From NCBI GenBank assembly GCA_022702545.1, contig JAHRBC010000002.1, forward strand, positions 8,742,001-8,806,000: DNA of 64,000 nucleotides, in the 5' to 3' direction. Below the pieces are notes generated by a model. It saw nothing but the letters and a program-made list of their open reading frames with translations. It had not been told where the DNA came from and did no database searches. This document shows positions 1 to 64,000 of this stretch, piece by piece. Every line of letters starts with the position of its first letter. Position 1 is the first letter of the stretch. Source of the DNA: Phycomyces nitens. Taxonomy: Eukaryota > Mucoromycota > Mucoromycetes > Mucorales > Phycomycetaceae. The position numbers were made by a program, and so were the translations under genes.

Positions 1-3000
1 GCACTGGCAAGATGCACTCATGACTGGGGGAGAAAAGCCGGGCAAACATATATCAACACCTTCATCCTCACGCGAACGATCATAGGACACACCATACCAT
101 CTCACAAAGGCGAAAACATGCTGACTTTGATATGATTGGCGATTTGGACGAACAGAGGCAGAGAGAGGCGGCGTAAAGTTGTGGACAAACATATACTGTA
201 TTTGTCCAGTATATGCAGTCTGGTTCTCACCCGTACTAGTGCCAAACAAAGCTTGAATATATGATCCACCCTTGCCAGAGCCATTGTGACCATGATAGAT
301 CTGCCCAAGAAGATTGATTGACTTTATCTTTGTTATCTGATTGTCGACAAACAGCAAAGAAGAAGTGGCGTATTGATAGCTCTCCAGCTCAGAAATGTCA
401 TAAGTATCCTTATAATACTCCAACAAATGAGGATAGTCGCCATCACTCATTGCTGTTGCTGGCCTAGCTTGGAGAGGAAACGCAGAGGGTGGAAGAGGCT
501 CATTACCCTTGATCGGGAATTCGGAATCTTGGGATGCATCCACAAAATTTTGAATTCGGAATGGGCGTCGTGTTGGTGCAGGTGCAGGTGCAGGTGGAGA
601 CAAGGTGGCAAAGGACGAAGAAAGTTTGGCTAAGAGAGGAAGGAAAGGAGCAGATACTGATGACTTGAGGATGGCATTCGTATAGTCCTCCTTGTACGAA
701 TTCTGGACAAATGTTTTCATAAATGTTGACTCGAACCCGTCTCTTCTGTTTGTCTCGATGTTCTTCAACAACCCATTGTATCTCTCAAACCCAAAGAGCC
801 AATAGCCGTACACTGGTCCAAAATCACGAATGGTCTCGCGAAGATGGAGGTGTAGGTGCATATTGCAGGTGAGGACAGTGTGTGGGTATTGTTGTTCGCA
901 GGCTTGACCAAATTTCTCCAGGTGACTATGGGCTTCATCAAGTTCGTCAAAAGTGATGGCTGGCTTTATCAAGAGGCGGCAGGCGTCGACAAAGCTAATC
1001 CAATTCTTGAACTTGGCAGCAGGGAGAACGGTCTTCAACAGAGTAGGGGAGTAAACAAGCACCCAGGATTTCCACTCGTCGGCCTTCATATGGGGAAATC
1101 CCTTCCCAATCTTCGTCTTCAACACTGCGTAATCCGCAGGCAACACCATGGTCTCTGCCACCCTCTGCATCTCACGAAGATTGTTGTCTGTGATCAGACC
1201 ACTGGCAGTCCACGTCTCGACCATCCTCTTCGCCGTTCCCAGGAATAGGTTGTGCATGGGATCAATGATCGTTCCACGTACTAGATCAAAGTATCCAAGG
1301 CGATGCAACTGCGACCATCGAACACCATTTTCGACCTCCAGCTGATGCCTTTCTGAGGGCGTACTTGCACTCTTCCACTCCTCAGCATGCACCCGGTTTT
1401 GAGCACCATTTGCAAGTCTCCACGCACAGAAATCAAAACCACGAAAATCGACATTGTTTGTCCCTTCCAAGCGAGAGAAACTACGACTGCATTTGTAGCA
1501 TGCATGGGTACTGTTATGAGACGTGAATCCACTGGTTTTCCTGGCGGCAGGGATATCACATGCAACCATGAAGAGTGCAGCACGGACAGTTACTCCACTT
1601 GGGTTTTCATAACTTGGAATGGCCATTCCAACATACAGCTGCTCCAACTCGTCGACCAAGGGCTTGAGGTAGTTGTTAATCTCCTCTGATCTTGGTTCTT
1701 TTGGCCCAGGCATCAGACCAACAAGAATCACGTTCTCTGCCTTGAACCTATCCTCTCGAGGCAAATTGTTGATTGCGAGGTAAATTGCTCCAGAGGAATG
1801 GCTGATACCATCGAATGGCTGAAACCAATCAATGTTGAGAGTCAACATGAGTGAGCGCGAGTCTTCAACAAAGGGAACGCCGTTCTTGTCCTTCAACCCC
1901 TTCCACATCGCACCATCATAAACGTCGCACATTGTATCAACGATCTTCAACTCCTGGTTCCATTGTCTGATCTTGCTTTCGAAATCCGGGCGGAGGAAAA
2001 GGACTCTCAACGCCTGCTTGACGGACTGGTAGTTGTATTGACGTTTTGGGACTAAAGCACCAGATGATGATTGCTTCATCAATTGGCAACCACATGGAGA
2101 AACGGAACCGAGCTTGGCGGAACTGCACTGAAGGGGAGCAGACCCAGCTTCCTCATAAACCGTGTGGCAATCCTGGCACACAACGAATCTCTTTACACCC
2201 TTGGTCAAGGCAGTGAAACCCGTCATGCTTTGGAGACCAGAAAGGCTTGAAGGCAATTGGAAGTCCTGTCCGTAAATCGTCAAGAGTTTGTTGATGAACT
2301 CAATCAAGACAACAGCACCCTTATCGACCACATAACGGGATGCAAACAGAACAACGAAAATGGCAATTGCCCTGTGCACTGGGTTTTCGGGCATACCAGG
2401 AGTAGCAAAAGGGTCTATTATTTAAAAAGGAAAATTATTAACACTCAATTTTTGCTTGCTTTTGTATTGTAGCTATTCTATACTGACCTTCACTGTCAAA
2501 CTCCTCGACCTCAATCTCTTCATCATCGGCTTCATCATCGCTGTCATTGTCAGAGTCATCGGTGATTTCGGCGCCATCGCCATTGGCCTCATTGTCAACT
2601 GAATCATCGTCAGACATCGGGACGGAATCCAAAAATGGTAGGCCGACCTGACCATCCGTTTCCATGGATTCGGATTGAGAGGTCGGGATTGCTACAAATA
2701 TAGAATACATTAGTTTATTGCCCTGTACTGGTTTTCAAATAAATATTTTTTACCCTCAACATCAACGTCCATCACGGCACTTTGTGTGCCTGAGTTCAAT
2801 TAAAGGCTAATGGTTATTATTGCGCAGCAAAGATAAAATTAATATTGAAAATAACATACTGTTTTCAAAATCCAAGACTTCTTCAAATCTTGCTCTTTTG
2901 GCATGACGCTGGGAAGTGCGCTTGGATACAATAGAGAATCCTTGCTGGTTGTTGTTGCATTTGTTGCAGTAACAGGCAGTGTTGTTAAGAGCGGAAATAG

Positions 3001-3007
3001 AAGACAT
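1..3007 (-). CDS. Transposase of E1 (Tnp2/Plavaka-like), 3' end outside window
   Basis: The gene has four exons on the minus strand: 2860-3007, 2754-2789, 2488-2691 and 1-2414. Borders are GT-AG and the exon lengths 148, 36 and 204 match E4. Exon 1 encodes a C-x-C-x2-C cluster followed by a basic QRHAKRAR segment, probably a DNA-binding zinc site. Exon 3 is very acidic. Exon 4 is the catalytic body; reading line by line I found no stop from 2414 to base 1. It has the family signatures IDWFQPFDG, CDIPAARK and DPMHNLFLG. Relative to E4 one base is missing near 22-36, so the last residues before the edge are out of frame; this may be a true frameshift. About 35 residues are expected beyond the edge. 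Role: cut-and-paste transposition in the nucleus. Confidence 0.75.
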
Positions 3008-3249
3008 TGTTTATATGATTCGATTGTGAGATAAAAAAGGAAACAAGTGCTACATATTTTAATTTGCTGTCATTTTATAGATGAAAAAAAAGCTATTGTT
3101 TTTTAATCTTTTGCCCGAACCAATAGGATGGATTAGAATTACACTTTTTATTTGAAGTAAAAAAAATATCTGAGATGAAAAAAAGCTCTATATTTCCACT
3201 ACCCTTTTGCCACATTGATACAATGCTAAATTTGGGAGTTTTTCCAGTG
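1..3249 (-). mobile_element. E1: CACTA-like (CMC/Plavaka-type) DNA transposon, truncated by window edge
   Basis: Only the transposase side is in the window. The end at 3241-3249 reads TTTTTCCAGTG, the reverse complement of the CACTGGAAAAA end seen on E2, E3 and E4. It is inserted in a 160-bp tandem repeat of element C1, which resumes at once at 3250. The distance from transposase start to terminus is 242 bp, as in E4. The accessory and micro-exon genes would lie beyond the left edge. Confidence 0.8.
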
Positions 3250-3510
3250 AGAATGAAGCAATCAAATAAACCGAATATATTGTTTTGGGTAGCATACCAG
3301 TATATATTGTGCTTGTTAATCAGCGTGCCGAGCATCTTGTTGTGAATCACTGTCATGACTTGGAAGGCCTTTGGTCTTCATCAATTGCTATAAAGATATC
3401 GTGGTCAGAGAATGAAGCAATCAAATAAACCGAGCATATTGTTTTGGATAGCATACCAGTATATATTGTGCTTGTTAATCGGTATACCAAGCATCTCTTG
3501 AATTAATGCC
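3250..3510. repeat. Tandem repeat, unit about 160 bp (C1 copy)
   Basis: The string GAATGAAGCAATCAAATAAA recurs at 3251 and 3410, 159 bp apart, within a longer unit containing GGTCTTCATCAATTGCTATA and TAGCATACCAGTATA. The first unit is cut by insertion of E1. The same array in C2 (56385-56850) has units starting at 56436, 56597 and 56756. Confidence 0.8.
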
Positions 3511-4404
3511 ACTATATGAAACGTACAGATGTAAATACTAGATGCAGTAGAAGGAGAATAGAGAATGTGCAATATGATTAATTAAAGAGTGTAAACATAT
3601 TATAATATTCTTACCATAGAAAATATATTGCTGTAAAGTCAGCTCATAAGATTTAAAACTAATTCGAATATAATGGTAGTTGGCAGAATGAGTACATCAT
3701 TAAGAAAACAATATGCATATTCTACAGAGATTCCCAGGTGGGGAGGTGGGGAACAACAAACTTTGGTGTAATATAGCTGTAAAAAATTTTCACGTTTTTT
3801 TAGTGTCTGAAAAATTATGAGATGAGTGTTTCATTCCTTGATTAAAGATAGCAGACTTGAAGATGTGGTATACAAGATTCCAATAGGATGTTTATGCCAT
3901 TGACAACCTTATATAAGGGAGGGTCATTTAGTTTTACTTCAAAAAAGTAGAGCAAAGCAAAGAAAAGAAATACAAACTAACCTCGGCATAATACAGCTAT
4001 AAAAAAATTTCATTTTTTTTGGTGTTTGAAAAAGGGCGAGATGTGTGTTTCATTCCTAGATTAAAAACAGCAGAGCTGAAGATGTGGTATACAATATGCC
4101 AATCGGGCATTTATTAAGGTGGCAATCTTACGTGATGGAAAGTTATTTGATTTTATTTCAAAGGAGAGGACCAAAGCAAAGATAAAACAGCTAAAGGAAA
4201 AGAGGAAAAGAAAAAGTGCGCTAAAACATATACTAAAAATATGAGAGAACCAATAAGAGCAGCCTAAAGAATATTAAAGACTTAGTCTGTTTCTCTTAGA
4301 TGAAGGCTCATTGCTCATTCCTAGTGGTGTAAACCTATATCAAACAGTAGAAATATTATATTAATATTAAATTGAGAATAGATGAGCAACAAAAAAGCTC
4401 TAAC

Positions 4405-4745
4405 TTATAGTACATCTGTCATGATTGGGGATTCAGCCTCGTCATCCGTTTGAAATACCTCATCTTCCGAAAGAAAAGAACTGCTTGCTCTTTCCTGCTA
4501 TAACATAATAAAAATATTGTATTAATTATAATGTATATTCAAATGTTTGTTAATTAATAAACTTGCCTGGCTGTTCTCTGCTATTTTTCTCTTACGAGTC
4601 TGGTTTGCACTCTTAAAGGTGTCTTGAAGAAGATTCTTGGCACACCACATTCTTTTGCACTTGTAAATGTGGAGTGCTATTGTCCTAGCCGTGCCTCACT
4701 GGCCACAATCATTGATGACAGGTACGTTGATTTTGTCATCATTGA
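4405..4745 (-). pseudogene. Fragment of an unidentified protein C-terminus (C1)
   Basis: On the minus strand, 4567-4740 reads as a basic segment (KCKRMWCAKN, then TRKRK). It is joined by a GC-AG intron (4498-4566) to an acidic tail (4405-4497) ending in a TAA stop at 4405-4407. An in-frame TGA sits upstream at a position where Trp would fit, in both this copy and C2. I do not recognise the family. It is head-to-head with the plus-strand gene at 4803, which suggests that both are leftovers of one rearranged element. Confidence 0.35.
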
Positions 4746-4802
4746 CCAAGAAGTGTCTTCGCTGCTATTGTTATTATTAGTCAAATAATCTCTTATCTAT
4801 CC

Positions 4803-5680
4803 ATGGAAAGAGTAATTGGAGTATACTCCAAGCCTATCAGGTCGAGGTCAAAGGGCAGTAGAAACGCCAGTTTGCTTGTTGAGCACTTTGCTGTTCATAA
4901 CTTTGTCAGTTCAGCAAACAGCTCTCAGAATTATCCTTGTACAAGTCAGCCGTCCACATATAATGAAGCAAGTTTCTTAGATCTTCCAGATGGTGTAAGT
5001 GCTGCCCAGCTATGGGAGCCATTCAACTGACATGCCAGCTTGAATGATGATGACTTGGAAGGTGTTAGCAGCCCTGTTGTCAAGAATACTTTGGCAAAGT
5101 ACTATGTGCGAAACAGTGATATGAACAGTATTGAACTTGATAACCCGATGATTGTTGTTGCTTCTCGTCTTTGGAAAAATTCAACCGTACATTCTTCATG
5201 TATGTATCAAAGAATAAAAAACGAGACCAGACGTGGCAATCATCATGTGATGTTCACCTGTCCATACAGAAAGTGAGTATTGGTATTAGTCAAAATACAA
5301 AATAGAGATCACTTGCATTTTTTATATTTTTATCTAGCCATCGCAATATAACTATTCAAAGCTGGTTTGTTGGCACCGTGGAATTTTATTTTGAGCATAA
5401 AGAGGTTGATGGCACACTGCACTTTCTGGCATTCGTTGAAGTGATGAAAGAGCATGGTACAGCAGCCCATGACTCATCTGTGCCAATCGTAATACGGTGG
5501 TCACACAGCTCAACTGGACAAACAACCCAGCCAAAATATGCTGTTAATGTGGATGACATTCAGCATCAAGTTGGGCTCATCCAGTACCCTCCGAGTAGTA
5601 ATCAGTTCTTTATCATTGCACCATATTACATGTTTAATGACAATCTGCGTGTGACCATGGGGAACCTTGCCACTTTATAA
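4803..5680 (+). pseudogene. Broken gene in C1; C-terminal domain resembling that of the E-element transposases
   Basis: Exon 4803-5272 is followed by a GT-AG intron (5273-5337) and exon 5338-5680. The reading frame is continuous across the intron but has an in-frame TGA at 5028-5030, shared with the C2 copy at 58374-58376. The second exon ends in a domain with the patterns EFYFEHKEV, HFLAFVEV and QVGLIQYPP, reminiscent of the last part of the E transposases (HVFAFVKW ... LPVHRILLEV). I infer a decayed transposase C-terminus from a related element. The N-terminal catalytic region is absent. Stop readthrough is an alternative to a pseudogene. Confidence 0.5.
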
Positions 5681-6090
5681 AAATTTTCTTTTTCTTTTTT
5701 CTTTCCTTATAAATATCAATACCAAATAAAATAAAATAAAATGGCTAATAATGTCAAAAACAAAAAAATTGTTTCAAAAAAACGGTAGCATAACTACAGT
5801 TTTGTTCACACAGGCGAAAAATTATTTTTCTCAAAAATGCGCAACATCTTTAACACCAAATAAAATGCTCATTTCAATAAACAAGGTTGTCTAAAAACTT
5901 ACGAGCCCTTTCTATGGTACTACAACTACCTCATTGCCTGATGAAAAGACATTCCATGCGACTTTTATGATTCGGGATCGATGACATTACCTTTCAACCA
6001 CAATCTGCGGAGATAAAGTGCTCTAAAATCATAAAAAACGGTAGTTATGCTACCGTTTTTGGCACAGCTACCGGTCCTTCCGCCGTAGTG

Positions 6091-6779
6091 ATTCTGCAAT
6101 ATTCCATTGGCTGTATATTTGGTACAGGCCGAACATTTGCACAGGAGGTTGTATGTTTCGTTTTTAATGTTATTCATAATAAAGATTATATGAGCAAGAG
6201 GTATTATATTTGGCTCTTTTTTATATGAATCGTATTTCAGAGCGAGACGATATATATTATTAATCCTATTATCAAACACACCATTTATTCATCATCGTCT
6301 TTTGATATCTGGGCTTTGAATCAATCTCCCTTAATATTTATAAGCATTACAAACCCAATCTCTTACATTCAAAAAAAATTGGTGGATTACTAATGGTGCC
6401 GAAATTATTAATTATCCTTGAATATTATTTTTTTATTTTAAAATATTGGTCATTATTATTACGTACACATTGATTCATCTTAAATATATTGAATGTTTTG
6501 TCTATACAATCAATAAAAAAGCAATAATCGTAAAAATCGATATAGTTTATAAAAATGAAAAAAAAAATGCCAATTTAATTTATTTATTTTGCAAAGTCAA
6601 TTAAAATGTGTGCTATTTTGCATCAAATATGCGATTTAGAGCTCATATATGAAATAAAATGCAAAATTAGGTCTCATCATTAAAAAATTGTCAAAATGAT
6701 GGAGTTAGAATTCATTTTTAAAAATTCGTAATAATTCAAAATCTCTAATTCTGGCTAATACAACCCTTCTTTTGCAGTG
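6091..6779 (-). mobile_element. Remnant of a minus-strand CACTA-like element: exon-1 scrap and terminus
   Basis: A minus-strand ATG near 6177-6179 opens a stretch with the cluster CKCSACTKYTANG, like the C-x-C-x2-C exon 1 of the E transposases. C1 is inserted immediately after it. The far end at 6761-6779 reads CCCTTCTTTTGCAGTG, the inverse of the CACTGCAAAAGAGG end of E4 at 42621. Between them (6180-6760) is AT-rich sequence in which I see no gene. Confidence 0.5.
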
Positions 6780-6789
6780 AGTACAATGT

Positions 6790-6993
6790 CTCTTCTTTTA
6801 TGAAAATATCATATAATAACTACTGCGGATAATGCGCAGTATTAGTTAGAGAACTATATAAGATAACCAAAGTCATAATAATAAAAAGTATCTTTTATCC
6901 TCTCTTTGATTTTACGTATACTCCTGTTTCCCCAGTGGGATTGATCTTTTGGCTTTGTTATAGTAAAAGGAAGACCATCCCAGATCAGGAACG
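6790..6993. repeat. Old LTR remnant of the outer-Ty3 family
   Basis: The segment AAAAAGTATCTTTTATCCTC ... CCCAGTGGGATTGA ... GGCTTTGTTATAG ... CCCAGATCAGG aligns with the 3' half of the LTR at 8028-8354 but is diverged. Its last bases ACA appear to be stranded at 31608-31610, after removal of LTR-g and the outer Ty3. That would place it next to the tRNA gene before those insertions. Confidence 0.55.
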
Positions 6994-8024
6994 TGACACG
7001 TGTGTTGTGGGCAGGTTCAGTTTCGACCATGAAGCCGGACCAAGGGCCCGGAAAAGGCCTAAGAGGGGTCGGAGGCCGGACCAGTCCGAAAAAGAAGTCC
7101 GAGCCGAGTAAGGATGGCCGATCCCTGAGTTTCTTTATTTCTCTTTCTTGTCAATTTTTCTTTATTTTATTTTATCACATTTTATTATTTCCTTTTTTTA
7201 TAATCTTTCCTTTTATATTTTCTTTGTGAATCCTTTCTCACTTTCTTGCAGGATTGCACCATTCTGTACTTCTTTAGTTTATTTCCCCTACTTCTTTGTC
7301 TTACTCGTTTTTTTACTATGTTATAGTATTTTTTTTATTATATTTTTCCTTTGGCCTTGATGGCATCATTTTATTATTTTATTATTTCATTTTTTGGTTA
7401 TTCTTTTAGTTATTTTCTTTGTCTATAAAAGACATTCTTTTCTAATGAATAAATATTATCAGTCAGTTTTACGATCAATTTTACGGTTATTTTATTCTTT
7501 TGAGTTTAAGCTCTCGATCTCTGAAGAGCAGTTATATTTTGCCCGGTCATTTTGGGGATATTTCTGTTGAGTTTTGTTAGTCTTTTACTGGTTCTTTCAT
7601 TGTTTCTTTTATATATTTTATTTGTATGTCAGAGTTGACATAGCGAATAATAACCCAGATAATCAGGTATCCAATCGGTAATGCTTTTAACATATGTCTT
7701 CAAGGTTATACCGATTGGTTCCCCTTTTTGTAAAACCAAGACATATTCTCATCGCTTCTCATAAAGAGATAACTAATGTGTCTTGAGTAAAAAGTAATTA
7801 GTTTAGATAGTTTCACTTATAAAATCTGTATAAATACTACAACGATTTGTATCAATAAAAAAGCATTCAATTCTCTATATTCCTATTTATCCTAAACGTC
7901 CTAGTTGGTGGTGATCTATTGCAAAACTCATCTAAGTCAAGCATTAGCAAGATACACCCAGTCGAGACTTGACATGTAGCCCGTTCAGTTACCATACACA
8001 ACCATACAAACACATCACGCGTCA
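6994..8024 (+). repeat. Solo LTR-g (TGACACG ... GCGTCA), 1031 bp
   Basis: It begins TGACACGTGTGTTG and ends CACGCGTCA, an imperfect inverted repeat starting TG and ending CA. The left flank is AACG (6990-6993). The right flank, once the outer Ty3 is taken out, is also AACG (8025-8027 joined to 31608), giving a 4-bp target duplication. It contains a GC-rich GAAGCCGGACCAAGGGCCCG block shared with LTR-f at 42349, then long T-rich sequence and an AATAAA-containing 3' part. No internal region is present, so it is a recombination product or a non-coding element. Confidence 0.7.
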
Positions 8025-8027
8025 AAC

Positions 8028-8354
8028 TGTCGTGCCTGAATTAATGTCAGCCAATCAGGATGACAATTACACAGAGTTCTCTTTTGAGAACGACGACCGA
8101 ATTGATTCCCTTTTGCTCTCTGAAGACCTAGAAGACATTAGTTATAACAAAAGTAGATTAGAAACCGAAACAGACATTTATGATGGCTGAGTGGGTTTAG
8201 AAAAGATATAAAAGAGGACAATATTTCATTGAATAAAAAGTATCTATCTTCTATCCTCTTTTTACTCTTTTATCCTCGTTTACGATTCCCAGTGGGTTTG
8301 ACCAATATTGGCTGTGTTATAGCATTGGAAGAACAACCCAGATCCAAAACGACA
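8028..8354 (+). repeat. 5' LTR of outer Ty3
   Basis: It starts TGTCGTGCC and ends AACGACA. It carries a TATAAAAG motif (about 8206) and AATAAA (about 8234). It also carries the coding tail of the pol ORF, as the first 160 bp duplicate the last codons found in the 3' LTR. Confidence 0.85.
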
Positions 8355-8389
8355 ATTGGTAGCTGAAGCAAGATCCTTCCCCTGAATTA

Positions 8390-9493
8390 ATGAGCACTGC
8401 CGCTGAACAACAAGAGTTCACCGAGAAAGACCTGAGAAATTTTGAAGTTGAAGAGCACGTACAAGCAAGGTTACCCGCAGAACATATCAAGACTTACCAA
8501 GCAATCCGTACCGTAAAGAGTATTCCCCAGGAATTAAGACTCAAGACCACTCCCAAGAGAGAAGAATTCTGGTCCAAGCAAGCAGAAGAAATCGTGAATA
8601 ACCTATTGAAAAGAATGTCCACTTCCGACGGAAACAGCAAAATGGTGAAGATGATGGCCGAAGCATTCAAGCAAGCAATGCAGACGCAGATGCAGAAGGC
8701 AACGCCCAAGCCAACGTTGAAGCAACCCGATTGCTATTTTGGTGAACGCTCGGCCTCCATCCTAGATGGCTGGTTGTACTCCGTGGAACGCTATGCTTCC
8801 TATTATGGGATGTCTTCCGAAGACAAGTGCAGCTATGCTGTAAACCTCCTGAGGAGACAAGCCAGCACATGGTGGCAACGTCTCGAGATGCAAGACCGAT
8901 GCCCAAAGGAATGGGAGGCGTTCAAATCACGCATATCTGCCCAGTTCCGTCCGTCCCACACCCAACTGTCTGCAAGAGACCGACTTGCAAGCCTGTTGCA
9001 AACCACCTCGGTAGAGACCTATGTGAACCTGTTCCGGGATATTCAGCTGGAAATTCCTACAATGAACGAAGATGAAGCCCAAGACCGGTTCATCCGTGGT
9101 CTCCAGCCTGACATCCGTTTCCATGTCATTACCCTGCAACCCTTGGACTTGGATGATGCCGTCCGTATGGCACTGGCCTATGAGAGTGGCCGACAGACCA
9201 GTTTTCATGGCATGTATGCCGAACGACCTGTGGCCCAGCAATACTACCAGCCCAACGATGTGGTTCCCATGGACTTGGACGCCGTGGATGGTCGCCGTGG
9301 TTTCCACCAGAACCGCTCGTCCTCAAACCGCCAGTATAACAACCGCCCCGCACAGACCCGTTCCGAAGTGACTTGTCACTGGTGTGAGAAACGGGGTCAC
9401 ATCCGTCGAAACTGCAGAGAGCGCATTGAGGCGATCAGGAAGTTGGACGAGCAACATGGCCAGAAGAAGGATTTTCGGCAAACACAGCTGTAA
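8390..9493 (+). CDS. Gag of outer Ty3 retrotransposon, 367 aa
   Basis: This is the structural capsid/nucleocapsid protein of the retroelement particle. The middle (about residues 110-270) matches the retrotransposon gag family pattern, with WLYSVERYASYYG, ASTWWQRL, FRPSHTQLSARDRL and RFIRGLQPDIRFHV. A zinc knuckle CHWCEKRGHIRRNC (C-x2-C-x4-H-x4-C) lies at about residues 330-343. The ATG is 36 bases after the LTR, behind the primer-binding site. Pol is in the -1 frame and its open frame starts at 9430, giving a 64-nt overlap consistent with frameshift expression; I see no canonical slippery heptamer. The ORF is intact although pol is destroyed. Confidence 0.88.
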   Translation: MSTAAEQQEFTEKDLRNFEVEEHVQARLPAEHIKTYQAIRTVKSIPQELRLKTTPKREEFWSKQAEEIVNNLLKRMSTSDGNSKMVKMMAEAFKQAMQTQMQKATPKPTLKQPDCYFGERSASILDGWLYSVERYASYYGMSSEDKCSYAVNLLRRQASTWWQRLEMQDRCPKEWEAFKSRISAQFRPSHTQLSARDRLASLLQTTSVETYVNLFRDIQLEIPTMNEDEAQDRFIRGLQPDIRFHVITLQPLDLDDAVRMALAYESGRQTSFHGMYAERPVAQQYYQPNDVVPMDLDAVDGRRGFHQNRSSSNRQYNNRPAQTRSEVTCHWCEKRGHIRRNCRERIEAIRKLDEQHGQKKDFRQTQL

Positions 9494-10921
9494 AGGGAGG
9501 TCAGCTGTGTTCCTTGGATAAACCCTCCCATGAGGCTAGTAATTTAACTGAGCCCTCTGATATGATTAATAAAGAACCTGTTCTTCCCTATGTTGTTGTC
9601 CCACCTGAGACCCTTGTGTCTGTGCCTAATGAAGAAGATTGTGAATTTGCATTGGATCAGCGATTTTTGGAGGAACTAAATGCTGCTATTGATACGGACC
9701 TGCCTCTATATATGGCTACACACAATGGTCAATCAATTTCCGTTCTCATTGACAGTGGCGCAAGTGCCAACTATGTGTCCCCCCGCATTACTGATCAAAT
9801 TAAGAACGTTGAACGAATCTCTGGACGCCCCGTAGAAACTGCTGGTGGTCATCTAACAACGATCAACCAGAAAGCCTCACTCCTGCTCTCTCTTAATGGT
9901 TACCAAGACACAATCGACGCATATGTGTTCCCGACAAAGTTTGACCTGATCCTCGGCCGTACTTGGTTGCAAAAGGCAAAGCCAGTACCAGATTGGCAAC
10001 ATGATCGATGGCATCTACAGCAAAATGGCCAAGAGTTTGTCCTTAGCCCCCAGAACACTCGCCCAGTCAAGCCACAATTGCACTATGTAATCTCCGCTAA
10101 GCAAACGCAGAAACTGGTCAAGAAGAATGAAGCTGAATGTTACCTAGTCCACTTTAAAGGTCAACCTGGCGAGCAATCTCCGGATGATAAGTGGAACGGT
10201 CTGGTTAAGGAGTTTGACGATGTGTTTCTGGCAGGTTTACCAGGATTGCCACCTGATCGTGATGTTCAGCATGTCATCAACACTGGAGAAGCCGAGCCAA
10301 CCAGCAAGCCCCCTTCAAGATGAGTCCACGAGAGCTTGATGAACTGAAAAAGCAGCTCAAAGAACTTCTGGATCTCGGTCTGATTCGTCCTAGTTCATCT
10401 CCTTGGGGTGCCCCGATTCTGTTTGTCAAAAAGAAAGACGGTGCCATGCATATGTGTGTTGATTACCGAGCCCTAAACAAAGTGACAATCCGTAACAACC
10501 ACCCGCTGCCGCGAATCGATGAGTGTCTGGAACGACTTCGTGGTTCAAACCATTTCACTAGCTTGGACCTGAAAAGTGGTTACCACCAAGTCTGAATCCA
10601 ACCATCCGATGTCCCTAAAACGGCTTTCAACACTCGTTATGGCCAGTATGAGTTCTTGGTTCTCCCGTTTGGTCTCACCAATGCCCCGCCTACATTTCAG
10701 CACTTGATGAACAATGTTCTTGGTGACTGCCTTGATGAATTTGCATTGGTGTATCTTGATGACATATTGATTTTCAGTAAGACTCCAGAGGACCATGAGA
10801 AGCACGTCCGACATGTCCTGAACCGGTTGAGAGAAGCGAAACTAGTGGCCAATCTCAAGAAGTGCGAATTTAATAAGCAAGAATTGGTATTCCTTGGTTT
10901 CCAAGTCTCGGCACTAGGTAT
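9430..10921 (+). pseudogene. Pol of outer Ty3, 5' part (protease and start of reverse transcriptase)
   Basis: Protease: LIDSGASANYVS and the downstream LILGRTWLQ. Reverse transcriptase: [38 protein letters not shown], the catalytic YLDD and FSKTPEDHEKHV. Breaks: a one-base loss at about 10320 shifts the frame between the linker and the RT. A TGA at 10593-10595 follows GYHQV, where Arg (CGA) is usual. The frame is then cut at 10921 by E2. Taking out E2 and one TAT rejoins the frame exactly with the segment from 29193 (VSALG followed by DKVKAVQNW). Confidence 0.88.
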
Positions 10922-11163
10922 CACTGGAAAAATGGGCTGGATTACTAGTGCACCAAGAGTACTTGAAGGTGTAGGAAATATAGGCCTTTTTTTCAACTCA
11001 GAAGATTTTTTTTATTCAAATAAAAAAAGACTTTTTAACAGATCCTATTGGTTTGGGCAAACAAGTAAAATACAATAGTTTTTTTTTGTCTATAAATTGA
11101 CAGCAAATAAAACATATGAAGCACTTGTTTCCTTTTTTATCTTACAATCGAATCACACAAAAT

Positions 11164-14100
11164 ATGTCTTCTGCTTCCCAAAACAACACTGCCTGTTACT
11201 GTAACAAATGCAATGGTAACCAAGAAGGGTTCTCTATGGTATCCAGACGCAATTATCAGCGTCATGCCAAAAGAGCAAGAATTGAAGAGGCTGGACGAAC
11301 TGAGAGTAGTATGTATTAATTTTATATTTACTGCGCAATAATAACCATTATTCTTTAATTGAACCTCAGGCACACAAAGTGTCATTATGGATGTTGATGT
11401 TGAGGGTAAAAAATATTTATTTGAAAACCAGTTTAAGGGCAATAAACTAATCTATTCCATATTTGTAGCAATCCCGATGTTTGAATCTGAATCCATGGAA
11501 ACAATGGGCGGTCAGGCCAACCTACCTTTTTTGGATTCCGTCCCGATGTCTGACGATGATTTGGTTGACAATGAGGTCAATTGCGATGACACCGAGATTG
11601 TCAATGACAGCAACAATGGCGACAATGTGGAGAGTGATGTCGAGGAGATTGATGTTGAGGAGTTCAACGGCGAAGGTCAGTATTGAATAACTATCATAAA
11701 GAAGCATGCCAAAATTGAGTGTTAATAATTTTCCTTTTTTAAAACAGAACCCTTTGGTGCTCCTGGTATGCCCGAAAATCCAGTGCACAGGGCCATTGCC
11801 ATTTTCGTTGTTCTTTTTGCATCCCGTTATGCAGTCAACAAGGGCGCCGTTGTATTGATCCAGTTTGTCAATGAGCTCTTGACAGTCTACGGACAAGACT
11901 TTCAGCTCCCAACAAGTCTTGCTGGTCTTCAGAAGATGACGGGTTTTAGTGATATCACCAAAGATATCAAACGATTCGTGTCATGTCCAGATTGTCATCA
12001 AATATACGAAGAATCTATTTCCGTTCCCCCTCTCTGCAGCTCTGTGAAAATAGGCGCAAATATAACTTGTAACTGTGAGCTGACAAAGAAGTCGACGTCT
12101 GGTGCCATGGTGCCAAAGAAAATCTTTGTGTATCAGTCCATCAAAGATGCACTCAAGGTTCTCTTTCTTCGTCCTGGTTTCGAGCAGAAGATCGGCGTCT
12201 GGAACGACGAGCTGAAGGTGACAGACACCATGTGCGACATTTACGATGGCAAGATGTGGAAGGAGTTGAAAGACAGTGATGGTCTTTCATTTGTTGCCCG
12301 CCCTCGTTCTCTTCTGTTGACTCTAAACATCGACTGGTTTCAGCCGTTCGATGGTGTAACACACTCCTCTGGTGCTATATATTTGGCAATCAACAACTTG
12401 CCCAGAGATGAAAGATTCAAACCAGAGAACGTCGTCTTGGTTGGGTTAATGCCTGGACCAAAGGAACCCAAATCTTATGAGATCAACAACTATCTCAAGC
12501 CGTTGGTGGATGACCTTGAGCAGTTGTACGTTGGAATGACGATTCCAACCTTTGAATGTGGATCTGGAACAACTGTCCGTGCTGCGCTCCTTATGGTGGC
12601 ATGTGATATTCCAGCAGCCAGAAAAACAAGCGGATTTACGTCCCACAATAGCACTAACGCCTGCTACAAATGCAGCCGTCAATTCAGTCGTCTTGCTGGG
12701 ACAAGCAGTGTGGATTTCCATGGTTTCGACTATTCGCAGTGGTCTATTCGTAATGGTGTGGAAAACAGGGTGTATGCTGAGGAGTGGAAGAGTGCAAGTA
12801 CGCCCTCAGAAAGGCATCAGCTGGAGGTCGAAAATGGTGTTCAATGGTCGCAGTTGCATCGCCTTGGATACTTTGATCTAGTACGTGGAACGATCATTGA
12901 TCCCATGCACAACTTATTCTTGGGTACGGCGAAGAGGATGGTGGACAAGTGGATCGCTGGTGGCGATATTAATAATGGACAACTTAATGACATGGAGCAA
13001 ATCGCCAAGACAATGATCCTGCCAGCTTCATACACTTCATTAACAGCGAAAATTGGAAAGGGATTTTCATTTATGAAAGCTGATGAATGGAAGTCCTGGG
13101 TGCTGGTGTACTCTCCCGTCTTGTTGAAAGATGTTCTCAATGATGACAAGTTCAGAAACTGGATGGACTTTGTCGATGCCTGCCGTCTCCTTGTAAAGTC
13201 ATCCCTATCATTTGAAGAACTTGACGATGCCCATGACTACCTTGAAAAATTCTGTCAAAAGTGCGAGCGTCTTTACCCTCCTAGTGTCCTCACCTGCAAT
13301 ATGCATCTGCACCTCCATCTTCGCGAGACCATTCGTGATTTTGGACCAGTGTATGGCTATTGGCTCTTTGGGTTCAAGCGATACAACGGTTTGCTAAAGA
13401 ACGTGAGCACTAACAGAAAGGATAGTTTTGAGGCAACTTACATGAGGAATTTCGTAGAAGAAGCATACAAGGCCAATTATGTGCAAGCAGTCCTTGGATA
13501 CTCCAGTAAGATCCCATTCTCTTCTGTCTTTGCCAAGCTCGTATCTACACCCACACTTCCAGCCACAACTTCGCCAATCAATCATCCTCAGTTCAACTTG
13601 CAAGATTTTGTAAATGCTTCTCTGACCACAATGGATTCTGCAAAGGGTAACGAGCCTCTTCCTCCTTCGGCTTTTCCTCTGCAAGTTGGAATGAAAACAT
13701 TAATTGGTGATATCGATTATCCACATTTGCTGGATTATTATAAGCATGCTTATGACCTTCCCAGTCTTACCAGCTATCAGCACGCCTTCTCCCCGTTTTC
13801 CTTTGTTGATAACGAGATCACAAAGTTGAAGTCCATCAACTTACTTGGCCAAGTATATCGCGGTTCAAACAGACAAGGAAATGGAGGGTCGTTTATACAA
13901 GCACTGTTTGTTGGCAGCAATGAGGACGTTGTAAATGCATATACAGGCCAGATTCAGTATCTCTTTACACACAAGTTCGTGCCACCACCAGTTGATGATC
14001 TCCACCCGACTCGCATGGTTCATGACAATCAACATGTTTTCGCATTTGTTAAATGGTTTGTCACAACCTGTGATAGAACACGAGAGAATGAAGGTGTTGA

Positions 14101-14251
14101 GGTGTATCTCCCAAGGCATTCTCCAGATGACTTGAACAGTATTCTTCCAGTGCATAGGATTTTGTTAGAAGTTGCCATTGGACAGCAAATCACTCGAACT
14201 AATAGGAAAACAATGCTCGTCATCCCTCTTCCCAAAAAAATCTGCGCCTAA
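11164..14251 (+). CDS. Transposase of E2 (Tnp2/Plavaka-like), four exons, about 963 aa, apparently intact
   Basis: Exons are 11164-11308, 11370-11405, 11469-11675 and 11748-14251; all junctions are GT-AG and keep frame. Exon 1 gives the C-x-C-x2-C cluster (CYCNKC) and the basic QRHAKRAR. Exon 3 is acidic. Exon 4 starts PFGAPGMPENPVHR and contains CPDCHQIY (possible second metal site), NIDWFQPFDG (about residue 320), NNLPRDERFKPEN, LMPGPKEPK, CDIPAARKTSGF (about 414), ACYKC and DPMHNLFLG (about 513). Late in the protein, FGPVYGYWLFGFKRYNG and a C-terminal HVFAFVKW ... ILPVHRILLEV domain follow. These are hallmarks of Tnp2/Plavaka transposases. Intron 2 (63 nt) has no stop, so retention would also stay open here, but the E1 copy cannot be read through it. 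The gene converges on the accessory gene, with 129 bp between stops. Confidence 0.88.
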
Positions 14252-14380
14252 TATAAAATAAAAAATATCTTCTTCTTTTAAAGATAACCAAAATTAAGGC
14301 ACCAAAAAATATACTTTATATATATTGACGGTATTACGTTCTTGGGGAAGTGGGTGAGAAAATATAAACAACAACTTTAT

Positions 14381-17300
14381 TTATACATCGTTTCTAAAAG
14401 CCCACTGTGGGAGGCGGGAAACCACGTCATTTGGGGCCGCTGAGTTTGACACACTCTTAAAAACCCGAGGCAAGAATTGATGGGAATGCAAACCCATTCC
14501 ATCAAGGACATGAGAGTCAACAATAGTGATGAGTCTATTAAACTGAAATACAAGTATTAATATTTTATATAACAATTCAGACACGTAACCCAGTTATTGC
14601 TGTTGTAAATGAGTATTGATCACTGCTGAATCTGAGAGTAAGACTGAAGGATAAAATAATATCCTCAGCTATTCCAGTCAAACGGATCTGGCTTTATGAG
14701 ATTATCCAATACACAGATCATCATACACATAATTGATTATTATTTATTATTATTATTGTTATCACCATAATATGGGATATACAGATATACACATATTTAT
14801 CTAATGGCATCATCATATTCCATCTACATATTTCGTTGATTATATGAATACTTGATTGAGAGACTACAACTACAATGAATTAATAATTCTAAAAACATTA
14901 CCCAAGTATCTGGGTCGGAATATTAAAATATTACCAATAGCATAAATGCTCTTCTTTACCAAAGCTCTCTGGCTGATCTGACTGGAGAAGTATCATATCA
15001 ATAGGTCTCTCTGGATCTTTCCAGAAAGACAATACTCCTGGAAGATGACTCATCGTGATAAATATTACCAAAGCATATACTGAATTATAAATCAGAAAAC
15101 ATATAAATATCAGTAGTTAGTTCTGTGTAGAAACATAACCTTTTTCTTTGGAATAAACACCCTACACAAGTTCTCACGAATTCTTTCGTATCTTTCCAAG
15201 TTTATTTCTACCCACAACATTTTTTTCGTGAACTACAATGAACTCTCCTGCTGACTTGTTCCCTGCTGGTTTGACCACTGTTCCTGAGGAGGCTACCTTG
15301 TCCCCCATGTCTGCGGATGAACTTTTCTCTGACTTGAGTGCACCTGTCCTGTGTCCGGATGCTGCCCCTGGTTTTGGTTCTGTTTCTGGTTCTGGTTTCC
15401 CTTCTGTTGGTAGAGAAGCAGCTACTGCTTCCTCCTGTGTGGCCGCTCTTAAGGCCGAATTGGGCAATCACATTGAGGCCTTCAGCGCTGCTCATGTAGC
15501 AAACAATGAGCAAGCAGCTGATGATGCACTCCGCAGGATCGAGCGCACAAGATTGGCTATTGCAAGCCTTGAAAAGTGCAGCGAGATGCTTGCCTCTCCT
15601 GGTGCGAACACAGAGAGAGCTGGCCGTGGAGGAGGGTTGACTCTCAACCGAAGAGATCTCCCCAAATTCCAATTGGCTGCTAGTATCATAAAGCCCTTCC
15701 CAAGTGAAGAGGTGTTTGAATCAGTTGGACATTTCCTACGTACCTTCGAGAATGTAATCGAGTCTTCATCCTTGGACATCGAAAAAGTTTGGATGAAATT
15801 CCTGCCGCTCTGCTTGCCTCATACAGATGATGGATGGGTAGAGACGGATCTCAAGAAGTGTAACAGTTGGAAATCGGCGAAATCGTGCTTCAACGAAAGA
15901 CATGGTTCCAGCCTGGTGTCTCGACGATTTACAGACCAGGTCTTTACAATGGTAATGAAGAACACTGAGTCAATCGGTGATTACTCCAAGAAGTTCCTCC
16001 GAGCGGTATACAATGCTGGTCTAAACAAAGACGATCCTCGTATCGCTGATCGCTTCCTTGCTTCGTTGGCCTTGTCAGTGCAAACGTTGATAAAAGTTAC
16101 CATGGCTCGCTCTCCCAATGGGGAAGCAAAGCGTGAGTGGACTGTGGAGCAGATCACGCAGATTGGCAGAGACATCCTTGGGGATGACAATAGGCTCTAT
16201 GCTGAGGCAACCCGTTTGATTCCTGGTGCCCATGGGCAACCTGAGAAGAAATATGAGGACCATCCCAGAAAGAAGCCACACCACCACACCAGCAAGATTA
16301 CAAAGCATGAGAAAACATTTTTCTGCTCGCACCATGGGAAGAATCCTACCCATGAGTCTAGTAAATGTTTTACCTTGATAAACCGCAAGAACAAAGCCAG
16401 TAGTCTCAACAGTCGCAATCCATGCAGACGTTGTGGGGAAAACTACCACCACGGTCATGTCTGCAAGAGCAAGAACAATGAGCCGATTCTAATGGTATCC
16501 CAGTCTCCCGCGAAGGATAAGTCTGAGCAGACGCTCAAGGCAATCCAGGACAGGATTGATGAAGACATGGAAGAGATATCGTTTGAATGTAAGTATCTAC
16601 TTGACAGAATTGAGAGAAGAATTAAAGCTAATGATGCATTTAATCTTACAACTCCAATCATTATAGAGAACCAGAAGCTCATTGGGATGATCGATACAGG
16701 CAGTTCCCGCACTTTTATAAATTTGAAATGTTTAAATAACAATTTACAAATAACAAAAATAAATGCTTCAATTGGTTCCTTTAACTTTCTGTCCAAGAAT
16801 AGTAGTACAAAGAGATTAGGAAAAACTGATCCTTTGAATTTTAAATATATAAATGGCATTACCTTTAAACATGCACCAGAGGTGTTAGAGTTTAATATGG
16901 GTTTCAATTTCGATATCCTCCTTGGAAGAGATATCTTGGCAAAAATGAATATTGGATTAATTAATGTTGCATATGATATCGAAGGCGAATATGTCCATTC
17001 AGATAATGCAAAAGACTATGCCGCCATTTATGAAAACCTGAATATCGATAAAGAGAAAAAGTTTGAACCTGATAATTCGCCGGCTGGCACAGCACAGCAA
17101 CGAGCAGAATTTATGAGCTCTATTAAAGAAGCCTTGGAGGAGAATAAGAATATCCCCGTTGAGTCATACTGTCCTTTATCAGAATCTATTATTCGTTTAC
17201 CCACTAAGGAAGGTGCTACGGCTTACAGACGGCAGTATCCCATACCGCACGCTCTAAGACCAACACTTGACAAGCAAGTAAAAGAATGGCTTGAGACAGG

Positions 17301-20300
17301 AACTATTGTAAAGTCCAAGACCAACACTTCCTTTAACAGTCCAATGTTGCTTGTTCCAAAGAGAAACAAAGCTGGTGAGATTGTTAGTCATAGAGTGTGT
17401 TTGGACGTAAGATTGTTGAATCAGATCCTACCTCCCACATTCAATTACCCAATTCCAAAAGTCCAAACAATATTCCAAAACTTGAGTGGAAAGAAATTCT
17501 TTACCACACTTGACTTATCCAATGCGTATCATCGTTTCAAAGTTGCACCCGAGGATGTACATAAATTGACATTTACTCATTTAGATGGGCAACAATATAG
17601 CTTTATTAAAGGCTGTTTTGGCTTAAAGATGCTTACTTCACAATTTCAACATGTCATGGCTACTTTATTTGATAAGATTGACTGTGTACAGAATTTTGTT
17701 GATGATTGTATCGTTGCCAGTGAAACATTTGAACAGCATGTCAAAGATGTCAAACTAGTTATTGAGAAATTGTCATCCGCGAAGTTGATCCTGAACTCAG
17801 AAAAATGTGTCTGGTTTCAACATTCAGTGAGATTGCTTGGTTTTGTCGTCAATGAGACAGGCACCAAGGTTGATAAGCGAAAGTTGACAAATGTTGACAA
17901 ATGGCCTATTCCTAGAACTGCGAAACAGATTCAGCAATTCATGGGTTTGATCAATTACTTTAGAGATTATATTCCTATGATTTCAAAGGTAGCTGAGCCT
18001 ATTTCACGGTTAAGTCATGCCAAGAATGTATCTGATCAATGGACAGATGAGCAGACACAAAGCTTTAAAGCTCTAAAAGACATATTGCACAAAGATTTGA
18101 TTCTTCATTACGCAGATATGTCACGTGAAATGTATGTGGCCACAGATGCATCCCTTTATGGAGCAGCCTGCTTATTGTTTCAGCGAGATGAACAAGGGCG
18201 CGATAAATATATCAGCTTTGTATCAACTTCATTGAGCCCATCGCAACGACGATGGAGCACAACTAAAAGAGAATTATATGCAGTCGTTTTGGCGCTTGAA
18301 AAATTCCGTCCATTTCTATGGGGCCGACAGTTCACTATTTTTACTGATCATCGAGCACTCATTTATCTCCATACTCAAAAAATAGCTAATCCAATGATGA
18401 TTGGCTGGATTGAGACACTCCTTGACTTTGATTTTAAGGTGGTCCATATTCCTGGCTTATTGAATAAGCTACCTGATTTATTAAGCCGCTTGTATCCTCC
18501 AGAGGATAGTGACAAGCTGGTGGAGGATGATGGATTGAGAAAAATCAGAACAGATAACCTACAACCCAAAAGTAGAGTTATTGTTCGAAAGAAAAAATAT
18601 AGTAAAGACAGAGTGCTAAATGTACTTGCAACGCAACTCGTCGAAAATGTATCAGAGACGTCTGACTATATGTCACCTCCTGAAGAAAAGCGTAATGGCT
18701 TATTAAAAGAAGCACATTCGTTTGGTCACTTTGGAAGTCAAGCTATAGTGAATGATCTTCATTCACAAGGCTTACACTGGACTAATATATATGAAGAGGC
18801 TAAAGAGATTATCCGTTCTTGCCCTGAATGTCAGAAGCACAATATTAGCAAGAGAGGCTATCACCCATTGACTAATGTTGTAGCATTCCAACCATTTGAT
18901 CATGTTGCAATTGATTTATGCGGTGAATTCCCTGTATCAGAGGATGGACACACGTACATGTTGGTTCTGGTTGATGTATGCTCCAAGTATGTGATCTTGA
19001 GACCACTGCCAAACAAGAACTCAACAACAATAGCTAAAGCATTGATAAAGATTTTTGGAGATTATGGTTTTCCCAAAGTAATGCAAAGTGACAATGGTCT
19101 GGAATTCAGAAACTCTTTGATGTCAAGCCTATCTAAAGAGCTTGGGATAGATAGGAGATATTCTACGGCATATCATCCACAAGGGAATGGTATTGCTGAA
19201 GCTAGTGTAAAGATTGCAGAGAATACTGTACGTAAAATGATGAGAGCGAACAGCAATGACTGGTGTCACTATCTGCCAATTGTTCAGCTATGCATCAATA
19301 GACATATTCCTCAAAAGACACTAAGCGCACCGTTTTCATTAATGTATGCTCGCAGAGTCAATGTACCTGATGAGTATAGTGACAAAGGAAAACACTCTCT
19401 TCCTAAAGCCACAATGACAATTGATGAGCTAGAGAAGCAGATTGATCATATGGAAAATATCATATTCCCTGCCATTAACGAACGTGTGTTAAGGATTAAT
19501 GAGGAATTGAAAAAGAAATATGATCATAAAAATATCCTAATCGACATCCCCAAAGGAACACACGTAATGGTCAGATTACCACATCGATCAAACAAATTGG
19601 CACCTATTTATGAAGGTCCATATACAGTGGTTCGAAAGAATAAAGGAGGATCGTACGAGCTAAAGGATGAGCAAGGTGAATTGTTACACCGAAATTATAC
19701 ACCCTCCGAACTCAAGATGGTCACCATTGATGAATCAACAATTGACAATGAGCTCTACGAAGTTGAAGACATTCGAGATCATCGTGGTACTGCTGGTCAA
19801 CGGGAATATTTGGTCAAATGGGCTGGTTATGGCGAACGTGCCAATACATGGCAAATGGCTGAAGACTTTACTGATTCCACAATCGTACAAAAGTACTGGA
19901 AGAAAGTTAGAGAGTTGGAACGTTTAGAGAATGAGAGAGCCGAAGACTTGATTAACAAGAGTGCATCCTCAAATAAGAAAACAGTTCACACCGCTAAACT
20001 AAATGGTAAAAGTAACAATAACGATGAGCACAAGAAAAGAACGCTTCCTACCACTTTGAGCAGAGAAGAAAGATTACACAAAAGAAGAGCAATCAAAAAT
20101 CAAAAATAATGAACACGTAATCCACGAAGCTGAGTTTACAGTGTAGATCTCCATAAAAAGTACAAAAAATTATGTGCATGATTGACTTGAATAAAACAAG
20201 CAATTGGCCAGATCATGAAATAGTAAATGAGATGTTTTATGCCGAATCAACAAAAGGTATTGTTGAATCTGGTGGAGGATAATGTTGTAAATGAGTATTG

Positions 20301-23300
20301 ATCACTGCTGAATCTGAGAGTAAGACTGAAGGATAAAATAATATCCTCAGCTATTCCAGTCAAACGGATCTGGCTTTATGAGATTATCCAATACACAGAT
20401 CATCATACACATAATTGATTATTATTTATTATTATTATTGTTATCACCATAATATGGGATATACAGATATACACATATTTATCTAATGGCATCATCATAT
20501 TCCATCTACATATTTCGTTGATTATATGAATACTTGATTGAGAGACTACAACTACAATGAATTAATAATTCTAAAAACATTACCCAAGTATCTGGGTCGG
20601 AATATTAAAATATTACCAATAGCATAAATGCTCTTCTTTACCAAAGCTCTCTGGCTGATCTGACTGGAGAAGTATCATATCAATAGGTCTCTCTGGATCT
20701 TTCCAGAAAGACAATACTCCTGGAAGATGACTCATCGTGATAAATATTACCAAAGCATATACTGAATTATAAATCAGAAAACATATAAATATCAGTAGTT
20801 AGTTCTGTGTAGAAACATAACCTTTTTCTTTGGAATAAACACCCTACACAAGTTCTCACGAATTCTTTCGTATCTTTCCAAGTTTATTTCTACCCACAAC
20901 ATTTTTTCGTGAACTACAATGAACTCTCCTGCTGACTTGTTCCCTGCTGGTTTGACCACTGTTCCTGAGGAGGCTACCTTGTCCCCCATGTCTGCGGATG
21001 AACTTTTCTCTGACTTGAGTGCACCTGTCCTGTGTCCGGATGCTGCCCCTGGTTTTGGTTCTGTTTCTGGTTCTGGTTTCCCTTCTGTTGGTAGAGAAGC
21101 AGCTACTGCTTCCTCCTGTGTGGCCGCTCTTAAGGCCGAATTGGGCAATCACATTGAGGCCTTCAGCGCTGCTCATGTAGCAAACAATGAGCAAGCAGCT
21201 GATGATGCACTCCGCAGGATCGAGCGCACAAGATTGGCTATTGCAAGCCTTGAAAAGTGCAGCGAGATGCTTGCCTCTCCTGGTGCGAACACAGAGAGAG
21301 CTGGCCGTGGAGGAGGGTTGACTCTCAACCGAAGAGATCTCCCCAAATTCCAATTGGCTGCTAGTATCATAAAGCCCTTCCCAAGTGAAGAGGTGTTTGA
21401 ATCAGTTGGACATTTCCTACGTACCTTCGAGAATGTAATCGAGTCTTCATCCTTGGACATCGAAAAAGTTTGGATGAAATTCCTGCCGCTCTGCTTGCCT
21501 CATACAGATGATGGATGGGTAGAGACGGATCTCAAGAAGTGTAACAGTTGGAAATCGGCGAAATCGTGCTTCAACGAAAGACATGGTTCCAGCCTGGTGT
21601 CTCGACGATTTACAGACCAGGTCTTTACAATGGTAATGAAGAACACTGAGTCAATCGGTGATTACTCCAAGAAGTTCCTCCGAGCGGTATACAATGCTGG
21701 TCTAAACAAAGACGATCCTCGTATCGCTGATCGCTTCCTTGCTTCGTTGGCCTTGTCAGTGCAAACGTTGATAAAAGTTACCATGGCTCGCTCTCCCAAT
21801 GGGGAAGCAAAGCGTGAGTGGACTGTGGAGCAGATCACGCAGATTGGCAGAGACATCCTTGGGGATGACAATAGGCTCTATGCTGAGGCAACCCGTTTGA
21901 TTCCTGGTGCCCATGGGCAACCTGAGAAGAAATATGAGGACCATCCCAGAAAGAAGCCACACCACCACACCAGCAAGATTACAAAGCATGAGAAAACATT
22001 TTTCTGCTCGCACCATGGGAAGAATCCTACCCATGAGTCTAGTAAATGTTTTACCTTGATAAACCGCAAGAACAAAGCCAGTAGTCTCAACAGTCGCAAT
22101 CCATGCAGACGTTGTGGGGAAAACTACCACCACGGTCATGTCTGCAAGAGCAAGAACAATGAGCCGATTCTAATGGTATCCCAGTCTCCCGCGAAGGATA
22201 AGTCTGAGCAGACGCTCAAGGCAATCCAGGACAGGATTGATGAAGACATGGAAGAGATATCGTTTGAATGTAAGTATCTACTTGACAGAATTGAGAGAAG
22301 AATTAAAGCTAATGATGCATTTAATCTTACAACTCCAATCATTATAGAGAACCAGAAGCTCATTGGGATGATCGATACAGGCAGTTCCCGCACTTTTATA
22401 AATTTGAAATGTTTAAATAACAATTTACAAATAACAAAAATAAATGCTTCAATTGGTTCCTTTAACTTTCTGTCCAAGAATAGTAGTACAAAGAGATTAG
22501 GAAAAACTGATCCTTTGAATTTTAAATATATAAATGGCATTACCTTTAAACATGCACCAGAGGTGTTAGAGTTTAATATGGGTTTCAATTTCGATATCCT
22601 CCTTGGAAGAGATATCTTGGCAAAAATGAATATTGGATTAATTAATGTTGCATATGATATCGAAGGCGAATATGTCCATTCAGATAATGCAAAAGACTAT
22701 GCCGCCATTTATGAAAACCTGAATATCGATAAAGAGAAAAAGTTTGAACCTGATAATTCGCCGGCTGGCACAGCACAGCAACGAGCAGAATTTATGAGCT
22801 CTATTAAAGAAGCCTTGGAGGAGAATAAGAATATCCCCGTTGAGTCATACTGTCCTTTATCAGAATCTATTATTCGTTTACCCACTAAGGAAGGTGCTAC
22901 GGCTTACAGACGGCAGTATCCCATACCGCACGCTCTAAGACCAACACTTGACAAGCAAGTAAAAGAATGGCTTGAGACAGGAACTATTGTAAAGTCCAAG
23001 ACCAACACTTCCTTTAACAGTCCAATGTTGCTTGTTCCAAAGAGAAACAAAGCTGGTGAGATTGTTAGTCATAGAGTGTGTTTGGACGTAAGATTGTTGA
23101 ATCAGATCCTACCTCCCACATTCAATTACCCAATTCCAAAAGTCCAAACAATATTCCAAAACTTGAGTGGAAAGAAATTCTTTACCACACTTGACTTATC
23201 CAATGCGTATCATCGTTTCAAAGTTGCACCCGAGGATGTACATAAATTGACATTTACTCATTTAGATGGGCAACAATATAGCTTTATTAAAGGCTGTTTT

Positions 23301-26300
23301 GGCTTAAAGATGCTTACTTCACAATTTCAACATGTCATGGCTACTTTATTTGATAAGATTGACTGTGTACAGAATTTTGTTGATGATTGTATCGTTGCCA
23401 GTGAAACATTTGAACAGCATGTCAAAGATGTCAAACTAGTTATTGAGAAATTGTCATCCGCGAAGTTGATCCTGAACTCAGAAAAATGTGTCTGGTTTCA
23501 ACATTCAGTGAGATTGCTTGGTTTTGTCGTCAATGAGACAGGCACCAAGGTTGATAAGCGAAAGTTGACAAATGTTGACAAATGGCCTATTCCTAGAACT
23601 GCGAAACAGATTCAGCAATTCATGGGTTTGATCAATTACTTTAGAGATTATATTCCTATGATTTCAAAGGTAGCTGAGCCTATTTCACGGTTAAGTCATG
23701 CCAAGAATGTATCTGATCAATGGACAGATGAGCAGACACAAAGCTTTAAAGCTCTAAAAGACATATTGCACAAAGATTTGATTCTTCATTACGCAGATAT
23801 GTCACGTGAAATGTATGTGGCCACAGATGCATCCCTTTATGGAGCAGCCTGCTTATTGTTTCAGCGAGATGAACAAGGGCGCGATAAATATATCAGCTTT
23901 GTATCAACTTCATTGAGCCCATCGCAACGACGATGGAGCACAACTAAAAGAGAATTATATGCAGTCGTTTTGGCGCTTGAAAAATTCCGTCCATTTCTAT
24001 GGGGCCGACAGTTCACTATTTTTACTGATCATCGAGCACTCATTTATCTCCATACTCAAAAAATAGCTAATCCAATGATGATTGGCTGGATTGAGACACT
24101 CCTTGACTTTGATTTTAAGGTGGTCCATATTCCTGGCTTATTGAATAAGCTACCTGATTTATTAAGCCGCTTGTATCCTCCAGAGGATAGTGACAAGCTG
24201 GTGGAGGATGATGGATTGAGAAAAATCAGAACAGATAACCTACAACCCAAAAGTAGAGTTATTGTTCGAAAGAAAAAATATAGTAAAGACAGAGTGCTAA
24301 ATGTACTTGCAACGCAACTCGTCGAAAATGTATCAGAGACGTCTGACTATATGTCACCTCCTGAAGAAAAGCGTAATGGCTTATTAAAAGAAGCACATTC
24401 GTTTGGTCACTTTGGAAGTCAAGCTATAGTGAATGATCTTCATTCACAAGGCTTACACTGGACTAATATATATGAAGAGGCTAAAGAGATTATCCGTTCT
24501 TGCCCTGAATGTCAGAAGCACAATATTAGCAAGAGAGGCTATCACCCATTGACTAATGTTGTAGCATTCCAACCATTTGATCATGTTGCAATTGATTTAT
24601 GCGGTGAATTCCCTGTATCAGAGGATGGACACACGTACATGTTGGTTCTGGTTGATGTATGCTCCAAGTATGTGATCTTGAGACCACTGCCAAACAAGAA
24701 CTCAACAACAATAGCTAAAGCATTGATAAAGATTTTTGGAGATTATGGTTTTCCCAAAGTAATGCAAAGTGACAATGGTCTGGAATTCAGAAACTCTTTG
24801 ATGTCAAGCCTATCTAAAGAGCTTGGGATAGATAGGAGATATTCTACGGCATATCATCCACAAGGGAATGGTATTGCTGAAGCTAGTGTAAAGATTGCAG
24901 AGAATACTGTACGTAAAATGATGAGAGCGAACAGCAATGACTGGTGTCACTATCTGCCAATTGTTCAGCTATGCATCAATAGACATATTCCTCAAAAGAC
25001 ACTAAGCGCACCGTTTTCATTAATGTATGCTCGCAGAGTCAATGTACCTGATGAGTATAGTGACAAAGGAAAACACTCTCTTCCTAAAGCCACAATGACA
25101 ATTGATGAGCTAGAGAAGCAGATTGATCATATGGAAAATATCATATTCCCTGCCATTAACGAACGTGTGTTAAGGATTAATGAGGAATTGAAAAAGAAAT
25201 ATGATCATAAAAATATCCTAATCGACATCCCCAAAGGAACACACGTAATGGTCAGATTACCACATCGATCAAACAAATTGGCACCTATTTATGAAGGTCC
25301 ATATACAGTGGTTCGAAAGAATAAAGGAGGATCGTACGAGCTAAAGGATGAGCAAGGTGAATTGTTACACCGAAATTATACACCCTCCGAACTCAAGATG
25401 GTCACCATTGATGAATCAACAATTGACAATGAGCTCTACGAAGTTGAAGACATTCGAGATCATCGTGGTACTGCTGGTCAACGGGAATATTTGGTCAAAT
25501 GGGCTGGTTATGGCGAACGTGCCAATACATGGCAAATGGCTGAAGACTTTACTGATTCCACAATCGTACAAAAGTACTGGAAGAAAGTTAGAGAGTTGGA
25601 ACGTTTAGAGAATGAGAGAGCCGAAGACTTGATTAACAAGAGTGCATCCTCAAATAAGAAAACAGTTCACACCGCTAAACTAAATGGTAAAAGTAACAAT
25701 AACGATGAGCACAAGAAAAGAACGCTTCCTACCACTTTGAGCAGAGAAGAAAGATTACACAAAAGAAGAGCAATCAAAAATCAAAAATAATGAACACGTA
25801 ATCCACGAAGCTGAGTTTACAGTGTAGATCTCCATAAAAAGTACAAAAATTATGTGCATGATTGACTTGAATAAAACAAGCAATTGGCCAGATCATGAAA
25901 TAGTAAATGAGATGTTTTATGCCGAATCAACAAAAGGTATTGTTGAATCTGGTGGAGGATAATGTTGTAAATGAGTATTGATCACTGCTGAATCTGAGAG
26001 TAAGACTGAAGGATAAAATAATATCCTCAGCTATTCCAGTCAAACGGATCTGGCTTTATGAGATTATCCAATACACAGATCATCATACACATAATTGATT
26101 ATTATTTATTATTATTATTGTTATCACCATAATATGGGATATACAGATATACACATATTTATCTAATGGCATCATCATATTCCATCTACATATTTCGTTG
26201 ATTATATGAATACTTGATTGAGAGACTACAACTACAATGAATTAATAATTCTAAAAACATTACCCAAGTATCTGGGTCGGAATATTAAAATATTACCAAT

Positions 26301-27538
26301 AGCATAAATGGTCTTCTTTACCAAAGCTCTCTGGCTGATCTGACTGGAGAAGTATCATATCAATAGGTCTCTCTGGATCTTTCCAGAAAGACAATACTCC
26401 TGGAAGATGACTCATCGTGATAAATATTACCAAAGCATATACTGAATTATAAATCAGAAAACATATAAATATCAGTAGTTAGTTCTGTGTAGAAACATAA
26501 CCTTTTTCTTTGGAATAAACACCCTACACAAGTTCTCACGAATTCTTTCGTATCTTTCCAAGTTTATTTCTACCCACAACAATTGCCTTATTATTATTTA
26601 CCTCATCACTTCTCCATCCTGGGCGAACAGTACGGATGACACGTTTGGTACCACTTTCAGATGTCTCTATGTCAGATTCACCCTCGGACATTGCCTCCTT
26701 TATTATCATGTTGGCACAATCTTTGCCCATCATCTCATTGATTGTGTCCTCATTGTCAAGGTAAGCATTCAAGCGCCGAGAAAGGCTCTAAAATTCTCAG
26801 TTAATACTGCTTCTTTGATATTAAATATTTATTAGTTATTTAAAGTATATCTTACCTCGCCTGCACGGTTTGCCCTTCTTGAACGAGTGTTCACGGCAGC
26901 TTTCTCCGAAGAAGACTTCTTGTCTCTGGAACTTTGGCTCCTGAAGTTGGTGTGAAGATTCTTGTACAGATCGCTTCTCCTCATTCCCTTGCTCTCAAAC
27001 TTGGGCTCCAAGTAGTTGAGGATCCTAACAACTAACTCCTTGTTTGGACTTTGGTTGAAAGGAACGTTTGTATTCCACTTTGGCTTATTATTGTTTGCCA
27101 ACATCTCTGCAGCTATTCTCAACGAAAACTTTGGCTTCCACATAAATTTGCGAATTGCCGTCTGACACAGTATATGAGATAATGAATTGATAACATACTA
27201 TATAATTTGCTACTTACATAGACATCGTTGTTTGTCTGCTTGGTTGGCACAACTGGTAGAAGAGCAACAGGTGCAACAGGAATGGCAGGAGAGTTGACAA
27301 GAGCAGTGTTATGGGCACTACCCAATGCACCGATTGCTCTAATGGCTGAAGCATTACCAGCCACAACAACGTTGAGTTGAGCCTTTACAGACCCCACTTG
27401 CACTTCGACGTTTGTCATTTTGCCTTCCATCTCGGAAAGCTTTGCCATAATCTGTTCCATGTCAGGAGCAGGAGCAGGAGCAGGAGCAGGACCAGCAGGA
27501 GTGGGACGAGGAGCAATTGTTCTTCTTTGGTTAACCAT
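14381..27538 (-). CDS. E2 accessory protein, four exons, 324 aa, third intron filled by a 12-kb retrotransposon
   Basis: Exons on the minus strand: 27218-27538 (321 nt), 26856-27161 (306), 26602-26787 (186) and 14381-14542 (162, with TAA). The last three lengths are identical in E3 and E4. Exon 1 encodes a Pro/Ala-rich start and a predicted coiled coil (MEQIMAKLSEMEGKM). Exon 2 has NKPKWNTNVPFNQSPNKELV and a basic RSRRANRAGE. Exon 3 has GKDCAN, an acidic EGESDIETSES and RVIRTVRPGWRSDE. Exon 4 ends LPQWAFRNDV. No known domain recognised. Position, convergent with the transposase, suggests a DNA-binding or regulatory partner like the second protein of plant CACTA elements, but that is inference. 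Intron 3 would be 73 bp without the chromovirus; whether the enlarged intron is spliced is unknown. Confidence 0.75.
14601..15219 (+). repeat. Chromovirus LTR1
   Basis: It is 619 bp with TGTTG ... CAACA ends, a TATAAATA promoter motif at about 15102 and AATAAA at about 15142. Copies are at 20283-20901 and 25963-26581. Confidence 0.93.
15238..20109 (+). CDS. Chromovirus Gag-Pol polyprotein, copy 1, 1623 aa, intact
   Basis: This single ORF contains the whole life-cycle machinery. The Gag region (residues 1-about 395) ends in a zinc knuckle CRRCGENYHHGHVC. Protease has MIDTGSSRTFIN (about 485) and ILLGRDIL. In the reverse transcriptase, LDLSNAYHRFKV is followed by an active site FVDD (about 820) in place of the usual YxDD. 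RNase H has ATDASLYGA and TKRELYAVV. Integrase has the H-H-C-C zinc site (HSFGHFG ... CPEC, about 1160-1200) and catalytic D, D, E in AIDLCGEF (1224), QSDNGLEF (1282) and NGIAEASVK (1318). The C-terminal chromodomain (about 1504-1556, YEVEDI ... YLVKWAGY ... NTWQMAEDF) would direct integration to modified chromatin. Gag and Pol are fused without frameshift. The ATG lies only 18 nt after the LTR. Confidence 0.95.
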   Translation: MNSPADLFPAGLTTVPEEATLSPMSADELFSDLSAPVLCPDAAPGFGSVSGSGFPSVGREAATASSCVAALKAELGNHIEAFSAAHVANNEQAADDALRRIERTRLAIASLEKCSEMLASPGANTERAGRGGGLTLNRRDLPKFQLAASIIKPFPSEEVFESVGHFLRTFENVIESSSLDIEKVWMKFLPLCLPHTDDGWVETDLKKCNSWKSAKSCFNERHGSSLVSRRFTDQVFTMVMKNTESIGDYSKKFLRAVYNAGLNKDDPRIADRFLASLALSVQTLIKVTMARSPNGEAKREWTVEQITQIGRDILGDDNRLYAEATRLIPGAHGQPEKKYEDHPRKKPHHHTSKITKHEKTFFCSHHGKNPTHESSKCFTLINRKNKASSLNSRNPCRRCGENYHHGHVCKSKNNEPILMVSQSPAKDKSEQTLKAIQDRIDEDMEEISFECKYLLDRIERRIKANDAFNLTTPIIIENQKLIGMIDTGSSRTFINLKCLNNNLQITKINASIGSFNFLSKNSSTKRLGKTDPLNFKYINGITFKHAPEVLEFNMGFNFDILLGRDILAKMNIGLINVAYDIEGEYVHSDNAKDYAAIYENLNIDKEKKFEPDNSPAGTAQQRAEFMSSIKEALEENKNIPVESYCPLSESIIRLPTKEGATAYRRQYPIPHALRPTLDKQVKEWLETGTIVKSKTNTSFNSPMLLVPKRNKAGEIVSHRVCLDVRLLNQILPPTFNYPIPKVQTIFQNLSGKKFFTTLDLSNAYHRFKVAPEDVHKLTFTHLDGQQYSFIKGCFGLKMLTSQFQHVMATLFDKIDCVQNFVDDCIVASETFEQHVKDVKLVIEKLSSAKLILNSEKCVWFQHSVRLLGFVVNETGTKVDKRKLTNVDKWPIPRTAKQIQQFMGLINYFRDYIPMISKVAEPISRLSHAKNVSDQWTDEQTQSFKALKDILHKDLILHYADMSREMYVATDASLYGAACLLFQRDEQGRDKYISFVSTSLSPSQRRWSTTKRELYAVVLALEKFRPFLWGRQFTIFTDHRALIYLHTQKIANPMMIGWIETLLDFDFKVVHIPGLLNKLPDLLSRLYPPEDSDKLVEDDGLRKIRTDNLQPKSRVIVRKKKYSKDRVLNVLATQLVENVSETSDYMSPPEEKRNGLLKEAHSFGHFGSQAIVNDLHSQGLHWTNIYEEAKEIIRSCPECQKHNISKRGYHPLTNVVAFQPFDHVAIDLCGEFPVSEDGHTYMLVLVDVCSKYVILRPLPNKNSTTIAKALIKIFGDYGFPKVMQSDNGLEFRNSLMSSLSKELGIDRRYSTAYHPQGNGIAEASVKIAENTVRKMMRANSNDWCHYLPIVQLCINRHIPQKTLSAPFSLMYARRVNVPDEYSDKGKHSLPKATMTIDELEKQIDHMENIIFPAINERVLRINEELKKKYDHKNILIDIPKGTHVMVRLPHRSNKLAPIYEGPYTVVRKNKGGSYELKDEQGELLHRNYTPSELKMVTIDESTIDNELYEVEDIRDHRGTAGQREYLVKWAGYGERANTWQMAEDFTDSTIVQKYWKKVRELERLENERAEDLINKSASSNKKTVHTAKLNGKSNNNDEHKKRTLPTTLSREERLHKRRAIKNQK
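20283..20901 (+). repeat. Chromovirus LTR2, shared by both bodies
   Basis: It is 619 bp and acts as 3' LTR of body 1 and 5' LTR of body 2. No target duplication lies beside it, as expected if the array arose by recombination rather than by two insertions. Confidence 0.92.
20919..25790 (+). CDS. Chromovirus Gag-Pol polyprotein, copy 2, 1623 aa, intact
   Basis: The protein is identical in length and, as far as I can compare, in sequence to copy 1, with the same FVDD active site, integrase triad and chromodomain. The leader is one T shorter (17 nt from LTR2 to ATG). The absence of coding differences indicates a very recent doubling or ongoing gene conversion. Confidence 0.95.
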   Translation: MNSPADLFPAGLTTVPEEATLSPMSADELFSDLSAPVLCPDAAPGFGSVSGSGFPSVGREAATASSCVAALKAELGNHIEAFSAAHVANNEQAADDALRRIERTRLAIASLEKCSEMLASPGANTERAGRGGGLTLNRRDLPKFQLAASIIKPFPSEEVFESVGHFLRTFENVIESSSLDIEKVWMKFLPLCLPHTDDGWVETDLKKCNSWKSAKSCFNERHGSSLVSRRFTDQVFTMVMKNTESIGDYSKKFLRAVYNAGLNKDDPRIADRFLASLALSVQTLIKVTMARSPNGEAKREWTVEQITQIGRDILGDDNRLYAEATRLIPGAHGQPEKKYEDHPRKKPHHHTSKITKHEKTFFCSHHGKNPTHESSKCFTLINRKNKASSLNSRNPCRRCGENYHHGHVCKSKNNEPILMVSQSPAKDKSEQTLKAIQDRIDEDMEEISFECKYLLDRIERRIKANDAFNLTTPIIIENQKLIGMIDTGSSRTFINLKCLNNNLQITKINASIGSFNFLSKNSSTKRLGKTDPLNFKYINGITFKHAPEVLEFNMGFNFDILLGRDILAKMNIGLINVAYDIEGEYVHSDNAKDYAAIYENLNIDKEKKFEPDNSPAGTAQQRAEFMSSIKEALEENKNIPVESYCPLSESIIRLPTKEGATAYRRQYPIPHALRPTLDKQVKEWLETGTIVKSKTNTSFNSPMLLVPKRNKAGEIVSHRVCLDVRLLNQILPPTFNYPIPKVQTIFQNLSGKKFFTTLDLSNAYHRFKVAPEDVHKLTFTHLDGQQYSFIKGCFGLKMLTSQFQHVMATLFDKIDCVQNFVDDCIVASETFEQHVKDVKLVIEKLSSAKLILNSEKCVWFQHSVRLLGFVVNETGTKVDKRKLTNVDKWPIPRTAKQIQQFMGLINYFRDYIPMISKVAEPISRLSHAKNVSDQWTDEQTQSFKALKDILHKDLILHYADMSREMYVATDASLYGAACLLFQRDEQGRDKYISFVSTSLSPSQRRWSTTKRELYAVVLALEKFRPFLWGRQFTIFTDHRALIYLHTQKIANPMMIGWIETLLDFDFKVVHIPGLLNKLPDLLSRLYPPEDSDKLVEDDGLRKIRTDNLQPKSRVIVRKKKYSKDRVLNVLATQLVENVSETSDYMSPPEEKRNGLLKEAHSFGHFGSQAIVNDLHSQGLHWTNIYEEAKEIIRSCPECQKHNISKRGYHPLTNVVAFQPFDHVAIDLCGEFPVSEDGHTYMLVLVDVCSKYVILRPLPNKNSTTIAKALIKIFGDYGFPKVMQSDNGLEFRNSLMSSLSKELGIDRRYSTAYHPQGNGIAEASVKIAENTVRKMMRANSNDWCHYLPIVQLCINRHIPQKTLSAPFSLMYARRVNVPDEYSDKGKHSLPKATMTIDELEKQIDHMENIIFPAINERVLRINEELKKKYDHKNILIDIPKGTHVMVRLPHRSNKLAPIYEGPYTVVRKNKGGSYELKDEQGELLHRNYTPSELKMVTIDESTIDNELYEVEDIRDHRGTAGQREYLVKWAGYGERANTWQMAEDFTDSTIVQKYWKKVRELERLENERAEDLINKSASSNKKTVHTAKLNGKSNNNDEHKKRTLPTTLSREERLHKRRAIKNQK
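25963..26581 (+). repeat. Chromovirus LTR3
   Basis: It is 619 bp, ending CAACA directly before the duplicated target ATTGC, beyond which the accessory-gene intron of E2 resumes (exon 3 ends at 26602). Confidence 0.93.
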
Positions 27539-27763
27539 TTTCTAGAATATGGTAAAGTATATTTCGATTATAATTATTAGTTTTTGTTCAATTGAAATAA
27601 AAATAAATACCATATACATACAAAAACTGTTTGGGTGAGTGAGTGAGTAAGTGTGTGTGTGTGTGTGTGTAAAGGTAAGAGAGGTTGAATATCAAAAAGG
27701 TCATTATATATAGGCATTTTGAATGACTATAAAGATGTTCCTCTATTGTCTTGAAGCACTGAG
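27539..27763. promoter_or_regulatory. E2 bidirectional promoter between accessory gene and micro-exon gene
   Basis: A minus-strand TATA-like motif (complement of 27704-27712, CTATATATA) faces the accessory gene. A plus-strand TATAAAG at 27728-27734 faces the micro-exon gene. A GT dinucleotide run (about 27653-27670) lies in the accessory leader. The same arrangement, with the CA/GT run, is conserved around E4 (44085-44120 joined to 50938-51145). Start sites are inferred. Confidence 0.6.
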
Positions 27764-27971
27764 ATGCAAATCGGCCTTGATATTGTTTTTGGGCTCAATC
27801 CATCATGCTTTCCGCAGCATGCTTCAAAGGTGAAAATTTTTTCAGACTCTCTCCTTTTTTTTTTGGTTCCCTTTATTTTTCCTTTTCCTTGCTTTTTTGA
27901 TATTGGCGCCTTTCTCTGGTAAGACATTTTTTATACCTCTTTATACACACAAATTAATCTCTTTTTCATAG

Positions 27972-28642
27972 ATGTGCGCTCCCATTGCAACTCATCCTTT
28001 CCACAATGGCCATCTAGACAAATACTCACTGGCCGCATTCACTGGTATCATCATCTTGATAAAAATTATTTTCACTTTCTCTCTTAGATTGGCCAAACAA
28101 CTTATGTAAGGATGTCATCGGCACCAGGTAAAAAATTTTCTTTCAATCATACTTGTTCCCTCTCTGACTCTATTCCATTGTAGACTGCCCTTTCTATTCA
28201 TGCCATCGGCCTCCTCCATCATTCGTGATTGTAATCATAAAGGTAATATTCTTTATAAATCTCTTTTGCTTATCCAAAATATTATTCAGACTATTTATTA
28301 ATAATTATTATTATGTGCTTTATAGACTCACTTGGTCTTCCTTTGCACACCATACCCCCTACTTTGATAACCCATTCGGCTCCTGGTATGTAAATTAAAT
28401 ATATCATCACTCTGTTCACCTATATTAATTTTTATTCCCTTTTTTATAGTAAAACCCGCCACACAGCCCATCCAGCCTTAAAATTCAAGTCCCCTTTGCG
28501 CACTCTTGCCCATCTCTTGCAATGTAAGTATCTTTTGACACACAAAAATTTTCTCTTTGTACCCCATATCAATAACACTTCTTTATCTTTTACAGAACAC
28601 TCCCGCAGCCCAAAAAATCACTGGATATTCATATTTTTGCAG
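27972..28642 (+). CDS. E2 micro-exon gene, small Pro/Ser-rich protein of unknown function
   Basis: Exons: 27972-28044 (73 nt, starts ATG), 28088-28127 (40), 28184-28242 (59), 28326-28385 (60), 28450-28523 (74) and 28596-28642 (47), with introns of 43-83 nt that all begin GT and end AG. The spliced frame is open across four introns and ends at a TAA (28479-28481) in the fifth exon, giving about 87 aa. Motifs: CAPIATHPFHNGH, MPSASSII, KPATQPIQP. In E4 the same frame continues because the TAA is TAC there. A longer 5' exon (27764-27918) probably precedes it, but its ATG frame ends at the splice. No family recognised. The gene is divergent from the accessory gene and ends about 550 bp before the element terminus. 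Confidence 0.65.
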
Positions 28643-29189
28643 GTATTTTTTATGTAGAAAAATATTCCATCCAAATAGCAGCAGGCAACCGGGTAGAAAC
28701 GGCTAGGCCATAGGAATAGGCGTAATAGTAGACCCTAAACCTAGAAACATTCTATTCTTTCTAATAAAAATAAAAACGTAAAACATTACCAATCAATTAT
28801 AAACGGGAAATCAAATAATGGGTGATATATTATTGGTCAAGAAGAATAAAGAAGATTAAATACTACACTATGAGGATGAAAAAAGTGTAGTAAAGATGTA
28901 AAATACTACAGTGTTATTCTCTCAAAATAGATTCTTTCAAAACGGAACCGCACATTTAAATGCTTAATCCCCCCATAACCTAATTAGATATACCCGCCGA
29001 AAGTGCTACTGGACCTCAGCTGCAGCACCTCTTTCAATAATTATGCTAGCAATTATCACGACATACTGCTAGCAGCTAAGACCAGGTTGTTCTCAAGCGG
29101 AATTATATGTAGAGTCTATCATAATTCAGGTAATTACACTATTGTTTACTTATCTTTCCACACTGGTAATCAAGCCCGTTTTTCCAGTG
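28643..29189. other. E2 right subterminal region
   Basis: It is AT-rich with no gene seen. It contains motif copies of ACACTGG/CCAGT near the end and a block (CCGAAAGTGCTA ... ACCTCAGCTGCAGCAC) also recognisable, more diverged, at the matching end of E4 (about 42790-42830). This is likely the transposase-binding subterminal region. Confidence 0.5.
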
Positions 29190-31439
29190 TATTCTTCCCT
29201 CTCCCGATAAAGTCAAAGCTGTGCAGAACTGGATTGCTCCTACAAATGTCCAAGAAGTTCGCCAGTTTATCGGTTTGGCCCAACACTATTGTCGGTTTAT
29301 CCCTGGATTTGCTGGTATTGCTGCCCCGCTGACGGACCTCACCCGTGGTGTTGGTCCTAAACGACGACCTATTGTGTGGACTGATGAATGTCAAGCAAGT
29401 TTCGAGCTCCTCAAGGAAAAGCTCACAAGTGCTCCAGTCCTCCTTGCTCCAGACATGGATAAGCCTTTCCGAGTAGAAACTGATGCTTCAGATTTTGGTG
29501 TTGGTGCAGTGTTACTGCAACAGGATGAAACTGGTACCTGGAAACCGCTAGCCTTTGAATCCAAGAAGCTGTCCAAAGCTGAACGGTCATACCCGGCACA
29601 AGAACGTGAGCTCCTTGGTATACTCCATGCACTTCGTAGCTGGCGCTGTCTGATAGAAGGAAAGCCCTTTACTGTGTTTACAGATCACTTGCCTTTAAAG
29701 TACTTCCGAAGCCAAGTGAAGCCGACTCCCGCCTTGTCCGTTGGATCTCAGAACTGGAACTCTATGACCCCACAATCGAGTACAAACCGGGTAAAGATAA
29801 CAATGTACCTGATGTCCTGTCCCGTATTGGTGGTCCCGAGAGTGAGGACATGGCTCCAGAGTCAATGGAACCCGATTACTTGTATGTATCCCAGATACCC
29901 GATGAATCCGACTGGCCGAAGCTGTACACACATCCAGAGGAAGAATGGCCTGAGGATTACAAGGAACTGCTGCAAAGACAAAGATCTCGTTTTGTGATAC
30001 ACGACCAAAAAGTATTCCGGCATGTTAAGTTTGGTGATGGCTTCCGAGAAATCCGCTATGCGTTGTTTGCCCGCCGAGCCAATCTTGTTGATAACTTCCA
30101 TAAGGGTTTTGGCCATGCTGGTGAAACAACGGTGTATTATCTGATAAAGAAACGTTGGTGGTGGCCAGGGATGCGCACGGATATTCAAGACTGGCTTGCA
30201 AAGTGCCCTCAGTGTCAGTTAGCCTCGAATGCTGAATGAAACATCCACCATGCACCAATGAAGCCGTTGGATGTGCCCCCTGCCTTTTCACGCTGGCATC
30301 TTGACTTCATTGGAGAGTTACCAACCACCATCAAGGGAAATCGCTGGATATTAGTTGCTGTGGACTATGCCACGAACTGGCCTATTGCCCGTGCTGTGCC
30401 CGATGCCACTGGAGAAGCTATTGCGAAGTTCCTGTATGAAGAGATCGTCATGCGTTTTGGTTGCCCAGATGAGATACTCACGGATCGTGGAGCGAACTTT
30501 ATGTCCAAGATTCTCCTCCACTACACTGATCAGATTAAGGTACATCACAAGTTCACATCGGCCTTCCACCCAAGAACCAATGGTAAATGTGAGCGCCTGA
30601 ATGGAATTCTCAAGCAAATGTTGCGAAAGTATGTTCACGGTGCCATTCATCGTTGGGATGAATATTTGGACACTGCTCTCTTGGCCTGTCGCATTCGCAA
30701 ACATCATACTACTGGTTTCAGCCCCTTCTTCCTCACGTATGGTTGTGAACCGCGCCTTCCTGGTGATCCTCTCCGACCCTTTATGAGTGGCGATCTACCA
30801 GATGATCCTCAAGTCCTTGCCAATGATGCCCTGACCTACTTACGTAACCTGCGTAAAGCCCGCGAAGAAGCTGAGTCTTGTGTCCGAACCAACAGCCTAC
30901 AAGACAAAGAGCGTTGGGATGCCGTTATGAAGCCTCACTCGTTTGCAATCGGCGCCCATGTCCTCATGTGCCACGAGAACAAGTTTGGGCTAGAATACAA
31001 TTGGATGGGTCCCTATGTGGTCATTGACAAGAACCCGGATACCGATGTATACAAGCTGACAACTGTTGAAGGTATCCCTTACACTTCATGGGTTCATGCA
31101 GATCGATTGAAACTGGCCAAGGTCGATGTGGTCTCCCAGACTTGGTTCCATCCTACTGCTTCCCGTGCTCAGACCCGTCGAGATTTACTTGCTGCTGCCT
31201 CTTCCCCCTTGGATGTCTCGGTCATTGATGATTCCTTAGTTGCTCGGGGACAATCAACAGTTTGGGGAGGGGATGATGTTGTGCCTGAATTAATGTCAGC
31301 CAATCAGGATGACAATTACACAGAGTTCTCTTTTGAGAACGACGACCAAATTGATTCCCTTTTGCTCTCTGAAGACCTAGAAGACATTAGTTATAACAAA
31401 AGTAGATTAGAAACCGAAACAGACATTTATGATGGCTGA
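29190..31439 (+). pseudogene. Pol of outer Ty3, 3' part (RT end, RNase H, integrase, LTR-encoded tail)
   Basis: It resumes in frame with 10921: RT thumb and RNase H (FIGLAQHYCRFI, ETDASDFGVGAVL, ERSYPAQERELLGI, FTDHLPLKY). A one-base loss at about 29728 shifts the frame. The integrase zinc region (NFHKGFGHAGETTVYYL ... CPQCQ) follows, interrupted by TGA at 30237-30239 where CGA (Arg) is expected. The integrase core is next: LDFIGELP, LTDRGANFMS and FHPRTNGKCERLNG. The ORF ends at 31439, 163 bp inside the 3' LTR, so about 54 residues are encoded by LTR sequence. Confidence 0.88.
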
Positions 31440-31603
31440 GTGGGTTTAGAAAAGATATAAAAGAGGACAATATTTCATTGAATAAAAAGTATCTATCTTC
31501 TATCCTCTTTTTACTCTTTTATCCTCGTTTACGATTCCCAGTGGGTTTGACCAATATTGGCTGTGTTGTAGCATTGGAAGAACAACCCAGATCCAAAACG
31601 ACA
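31277..31603 (+). repeat. 3' LTR of outer Ty3
   Basis: It is 327 bp, TGTTGTGCC ... AACGACA, preceded by a polypurine tract. It ends 42 bp before the 3' end of the tRNA-Val gene, so the element lies downstream of the tRNA. Confidence 0.88.
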
Positions 31604-31631
31604 AAACGACAAGACCATCCAGATCAAGAAC

Positions 31632-31645
31632 AACAAAAAATAAAA
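31632..31645 (-). terminator. RNA polymerase III terminator of tRNA-Val
   Basis: On the minus strand the base after the discriminator is followed by TTTTATTTTTTG; the T4 and T6 runs are the usual Pol III stop. Confidence 0.7.
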
Positions 31646-31719
31646 TGATTTCTGCCAGACTTGAACTGGCGACCGTCTGTGTGTTAGACAGACGTGATAA
31701 CCAACTACACCAAGAAACC
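31646..31719 (-). tRNA. tRNA-Val (anticodon AAC)
   Basis: The 74-nt minus-strand cloverleaf folds by eye. Acceptor arm GGTTTCT pairs with AGAAATC, with discriminator A. Anticodon stem TCTGT/ACAGA encloses loop CTAACAC, anticodon AAC. T arm is GCCAG-TTCAAGT-CTGGC. Internal promoter boxes are present (A box TTGGTGTAGTTGG; B box within AGTTCAAGTCT). No intron. It decodes valine codons (GTT, and GTC/GTA if A34 is modified to inosine). This is the only host gene seen in the window and acts as an insertion magnet: LTRs lie 10 bp upstream and about 40 bp downstream. Confidence 0.93.
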
Positions 31720-31728
31720 ACACACTTC

Positions 31729-32616
31729 TGACACAAGTGTTGTAGAATGTTCCAGCAACGACCACCAACCCTCAATTTACTAGTGACTTTGAAGTTTTTA
31801 CCTTGGGACAGTCGAAGACGTCACCTTCCCTTGGGACATGCAAGGCATGATCCGATCTCTTGGAATCATTTGTCTACGTCAACAGCCCCGTTGAGTTCTA
31901 AATGTTTTCCCCTTTCTTTTCCTTTGATTTATATTTCCTTTTTTGTTTGCTTCCCACTGCATTGCACTTGTTCCTTTCGCACTTCTTGATATTACTCCTT
32001 TTGTATACTTCCCGATAGTGCATTTCTCTCTTGATGTTTAGTTTCCTTTTTGTTTTCCTTTCGATTATTTCCTTTTGTGATTATGCCCGAAGAACTGTAC
32101 ACTCTTCTCGATAATCATCATTCAGCATAAGTTATATCTAGACTGTCACTACGTGCACAGTTGTCAATTAGTATAAAAGAGCTCCATTTTTTATTCAATA
32201 AAAGACATTCAGTTTTCTCTCTATTTCTTTTGAACATCGTCCCTGAACTTGAGCTATTGTCCTGCGGGAAATACTAAGTTGCACACTGTTAGGATCTACA
32301 AGTACTGTCTCATCGTTTGTCTGTTGTCTGTTGTCTGTTTGTTCGTTTGTCCGTTTGTCCGTTTGTCCGTTTGTCCGTTTGTCCGTTTGTCCGTTTGTCC
32401 GTTTGTCCGTTTGTCCGTTTGTCCGTTTGTCCGTTGTCCGTTTACCTGTCCGTTTGCCTGTCCGTTTGCCTGTTTACTGTCTTTATCTATTTCAAGTCCC
32501 GTCTGATTGTCAAATTCTTCTTGTTGGATTGTCCTGAGCGAAATCACAAGAATACAATATATATTATTTATATATTCTGACCTGTTGCACCACACACCAT
32601 AACTCAACACGCGTCA
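31729..32616 (+). repeat. Solo LTR-a, directly upstream of tRNA-Val
   Basis: It is 888 bp, TGACACAAGTGTTG ... CACGCGTCA. CTTC flanks it on both sides (31725-31728, 32617-32620), a 4-bp target duplication. Its first base is 10 bp from the mature tRNA 5' end. It contains TATAAAAGAG, AATAAA and a GTTTGTCC tandem repeat. Being nearest the tRNA it is the last-inserted member of the stack, if insertions always enter the same site. Confidence 0.75.
32310..32476 (+). repeat. Octamer tandem repeat (GTTTGTCC)n
   Basis: About twelve perfect or near-perfect units at 32341-32440, flanked by TTGTCTG variants on the left and CTGTCCGTTTGC variants on the right. It lies within the transcribed part of LTR-a, downstream of its AATAAA. 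It is a simple repeat, not CRISPR: there are no spacers. Confidence 0.9.
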
Positions 32617-32620
32617 CTTC

Positions 32621-33653
32621 TGACACGGGTGTTGTAGGGTTTCCAGCTTCGGCCACTTCTCACCCATCCACGTGACTTTCCAAGGCCTTCTCTGCCAAAA
32701 AAGAGTGACGTAGCCTTCTGATCAACTAGCAACGTCACCTTTTCCCAATCGCAAGTCACTTTGTTTCTCTCATATTCCTCTCTCTTCCGCACTCCTTTGA
32801 TTTTCCTTATTTGTCACCCTCGCTCTCATTTTAAACCCCTCATCATCATTTCCTTATTTGTCATTTGTACCCACCTTTTTGTCATCATCTCACCTTTCCC
32901 TTCCCCATATCCATGTCTGTGCGCATCAACCACCATCTTCCTTTATCTACATCTCAAGTCATTTTCCCGCACATCGGCATTTCTTTTATTTCATTGTCCT
33001 TCATTGCATTTACCATTTTACACTACATTTCATACTTATTGCACCTTCATATCATTATCTTGTCTTATCGTTCATACTTCCTCCCAACACATCGTTATTA
33101 TCTCATCTATTTTTCGCACGCTCATTTTCATTTACAAAAATTAATCTAGAAATTCATCATTAAGTAATATTTTACAAATCTATATAAGAGATCAAAATCT
33201 TCATCAAATAAACATCATCAGTTACCTCTCTCTTAATTTCCGTCCCTGAACTAGTGAATTGTCTTGTATAGAAATTCCTAGCCATACTTGTGCCAAGATT
33301 GATTTTTTCTTTTCATCCATTTCCCTTTTCCGTCAAATTTGTATCCCTCTCGTACTTTGCTGTCAACTTGTCTAATTGTCCTGAGTGAAATTATCAAGTT
33401 CCCTTCCTCTATTTTATCTCTTCCTTTTTGTACCGTTTGCTGTCAAGAATATATTCAACTGTCCCGAGCGAAGTTCTATATTTCTTTCCATATCTTACCT
33501 TTCTCTTCTCTTGTCCGTTTCTTGCTGTCTAACTTCGGTTTCTACCCCGTTGTTATCTTTATTTATTGCACCATCGTTATTGTCAACGAGTGGTATTTAA
33601 TTTTCTATATTTTTCTGACTCGTTTTCACTCACAACAAACTCAACACGCGTCA
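32621..33653 (+). repeat. Solo LTR-b
   Basis: It is 1033 bp, TGACACGGGTGTTG ... CACGCGTCA, with CTTC on both sides (32617-32620, 33654-33657). It has long pyrimidine-rich sequence, TATATAAGAG near 33181 and the conserved CTCTCTCTTAATTTCCGTCCC. It holds no internal coding region; apparent ORFs are low-complexity Ser/Leu/Phe strings. Confidence 0.75.
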
Positions 33654-33657
33654 CTTC

Positions 33658-34669
33658 TGACACGGGTGTTGTAGTTTTTCCAGCTTCGCCCACTTTCGCA
33701 AGCAACGTCATCCTTTTCCAGACTGCCTTGCCAGAAAGAGTGACGTCGTGTCCAGTCAATATGGCGACGTCACTCATATCGCATCGCAAGTCACTTTTTA
33801 CCCATATACCTCTTTACACTTCCATCTTTATCTCCCATTATCTGCATTTCAATTATCATTCTTGTGTCCACCTTTTGTCATCTATCTCATTTTCTCTTTC
33901 CCCATGTTCCTGTCTGTGCGCATTTATCCTTATCTTCACTCTACATTTTTCTCACATATCTATATTTTCTTTATCATTATTGTCACCCATTTTTACATTA
34001 TCATCCTTACTGCACATCTTGTTTTCTCATATTTTCATATCTCTGTCTTGTCTTATCATTTTACATTTTACACAATCTCTCATTATCCGTATCCATTATC
34101 TCATATTACTGTTCTATTTTTCGTTCTCACACCCATTTTCTATAATCCATTATTAATCAATTCATAATTATCTACAAAGTAATATTTTACGAAGTCTATA
34201 TAAGAGACTAAAAATTCAATCAATAAAATTATCAGTTATCTCTCTCTTATTTTCCGTCCCTGAATTAGTGAATTGTCTTGTATAAAAATTCCTAAACATA
34301 CTTCGTGCCAAGATTGATTTTTCTTTTCATCCAATTCCCTTTTCCGTCCAAATCTGTATCTTCCCAGTACCTTGCTGTCAACTTTAATAATTGTCCTGAG
34401 TGAAATTATCTAGTTCCCCTCTCCTATTATATCTCTTCCTCCCTGTTTCCATTGCTGTCAAGAATATATCTAACTGTCCCGAGCAAAGTTCATATATCTC
34501 TGTCTATTTCTTCATTTTCTCTTCTTTTGTCCTCTTGCTGTCTTTGAATTGCGGTTCTACCCCCGTTATATTCATTCTTTATCACACCCTCGTTATTGTC
34601 AATGTGAGGTATTCAATTTACTATATTTTTCTGACTCGTTTTCACTCACAACAAACTCAACACGTGTCA
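33658..34669 (+). repeat. Solo LTR-c
   Basis: It is 1012 bp with left flank CTTC, start TGACACGGGTGTTG and end CACGTGTCA. The spacer to the next LTR is CCTCT rather than CTTC. It has the same TATATAAGAG/AATAAA architecture as LTR-b. Confidence 0.7.
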
Positions 34670-34674
34670 CCTCT

Positions 34675-35875
34675 TGACACGGGTGTTGTAGGATTTCCCG
34701 CTTTGCCCACTTCTCTCCATTTCACGTGACTTTTCCAAGGCCTTCCCTGCTAGAAAGCGTGACGTAGCATCCTGATCAACTTGGCAACGTCACCTTTCTC
34801 CATTTGCAAGTCACCTTATTTCTCATATCTCCCTTTTCTCCACACTTCTTTGATTTTCCATATTTGTCACCCTCGCTCTCATTTCAAACCCCTCCTATCC
34901 ATTTCCATATTTATCCATTGTACACTATTTTTGTCATCTATCTTCCCTTCCCTTCTCCCCACGTTGCTGTCTGTGCGCACTTATCTTTCTCTTCATGTTA
35001 TCTACCTCTTTACACCCTCTCACACATCGGCACTTCATTTTATTCATACCCCTTCATATCTCTGTCCCTTCTCTCACACTGCTCACTTTATCATATTACT
35101 GTTATCCATATCTTCATACTTCATATTTACATTGTCTTCGCACATTTTCATATCTCATTTTGTCTTATCATATTTATCCTCCATTTTTATATTATCACCT
35201 TCACTGTATATCCCATTTTCTCATACTATCATATCTTATTTTGTCTTATCATCTCATACCTCTCCCCCAAAGTCATTATTATCCTTATCCATTATCTCAT
35301 ATACTGTTCTATTTTTCATTCACACACCCAATTCCTATATTTTATTATTAATCAATTTACCATTTATCACTAAGTAACATTTTACGAAGTCTATATAAGA
35401 GACCAAAATTTCAATCAATAAACATTATCAGTTATCTCTCTCTTATTTTCCGTCCCTGAATTAGTGAATTGTCTTGTATAGAAATTCCTAAACATACTTC
35501 GTGCCAAGATTGATTTTTCTTTTCATCCAATTCCCTTTTCCGTCCAAATCTGTATCTTCCCAGTACCTTGCTGTCAACTTTAATAATTGTCCTGAGTGAA
35601 ATTATCTAGTTCCCCTCTCCTATTATATCTCTTCCTCCCTGTTTCCATTGCTGTCAAGAATATATCTAACTGTCCCGAGCGAAGTTCATATATCTCTGTC
35701 TATTTCTTCATTTTCTCTTCTTTTGTCCTCTTGCTGTCTTTGAATTGTGGTTCTACCCCCGTTATATTTATTCTTTATCGCACCCTCGTTATTGTCAACG
35801 TGAGGTATTCAATTTACTATATTTTTCTGACTCGTTTTCACTCACAACAAACTCAACACGCGTCATTCTTCCGTG
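34675..35875 (+). repeat. Solo LTR-d
   Basis: It is 1201 bp, TGACACGGGTGTTG ... CACGCGTCA, nearly identical over most of its length to LTR-e (41156-42345). The LINE is inserted just after its last base. Confidence 0.72.
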
Positions 35876-36284
35876 TAAAGATCAATTTTCTGGATTCAAA
35901 CCCCGATAAAATACTTCTTTAGCCCATACCTCTTTAACTAGTCTATCAACCCTATTGTTTTTTGCAGCAGGCTTGATTGTCATTGTCTTTTATACATCCT
36001 CTCCAATTTTTATCCAATTCCGATAACTTTTTGCCATATTGTCTACATCGCCATCATCAAGATCTTCGCATCTGTCCCATAATCACTCCCGATTGTTAGC
36101 ATCTCCAACATCATCTCGGTTGCCCGTACCTGTATGCCCAACTTCTGCTCTCTCTGCCTTCTCTGCAAGTGTTCCTGGCCTCCTACCCTCCACTTCGCAC
36201 TTTTTGGTCCCTGTTTCAGAGCTTTCATTTGGTTCTCCCCCCCCTCCCATTTTCCCAAAAAAATTTTTCTCCCCTCCTCCTCTG

Positions 36285-37541
36285 ATGATTGGCTCTCAGA
36301 AATCCGTTCCCCGCCCCTCTAATGGTACCTCTCCCACCACCATCCTCCTCTCTGGCCTCAAGGCAGACTTTGTCAAGTTTCGCCCAGTCCTGACCTGTTC
36401 CCGTTGCCAAGCTACTGGCAAAATGGTCTCCAATGGGTCTGCCACCTCAACTGGCAGCCCCCAGTTCAAGTGTCGCTGTGGTGCGCACTATAATGCCTCT
36501 TCCATGCAGGCCCTTATTAATGGGGTCCAGCATAAGATCCCTGAGGTCTTAGCCTCTAGCCGCCCTTCCTCCCCTGCTGTCCCTGTCCAGGACGATTCTG
36601 TCACTATGGACGATGTTGTGGAGATCCTGGATGATGATGTCCCTCCACCCCAAGCCCTCCCCCCTCCCACCCAAGACCTCTGGACCCTGGTCCACGACCT
36701 GACCATTCGGGTAAATGCAATGGAGGATGTCCTGCAGGAGAATTCCCGTCTGAAGGAGGCCCTGTCTGCTGCTGAGGACACCATTGCTCATTTGTCTCAG
36801 ACACAGCCTGACTTCTCCCAAGGTGCAGCTGCATCCAAATATGCCCATGTCCCCCCCAAGCCCTCTACCTCAGCCTTCGCCAATTTCCCCTCCTTGTCCC
36901 CTTCCCCATCTGCCCCGTCCTCCTCCCAGAAGCCCAGCTATGCTTCTGCTGCTGCAAAGTCCTCCCCCACGCCCAGACGTAAAGCCCCCACTGCCAAGGC
37001 TATTGCTGCGGTTGTGCGAGGCATGACCATTCGTGAGGACGAAGATCCTGGTTTCCAGATCGTATACGTTCCCAATGCTGTCCGTCTCCCCATTAGTGCC
37101 CAACGCCAATGTCTTCGGAAATTGAAGATTGACAATGCCCGTGTCCTAGACCTTCATTACCCTGATCGTAAGGTTATGGGTATGTTGGTTCACAATGAAT
37201 ATGCCCCTGAACTCACGACCATTCTGGCTGGCTATGGAGTGGAGACACTCAAGACTTTCGACCCTCTGGACCCTGTCCACCTCCGTGACCCTGCTCTTGC
37301 CACTCTTTCTCCTGAGGACCGTGCCTCTAAAGCCCTCCACGTTCACAATGAACGTATGCTTCGAGCCATTGGGTTCATCCGTGCCCCTGTCAAGTTTGCC
37401 GTTGCCCGTTCCTGCTGTGAACAGGGCTGGATCAGTGAAGAGCAGTTGCTCGAAATCCTCCCCCCTCGCCGCACCCAACCCAACCCTGATCTCTCCATCC
37501 ACACTGCCAGCACTCCCTCCCACTCCTTTTCTGACCTATGA
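36285..37541 (+). CDS. LINE ORF1 protein, 418 aa from first ATG
   Basis: This is probably the nucleic-acid-binding partner that packages LINE RNA. The frame is open back to at least 36039, but the first in-frame ATG is at 36285. Near the start is a Cys cluster, CSRCQ then KCRCG (about residues 39-66), that could bind zinc. The middle is a Pro/Ser-rich, probably disordered region with a short coiled-coil stretch (NSRLKEALSAAEDTI). The C-terminal third is compact and basic (APTAKAIAAVVRGM onwards) and may be an RRM-like fold; that is inference. Its stop overlaps the ORF2 start (ATGA at 37538-37541), which suggests coupled termination and reinitiation. Confidence 0.75.
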   Translation: MIGSQKSVPRPSNGTSPTTILLSGLKADFVKFRPVLTCSRCQATGKMVSNGSATSTGSPQFKCRCGAHYNASSMQALINGVQHKIPEVLASSRPSSPAVPVQDDSVTMDDVVEILDDDVPPPQALPPPTQDLWTLVHDLTIRVNAMEDVLQENSRLKEALSAAEDTIAHLSQTQPDFSQGAAASKYAHVPPKPSTSAFANFPSLSPSPSAPSSSQKPSYASAAAKSSPTPRRKAPTAKAIAAVVRGMTIREDEDPGFQIVYVPNAVRLPISAQRQCLRKLKIDNARVLDLHYPDRKVMGMLVHNEYAPELTTILAGYGVETLKTFDPLDPVHLRDPALATLSPEDRASKALHVHNERMLRAIGFIRAPVKFAVARSCCEQGWISEEQLLEILPPRRTQPNPDLSIHTASTPSHSFSDL

Positions 37542-40500
37542 ATCCAGTAACAATCTCGTTATGGAATGCGAATGGGCTCGCCAAACAAACCCTACCTTCA
37601 ATCCTTCACTATGCTTCCTCATCCTCCCTCCTCTTCATTACCGAAACATGGCTCCTCTCCCCCATCGTTACTCTACTTCTTGGCAGCAGTACCATACCTA
37701 CGGTCAGTCTGTCTCCAATGCTAGCCGCGGCTGCATGGGTATCTCTCTCCTTGTCAATCCTTCTTTCCCTTACCCCATTTCCGTTCTCCCATCCACCTCT
37801 CCCTATGTCCTTTCATGCATTGTATTTGATTGTCTCATCCACTGCCTTTACCTCCCTCCTTCCCTCTCTGACATCGATGCAATTGCTATCGTTCGCGATC
37901 TTCCTCTTTCCTCCACCTCAATCCCCTCCTCCAACACCATCCTTTGTGGAGATTTTAATTCTCGCATGGGATCCTTTATTGGTGATCATGTTACCACTTC
38001 GCGAGGAACCTCTCTCCTCTCGTGGATCCAGGAAACTGGCCTCACTTGTTGGAATGAGCTACTTGCATTTGGCCTTCCTACCTTTCTTTCTGGCGGGGCT
38101 GGCAACCCTCGTTCCAGTGTCATTGACCTTTTCTTTCCTCTTCCCCCTTATGAATCCCTCTATGCTTATCCGTTCCGATCTTTCCTTGGGCTCTGACCAC
38201 AAAATGGTCAACCTCACCTTCACTCCTTTTGTCCCTCCTCCCCCTCCTCTTACCTCCCATCCGCGCCTGCTCTGGAATCTCTCCAAGCTTGCTCAGCCTG
38301 ACACTCTGAAGATTTACATCGATACCGTTTCTGGATCATTGGACGATCTGACTGAGCAGTTCAGTGCTTTCCTCTCCTCTCCTACCCCCCCTCCTATTGA
38401 TACCCTATGCACAGCTTTTGCTCAAGCTATATATGATGCCCTTGACTCTGCTGTTGGCCATCGCACGCCGCGTACCATGCAAAAGTACTGGTTCTGGTCG
38501 GTGGACCTTCAAGAAACCATGGATCTGAGAGAACGTAGTTACCAACGCTGGCGCCGCTCCAGTGGTTTGCAGAAGGCTTTATGCTGGACGCGCCACCAGG
38601 ATGCATGTCAGGCGGTTCGGTTATCAGTCCAGCGACGTCACCGTGAAACCTGGAAAGAGTTCTGTCATAAACTCACCAGCCAACCCCTCGCCAAAACAAC
38701 TGCCACCATCAAGAGAATCCGCAACAGCCGCCAAATATGCCCCACTTTTGTGGATCCTGGTGGACCCCAAGCTGCTGCCAATCATATGGCTGACCATCTT
38801 CAACAGATCTTCTCTGGCCAATTCCTTCCTTCCCGCCGCCCTCCCAACCAAACCGTCTCCATCCTGTCACCCATTGAGATTGAGGAATCTTGCCCATTTG
38901 ATCCTCTCTTGGTGGAGTGTACACTCCTCCAACTCCCTGCCCGAAAGGCCCCTGGTGTTGACTATCTGCGCACTGAGATGCTCCATCCAGTTGCCAAAAA
39001 AGCTTCCTCCTCCCTCGCCATCCTCTTCCAGCTCTGCTGGCAATGGGGTTCTGCTCCTCTGGCCTGGCGCACTGCACAAGTTGTCCCCATCTTTAAAAAG
39101 GGTGACCCAACCAATCCTTCAAACTTCCGACCCATCAGCCTGACCTCGATCCTGAGGAAGGCGATGGAGTACTGCCTTGCCCCAACGATTGAAGATGCCT
39201 CTCCCACCATCGACCTGGCCCAAGGTGGTTTCCGCCGCCAAAGAAGCGCCCTTGACCAAGTGTTGTGCTTGCACGAACTTGTCCGTCGGCATACCGTTGC
39301 CTTCAAACACCCCCCTGTCCTTGCCTTCCTAGACATCAAGTCGGCATATGACACTGTGGACCGCTCCATAATTTGGAAGTCCCTGCGTCCGCTGGCCTCT
39401 GATGCTCTCCTCGCCCTCCTCCAATCCCTCTTTGATGACGTCCACGTCCAAATCCTCCTCTCTGGCGCCACATCCCTCTCCTTTCAACCCCTCACTGGTG
39501 TCCTCCAAGGATCCGTGCTCTCTCCCCACCTGTACTCTGTGTACATCAACTCTCTCCCCGTTGCTCTTCGTGCGGCTGGTGAACTGTGTGAAACGGTGTT
39601 CTCCCAGCCTGCCCCAACCAGGATCGATGGCCAGTTGGTCAACACTCTGTTGTTTGCTGACGACGTCGCCATCATTGCCACCCCTGAGGCCATGCCCGTC
39701 ATCCTCAACTCTGCGGAGCAACACTCCCAGGAACTTGGCTACCGCTGGAGCCCAAGCAAATGTGTGATCCTACACCATTCCCTTTCCCTTTCCCCTCCTT
39801 CCTTCTCCCTCTACAATGTGCCGATTCCCCATGCTTCCTCCTTCCCGTACCTTGGTGTTCCTTTCTCTGAAAAGGGCACCATTGATCCCTCCCTCCTCCT
39901 CTCTCGAAACTGCGCCTCTGCTATTAATAGCATGCGAGTCATACGCTCCCTTGGTGTCAACAACACTGGCCTTTCCCGTCTCCTCTCCATCCGTTTGTAC
40001 CGCCAATTCATCCGCCCGAAATTTGAGTATGGCCTGGCCATCTCATGTTTCAACGAGAAACAGGTCAAAACACTGGAAAAAGCCCAAGACACATGCCTCC
40101 GCATGATCTTCGGTGGCCATTCCACGTCTTCCACCTCCGTCTTCCGCCATCTTGGCAACCTCCCCAACATGAGGGAACGTATCCTGACCTTGGGATTCAA
40201 GTTTGTCCGTCGCGCTTTCTGGCTCCCTGACGATGCCCTCTTCACTCTCCTTCGCCCCATCCTCACCAACCCTGCGCACCAATGGTTTAAGCTCCAAGCT
40301 AATCCCATCTGGTTGTCCCTCTCCAATCCTTCCTCCGCCGATCCCAAAGCTTGTAAGCATGCCATCCGTTCATTTTTGAATAGGAGCCTCTGCTTGCAAC
40401 GCTCCCAACAAATCCTCCTCTCTGCCTGTCGCCCAACCCTTGGTGTCGATCCAATCCTCTGGCTTCCTATGACCACCCATGAACGCAGCCGATTTATTCG

Positions 40501-40831
40501 CTGGCGTATGGGTTGGCTCCCTGGTCGTCCTCGCCCTTGCTCCTGTGGTTCCCACACTACCAGCCGCCGCCATGTACTTGAGTGCACTGGTGCTGCCATC
40601 CGTCTCCACCTCTACTCCACTGTCCTTCCCAACCCCATCGACCATATTCTCAACCTGCTCCCTCAACGAAAGCCTACCAACACCAAACGCAACTCATTTT
40701 GGAACTTCACCTGGCCTGTCCTGTGCCGTATCCTCTTTGAGATTGACAAGATCTGCCTTCCTGACGTCGTAATGACCGATGGTAAAGAACGTGAGCGTGG
40801 CAAACTCTTCCTCAACTGGCTCCCGAAGTGA
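37538..40831 (+). CDS. LINE ORF2: endonuclease and reverse transcriptase, 1097 aa, endonuclease core out of frame
   Basis: The N-terminus starts like an APE endonuclease (ISLWNANGLAKQ, FITETWLL). The reverse transcriptase is complete: RKAPGVDYLRTEML, VVPIFKKGDP, NFRPISLTSI, GGFRRQRSALDQV, LAFLDIKSAYDTV, GVLQGSVLSPHLY and the catalytic FADD (about residue 705). The C-terminus has a CCHC-like CSCGSHTTSRRHVLEC (about 1000-1016). Between about 37665 and 38165 the endonuclease motifs (SRGCMGIS, CGDFNSRMG, SVIDLFF) lie in another frame; SDHKMV is back in the main frame. So two compensating indels leave one long ORF but scramble about 165 residues. The first is probably loss of one C in the run at about 37667. 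I see no RNase H. Confidence 0.82.
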   Translation: MNPVTISLWNANGLAKQTLPSILHYASSSSLLFITETWLLSPIVTLLLGSSTIPTVSLSPMLAAAAWVSLSLSILLSLTPFPFSHPPLPMSFHALYLIVSSTAFTSLLPSLTSMQLLSFAIFLFPPPQSPPPTPSFVEILILAWDPLLVIMLPLREEPLSSRGSRKLASLVGMSYLHLAFLPFFLAGLATLVPVSLTFSFLFPLMNPSMLIRSDLSLGSDHKMVNLTFTPFVPPPPPLTSHPRLLWNLSKLAQPDTLKIYIDTVSGSLDDLTEQFSAFLSSPTPPPIDTLCTAFAQAIYDALDSAVGHRTPRTMQKYWFWSVDLQETMDLRERSYQRWRRSSGLQKALCWTRHQDACQAVRLSVQRRHRETWKEFCHKLTSQPLAKTTATIKRIRNSRQICPTFVDPGGPQAAANHMADHLQQIFSGQFLPSRRPPNQTVSILSPIEIEESCPFDPLLVECTLLQLPARKAPGVDYLRTEMLHPVAKKASSSLAILFQLCWQWGSAPLAWRTAQVVPIFKKGDPTNPSNFRPISLTSILRKAMEYCLAPTIEDASPTIDLAQGGFRRQRSALDQVLCLHELVRRHTVAFKHPPVLAFLDIKSAYDTVDRSIIWKSLRPLASDALLALLQSLFDDVHVQILLSGATSLSFQPLTGVLQGSVLSPHLYSVYINSLPVALRAAGELCETVFSQPAPTRIDGQLVNTLLFADDVAIIATPEAMPVILNSAEQHSQELGYRWSPSKCVILHHSLSLSPPSFSLYNVPIPHASSFPYLGVPFSEKGTIDPSLLLSRNCASAINSMRVIRSLGVNNTGLSRLLSIRLYRQFIRPKFEYGLAISCFNEKQVKTLEKAQDTCLRMIFGGHSTSSTSVFRHLGNLPNMRERILTLGFKFVRRAFWLPDDALFTLLRPILTNPAHQWFKLQANPIWLSLSNPSSADPKACKHAIRSFLNRSLCLQRSQQILLSACRPTLGVDPILWLPMTTHERSRFIRWRMGWLPGRPRPCSCGSHTTSRRHVLECTGAAIRLHLYSTVLPNPIDHILNLLPQRKPTNTKRNSFWNFTWPVLCRILFEIDKICLPDVVMTDGKERERGKLFLNWLPK

Positions 40832-41155
40832 GACTGGCCACCTCTTTCATCCTCTGCCCCCCTCTCCTCCTCTGTCTCCGTTAGCTTAGATTTCCTTTTT
40901 TCTTTTCTTTCCCCTTTTATTTTATTTTAATTTTACGTTCTGCATGAATTTTCTGCTGTTACACCACCTTCCCCACATTTTTGTCCCCCTTAGCTTAGTC
41001 TCCTTCCCCCAGTTTTTCCCTTTTTTCACCTAGGGTTTTTTTCATATCTTTCCATTTTTCTGTACTCTTAAAGGCGGGCAATAGCACTATAGTGCGTGTG
41101 CCCACTAGCCTTCCAAATAAACACTTTTACCTACACCAAGAAACCACACTTCTTC

Positions 41156-42345
41156 TGACACGGGTGTTGTAGGGTTTCCAGCTTCGCCCACTTCTCTCCA
41201 TTTCACGTGACTTTTCCAAGGTCTTCCCTGCTAGAAAGCGTGACGTAGCATCCTGATCAACTTGGCAACGTCACCTTTCTCCATTTGCAAGTCACCTTAT
41301 TTCTCATATCTCCCTTTTCTCCACACTTCTTTGATTTTCCATATTTGTCACCCTCGCTCTCATTTCAAACCCCTCCTATCCATTTCCATATTTATCCATT
41401 GTACACTATTTTTGTCATCTATCTTCCCTTCCCTTCTCCCCACGTTGCTGTCTGTGCGCACTTATCTTTCTCTTCATGTTATCTACCTCTTTACACCCTC
41501 TCACACATCGGCACTTCATTTTATTCATACCCCTTCATATCTCTGTCCCTTCTCTCACACTGCTCACTTTATCATATTACTGTTATCCATATCTTCATAC
41601 TTCATATTTACATTGTCTTCGCACATTTTCATATCTCATTTTGTCTTATCATATTTGTCCTCCATTTTTATATTATCACCTTCACTGTATATCCCATTTT
41701 CTCATACTATCATATCTTATTTTGTCTTATCATCTCATACCTCTCCCCCCAAAGTCATTATTATTCTTATCCATTATCTCATATACTGTTCTATTTTTCA
41801 TTCACACACCCAATTCCTATATTTTATTATTAATCAATTCACCATTTATCACTAAGTAACATTTTACGAAGTCTATATAAGAGACCAAAATTTCAATCAA
41901 TAAACATTATCAGTTATCTCTCTCTTATTTTCCATCTCTGAATTAGTGAATTGTCTTGTATAGAAATTCCTAAACATACTTCGTGCCAAGATTGATTTTT
42001 CTTTTCATCCTTTTCCCTTTTTCCTGATTTTATAACTTCCCAGTACCTTGCTGTCAACTTGATTAATTGTCCTGAGCGAAATTATCTAGTTCTCTCTCTC
42101 TATTTGTATTCCTATCCCTTGTATCCATTGCTGTCAAGAATATATCTAACTGTCCCGAGCGAAGTTCATATATCTCTGTCTATTTCTTCATTTTGTCTTC
42201 TTTTGTCCTCTTGCTGTCTTTGAATTGCGGTTCTACCCCCGTTATATTCATTCTTTATCGCACCCTCGTTATTGTCAACGTGAGGTATTCAATTTACTAT
42301 ATTTTTCTGACTCGTTTTCACTCACAACAAACTCAACACGCGTCA
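41156..42345 (+). repeat. Solo LTR-e
   Basis: It is 1190 bp, TGACACGGGTGTTG ... CACGCGTCA, a near-copy of LTR-d. Together with LTR-d it originally formed a direct pair separated by TTCTTC before the LINE entered. TTC separates it from LTR-f. Confidence 0.72.
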
Positions 42346-42348
42346 TTC

Positions 42349-42620
42349 TGATACGTGTGTTGTGGAAAGGTTCAGTTTCAACCATGAAGCCGGACCAAGG
42401 GCCCGGACATAGACGTAGGAGGTGTCGGAGGCCAGGCTAGCCCGAGTAAGAAGTCCGAGCCGAGTGAGTTGGGCGGGTTTCCGGTGAGGTGACGTTGGCA
42501 GGGCAATCCCCGAGTTTCTATATTTTTCTTTCTTCCTAGTCTTTTCCTGTTTTTTTATTTTATCACATTTATTTATTTCCTTTTTTATATTATTTCCTTT
42601 TCTATTTCTTTTGTGAATCC
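42349..42620 (+). repeat. LTR-f, truncated
   Basis: It begins TGATACGTGTGTTGTGG and shares the GAAGCCGGACCAAGGGCCCG block and following T-rich sequence with LTR-g at 6994. It is cut after TTGTGAATCC by the left end of E4. The corresponding sequence continues at about 7231 in LTR-g. Confidence 0.7.
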
Positions 42621-43141
42621 CACTGCAAAAGAGGGGCTGTTTGTAGTACCAGAAATCCGGCATTATGGTACTGAAAAGGGGTGGGTTTCGCCAAGTTTAA
42701 ATATTTTTTCAACTAGGAGGCATGCTAGCTTCACAGGTACCTCGGTGTCGTGGTTTACAGTAGTAGAAACATGTAAAAATGTGCCGCAGGTGAGGTCTGT
42801 TAGCACTTTCGGTATATGGATCTGATTTGGAACGATGAAAAAAAGTATTTAAAAGAACGGTTCTATTTTGGTCTTCTCAACGTGGTCGTTGAAATGTTCA
42901 GATACGTCATATATTTTTATGTTGCGAGTAGTAGAAACTCGATGTATCTACTAGTAGTTACTACCCAAGACCAATCAAATCAAATACTTGAAAGCCTCTT
43001 TATTCTTCTTCACCAGTAATATATCACCCATTATTTGATTTCCCGTTTATATTGGATTGGTAATGGTTTACGCTTTTATTTTTATTGGAAAGAATAGAAT
43101 GTTTCTAGGTTTAGGGTCTATTATTACGCCTATTCCTATGC

Positions 43142-43877
43142 CTAGCCGTTTCTACCTGGTTGCTTGCTGCTATTTGGATGGAATATTTTTCTACATAAAA
43201 AATACCTGCAAAAATATGAATATCCAGCGATTTTTTGGGCTGCGGGAGTGTTCTGTAAAAGATAAAGAAGTGTTAATGATATGGGGTACAAAGAGAAAAT
43301 TTTTGTGTGTCAAAAGATACTTACATTGCAAGAGATGGGCAAGAGTGGGCAAAGGGGACTTGAATTGTAAGGCTGGATGGGCTGTGTGGCGGGTTTAACT
43401 ATAAAAAAGAGAGTAAAAATTAATATGGGTGAACAGAGTGATAATATATTTAATTTACATACCAGGAGCCAAATTGGTTATCAAAGTAGGGGGCATGGTG
43501 TGCAAAGGAAGCCCAAGTGAGTCTATAAAACACATAATAATAATTATTAATAAATAGTCTGAATAATATTTTAGATAAGCAAAAAGAGATTTATAAAGAA
43601 TATTACCTTTATGATTACAATTGCGAATAATGGAGGAGGCCAATGGCGTGAATAGAAAGGGCAGTCTACAATGGAATAGAGTCAGAGAGGGAACAAGTAT
43701 GATTGAAAGAAAAAAAATTACCTGGTGCCAATGGCATCCCTATATAAGTTGTTTGGCCAATCTAAAAGAGAAAGTGAAAATAATTTTTATCAAGATGATG
43801 GTACCAGTGAATGCGGCCAGTGAGTATTTGTCTGGATGGCCATTGTGGAAAGGATGAGTTGCAATGGGAGCGCACAT
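43142..43877 (-). CDS. E4 micro-exon gene, about 138 aa predicted
   Basis: Exons on the minus strand: 43805-43877 (73 nt, ATG at its first base), 43722-43761 (40), 43607-43665 (59), 43463-43522 (60), 43325-43398 (74) and a last exon from 43252. Lengths of the first five equal those of E2 and all introns are GT-AG. The frame is open throughout. If the last exon is terminal, it reads to TAG at 43142-43144; E2 has a possible splice donor after 47 nt, at the position matching 43206. Differences from E2 are mostly conservative or silent, which supports a real protein. It is rich in Pro, Ser, Thr and Cys, with no recognised domain or membrane segment. Its promoter was split from the accessory gene by E3. 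Confidence 0.65.
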
Positions 43878-44084
43878 CTATGAAAAAGAGGTTAATTTGT
43901 GTATATAAAGAGGTATAAAAAATGTCTTACCAGAGAAAGGCGCCAATATCAAAAAAGCAAGCAAAAGGAAAAATAAAGGGAACCAAAAAAAAAGAAGAGA
44001 GTCTGAAAAATTTTTCACCTTTGAAGCATGCTGCGGAAAGCATGATGGATTGAGCCCAAAAACAATATCAAGGCCGATTTGCAT

Positions 44085-44120
44085 CTCAGTGCTTCAAGAC
44101 AATAGAGGAACATCTTTATA
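44085..44120 (-). promoter_or_regulatory. E4 micro-exon gene TATA box, cut off by E3
   Basis: CTTTATA at 44114-44120 (TATAAAG on the minus strand) matches the TATAAAG at 27728 in E2. The E3 target duplication ATA is the last three bases, so the box is preserved but everything upstream now belongs to E3. Confidence 0.55.
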
Positions 44121-44364
44121 CACTGGAAAAATGGCCCTGAATACACTGGTGGTATAGTAGCCCTGAACTGGTGTGAAAGCTAGTCTATTTTTCAACTCCA
44201 CAGTTTTCCTTTTTTTTTATTTCGAAAATATAATTTTACTACATCCTATTGGTTCGGATACAATGAGCATTAGAATATTACTTTTTATTATTATAAAAGT
44301 ATAGCAAATAAAATACATGTAACACTTGTTTCCTTTTAATAATAATATTACAAACACAAACATC

Positions 44365-47300
44365 ATGTCTTCTTCCAACAGTATTTAAAACACCAAGTGC
44401 TATTGCACTGTATGTGGTGATAATGAAGAAGGATTCACCTATGTGACAAGAAGAACTGTCCAACATCATAACAAAAGAGCCAGAGTAGATGCAGTATTCA
44501 CATCTTCAAGGGGTATTTTATTTAAAACAACAGAGTATACTTGTATATTAATATTATATTATAAATAAAGACTCTCAAAGAGAAATGATGGAAGTTGATT
44601 CTGAGTGTAAGAAATATATTTATTTAAATGTCAATGGTGTCTAACACACTATTATATTCTATATTTGTAGCTGTCATGACTTACCAACCTGGTCCCGTAG
44701 AAGAGGGCGGCCAAACAAATGTTCCTGTTTTGGAAATTGAGTCCATGCCTGCCAACGATGTCTCCATTGAGAATCGTGATGATGACAATGAGATCTCGGT
44801 TGAGAATGACGATGGCGCCAGTGATGATGAAGATGTTGTTGAGCTTGAGCTTGAGGAGTTGGATGCTGAAGGTTTGTATATAATCATTGAATAAAAGAAA
44901 AAGCCTGAAAAATTGAGTATTAATATTTTCTCTTTTTTTTTACAATAGCCCCTTTTGAAGCCCCTGGTATGCCTGAGAACCCAGTTCACAAGTTTATCGC
45001 CATCTTCATGGTCCTTTTTACATCCCACTACGTGGTTAACAAGGGTTCCATTGTCTTGATCGAGTTCATCAATGAGCTCTTGAAGATTTACGAGCAGGAT
45101 TTCCAGCTTCCAACAAGTCTTCTTGGGCTCCAAAGAATGACTGGATTTTCCGAGATATCCAAGGGAATCCACAGATTTGTAGCATGCCAAGATTGCCATC
45201 AAATCTACGATGAATGCATGACAGTTCCTCCCACCTGTGTGTTCCAGAAGCTTGGATCCAACTCTGTCTGCGGGTGTAAGTTGGTGAAGGAGTCGTCTGT
45301 TGGTGCCTTGGCCCCAAAAAGGGTGTTTGTCTATCAATCCGTCAAGCATGCTATGAAGACACTCTTTCTTCGCCCTGGCTTTGAGGCCAGAATCAGACAC
45401 TGGAACTCAGATCTCAAGATTCCACAGACAATGTGCGATGTCTACGACGGCGCCATGTGGAAGGACGTCAAGGACATCAACGGCGCCCAGTTTACAGCGG
45501 ATCCGCGCTCCCTCATGTTGGCTCTCAACATCGACTGGTTCCAACCTTTCGATGGTGTGGTGTACTCTTGTGGTGCCATTTATTTGGTCATCAATAATCT
45601 ACCTCGGGAGGAGCGATTCAAGCCAGAAAACACCATCCTCGTTGGTCTTATGCCTGGACCAAAAGAGCCAAAGTCAGAGGAGATCAACCACTACCTGGAG
45701 CCGTTGGTAGATGAGTTGAACGAGCTCTATGTTGGAATGAATATTCCAACATTTGAGAGGCCAACTGGTGCCAGTGTCCGTGCTGCACTAATGATGGTGG
45801 CGTGTGACATCCCAGCAGCAAGAAAGACCAGTGGATTCACCGCCCACAACAGCACATGCGCATGCTACAAATGCAATCATCAGTTCTCTCGTCTGGAAGG
45901 CACAACCAGTGTAGATTTCCGCGGTTTCGAGTTTGCTGAGTGGAGGCTTGCGAGTGGTGCTGAAAACTGGGTGCATGCTGAGGTGTGGAAAAGTGCAAGT
46001 ACATCCTCAGAAAGACATCAGCTGGAGGTCGAAAATGGTGTTCAATGGTGGCAGCTGCATCGTCTTGGATACTTTGATCTAGTACGTGGAACGATCATCG
46101 ATCCCATGCACAATCTCTTTCTGGGCACGGCAAAAAGAATGGTGGAAAAGTGGACTGCCAGTGGTCTGATCGTAGACAGGGATCTTCGCGAGATGCAGAA
46201 GATAGCCGAGACCATGGTACTGCCTGTTGGCTACAGCATGCTGAAGACGAAGATTGGCAAGGGGTTCCCCAGGATGAAAGCTGATGAATGGAAGTCGTGG
46301 GTATTGGTGTACTCTCCGGTTTTGCTGAAGTACGTTCTTCCACCAGCAAACTTTGCCAACTGGATCGATTTCGTGGACGCATGTCGTATTCTGGTCAAGC
46401 CAACAATAACGTATGATGATGTCGAGTCAGCTCACCTCCATCTCCAGCAATTCTGTCAATCGTGCAAAACGCTTTACCCTGCTACAATCCTCACCTGCAA
46501 TATGCACCTGCACCTCCATCTTCGCGACACCGTTCGTGATTTTGGACCCGTGTACGGTTATTGGCTCTTTGGGTTTGAGAGATTCAATGGCTTGTTAAAG
46601 AATATTAACACGAACAGAAGAGATGGGTTTGAGATGACCTATATGCGAAACTTCCTGGAAGATGCATACAAGAGTGACTATGTCAATGCCGTTTTTCCCA
46701 ATTTGAGCCAAGTCCTCTTTTCTCCTGTTCTCCAGAAACTCACGTCCACCACACCCACCATCCTCTCCTCTCCCTCTACAACCTACTGCACATTTGACTT
46801 GCAAGACTTTCTTCGACTCTCCAACGATGCAACAATTCTTGTCAAAGGCAATGAACCGCTCCCTCCGTCTGCATTTCCTCTCTTGGCCAGTAAGCCTTCC
46901 TCAATAAGTGATGTCCACTATCCTTTTTTGTTGGAGTATTACAAGAAGCAGTATGACATTCCAGACCTAGTGGACTATCGTCACGCCTCCCTCTCGCCGT
47001 TTTTCGTTGATAATCAGATTGGCAAACTGAAATCAATTGATATTCTAGGCCAAACATACGTTGGCAAGAATAGTTCTGTCAGTCATGGGTCTTTTGTCCA
47101 GGCACTGTTCCTTGGCAGATACAGCGACCATGCAAATGCATATACTGGCCAAATCCAGTATATGTTTACTCATTCCTTCATGCCACCAACCAACCAGACA
47201 ATCTGCTCAAGTCATGGAATCCAGCACACCGAGCATGTTTTTGCATTTGTCCGATGGCTTCCTCTGTCTTCAGATAGATCACGAGAAGATGATGGTGTGG

Positions 47301-47449
47301 ACATTTGCCTGCCTGAATTTTCAGATGATGACTATCAGTGCATCCTGCCTGTTCATCGCATCTTGCTTGAGGTGGCCACTGCCAAATATATAAAGAACAA
47401 TGAGACGACAACACTAGTCATTCCTCTGCCAAAAAAGCAATATGCTTAA
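44365..47449 (+). pseudogene. Transposase of E3: catalytic exon intact, nonsense codon in exon 1
   Basis: Exons 44365-44512, 44571-44606, 44671-44871 and 44949-47449 match E2 in borders and phase. The eighth codon of exon 1 is TAA (44386-44388), ahead of the zinc cluster (CYCTVC). The normal product would therefore end after seven residues. Exon 4 alone is an 826-aa open frame from MPENPVHK, with NIDWFQPFDG, CDIPAARK, DPMHNLFLG and FGPVYGYWLFGFERFNG. Initiation at that ATG could still give a protein lacking the zinc and acidic regions. So this is either an N-terminally disabled copy or a copy using an internal start. Confidence 0.7.
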
Positions 47450-47574
47450 ATAAATAAATAAAAACATCTTTCCTCCAAGGCAAACAATTTTACCTTCTAA
47501 GTATGTTATTAAGACAAACTGTAACAATCAGCTTAAGAAGAGATTTTTTTTTAATTTTTTAATTGTTTAATTTT

Positions 47575-48704
47575 TTATTCGTCATCTCTGACGGTCCACT
47601 GTGGTGGTGGGGGGAGCATGCTGTCAGGGACTGGTTTGGTCACGACACTGTGGAAGCGTCTTTCCATCAGCTGTCGAGAATTGTTGCCCAAGTCGACACG
47701 GGCATACAAGTCAACCATTTCGAGGAAATGGTTGAACTAAAAGGACAATTAGTTTCTATTTATTATATTTCAAAAACAATAAACTTGGCTGGAAAACAAT
47801 TTACCTCGTTGCTTCGCCAACTTGGGCGCTTGACGTGAACGATGCGCACACCTGGAGTCCCAGATGTCTCATCACCAGACTCGCCATCAGACATTGCTCC
47901 TTTCTGAATGAGATTGGAGCAATCCCTACCCATTGCAGCATCAATGGCAGCCTTGTTCTTGGCATAGGTAAGGCCACGGCGTTTGAGGTGCTATAGATCA
48001 ATTGGTATTAATATTACTCTTAAAACTAAGCTCTGATTAGAATATAAAACACAACTTACATCACCCTCACGAGAAGAGCGCTGTGTCTTTGCCTTTGCGG
48101 CATCCCTCTTGCTAGAAGTCTGGGACTCCAGGTGACACCGACTGCAGAAGTGGTTGTGAACCTTTTCATGGATGTCACTGTTTCGCAACCTGGGGTCCCG
48201 AGACCTTTGCACCAGGAAGGCCATTAGGTTGTCCACCAACTCTTTATTTGGACTGTCGTTGAAGAAGACCTTGGTGTTCCACCTGGGCTTCCTGTTGTTG
48301 GCCTCAATTTCGGCCTGGTCATTCAACCTGAACCTTGGCGTCCACATGTAGCCATGAATAAGTCTCTATTTTATAGCATTAAATTAGTGAATTATTATTA
48401 CTCTGTTACTTACAATCACTTCCGTGAGGTCTTTTGGTTTTGGCTCAGGAAGAATATTGCCAGTAGTGCTGACAACTGGGGCCACAGCAACAGGAACCAC
48501 TGGCCCAGCATTTGAAGGCTGACCAGTGTTGGTGTTGCCTCCAACATTGGTACCACTTTGGCCGTTCATGGTGGTATATGCTTGTTTGAGAAAGCCTATG
48601 TCGTTGCTTATTGTCAAGACAGTTTGCTTCATAGCAATTATCTCCTCCATCATCCGAGGATTCTCTGCATTGGGCTGAGGAGCGAGTGCGCGTCTGTTTG
48701 CCAT
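47575..48704 (-). CDS. E3 accessory protein, four exons, 314 aa
   Basis: Exons: 48414-48704 (291 nt), 48060-48365 (306), 47805-47990 (186) and 47575-47736 (162, with TAA). All introns are GT-AG and phase 0. It shares the E2/E4 layout: variable Gln/Pro/Val-rich first exon, NRKPRWNTKVFFNDSPNKELV, GRDCSN, an acidic DGESGDET, KRPSWRSNE and a final PQWTVRDDE. The equal exon lengths in three copies with low sequence identity point to selection on the product. Function unknown. It is convergent with the E3 transposase, with 125 bp between stops. Confidence 0.75.
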
Positions 48705-49424
48705 TGTCTAAAGAATATTAAAATAGTCAGTGTCAATTATATTATACTGTGTCTGGATTTAATATAAATGATATTCTTTACTTGTAACTAAAAAGATAAT
48801 AAGATGATGAGAACACAAAAGAGTGAGAAAGAACAAGTCAATTATACGAAAAGCATATTATATATTAATAGCCATATACATGGCTGTATCCAAAAAGACT
48901 TCTTGTAGACTATCAGAGTTGATATTGGCAATCAAAATTGTCCTTTATTAATTAACTAGTGAGTTGGTCTCTTTGGATAAAGAAAAAGACTTTGTAAAAT
49001 CAGTTTTTATATATATATACTTTGGGTTTATTCTATAACACAATTAATATTACTATTCATTTAGCTTTAAATCTATTTGTCTATATATTTTATTCTGTTT
49101 AAATTATACAGGCTCTTTAACAATAAACATTATCCATCTATCCCGAAAACCTTATTCTTTGAACCAAACGATTCTTGATAGTGTTAATTACACAGCTTTT
49201 TTTTTTCACATTGATTCTGCGCCTTTATTGTAAGCCCAAGAAAATAATAAACAGCAGACTGAAACCTAGCAAAGCATATTAATCGCTCAAGATATATTTT
49301 GGATTCCATCCATTACACCTATTCTGTCTCTATTTCAAATTCGATGTGGGCCCTTGTAATTAATCTCTCTTTTTCCCTATATCCGCGCCAATTTACTTTT
49401 CTCTTTACACTCCCATAAACACAG
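48705..49424. promoter_or_regulatory. E3 region between accessory and micro-exon genes
   Basis: This AT-rich stretch corresponds to the bidirectional promoter of E2. It ends in the polypyrimidine leader and AG acceptor (49424) of the first recognisable micro-exon. I see no ORF. Promoter assignment is by position only. Confidence 0.4.
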
Positions 49425-50353
49425 GCTGATTCCGATGCATCCTTTCCACATTGCCCATCCAGGTTAACAATCATCAGTTAAACTCTCTGTAATCTTATAA
49501 TTTATTCTGACTCTCTCTCTTTCTATCAATCTTATAGACCTCTTTGACTCACACGTCTCATTATATTATACTGTCATCGGGACCATGGTAAAAAGTCTTT
49601 TCAAATCAAAATTTTCCTTATCTGACTTTGTTTACTCTGCAATAGACCACCCCTGCCATTCACCCCATCTGCCTCTTCCATAATCTACAGCTGCTATCAT
49701 GATGGTAATGCCGTTTCTTGTTCTTTATACTTTTCTATAATATTATTTCCGTTTGCTCTTTTTATCTTATAGCCCTATTCCACCCGCATGGCCTATTATA
49801 TAGCACCATCATCAGTGCCCAGGTAAAAAAAACTTTTTTGTGTCAAAAAAAATAATTTTCTTTTCTAACGTTGCTTATTCTAATTTAGGCTATCACCATC
49901 ACTGTCCACCCCATCTGCCTCTCTCATCATCTACGACTGGTTATCATAATGGTAATGCCGTTTCTTGGCCTTTATTCTTTTCCATAATATTATTCTGGCT
50001 ATTTACTAATAATTTTCTATACTCTTAACAAGACACTATTATTGGCCGCCATATACCATCCCTCTACTATAATCACCAACTCTGTTTTTGGTATGTAAAT
50101 AAATTTTTCTATCACTCAATTCACCCATATTAATTTATTTTATCCCATCTCTAGTCAATCCAATCATACAAGATGCCATGTCACACAATTCAGCCCCTCT
50201 TTGTCCATTCTTATCCAATCTTTGCAATGTAAGTATAATATCCCTCGCATCTTGAATAGCACCCGCACTCTTGAATATATATCGCTAATATAACTTTTAT
50301 TATATCAGAACACTACCGCAACCACCTAAATTGCCGCCAGACCCTATTTTCAG
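49425..50353 (+). CDS. E3 micro-exon gene with the A-B exon pair duplicated
   Basis: Exons by GT-AG borders: 49425-49462 (ATG at 49435), A1 49538-49587 (50 nt), B1 49646-49704 (59), A2 49773-49822 (50), B2 49889-49951 (63), C 50033-50090 (58), D 50155-50228 (74) and E 50309-50353 (45). C and D align with E2/E4 at protein level (D contains SAPLCPF and LCNNT, against SSPLCPL and SCNNT in E4). The A-B unit repeats with a 235-bp period. A exons here are 50 nt rather than 40, so the simple all-exon frame hits TGA at the end of B1. Productive reading would need exon skipping, or the copy is decayed. Function unknown. Confidence 0.55.
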
Positions 50354-50937
50354 GTATTGTTCAGTAGAGAAGCACCCGATCCAAGTAGTATCAAGTAGGC
50401 TGGTAGAAGCGGCAAGGATAGACCGTAATAGTATTAGAACTCGTGTATAGAACCATTCTATTCTTTCCAATAAACACAAATATAAACCATAAACAACCTA
50501 ATAAGTACGGGATATAAAATAATTGAGAGTATATCACTGGTCGAGAGTAATAAAGAGGATACCAAAATCAATAAATAATGGGCTATCTACTGTAGGCAAA
50601 GTACCTTATACTACAGTTATGTGACTTCTCAAGGGTGTAGGCAAAGGAACCTCGCCATTCTATTTTTAATAGACTTATTGAATATAATAAAATTAAAACT
50701 GAGATTTGCATAGGTAATTCTGGTATTCACTTCAAGTTGACATATTAAGAATACTAACTCCCCTTACTAGCATCACCCCTAGTGGACTAAACACCAGTGT
50801 TTAGCGCGAAAATGCTCAGGCACCAAAGGTACCTTGTGCACTAGGCATTTGTTCACATAAACTCCAGTATATACCTTACCTTTGTCCAGGAATATACCTA
50901 CCTATATACCAGTGTATATCAAATGGTTTTCCCAGTG
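50354..50937. other. E3 right subterminal region
   Basis: 584 bp without a gene, equivalent to 28643-29189 in E2. It holds CCAGTGT and CACTAG motifs and repeated CCAGTATATA before the terminal TTTTCCCAGTG. Confidence 0.5.
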
Positions 50938-51145
50938 ATAGTCATTCAAAATGCCTATATATAACGGCCTTTTTGATATTCAACCTCTCTTACCTTTACA
51001 CCAACCCACACACACACACACACACACACACACTTACTCACCCACCCAACAAAACAGTTTTTGTATATATATTATATTTATTTTTATTTCAATTGAACAA
51101 AAACTAATAATTATAATCAAAATATACTTTACCATATTCTAGAAA

Positions 51146-52333
51146 ATGGTTAACCAAAGAAGATCGATTGCTCCTCATCCCACTCCTGCTCCTGCTCTCA
51201 CTCCTGCCAACATGGAGCAAATTGTCGAGATGCTCTCTGGAATTCAAGACAACATGACCAGAGTGGAAGATAAGGTCACCAATGTAGAAGGCGAGTTGGT
51301 GACCTCCAACACCAAACTGGTAACGATGGATGCCAGACTTGGTGTCATCATTGCTGGAACCCGTGAAGCCATTAAGGCCATTGACAATTTTGGAGAAGAG
51401 GTTCCTGCCACTGCCACCAGTGAACCCAGCAATGTTGCGGTTGTGGAGGCCATTGGTTTGGCTGGACCCAGCCATAAAACATCAGTGGAGGTCAATGTAA
51501 GCATTATATCTTATACTATATTATCAATTCATTAACTTGTTTACTATATCAGAGAAAGATCCGTGAGTTCTTGTGGGAGCCAAATTCCCATGCAAGTACT
51601 CCAGCAGAGATCTTGGCCAACACCAACAAGCCCAGGTGGAACACGGATGTTCACTTTAACGTGACTCCAAACAAGGAGTTGGTTAACAGGCTTCTTGTCG
51701 TCCTGGAGCGCAAGTTTGCTGGTGATGGGATGAGAACTAAGGATCTTCGTGATAAGCTCCACAAAAACTTCATCAACAGATGCAAACAGGAGAAGATCTC
51801 TGCTGCAGCTAAAGAAATAACGAACACACGTTCACGGAGAGCCAGACGTGCTGGTGAAGTAAGTTATCCTTGATATATTAAAAATCTATTCCAAAAATAA
51901 TAACAAGGTTATTATTAGAACCACAAGCGCCAAACAAAGGCATACAGCAGCAACATGGTTGCCATCAACCAAGAGATGGGCCGGGATTGTGCCAATGCAC
52001 TCCCCAAGGAAGCAATGTCCGGAGGAGAATCGGATGACGAAGTCTCCGAAACTGGAAGAAGACGTGTGATTCGGACCGTCCGCCCAAGTTGGAGAAGCGA
52101 TGAAGTGAGTTGTTGAGCTGATTATAAATAATATTTTAGATGACTTTAGATTACTGATGTGCAATTGATAGTACAACCGATTTATCTAAGTTGTTGATAG
52201 ATTTGTTGGTCTCCAACTTGGAGCAAACTCTCACCAGTTGCTGTCAAGGGTTTTTGGCCAAACTGTGGACGTGGCAGTCCCGTCTAATTTAAATCCCCGT
52301 CTTGCTCAGTGGGCTCTTAGAAATGGGCCTTAA
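51146..52333 (+). pseudogene. E4 accessory gene, four exons, early stop in last exon
   Basis: Exons 51146-51496 (351 nt), 51553-51858 (306), 51919-52104 (186) and 52172-52333 (162). It starts MVNQRRSIAPHPTP like E2, then a heptad-patterned segment (DNMTRVEDKVTNVEGEL) suggests a coiled coil. Exon 2 has NKPRWNTDVHFNVTPNKELV, exon 3 GRDCAN, GGESDDEVSE and RVIRTVRPSWRSDE. The sixth codon of exon 4 is TAA (52187-52189), truncating about 48 conserved residues; the old stop is at 52331-52333. It may retain partial function, as three of four exons are intact. It is convergent with the E4 transposase (125 bp gap). Confidence 0.72.
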
Positions 52334-52458
52334 TAAAATAATTTTTTTATCTCTCCATCTATTTTTTTTGACACGCGTTACGTTTTGATGACATTTATAA
52401 AGGCAATGCTATTTCTGTTCGGTTTTTTATGAAAGAGAAAAGATATTTATTTATTTTA

Positions 52459-55400
52459 TTACACGTAAAGTTTCTTTGGCAAAGGGATGACCAGCATCCT
52501 CTTTATACCATTTCGGCTTGTGTGCGTGGCAGTCGCAACTTCCAAAAGAAGGCGATGCACTGGCAAGATGCACTCATTGGTAGCAGGAGAGAAACTGGGC
52601 AAACAGATGTCAACACCTTCATCTTCGCGTGATCGTTCATAACAGACACCATTCCATCGCACAAAGGCAAAGACATGCTGGCTTTGATAGCCACGACGAT
52701 TTAAATGGACAGAGGCAGAGAGAGGCGGCGTAAACTGATGAACAAAAATATACTGTATCTGCCCAGTATAGGCGGTCTGGTTCTCACCAGTGCTGCTACC
52801 AAACAAAGCTTGTACACGAGATCCACCATTTCCAGAGCTATTGTGTCCACGATAAACTTGGCCGAGGAGATTTATCGATTTCAGCTTCACGATCTGATTG
52901 TCAACAAACAACGAAGAAGAAGTGGCATGTTGATAATGCTGGAGGGTGTCAATCTCATACGTATCCACATAGTAAGCCAACAATTGAGGATAGTCAATAT
53001 CACTCATTTTTGTGGCAGACTTTTGCAGCAGAGGAAACGCAGAGGGGGGAAGAGGCTCGTTACCCTTGATTGGGAATTCAGAATTCTCTGAAGCTTCGAT
53101 GAAATCCAGCAATCTGAACGGGCATCGTGTTGGTGTTGGTGTGGGTGTGGGTGTGGGGGTAGGGATAGAGGCAGAGGTGGAGGCAGAGAGGAGGTTCAAA
53201 AAGAGAGGAGTGAAGATGTCTTGGCTTGGAGATTGTAGAACAGCATTTACATAATCATTCTTGAATACGTCCTGGACAAAGTTTCGCATGTATGTTGCCT
53301 CAAACCCATTCTTTCCATTCGTGCTCACGTTCTTTAGCAATCCGTTGTACCTCTCGAACCCAAAGAGCCAATAGCCGTACACCGGTCCAAAATCATTGAT
53401 GGTCTTATGAAGATGGAGGTGCAGGTGCATGTTGCAGGTGAGAAGACTTGGAGGGTAAAGGCGCTCGCACTCTTGGCAGAATTGCTGAAGGTGGTGATGG
53501 GCATCGTCAACATCCTGGAAGGACACAGATGGCTTGACAATCAGGCGGCAGGCATCCACAAAGTTCATCCAACTGTTGAACTTTTGACGCAGGAGAACGG
53601 GCTTCAACACAACAGGCGAATATACCAGCACCCAAGATTTCCACTTGTCTGCTTTCATAAATGGAAATCCCCTGGCAATCTTTGTCTTTAGTGAACTGTA
53701 ATCACTTGGCAGCTCCATGGTGTCTGCTATCTCCTGCATCACAAGAAGATCGTCATTGGACAAATCACCACCAGAGATCCAGTTTTCTATCATTCTCTTG
53801 GCGGTTCCCAGGAAGAGGTTGTGCATGGGGTCCACCACAGTTGCATGGACAAGATCGAGGTATTGGAGGCGGTGAAGCTCTGACCATCGTACACCATTCT
53901 CAACTTCAAGTCCATGCCTTTCGGAAATCGTCTGGGCATCTTTCCAAAGTGTTGCATGGTGTCTGTTGTCAACTGATGTCTGAAGAGACCATTGTGAATA
54001 GTCAAATCCATGGAAATCCACCTGGTTTGACCCCTCCAAACGAGAGAACTGACGATTGCACTTGTAGCATGCATTAGTGCTGTTATGTGCCATAAACCCA
54101 CTCGTCTTCCTTGCAGCTGGGATATCACATGCCACCATCAACAATGCAGCATGGACATTGACACCAGACGGGCACTTGTAGGTCGGGATCCTTATGCCAA
54201 CAAACAACTGCTCCAGTTCATCAACCAACAGCTTGAGATAACTGTTGATTTCATCTGTCTTTGGCTCCTTGGGTCCAGGCATCAGACCGACAAGAATGGT
54301 ATTTTCGGCCTTGAACCTTTCCTCCCTAGGCAGATTATTGATTACAAGATAGATGGCACCACAGTAATAGCTGATTCCATCAAAGGGCTGGAACCAGTCG
54401 ATGTTCAGTGTCAGCATCAAAGAATGTGGATCTGCAACGAACGAAACACCACCCATGTCCTGGAGACCCTTCCACATTGCACCATCGTAGATATCGCACA
54501 TGGTGTCTACAACTTTTAACTCCTGGTTCCAGTGACGAATCTTGGTCTCAAAATCTGGGCGGAGGAAAAGGACTCTCAACGCCTGCTTGACGGACTGATA
54601 GACGTACGATCTCTTGGCAACCAAAGCACCAGATGACGATTGATTCATCAATTGACAACCACATACAGAATTGGAACCGAGCTTGGCAGAATCGCACCGA
54701 AGGGGAGCAGACCCAGCTTCCTCATACACCGTGTGGCAATCCTGGCACACAACGAATCTCTTTACACCCTTGGTCAAGGCAGTGAAACCCGTCATGCTTT
54801 GGAGACCAGAAAGGCTTGAGGGCAATTGGAAGTCCTGTCCGTAAATCGTCAAGAGTTTGTTGATGAACTCAATCAAGACAACAGCACCCTTATCAACCAC
54901 ATAACGGGATGTCAACAGAACAACGAAAATGGCAATTGCTCTGTGCACTGGGTTTTCGGGCATACCAGGAGTAGCAAAAGGGTCTATTATTTAAAAAGGA
55001 AAATTATTAACACTCAATTTTTGCTTGCTTTTGTATTGTAGCTATTCAATACTGACCTTCACTATCAAACTCCTCGACCTCAATCTCTTCAACATCGGCC
55101 TCATCATCACTGCCATCATCAGAGTTGTTGGTGATTTCGGCACCATCGCCATTGACCTCATTGTCAAGTTGATCGGCATCAACCATTTGGTCATAATCCC
55201 CAAAAGGTAAGTTGGGCTGACTGTCAACTGCCACGGATTCGGATTCAATAATCGGCATTGCTGCAAATATGGGTTAGATTAGTTTATTACTCTGCACTGG
55301 TTTTCAAATAAATATATTTTACCCTCAACGTCCAAATCCATCATATCACTTTGTGTGCCTGAGTTCAATTGAAAAATACAAGTTATTATTGCGCAGTAAA

Positions 55401-55573
55401 TGAAAATTAACACTAGTATACATACTGGTCTCAAATTCGCCAGTTTCTTCAGTTCTTGCTCTCTTACTATGGCGTTGGTAAGTACGCTTGGATACAATAG
55501 TGAATCCTTGCTGGTTATTGCTGCAATTGTTGCAGTAACAGGTGGTGGTGTTTTGTGCGGAAATAGAAGACAT
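52459..55573 (-). CDS. Transposase of E4 (Tnp2/Plavaka-like), four exons, about 970 aa, apparently intact
   Basis: Exons on the minus strand: 55426-55573, 55323-55358, 55057-55260 and 52459-54983; phases are as in E2. Exon 1 has CYCNNC and QRHSKRAR, exon 3 is acidic. Exon 4 contains CQDCHTVY, NIDWFQPFDG, LMPGPKEPK, CDIPAARKTSGF, DPMHNLFLG and FGPVYGYWLFGFERYNG. A run of Thr-Pro repeats (from GT-rich DNA at about 53130-53165) sits in the linker before the C-terminal domain, where it can vary without harm. Long stretches (for example 54550-54980) are almost identical to E1, so the two are close relatives. Confidence 0.88.
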
Positions 55574-55815
55574 AGTTTATATTATTTGATTGTGAGATAA
55601 AAAAGGAAACAAGTGCTACATATTTTTATTTGCTGTCATTTTATAGACAAGAAAAAGGCTATTGTTCTTTGATCCTTTGCCCAAACCAATAGGATGCATC
55701 AAAATTATACTTTTTATTTTTAAAAAAAATAATGTCTGAGATGAAAAAAAGCTCTATGTTTCTAGTACCCATCTGCACCATTTATACTAGGTGAAATCGA
55801 GGGGTTTTTCCAGTG

Positions 55816-55941
55816 GGCTCCTATTCAAAAATGAACGGATGGCATGCTTACAAGCTTTGGAATTGGCGGAGGAAGGATTGGAGAGGGACAACCAGATGGG
55901 ATTAGCTTGGAGCTTAAACCATTGGTGCGCAGGGTTGGTGA
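55816..55941 (-). repeat. 126-bp antisense fragment of the LINE ORF2
   Basis: The minus strand encodes TNPAHQWFKLQANPIWLSLS and KACKHAIRSFLNRS, matching LINE positions about 40262-40387 with few differences. It is wedged between the right end of E4 and the left end of C2. No other piece of that LINE copy is in the window. Confidence 0.85.
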
Positions 55942-56384
55942 CACTACGGCAGAAAAAACGGTAGCTAACTACCGTTTTGGTAGCATTACTACCGTTTTTT
56001 CCCACCAAAAAAAACGGTAGTAAAGACTCTGTATAAGGCGATTTCGGTAGCTGTTACCGTTTTTTTAGTGCGAAAAAAAGGGTAGTTATGAGGCAGGAAT
56101 AGGTACAGCTACCGTTTTTTTATGCAACCAAAATCGTTTCTTTATATACTATAGCCTCTCTTTTATATTACTTTATATACTAGCACCCATTCTTTTTTTA
56201 CTGCCATTTATTTGAAATAATGGTTTATTTTTTATTATAATTTCGATTTATTTCAAATAATATTAAAATATATATAATAATAATATAGAAACACCAAAAG
56301 CAAATACTATTTAATATTATAAAACGTATATGGTACAAACCTTTTACTCAATCTATACACGATGCCAACAACATGTTGTTATGA

Positions 56385-56850
56385 CTTGGATGGCCTTTGG
56401 TCTTCACTGATTGCTATAAAAATATTATGGTCAGAGAATGAAGCAATCAAATAAACCGAGCTTATTATTTTGGATAGCATACCAGTATACGTTGTGCTTG
56501 TCAATCGGCGTGCCAAGTATCTTGTTATAGATCACTGTCATGACTTGGATAGCACCTTTGGTCTTCATCGATTGCTATAAAAATATTGTGGTCAGAGAAT
56601 GAAGCAATCACATAAACCGAATATATTGTTTTGGGTAGCATACCAGTATATATTGTGCTTGTTAATCAGCGTGCCGAGCATCTTGTTGTGAATCACTGTC
56701 ATGACTTGGAAGGCCTTTGGTCTTCATCAATTGCTATAAAGATATTGTGGTCAGAGAATGAAGCGATCAAATAAACCAAGCATATTGTTTTGGATAGCAT
56801 ACCAGTATATATTGTGCTTGTTAATCGGTATACCAAGCATCTCTTGAATT
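56385..56850. repeat. Tandem repeat, unit about 160 bp (C2 copy)
   Basis: Units start at GAATGAAGC, positions 56436, 56597 and 56756 (161 and 159 bp apart). Each contains CATGACTTGGA, TTTGGTCTTCA and TAGCATACCAGTATA. Confidence 0.85.
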
Positions 56851-58148
56851 AATGCCACTATATGAAACGTACAGATGTAAATACTAGATGCAGTAGAAGG
56901 AGAATAGAGAATGCGCAATATGATTAATTAAAGAGTGTAAACATATTATAATATTCTTACCATAGAAAATATATTGCTGTAAAGTCAGCTCATAAGATTT
57001 AAAACTAATTCGAATATAATGGTAGTTGGCAGAATGAGTACATCATTAAGAAAACAATATGCATATTCTACAGAGATTCCCAGGTGGGGAGGTGGGGAAC
57101 GACAAACTTTAGTGTAATATAGCTGTAAAAAATTTTCACCTTTTTTTAGTGTCTGAAAAATTATGAGATGAGTGTTTCATTCCTTGATTAAAGATAGCAG
57201 AGCTGAAGATGTGGTATACAAGATTCCAATCGGATGTTTATGCCATTGACAACCTTACATAAGGGAGGGTCATTTAGTTTTACTTCAAAAAAGTAGAGCA
57301 AAGCAAAGAAAAGAAATACAAACTAACCTCGGCATAATACAGCTATAAAAAAATTTCATTTTTTTTGGTGTTTGAAAAAGGGCGAGATGTGTGTTTCATT
57401 CCTAGATTAAAAACAGCAGAGCTGAAGATGTGGTATACAAGATGCCAATCGGGCATTTATTAAGGTGGCAATCTTACGTGATGGAGAGTTATTCAATTTT
57501 ATTTCAAAGGAGAGGACCAAAGCAAAGATAAAACAGCTAAAGGAAAAGAGGAAAAGAAAAAGTGCGTTAAAACATATACTAAAAATATGAGAGAACCAAT
57601 AAGAGCAGCCTAAAGAATATTAAAGACTTAGTCTGTTTCTCTTAGATGAAGGCTCATTGCTCATTCCTAGTGGTGTAAACCTATATCAAACAGTAGAAAT
57701 ATTATATTAATATTAAATTGAGAATAGATGAGCAACAAGAAAGCTCTAACTTATAGTACATCTGTCATGATTGGGGATTCAGCCTCGTCATCCGTTTGAA
57801 ATACCTCATCTTCCGAAAGAAAAGAACTGCTTGCTCTTTCCTGCTATAACATAATAAAAATATTGTATTAATTATAATATATATTCAAATGTTTGTTAAT
57901 TAATAAACTTGCCTGGCTGTTCTCTGCTATTTTTCTCTTACAAGTCTGGTTTGCACTCTTAAAGGTGTCTTGAAGAAGATTCTTGGCACACCACATTATT
58001 TTGCACTTGTAAATGTGGAGTGCTATTGTCCTAGCTGTGCCTCACTGGCCACAATCATTGATGACAGGTACGTTGATTTTGTCATCATTGACCAAGAAGT
58101 GTCTTTGCTGCTGTTGCTATTATTAGTCAAATAATCTCTTACCTACCC

Positions 58149-59026
58149 ATGGAAAAAGTAATTAGAGTATACTCCAAGCTTATCACATCAAACTTGAAGG
58201 GCGGTAGAAATGCCAGTTTGCTTGTTGAGCGCTTTGCTGTTCATAGCTTTGTCAGTTCAGCAAACAGCTCTCAGAATTATCCTAGTACAAGTCAGCCATC
58301 CACATATAATGAAGCAAGTTTCTTAGATCTTCCAGATGGTGTAAGTGCTGCCCAGCTATGGGAGCCATTCAACTGACATGCCAGTTTGAATGATGATGAC
58401 TTGGAAGGTGTCAGCAGCCCTGTTGTCAAGAATACTTTGGCAAAGTACTATGTGCGAAACAGTGGTATGGACAGTATTGAACTTGATGACCCGACGATTG
58501 TTGTTGCTTCTCGTCTTTGGAAAAATTCAACCGTACATTCTTCATGTATGTACCGAAGAATAAAAAACGAGACCAGACGTGGCAATCATCATGTGATGTT
58601 CACCTGTCCATACAGAAAGTGAGTATTGGTATTAGTCAAAATACAAAATAGAGATCACTCGCATTTTTTATATTTTTATCTAGCCGTCGCAATATAACTA
58701 TTCAAAGCTGGTTTGTTGGCACTGTGGAATTTTATTTTGAGCATAAAGAGGTTGATGGCACACCGCACTTTCTGGCATTCGTTGAAGTGATGAAAGAGCA
58801 TGGTACAGCAGCCCATGACTCATCTGTGCCAATTGTAATACGGCAGTCACACAGCTTAACTGGACAAACAACCCAGCCAAAATATGCTGTTAATGTGGAT
58901 GACATTCAGCATCAAGTTGGGCTCATCCAGTACCCTCCGAGTAGTAATCAGTTCTTTATCATTGCACCATATTATGTGTTTAATGACAATCTGCGTGTGA
59001 CCATGGGGAACCTTGCCACTTTATAA
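58149..59026 (+). pseudogene. Broken gene in C2, counterpart of 4803-5680
   Basis: Exons 58149-58618 and 58684-59026 are separated by a GT-AG intron. TGA at 58374-58376 is in the same place as in C1, so the stop predates the duplication. A handful of amino-acid differences from C1 are scattered through both exons. Same C-terminal pattern (EFYFEHKEV, QVGLIQYPP). An intron that still fits, together with a shared stop, leaves open a short functional C-terminal protein. Confidence 0.5.
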
Positions 59027-59266
59027 AAATTTTCTTTTTCTTTTTTCTTTCCTTATAAATATCAATACCAAATAAAATAAAATAAAATGGCTAATAATGT
59101 CAAAAACAAAAAAATTGTTTCAAAAAAACGGTAGCATAACTACCGTTTTGTTCACACAGGCGAAAAATTATTTTTCTCAAAAATGCGCAACATCTTTAAC
59201 ACCAAATAAAATGCTCATTTCAATAAACAAGGTTGCCTAAAAACTTACGAGCCCTTTCTATGGTAC

Positions 59267-59540
59267 TGAAATGATTGCGTTCGTTTCAGTCTTATTTTCT
59301 TATTTACTGCTTTGGTTCCACTACTTAAATTTGAGTGTAACCGTTCCCTTACAATAAGGGCCTTCTATTGTTTTATCACTTTCTCTTTCCCTTCCAAATT
59401 TCTTAACTATTATCCATATCATTCCATTAACCAACGATCGTCGTTTCGGTACGATTTTGTTTCCATTATCTTTATAACCTATATCTAACATCTTCTCTAG
59501 TTGGTTTTTATTTAATAAATTAAGCTTGCAACACGTAACA
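59267..59540. repeat. Small solo LTR, 274 bp, inside C2
   Basis: It begins TGAAATGATTGCG and ends CACGTAACA, with a 4-bp target duplication GTAC (59263-59266, 59541-59544). The uninterrupted site TATGGTACTACAACT is present in C1 near 5915. No relative of this LTR is seen elsewhere in the window. Confidence 0.75.
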
Positions 59541-60199
59541 GTACTACAACTACCTCATTGCCTGATGAAAAGACATTCCATGCAACTTTTATGATTCGGG
59601 ATCAATGACATTACCTATCAACCACAATCTGCGGAGATAAAGTGCTCTAATAAATATTAATGTCATATAAAATAAAATAAAATGGCTAATAATATCAAAA
59701 ACAAAAAATTGGTTTCAAAAAAACGGTAGTTATGCTACCGTTTTGTTCACACAGGCGAAAAATTATTTTTCTCAAAAATGCGCAACATCGTTAACACCAA
59801 ATAAAATGCTCATTTCAATAAATAACGTTGCCTAAAAACTTACGAGCCCTTTCTATGGTACTACAACTACCTCATTGCCTGATGAAAAGACATTCCATGC
59901 AACTTTTATGAATCAGCATCGATGACATTACCTTTCAACCACAATCTGCGGAGATAACACTGGGAAATCGGTGGGCTGTTCTACTGTGCACAGTTAACTG
60001 AGAACGTGGAGAAAGCTGAAGCAATTTTGCAACTCAACATGTTTTTTTGTGATCACCTTGAAAATATTATTTTCTTGTATTTAATTGGCTCGAATATAAA
60101 GAACAGGAGATAATATTTTTACACTCTTATAAAACCATAGCAAATAAAGCATATGTAACACTTGTTTCCTTTTTGTTTAAACTTCAATACACAAATACC

Positions 60200-60593
60200 A
60201 TGTCTTCTACTTCCGATGTCTACAATGAGAAGTGCTTTTGCCCTAGATGCAGTACAAGCAAGAATGGTTACAGTCTTGTCCAGAAACTGACTGCTCAACG
60301 TTATGCAAAGAGAGCAAGATTAGAGCGTCTTGAAGATTGTGAAAGGGGCAAGTTACTTTTGTAAACACTCTATGAATTGTATCATAATATATTTTACTAG
60401 AAATCTCCACCCAATGCAATATGATAGATGTTGATTTTGAACGTAAGGATTATTTATTGGCATAGCAACAGAAACTAAATAACTACTATATTCTATATTT
60501 GGCTACCTTGTTCCATAAAGTTGGGTCCTCAGATGTACTTGGTGATCAGGAGAACTCGCTGTTTTTTGGAAGCCGATCCTTTTGCCGATTATA
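60200..60593 (+). pseudogene. E5 transposase 5' exons, truncated
   Basis: ATG at 60200 opens an exon with CFCPRC and QRYAKRAR, the zinc cluster and basic segment of the family. A 42-nt exon 2 (60401-60442) follows with proper AG and GT borders. The acceptor of exon 3 has lost its AG (ATATTTGGCT where others have ATATTTGTAG). The catalytic exon is absent because C3 enters at 60594. Confidence 0.65.
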
Positions 60594-60960
60594 CACTATG
60601 GCAAAAGGAGTGGGAACAGCTACCGAAACGGTAACATAACTGCCATTTTTTATGATTTTAGAGTGCTTTCTCTCTGCAGATTGTGGTTGAAAGGTAATGT
60701 CATTGATGCCAATTCATAAAAGTCACATGGAATCTCTTTTCATCTGATAATGAGGTAGTTGTAGTACCATAGAAAGGGCCTGTAAATTTTTAGGCAACCT
60801 TGTTTATTGAAATGAGCATTTTATTTGGTGTTAAAGATGTTGCGCATTCTTGAGAAAAATAATTTTTTGGCTGTGTGAACAAAACGGTAGCATAACTACT
60901 GTTTTTTTGAAACCAATTTTTTGTTTTTGACATTATTAGCCATTTTATTTTATTTGGTGT
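60594..60960. mobile_element. C3: fragment of a CACTACGG-type element, inverse orientation
   Basis: It begins CACTATGGCAAAAGG and proceeds through the inverse complement of the C1/C2 right subterminal region (AACGGTAAC, GATTGTGGTTGAAAGGTAATG, AACGGTAGCATAACTAC). The match ends near TTATTTGGTG. The other end was not found. Confidence 0.6.
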
Positions 60961-61639
60961 CCATATAATAATATAAAGAAGTATAGAGAGAGCATTATAA
61001 AGAAAGAATTATAAAATAAAGAGGCTACTCATGGTGACGCGTCAATTATTTTTGAATATGTAGTACAGTGCAATAAAATAGAATTATTTCCGTCTGGTAG
61101 GTATTGATTGAGTCGTTGATGTTGGACGTCATCTACATTAACAACTGCAAATATTGGTTGTAGTATATAGCCCATTGTACAAAGTGCGGGCTGCTACTTT
61201 ATTTCTGCTACATACAAGTCATCGTTTGTAATGTCAAGCTCCTTCATGAGTTTTTTCTAAAGTAACAAAATATTGACTAAAGTCTTAATCTCTATACTAA
61301 AAGTAGAGATGAATAATACTAATGAGCTGGTTTTCATTAGTTATATTGTGATTGCTAGGTAAGCATGTACAAATAGCAAGTGATTCTTATTTTGTGTTTT
61401 TACTAATACTATATTTATTTTCTACAAGGACAAGGGGGTGTTGGGTGGTGATTGTTGGTGCTAATATCGCCGTTTGGGTATATAAATGAAGAATGCAAAG
61501 TTGAATCCATCCAATGATGGACATTAACAATGACAGTGGAAACATCAACCTCCATAGCATTCAAATAAGTATGCCACAGGTAATAACTAAACAGAACTTC
61601 ATTTATACTATTATTATGCCGTGTATAACATTACTATTT

Positions 61640-61935
61640 AAATAGACAAATTGACTGAAAAGCTTACACAGTTGGTCACCACTTCTCCCATTGAAAATAT
61701 CACAAAAACGAGCTTTAATATATATATGTGGTTGCAAAAGGTTAATATTAGGATAGATCTTAATTATTATATTGATATAGTTGCGGATTTCAGAGTATCT
61801 AATGAGCTTATCCAGTTTACTTATAATTCTCTCTATGAATTGAGTGGAGCAGCTTTGTAATGGGCCTCGGCGATTTATTATATGAAAAAAGGTGTATCAG
61901 GTAATTTTGAATAGTTTAAAAGAGACCGAGATATA
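61640..61935 (+). pseudogene. Decayed retrotransposon gag fragment
   Basis: The reading frame 61651-61860 and its continuation past TAA give the gag-like order WLQKVNIRIDL, YELSGAAL, WASA and FKRD, as in retrotransposon gag domains. Two stops interrupt it. The surroundings (60960-61640) are AT-rich with nothing recognisable. Confidence 0.45.
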
Positions 61936-62149
61936 GCCTTGCTATAAACTTGTTGGGAAAGTAAGTTGCGCAGATTCTCAAAGTGTATCTTATGGAAAAG
62001 GTAATAATCGATTGTAACAACAATAAAATACTATACTATGATTTAACTTGTGTTTTTATTTTATCTGGCAACGCAAAAGTTATATTAAGATACAAGGGCC
62101 ATTCCTTTGTTCACAATCTAAAGGATATGGTTATTATCCATGCTTGGCA

Positions 62150-62330
62150 AGTATCAGACAGCAAGCTATTTTATTAATATTTTCACCAAAAACATTTGCA
62201 GTCAAATGAAGATTGATCAACCCAAAGGAATATTCAAAAGTCAATAGTTTGTTAAAGTGTTTGGTTTGTATATATTTTTCATTTATTATAAATAGATATT
62301 TGGTATAAAAAGGGATCAATTGGACAAATA
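62150..62330 (-). pseudogene. Possible decayed reverse transcriptase fragment
   Basis: The minus strand contains EKYIQTKHF ... TFEYSFGLINLHLT, which resembles the RT segment around (M/L)PFGLTNAP. The similarity is weak and short. Regions 61935-62150 and 62330-62760 show nothing I can name. Confidence 0.25.
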
Positions 62331-62879
62331 CCTTGATTAGCTTGGTAAGTTAGTAATTGATACAAGTGGTGGTCTCAAAGAAAAGAGTAAACTTCATTTA
62401 CATAATACGCTTTATCAATAAGATCAAAAAATACGGCACAAGAAAACCCATAGAGAATAACCTTTGTTTATGTTAATATTTTTCTCAAACCATGCTTTGA
62501 CTATGAATTGCGGCATCAACTAAAAGCATGGTCTTATATTATCAAACACTATTTAATTGACAAGAACACTATCATATGGCCATAAAATAATATAATGGTC
62601 TGTCACAGAATCAATATAAATATTATAGAATGCTGTGCACCAAGTCTTGGAAAAGGCTTTACAATCAATAATCAGGCTCATAAATAAATAATAGAGAATA
62701 ATAAAGTAAGTTGACTCTAATATATGTTTTGAATACACATTATAGTTAATACAATATTATTTATTACAATATAGCAGCAAAGTCTAAGTCGTTCTTTTCT
62801 TTTTTGCTCTTTTTCCTTTCCCTCGTTTCCTATATCCGGGCCCATTTTTTCTTTCTTTTTTACACATCTTTACACTAAA

Positions 62880-64000
62880 AAATTGGCGGCTTCTTTATAA
62901 ACATGCGCTCATTCCAATACATCCTGCTTGAATTGCTCATCCAAACAATCTGTGGTCAGTTGAATGTGCCTTTAGCATCTCGCAAATTATCCTGACTCTC
63001 TTTTTTATTTTATAGACCTCCTCAACTCACACAGCTTATTATATGGTTCTATCATCAATATTGGGCTAAAAAAATCTTTTTGTGTCAAACAATTTTCTAT
63101 TCTAACGTTGCTTATTTTATTGTAGATCACACCACCATTCACCCCATCTACCTCTTCCTTCATGTACGATTGGAATCATAATGATAATATCTTTTCTTAG
63201 TCTTTATATTTTTTATAATATTATTCTGATCCTCTCTTTTTCTCTTATAGCCCTCCGCCACTCACACGGTCTATTATATGGGTATCGTCATCAGTGTCAT
63301 GGTAAAAAAGAACCTTTTGGTGTCAAACCTTTTTTTGTCCAACGTTGTTTATTCTACTTGGGTCACCCCCATCACACCCTGTCCATCTCTTCCATCATCT
63401 ACAACTGGTTATCATAATGATAATGCCGTTTCTTGGTCTATACTTTTCTATAATATTATTCTTATTCTCTCTTTTTATTTTATAGATATATTCCGCTCAC
63501 ACGTCTATTATATGGTATGGTCATCAGTGGCATGGTAAAAAATCGTGTCAAATAATTTTCCCCTTTAACGTTTCTTATTCTACTATAGACTGCCACCATC
63601 AATCACCCCATCTGGCTCCTCCATTATCTACAACTGTTATCATAATGGTAATACTGTCTCTTAGTATTTATGCTTTCCATAACACTATTCTGATTCTCTC
63701 TTTTTAACTTATAGACCTCCTCTACTCAAATGATCTATTATATGGTATTGTCATTGGTGGCTTGGTAAAAATATTTTCGTGTCAAACTATTTTATCCTTT
63801 AACGTTTCTTATTCTACTATAGACCGCCGCCATCACTGTCCACCCCATCTGGCCCCTTCATCATCTACGACTGGTTATCATAATGGTAATGCCTTTTCTT
63901 GGTTTTTATCTCTTTCCATAATATTATTCTGGCTATTTACTAATATTGTTCTATACTCTTAATAAGAATCTATTGTTGGTCATCACGTAACATCCCTCTA
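62880..64000 (+). CDS. E5 micro-exon array with four A-B exon pairs, runs off the window
   Basis: Exon A copies start at about 63016, 63251, 63487 and 63713 (period 226-236 bp); exon B copies at about 63126, 63364, 63589 and 63823. A exons share CACAC ... CTATTATATGG ... CATCA, B exons share ACCCCATCT ... ATCTAC ... ATCATAATG. Later units keep GT-AG borders (for example B3 and B4 end ATG before GTAAT). In the first units several signals are mutated (GG-CT after A1, TG-AT after B1, lost AG before B2). A C exon begins at about 63967. Probably partly degenerate; product and function unknown. Confidence 0.45.

Follow-up and report, generated by a model that had tools for sequence, protein, structure and literature searches.

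Here we describe a unit of short, GT-AG bounded exon-like segments that CACTA/EnSpm elements of Phycomyces nitens carry in their right arm. At about even confidence, we read it as a spliced noncoding transcription unit which the elements would carry as a swappable cassette. All coordinates refer to the window, the whole 64,000-nucleotide stretch of contig JAHRBC010000002.1 that was analysed (Table 1). From sequence features we infer that the unit is transcribed, spliced and polyadenylated.

In the element E2 the unit occupies 27,972-28,642 on the + strand and comprises six GT-AG bounded segments of 73, 40, 59, 60, 74 and 47 nt. An ATG frame is open for 87 codons, and as sequence this pattern, from which the sequence-only reading had proposed a micro-exon gene, is real. 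The proposed divergent arrangement also holds, the unit lying head to head with an accessory gene on the - strand (start near 27,538), with TATA-like motifs on both strands of the promoter region between them. The poly(A) region that ends the unit lies about 340 bp before the right terminus of the element. A second copy on the other strand, likewise claimed earlier, is 95.6% identical and has the same exon lengths, as expected from 96% overall identity. It had been assigned to E4, but it actually forms the right end of E3, into which E4 inserted; E4 has a unit of its own.

Table 1 Positions of the elements, their genes and the micro-exon units in the window.
Feature	Position	Strand	Remarks
E1 transposase	28..2394	-	E1 straddles the left window edge; target duplication AGA
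E1 micro-exon unit	in L041, about 1474-2843		95-96% identical to the E2 unit
E2, CACTA/EnSpm type	10922..29189	+	ends CACTGG...CCAGTG, target duplication TAT, from ends and flanks
E2 transposase ORF, 827 aa	11768..14251	+	PF02992, E 6e-18
E2 accessory gene	26593..27538	-	tblastn matches of accessory proteins
E2 cassette	27476..28851	+	accessory-gene first codons, common promoter region, micro-exon unit and poly(A) region
Exon-like segment e1, 73 nt	27972..28044	+
Exon-like segment A, 40 nt	28088..28127	+
Exon-like segment B, 59 nt	28184..28242	+
Exon-like segment C, 60 nt	28326..28385	+
Exon-like segment D, 74 nt	28450..28523	+	frame ends here in the E2 window copy
Exon-like segment F, 47 nt	28596..28642	+
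Conserved 3' tail	28643..28860	+	AATAAA at 28,763, 28,769 and 28,845
E3, CACTG-ended, interrupted by E4	42621..55815	-	accessory gene and transposase (52,462-54,963) beyond E4
E3 micro-exon unit	43206..43877	-	exon lengths as in E2; right end of E3
E4, nested in E3	44121..50937	+	target duplication ATA, transposase 44,969-47,449, accessory gene on - strand
E4 diverged unit, two A-B exon pairs	49538..50353	+	50, 59, 50, 63, 58, 74, 45 nt
Array-type unit, four A-B exon pairs	62780..64000	+	extends past the window edge (L029)

The carriers of the unit are ordinary CACTA/EnSpm elements, in agreement with the CACTA-like nature ascribed to E2 earlier. All four elements (E1, E2, E3 and E4) have CACTG...CAGTG termini, and 3-bp target duplications flank E2 (TAT), E4 (ATA) and E1 (AGA); no matching duplication was found in the E3 flanks, TCC and GGG. 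Transposase_21/tnp2 (PF02992) scored above cut-off in E2, E3 and E4, and no Pfam family did so in the E2 accessory gene. In all four, the unit is located inward of the right terminus, with the accessory gene on its other side, and reads outward. E4 is inserted at 44,121 next to CTTTATA of E3, equivalent to the TATA-like motif (27,728) ahead of the E2 unit, so that the E3 unit is cut off from its upstream region.

The closest named relatives of the E2 transposase come from Mucor saturninus and Phycomyces. An LTR-retrotransposon array occupies 14,601-26,581 within E2; the E2 blocks to its left and right both recur at 99% identity in the same copies. The right end of E2 is reached, with differing flanks, by 13 of the 14 fetched E2-type copies and by L023; L014 stops short, and in L020 a single base of the terminal motif is altered. 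In the interrupting array, which looks like tandem copies with a common LTR, there are two polyprotein ORFs of 1,623 aa (the first with reverse transcriptase, RNase H, integrase and chromodomain) and three LTR copies that are nearly identical. E2 itself reads as inserted in another retrotransposon (ORFs 8,390-10,323 and 29,221-31,439); a related, uninterrupted stretch of this retrotransposon-like sequence is found in L009, and a tRNA-Val (anticodon aac) lies near its end at 31,645-31,720 on the - strand. Elsewhere in the window, about 10 kb (32,000-42,000) shows strongly negative GC and AT skew, the + strand being C- and T-rich; a LINE-like reverse transcriptase ORF at 37,538-40,831 has repeats about 1 kb long around it.

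We examined whether the unit encodes a protein, as the sequence-only reading had proposed. A fast-evolving gene for 87-117 aa would account for the frame being open through six exons in E3 and, in the E1/E2/E3 group, to codon 87 in 23 of 25 copies (one of them partial and open to its end). It would likewise explain that E4 and E6 can be read without a stop from the last A exon to the end of D. Yet openness of this kind is expected by chance. In exon-wise dinucleotide shuffles of E2, 87 or more codons without a stop occurred in some frame in 2,121 of 5,000 trials and in frame 0 in 521 of 5,000; for the 117 codons of E3, the same shuffles gave 298 of 5,000 in frame 0 and 661 of 5,000 in some frame. 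The other two of the 25 copies are broken before codon 88.

The substitution pattern argues further against a protein. Differences between copies had been described as mostly silent or conservative, but an E2-type copy (L012) compared with E3 shows 5 synonymous and 12 nonsynonymous changes, and E2 and E3 differ by 5.1% in exons versus 4.1% in introns. The corresponding exon and intron differences are 0.045 and 0.028 for E1-E2 and 0.045 and 0.051 for E1-E3. Exon versus intron identity is 0.84 versus 0.875 (E4-E6) and 0.751 versus 0.752 (E2-E4) in distant pairs, and 0.966 versus 0.951 (E2-L34) and 0.949 versus 0.955 (E3-L34) in close ones. Exon changes common to at least two of the 25 copies are nonsynonymous in 17 of 26 cases (17:9), a fraction of 0.654 against a neutral expectation of 0.684. 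Pooled over 36 pairs, pN/pS is 0.77 in the presumed frame, versus 0.94 and 0.68 in the other two. As a control, the four transposases gave dN of 0.18-0.27 at dS of 1.0-2.5.

Where exons are repeated, the frame is not kept either. An A-B pair of 50 and 59 nt adds 109 nt, so the reading frame rotates, and stops occur in all three frames in all eight parsed sequences (E4, two of E6, L037, L038, L042, L043 and L044); E6 has no start codon at the aligned position. A homologue search of 5.8 billion proteins at E up to 1 returned one match only, a predicted 102-aa Mucor saturninus protein (P0001) that uses the same exons and is 94% identical. This match favours a gene; the Mucor saturninus annotation was made via MAKER with AUGUSTUS and GeneMark, and the term RNA-seq is absent from the main text of its paper (PMC7928374). 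The unit is without coding constraint, and the N:S ratio, exon and intron rates, frame rotation and chance openness rule out a protein gene as the main reading; we consider it very unlikely. The outcome that the sequence-only reading named beforehand as refuting it, a dN/dS near 1 with phase-breaking indels in further copies, is largely what we observe. A 52-codon upstream ORF (27,764-27,922) was set aside, as an internal T-run differs in length between copies: among the 24 others it falls short of the E2 window copy by 1 nt in 9, by 2 nt in 8 and by 3 nt in 7.

What does appear to be conserved, across subfamilies and not among close copies, are the predicted splice sites. In an alignment of nine subfamily sequences, invariant columns make up 29 of 39 at splice sites and 110 of 180 in the 3' tail, versus 119 of 273 in exons and 114 of 229 in introns. 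Against exon and intron columns together (233 of 502 invariant), this yields p values of 0.0008 for splice sites and 0.0009 for the tail, with 0.18 for exons versus introns; these values are optimistic, as four of the nine sequences are near-identical and columns are not independent. Splice dinucleotides are invariant in 7 of 10 cases versus 217 of 736 dinucleotides overall; by eye, GT or AG is displaced by one base in the alignment at the A donor and C acceptor, and the A acceptor is unaligned. Distant pairs agree: splice-site identity is 34/38 for E2-E4 (exons 193/257, introns 164/218) and 55/59 for E4-E6 (exons 330/393, introns 307/351). Close pairs show no such excess (46/49 in both E2-L34 and E3-L34). 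In the set of 25 close copies, 8 of 50 splice-site positions vary, proportionally no fewer than in exons (50/353) and introns (27/268), while variants shared between copies fall on 1 of 50 splice-site, 26 of 353 exon and 12 of 268 intron positions.

Additionally, base composition follows the predicted borders: in E2, E3, E4 and E6, exons have a GC of 0.45-0.48 and introns one of 0.24-0.27. Intron lengths in E2 and E4 (43-83 nt) are similar to those of 11 coding-gene introns (48-77 nt), and the splice sites of the unit outscore other GT/AG (p 0.0008-0.03, in a partly circular test). Against splicing, CTRAY branch points were found in only 1 of 5 E2 introns, compared with 4 of 6 E4 introns and 6 of 11 coding controls, and some array copies (L035, L036 and L040) have lost B donors. 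Two further candidates were considered. For intronic snoRNAs or another known RNA, Rfam gave no match at gathering score in the window and one sub-threshold match, in the accessory gene. For a conserved structure of the 3' tail, the consensus fold is weak (-3.46 kcal/mol), and two-sided changes mostly separate two groups.

Two alternatives to a transcription unit have to be weighed against this pattern. In the first, which we regard as unlikely though well worth weighing, the unit would be the relic of an old gene (an accessory gene since lost, or a fragment taken from the host), a neutral passenger in successful elements homogenised by gene conversion. Neutral exon evolution, the frame kept open in most E1/E2/E3 copies and an exon GC similar to that of transposase coding sequence (0.448 and 0.473) fit this idea, and the soybean CACTA element Tgm-Express1 is reported to carry spliced host gene fragments (PMC1947982). 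A passenger, however, would have no need of splice signals and a 3' tail that, across subfamilies, change less than exons and introns do, nor of the splice signals that tandem units of arrays mostly retain. In the second, a DNA-level module, the unit would be a bidirectional promoter with a subterminal repeat array binding the transposase or accessory protein, the splice-like motifs being the binding pattern. In line with this, the array families contain tandem units of roughly 234 bp, exons and introns are equally conserved, and both strands bear TATA-like motifs. We nevertheless think it quite improbable, as conservation is concentrated on the GT/AG borders, GC alternates in step with them, the AATAAA-bearing tail is conserved, and the unit stops well short of the terminus.

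Comparison of the elements indicates that the unit has been exchanged between element lineages as part of a larger cassette, which also takes in the promoter region that the unit shares with the accessory gene, together with the latter's first codons. This cassette of about 1.4 kb is 95-96% identical in E1, E2 and E3. In their alignment it stands out as an island (27,476-28,851) with 90-99% identity per 100 columns and sharp borders. Identity drops to 64-67% in the adjoining block to its left and to 48-52% in that to its right; at greater distance it is 41-71% for E1-E2 and E2-E3, and 53% to 89% for E1-E3. Distances within the island are 0.041-0.050 versus transposase dS of 1.0-2.1 for the same pairs. 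Selection alone does not account for the 96% island, since transposase dS is alike for E2-E3 (2.09) and E2-E4 (2.18), and yet the unit is 95.6% identical in the former pair and about 65-75% in the latter. With constraint insufficient to maintain such a block, the high identity is best read as exchange between lineages. Mucor saturninus probably has the same layout, with the unit again less diverged than the transposase: its transposase INT47_005589 and the E2 transposase share 87% identity, the predicted product INT47_005590 reaches 94%, and the two loci have neighbouring numbers, each listed on a 5,281-bp contig.

In other families, A-B exon pairs are repeated in tandem: two in E4 and E6, four in L037, L038 and L042, five in L044 and six in L043, as counted from A acceptors; the frame parser missed some exons. 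Typical arrays alternate A exons of 49-51 nt, introns of 54-60 nt, B exons of 58-63 nt and introns of 67 nt. We searched the genome (49 Mb, 11 contigs) with three queries. With the E2 query, all 40 scored candidates, the best of 393 at first look, match over the full length at 95-100%. The E4 unit gave at least 41 rows, 35 at 98-100% (some partial), five at 83-84% and one at 65%. The array unit gave at least 58 rows, 13 at 69-76% and 45 at 88% or more, the latter representing at least 40 places, as arrays are split into several rows. Together, the three queries place the micro-exon unit at a minimum of 120 genomic positions. That the array at 63 kb is a single decayed copy is ruled out by about 40 places among 40 scored candidates. 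Beside two arrays we observed further elements. In L038 (809-1129) the array-type element seems to end at or near the start of an E4-like transposase (92.5% identical, 107 aa), which suggests a nested insertion. Another element lineage is suggested in L029 (5190-9881), where an accessory gene and a transposase of lower similarity (about 51-54% identity) follow downstream of the array unit.

As far as our searches show, the unit is undescribed, consistent with the earlier remark that it was not known from described elements: no description was found in the titles and abstract starts of the largely non-subscription literature searched. The elements share CAC...GTG termini, 3-bp target duplications and Transposase_21 with CACTA/EnSpm (CMC/CMCT clade), and add a micro-exon unit that is noncoding by the present tests and appears to be exchanged between lineages. 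Plavaka elements of fungi are fungal relatives of EnSpm transposases, but are reported to end in TGT..ACA or CATCA..TGATG, whereas the elements here end in CACTG..CAGTG (PMC12730594). Spliced gene fragments in a CACTA element and gene transfer between fungal transposon lineages are each known separately. In Tgm-Express1, internal fragments are spliced as exons and introns, as would be the case here, but there they are unrelated host fragments in one insertion, in contrast to one unit in many lineages (PMC1947982); no host gene was identified as the source of the unit. TET/JBP dioxygenase genes in fungal DNA transposons likewise form a module that moves between lineages, but that module is an enzyme gene, whereas the present one is without coding constraint and seems to be exchanged with its promoter (PMC12730594).

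Schistosome micro-exon genes also have many short exons, which are largely frame-preserving and encode secreted proteins. In contrast, the exon lengths here keep no frame.

In the spliced noncoding unit that we favour, transcription would proceed outward in the right arm, from the promoter region common to the head-to-head accessory gene. The predicted transcript would be cut by five or more short introns and end in the poly(A) region. Retained are the splicing layout, the composition contrast between exons and introns and the 3' end, and not exon sequence or reading frame. The block of about 1.4 kb would have been replaced between lineages, whether by recombination, by gene conversion or by gap repair. 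Other lineages have the A-B exon pair amplified to 2-6 tandem copies. In the weakest step, which we propose only tentatively, transcription and splicing of this intron-dense RNA would act in cis, so that the shared promoter stays open and the element is protected against RNA silencing. In C. elegans, intronic sequences are reported to form a barrier against nuclear RNAi (PMC5554785).

Taken as a whole, it is possible, though we hold this view with some doubt, that a transposon superfamily has its own spliced noncoding RNA, selected for splicing and not for exon sequence and passed on as a cassette with the accessory promoter, in which tandem exon-intron pairs change the intron number, perhaps against RNA silencing. 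If transcribed and spliced, the unit would be a noncoding RNA of a cut-and-paste transposon, kept for its introns, in fungi with RNA interference, and it raises the testable question of whether introns as such protect a mobile element. It also carries a warning, as gene predictors call such units proteins, and one such call already stands in the public annotation of Mucor saturninus. The sharp exchange of a block between elements whose transposases are near-saturated in synonymous divergence provides a clean example of modular evolution within DNA transposons.
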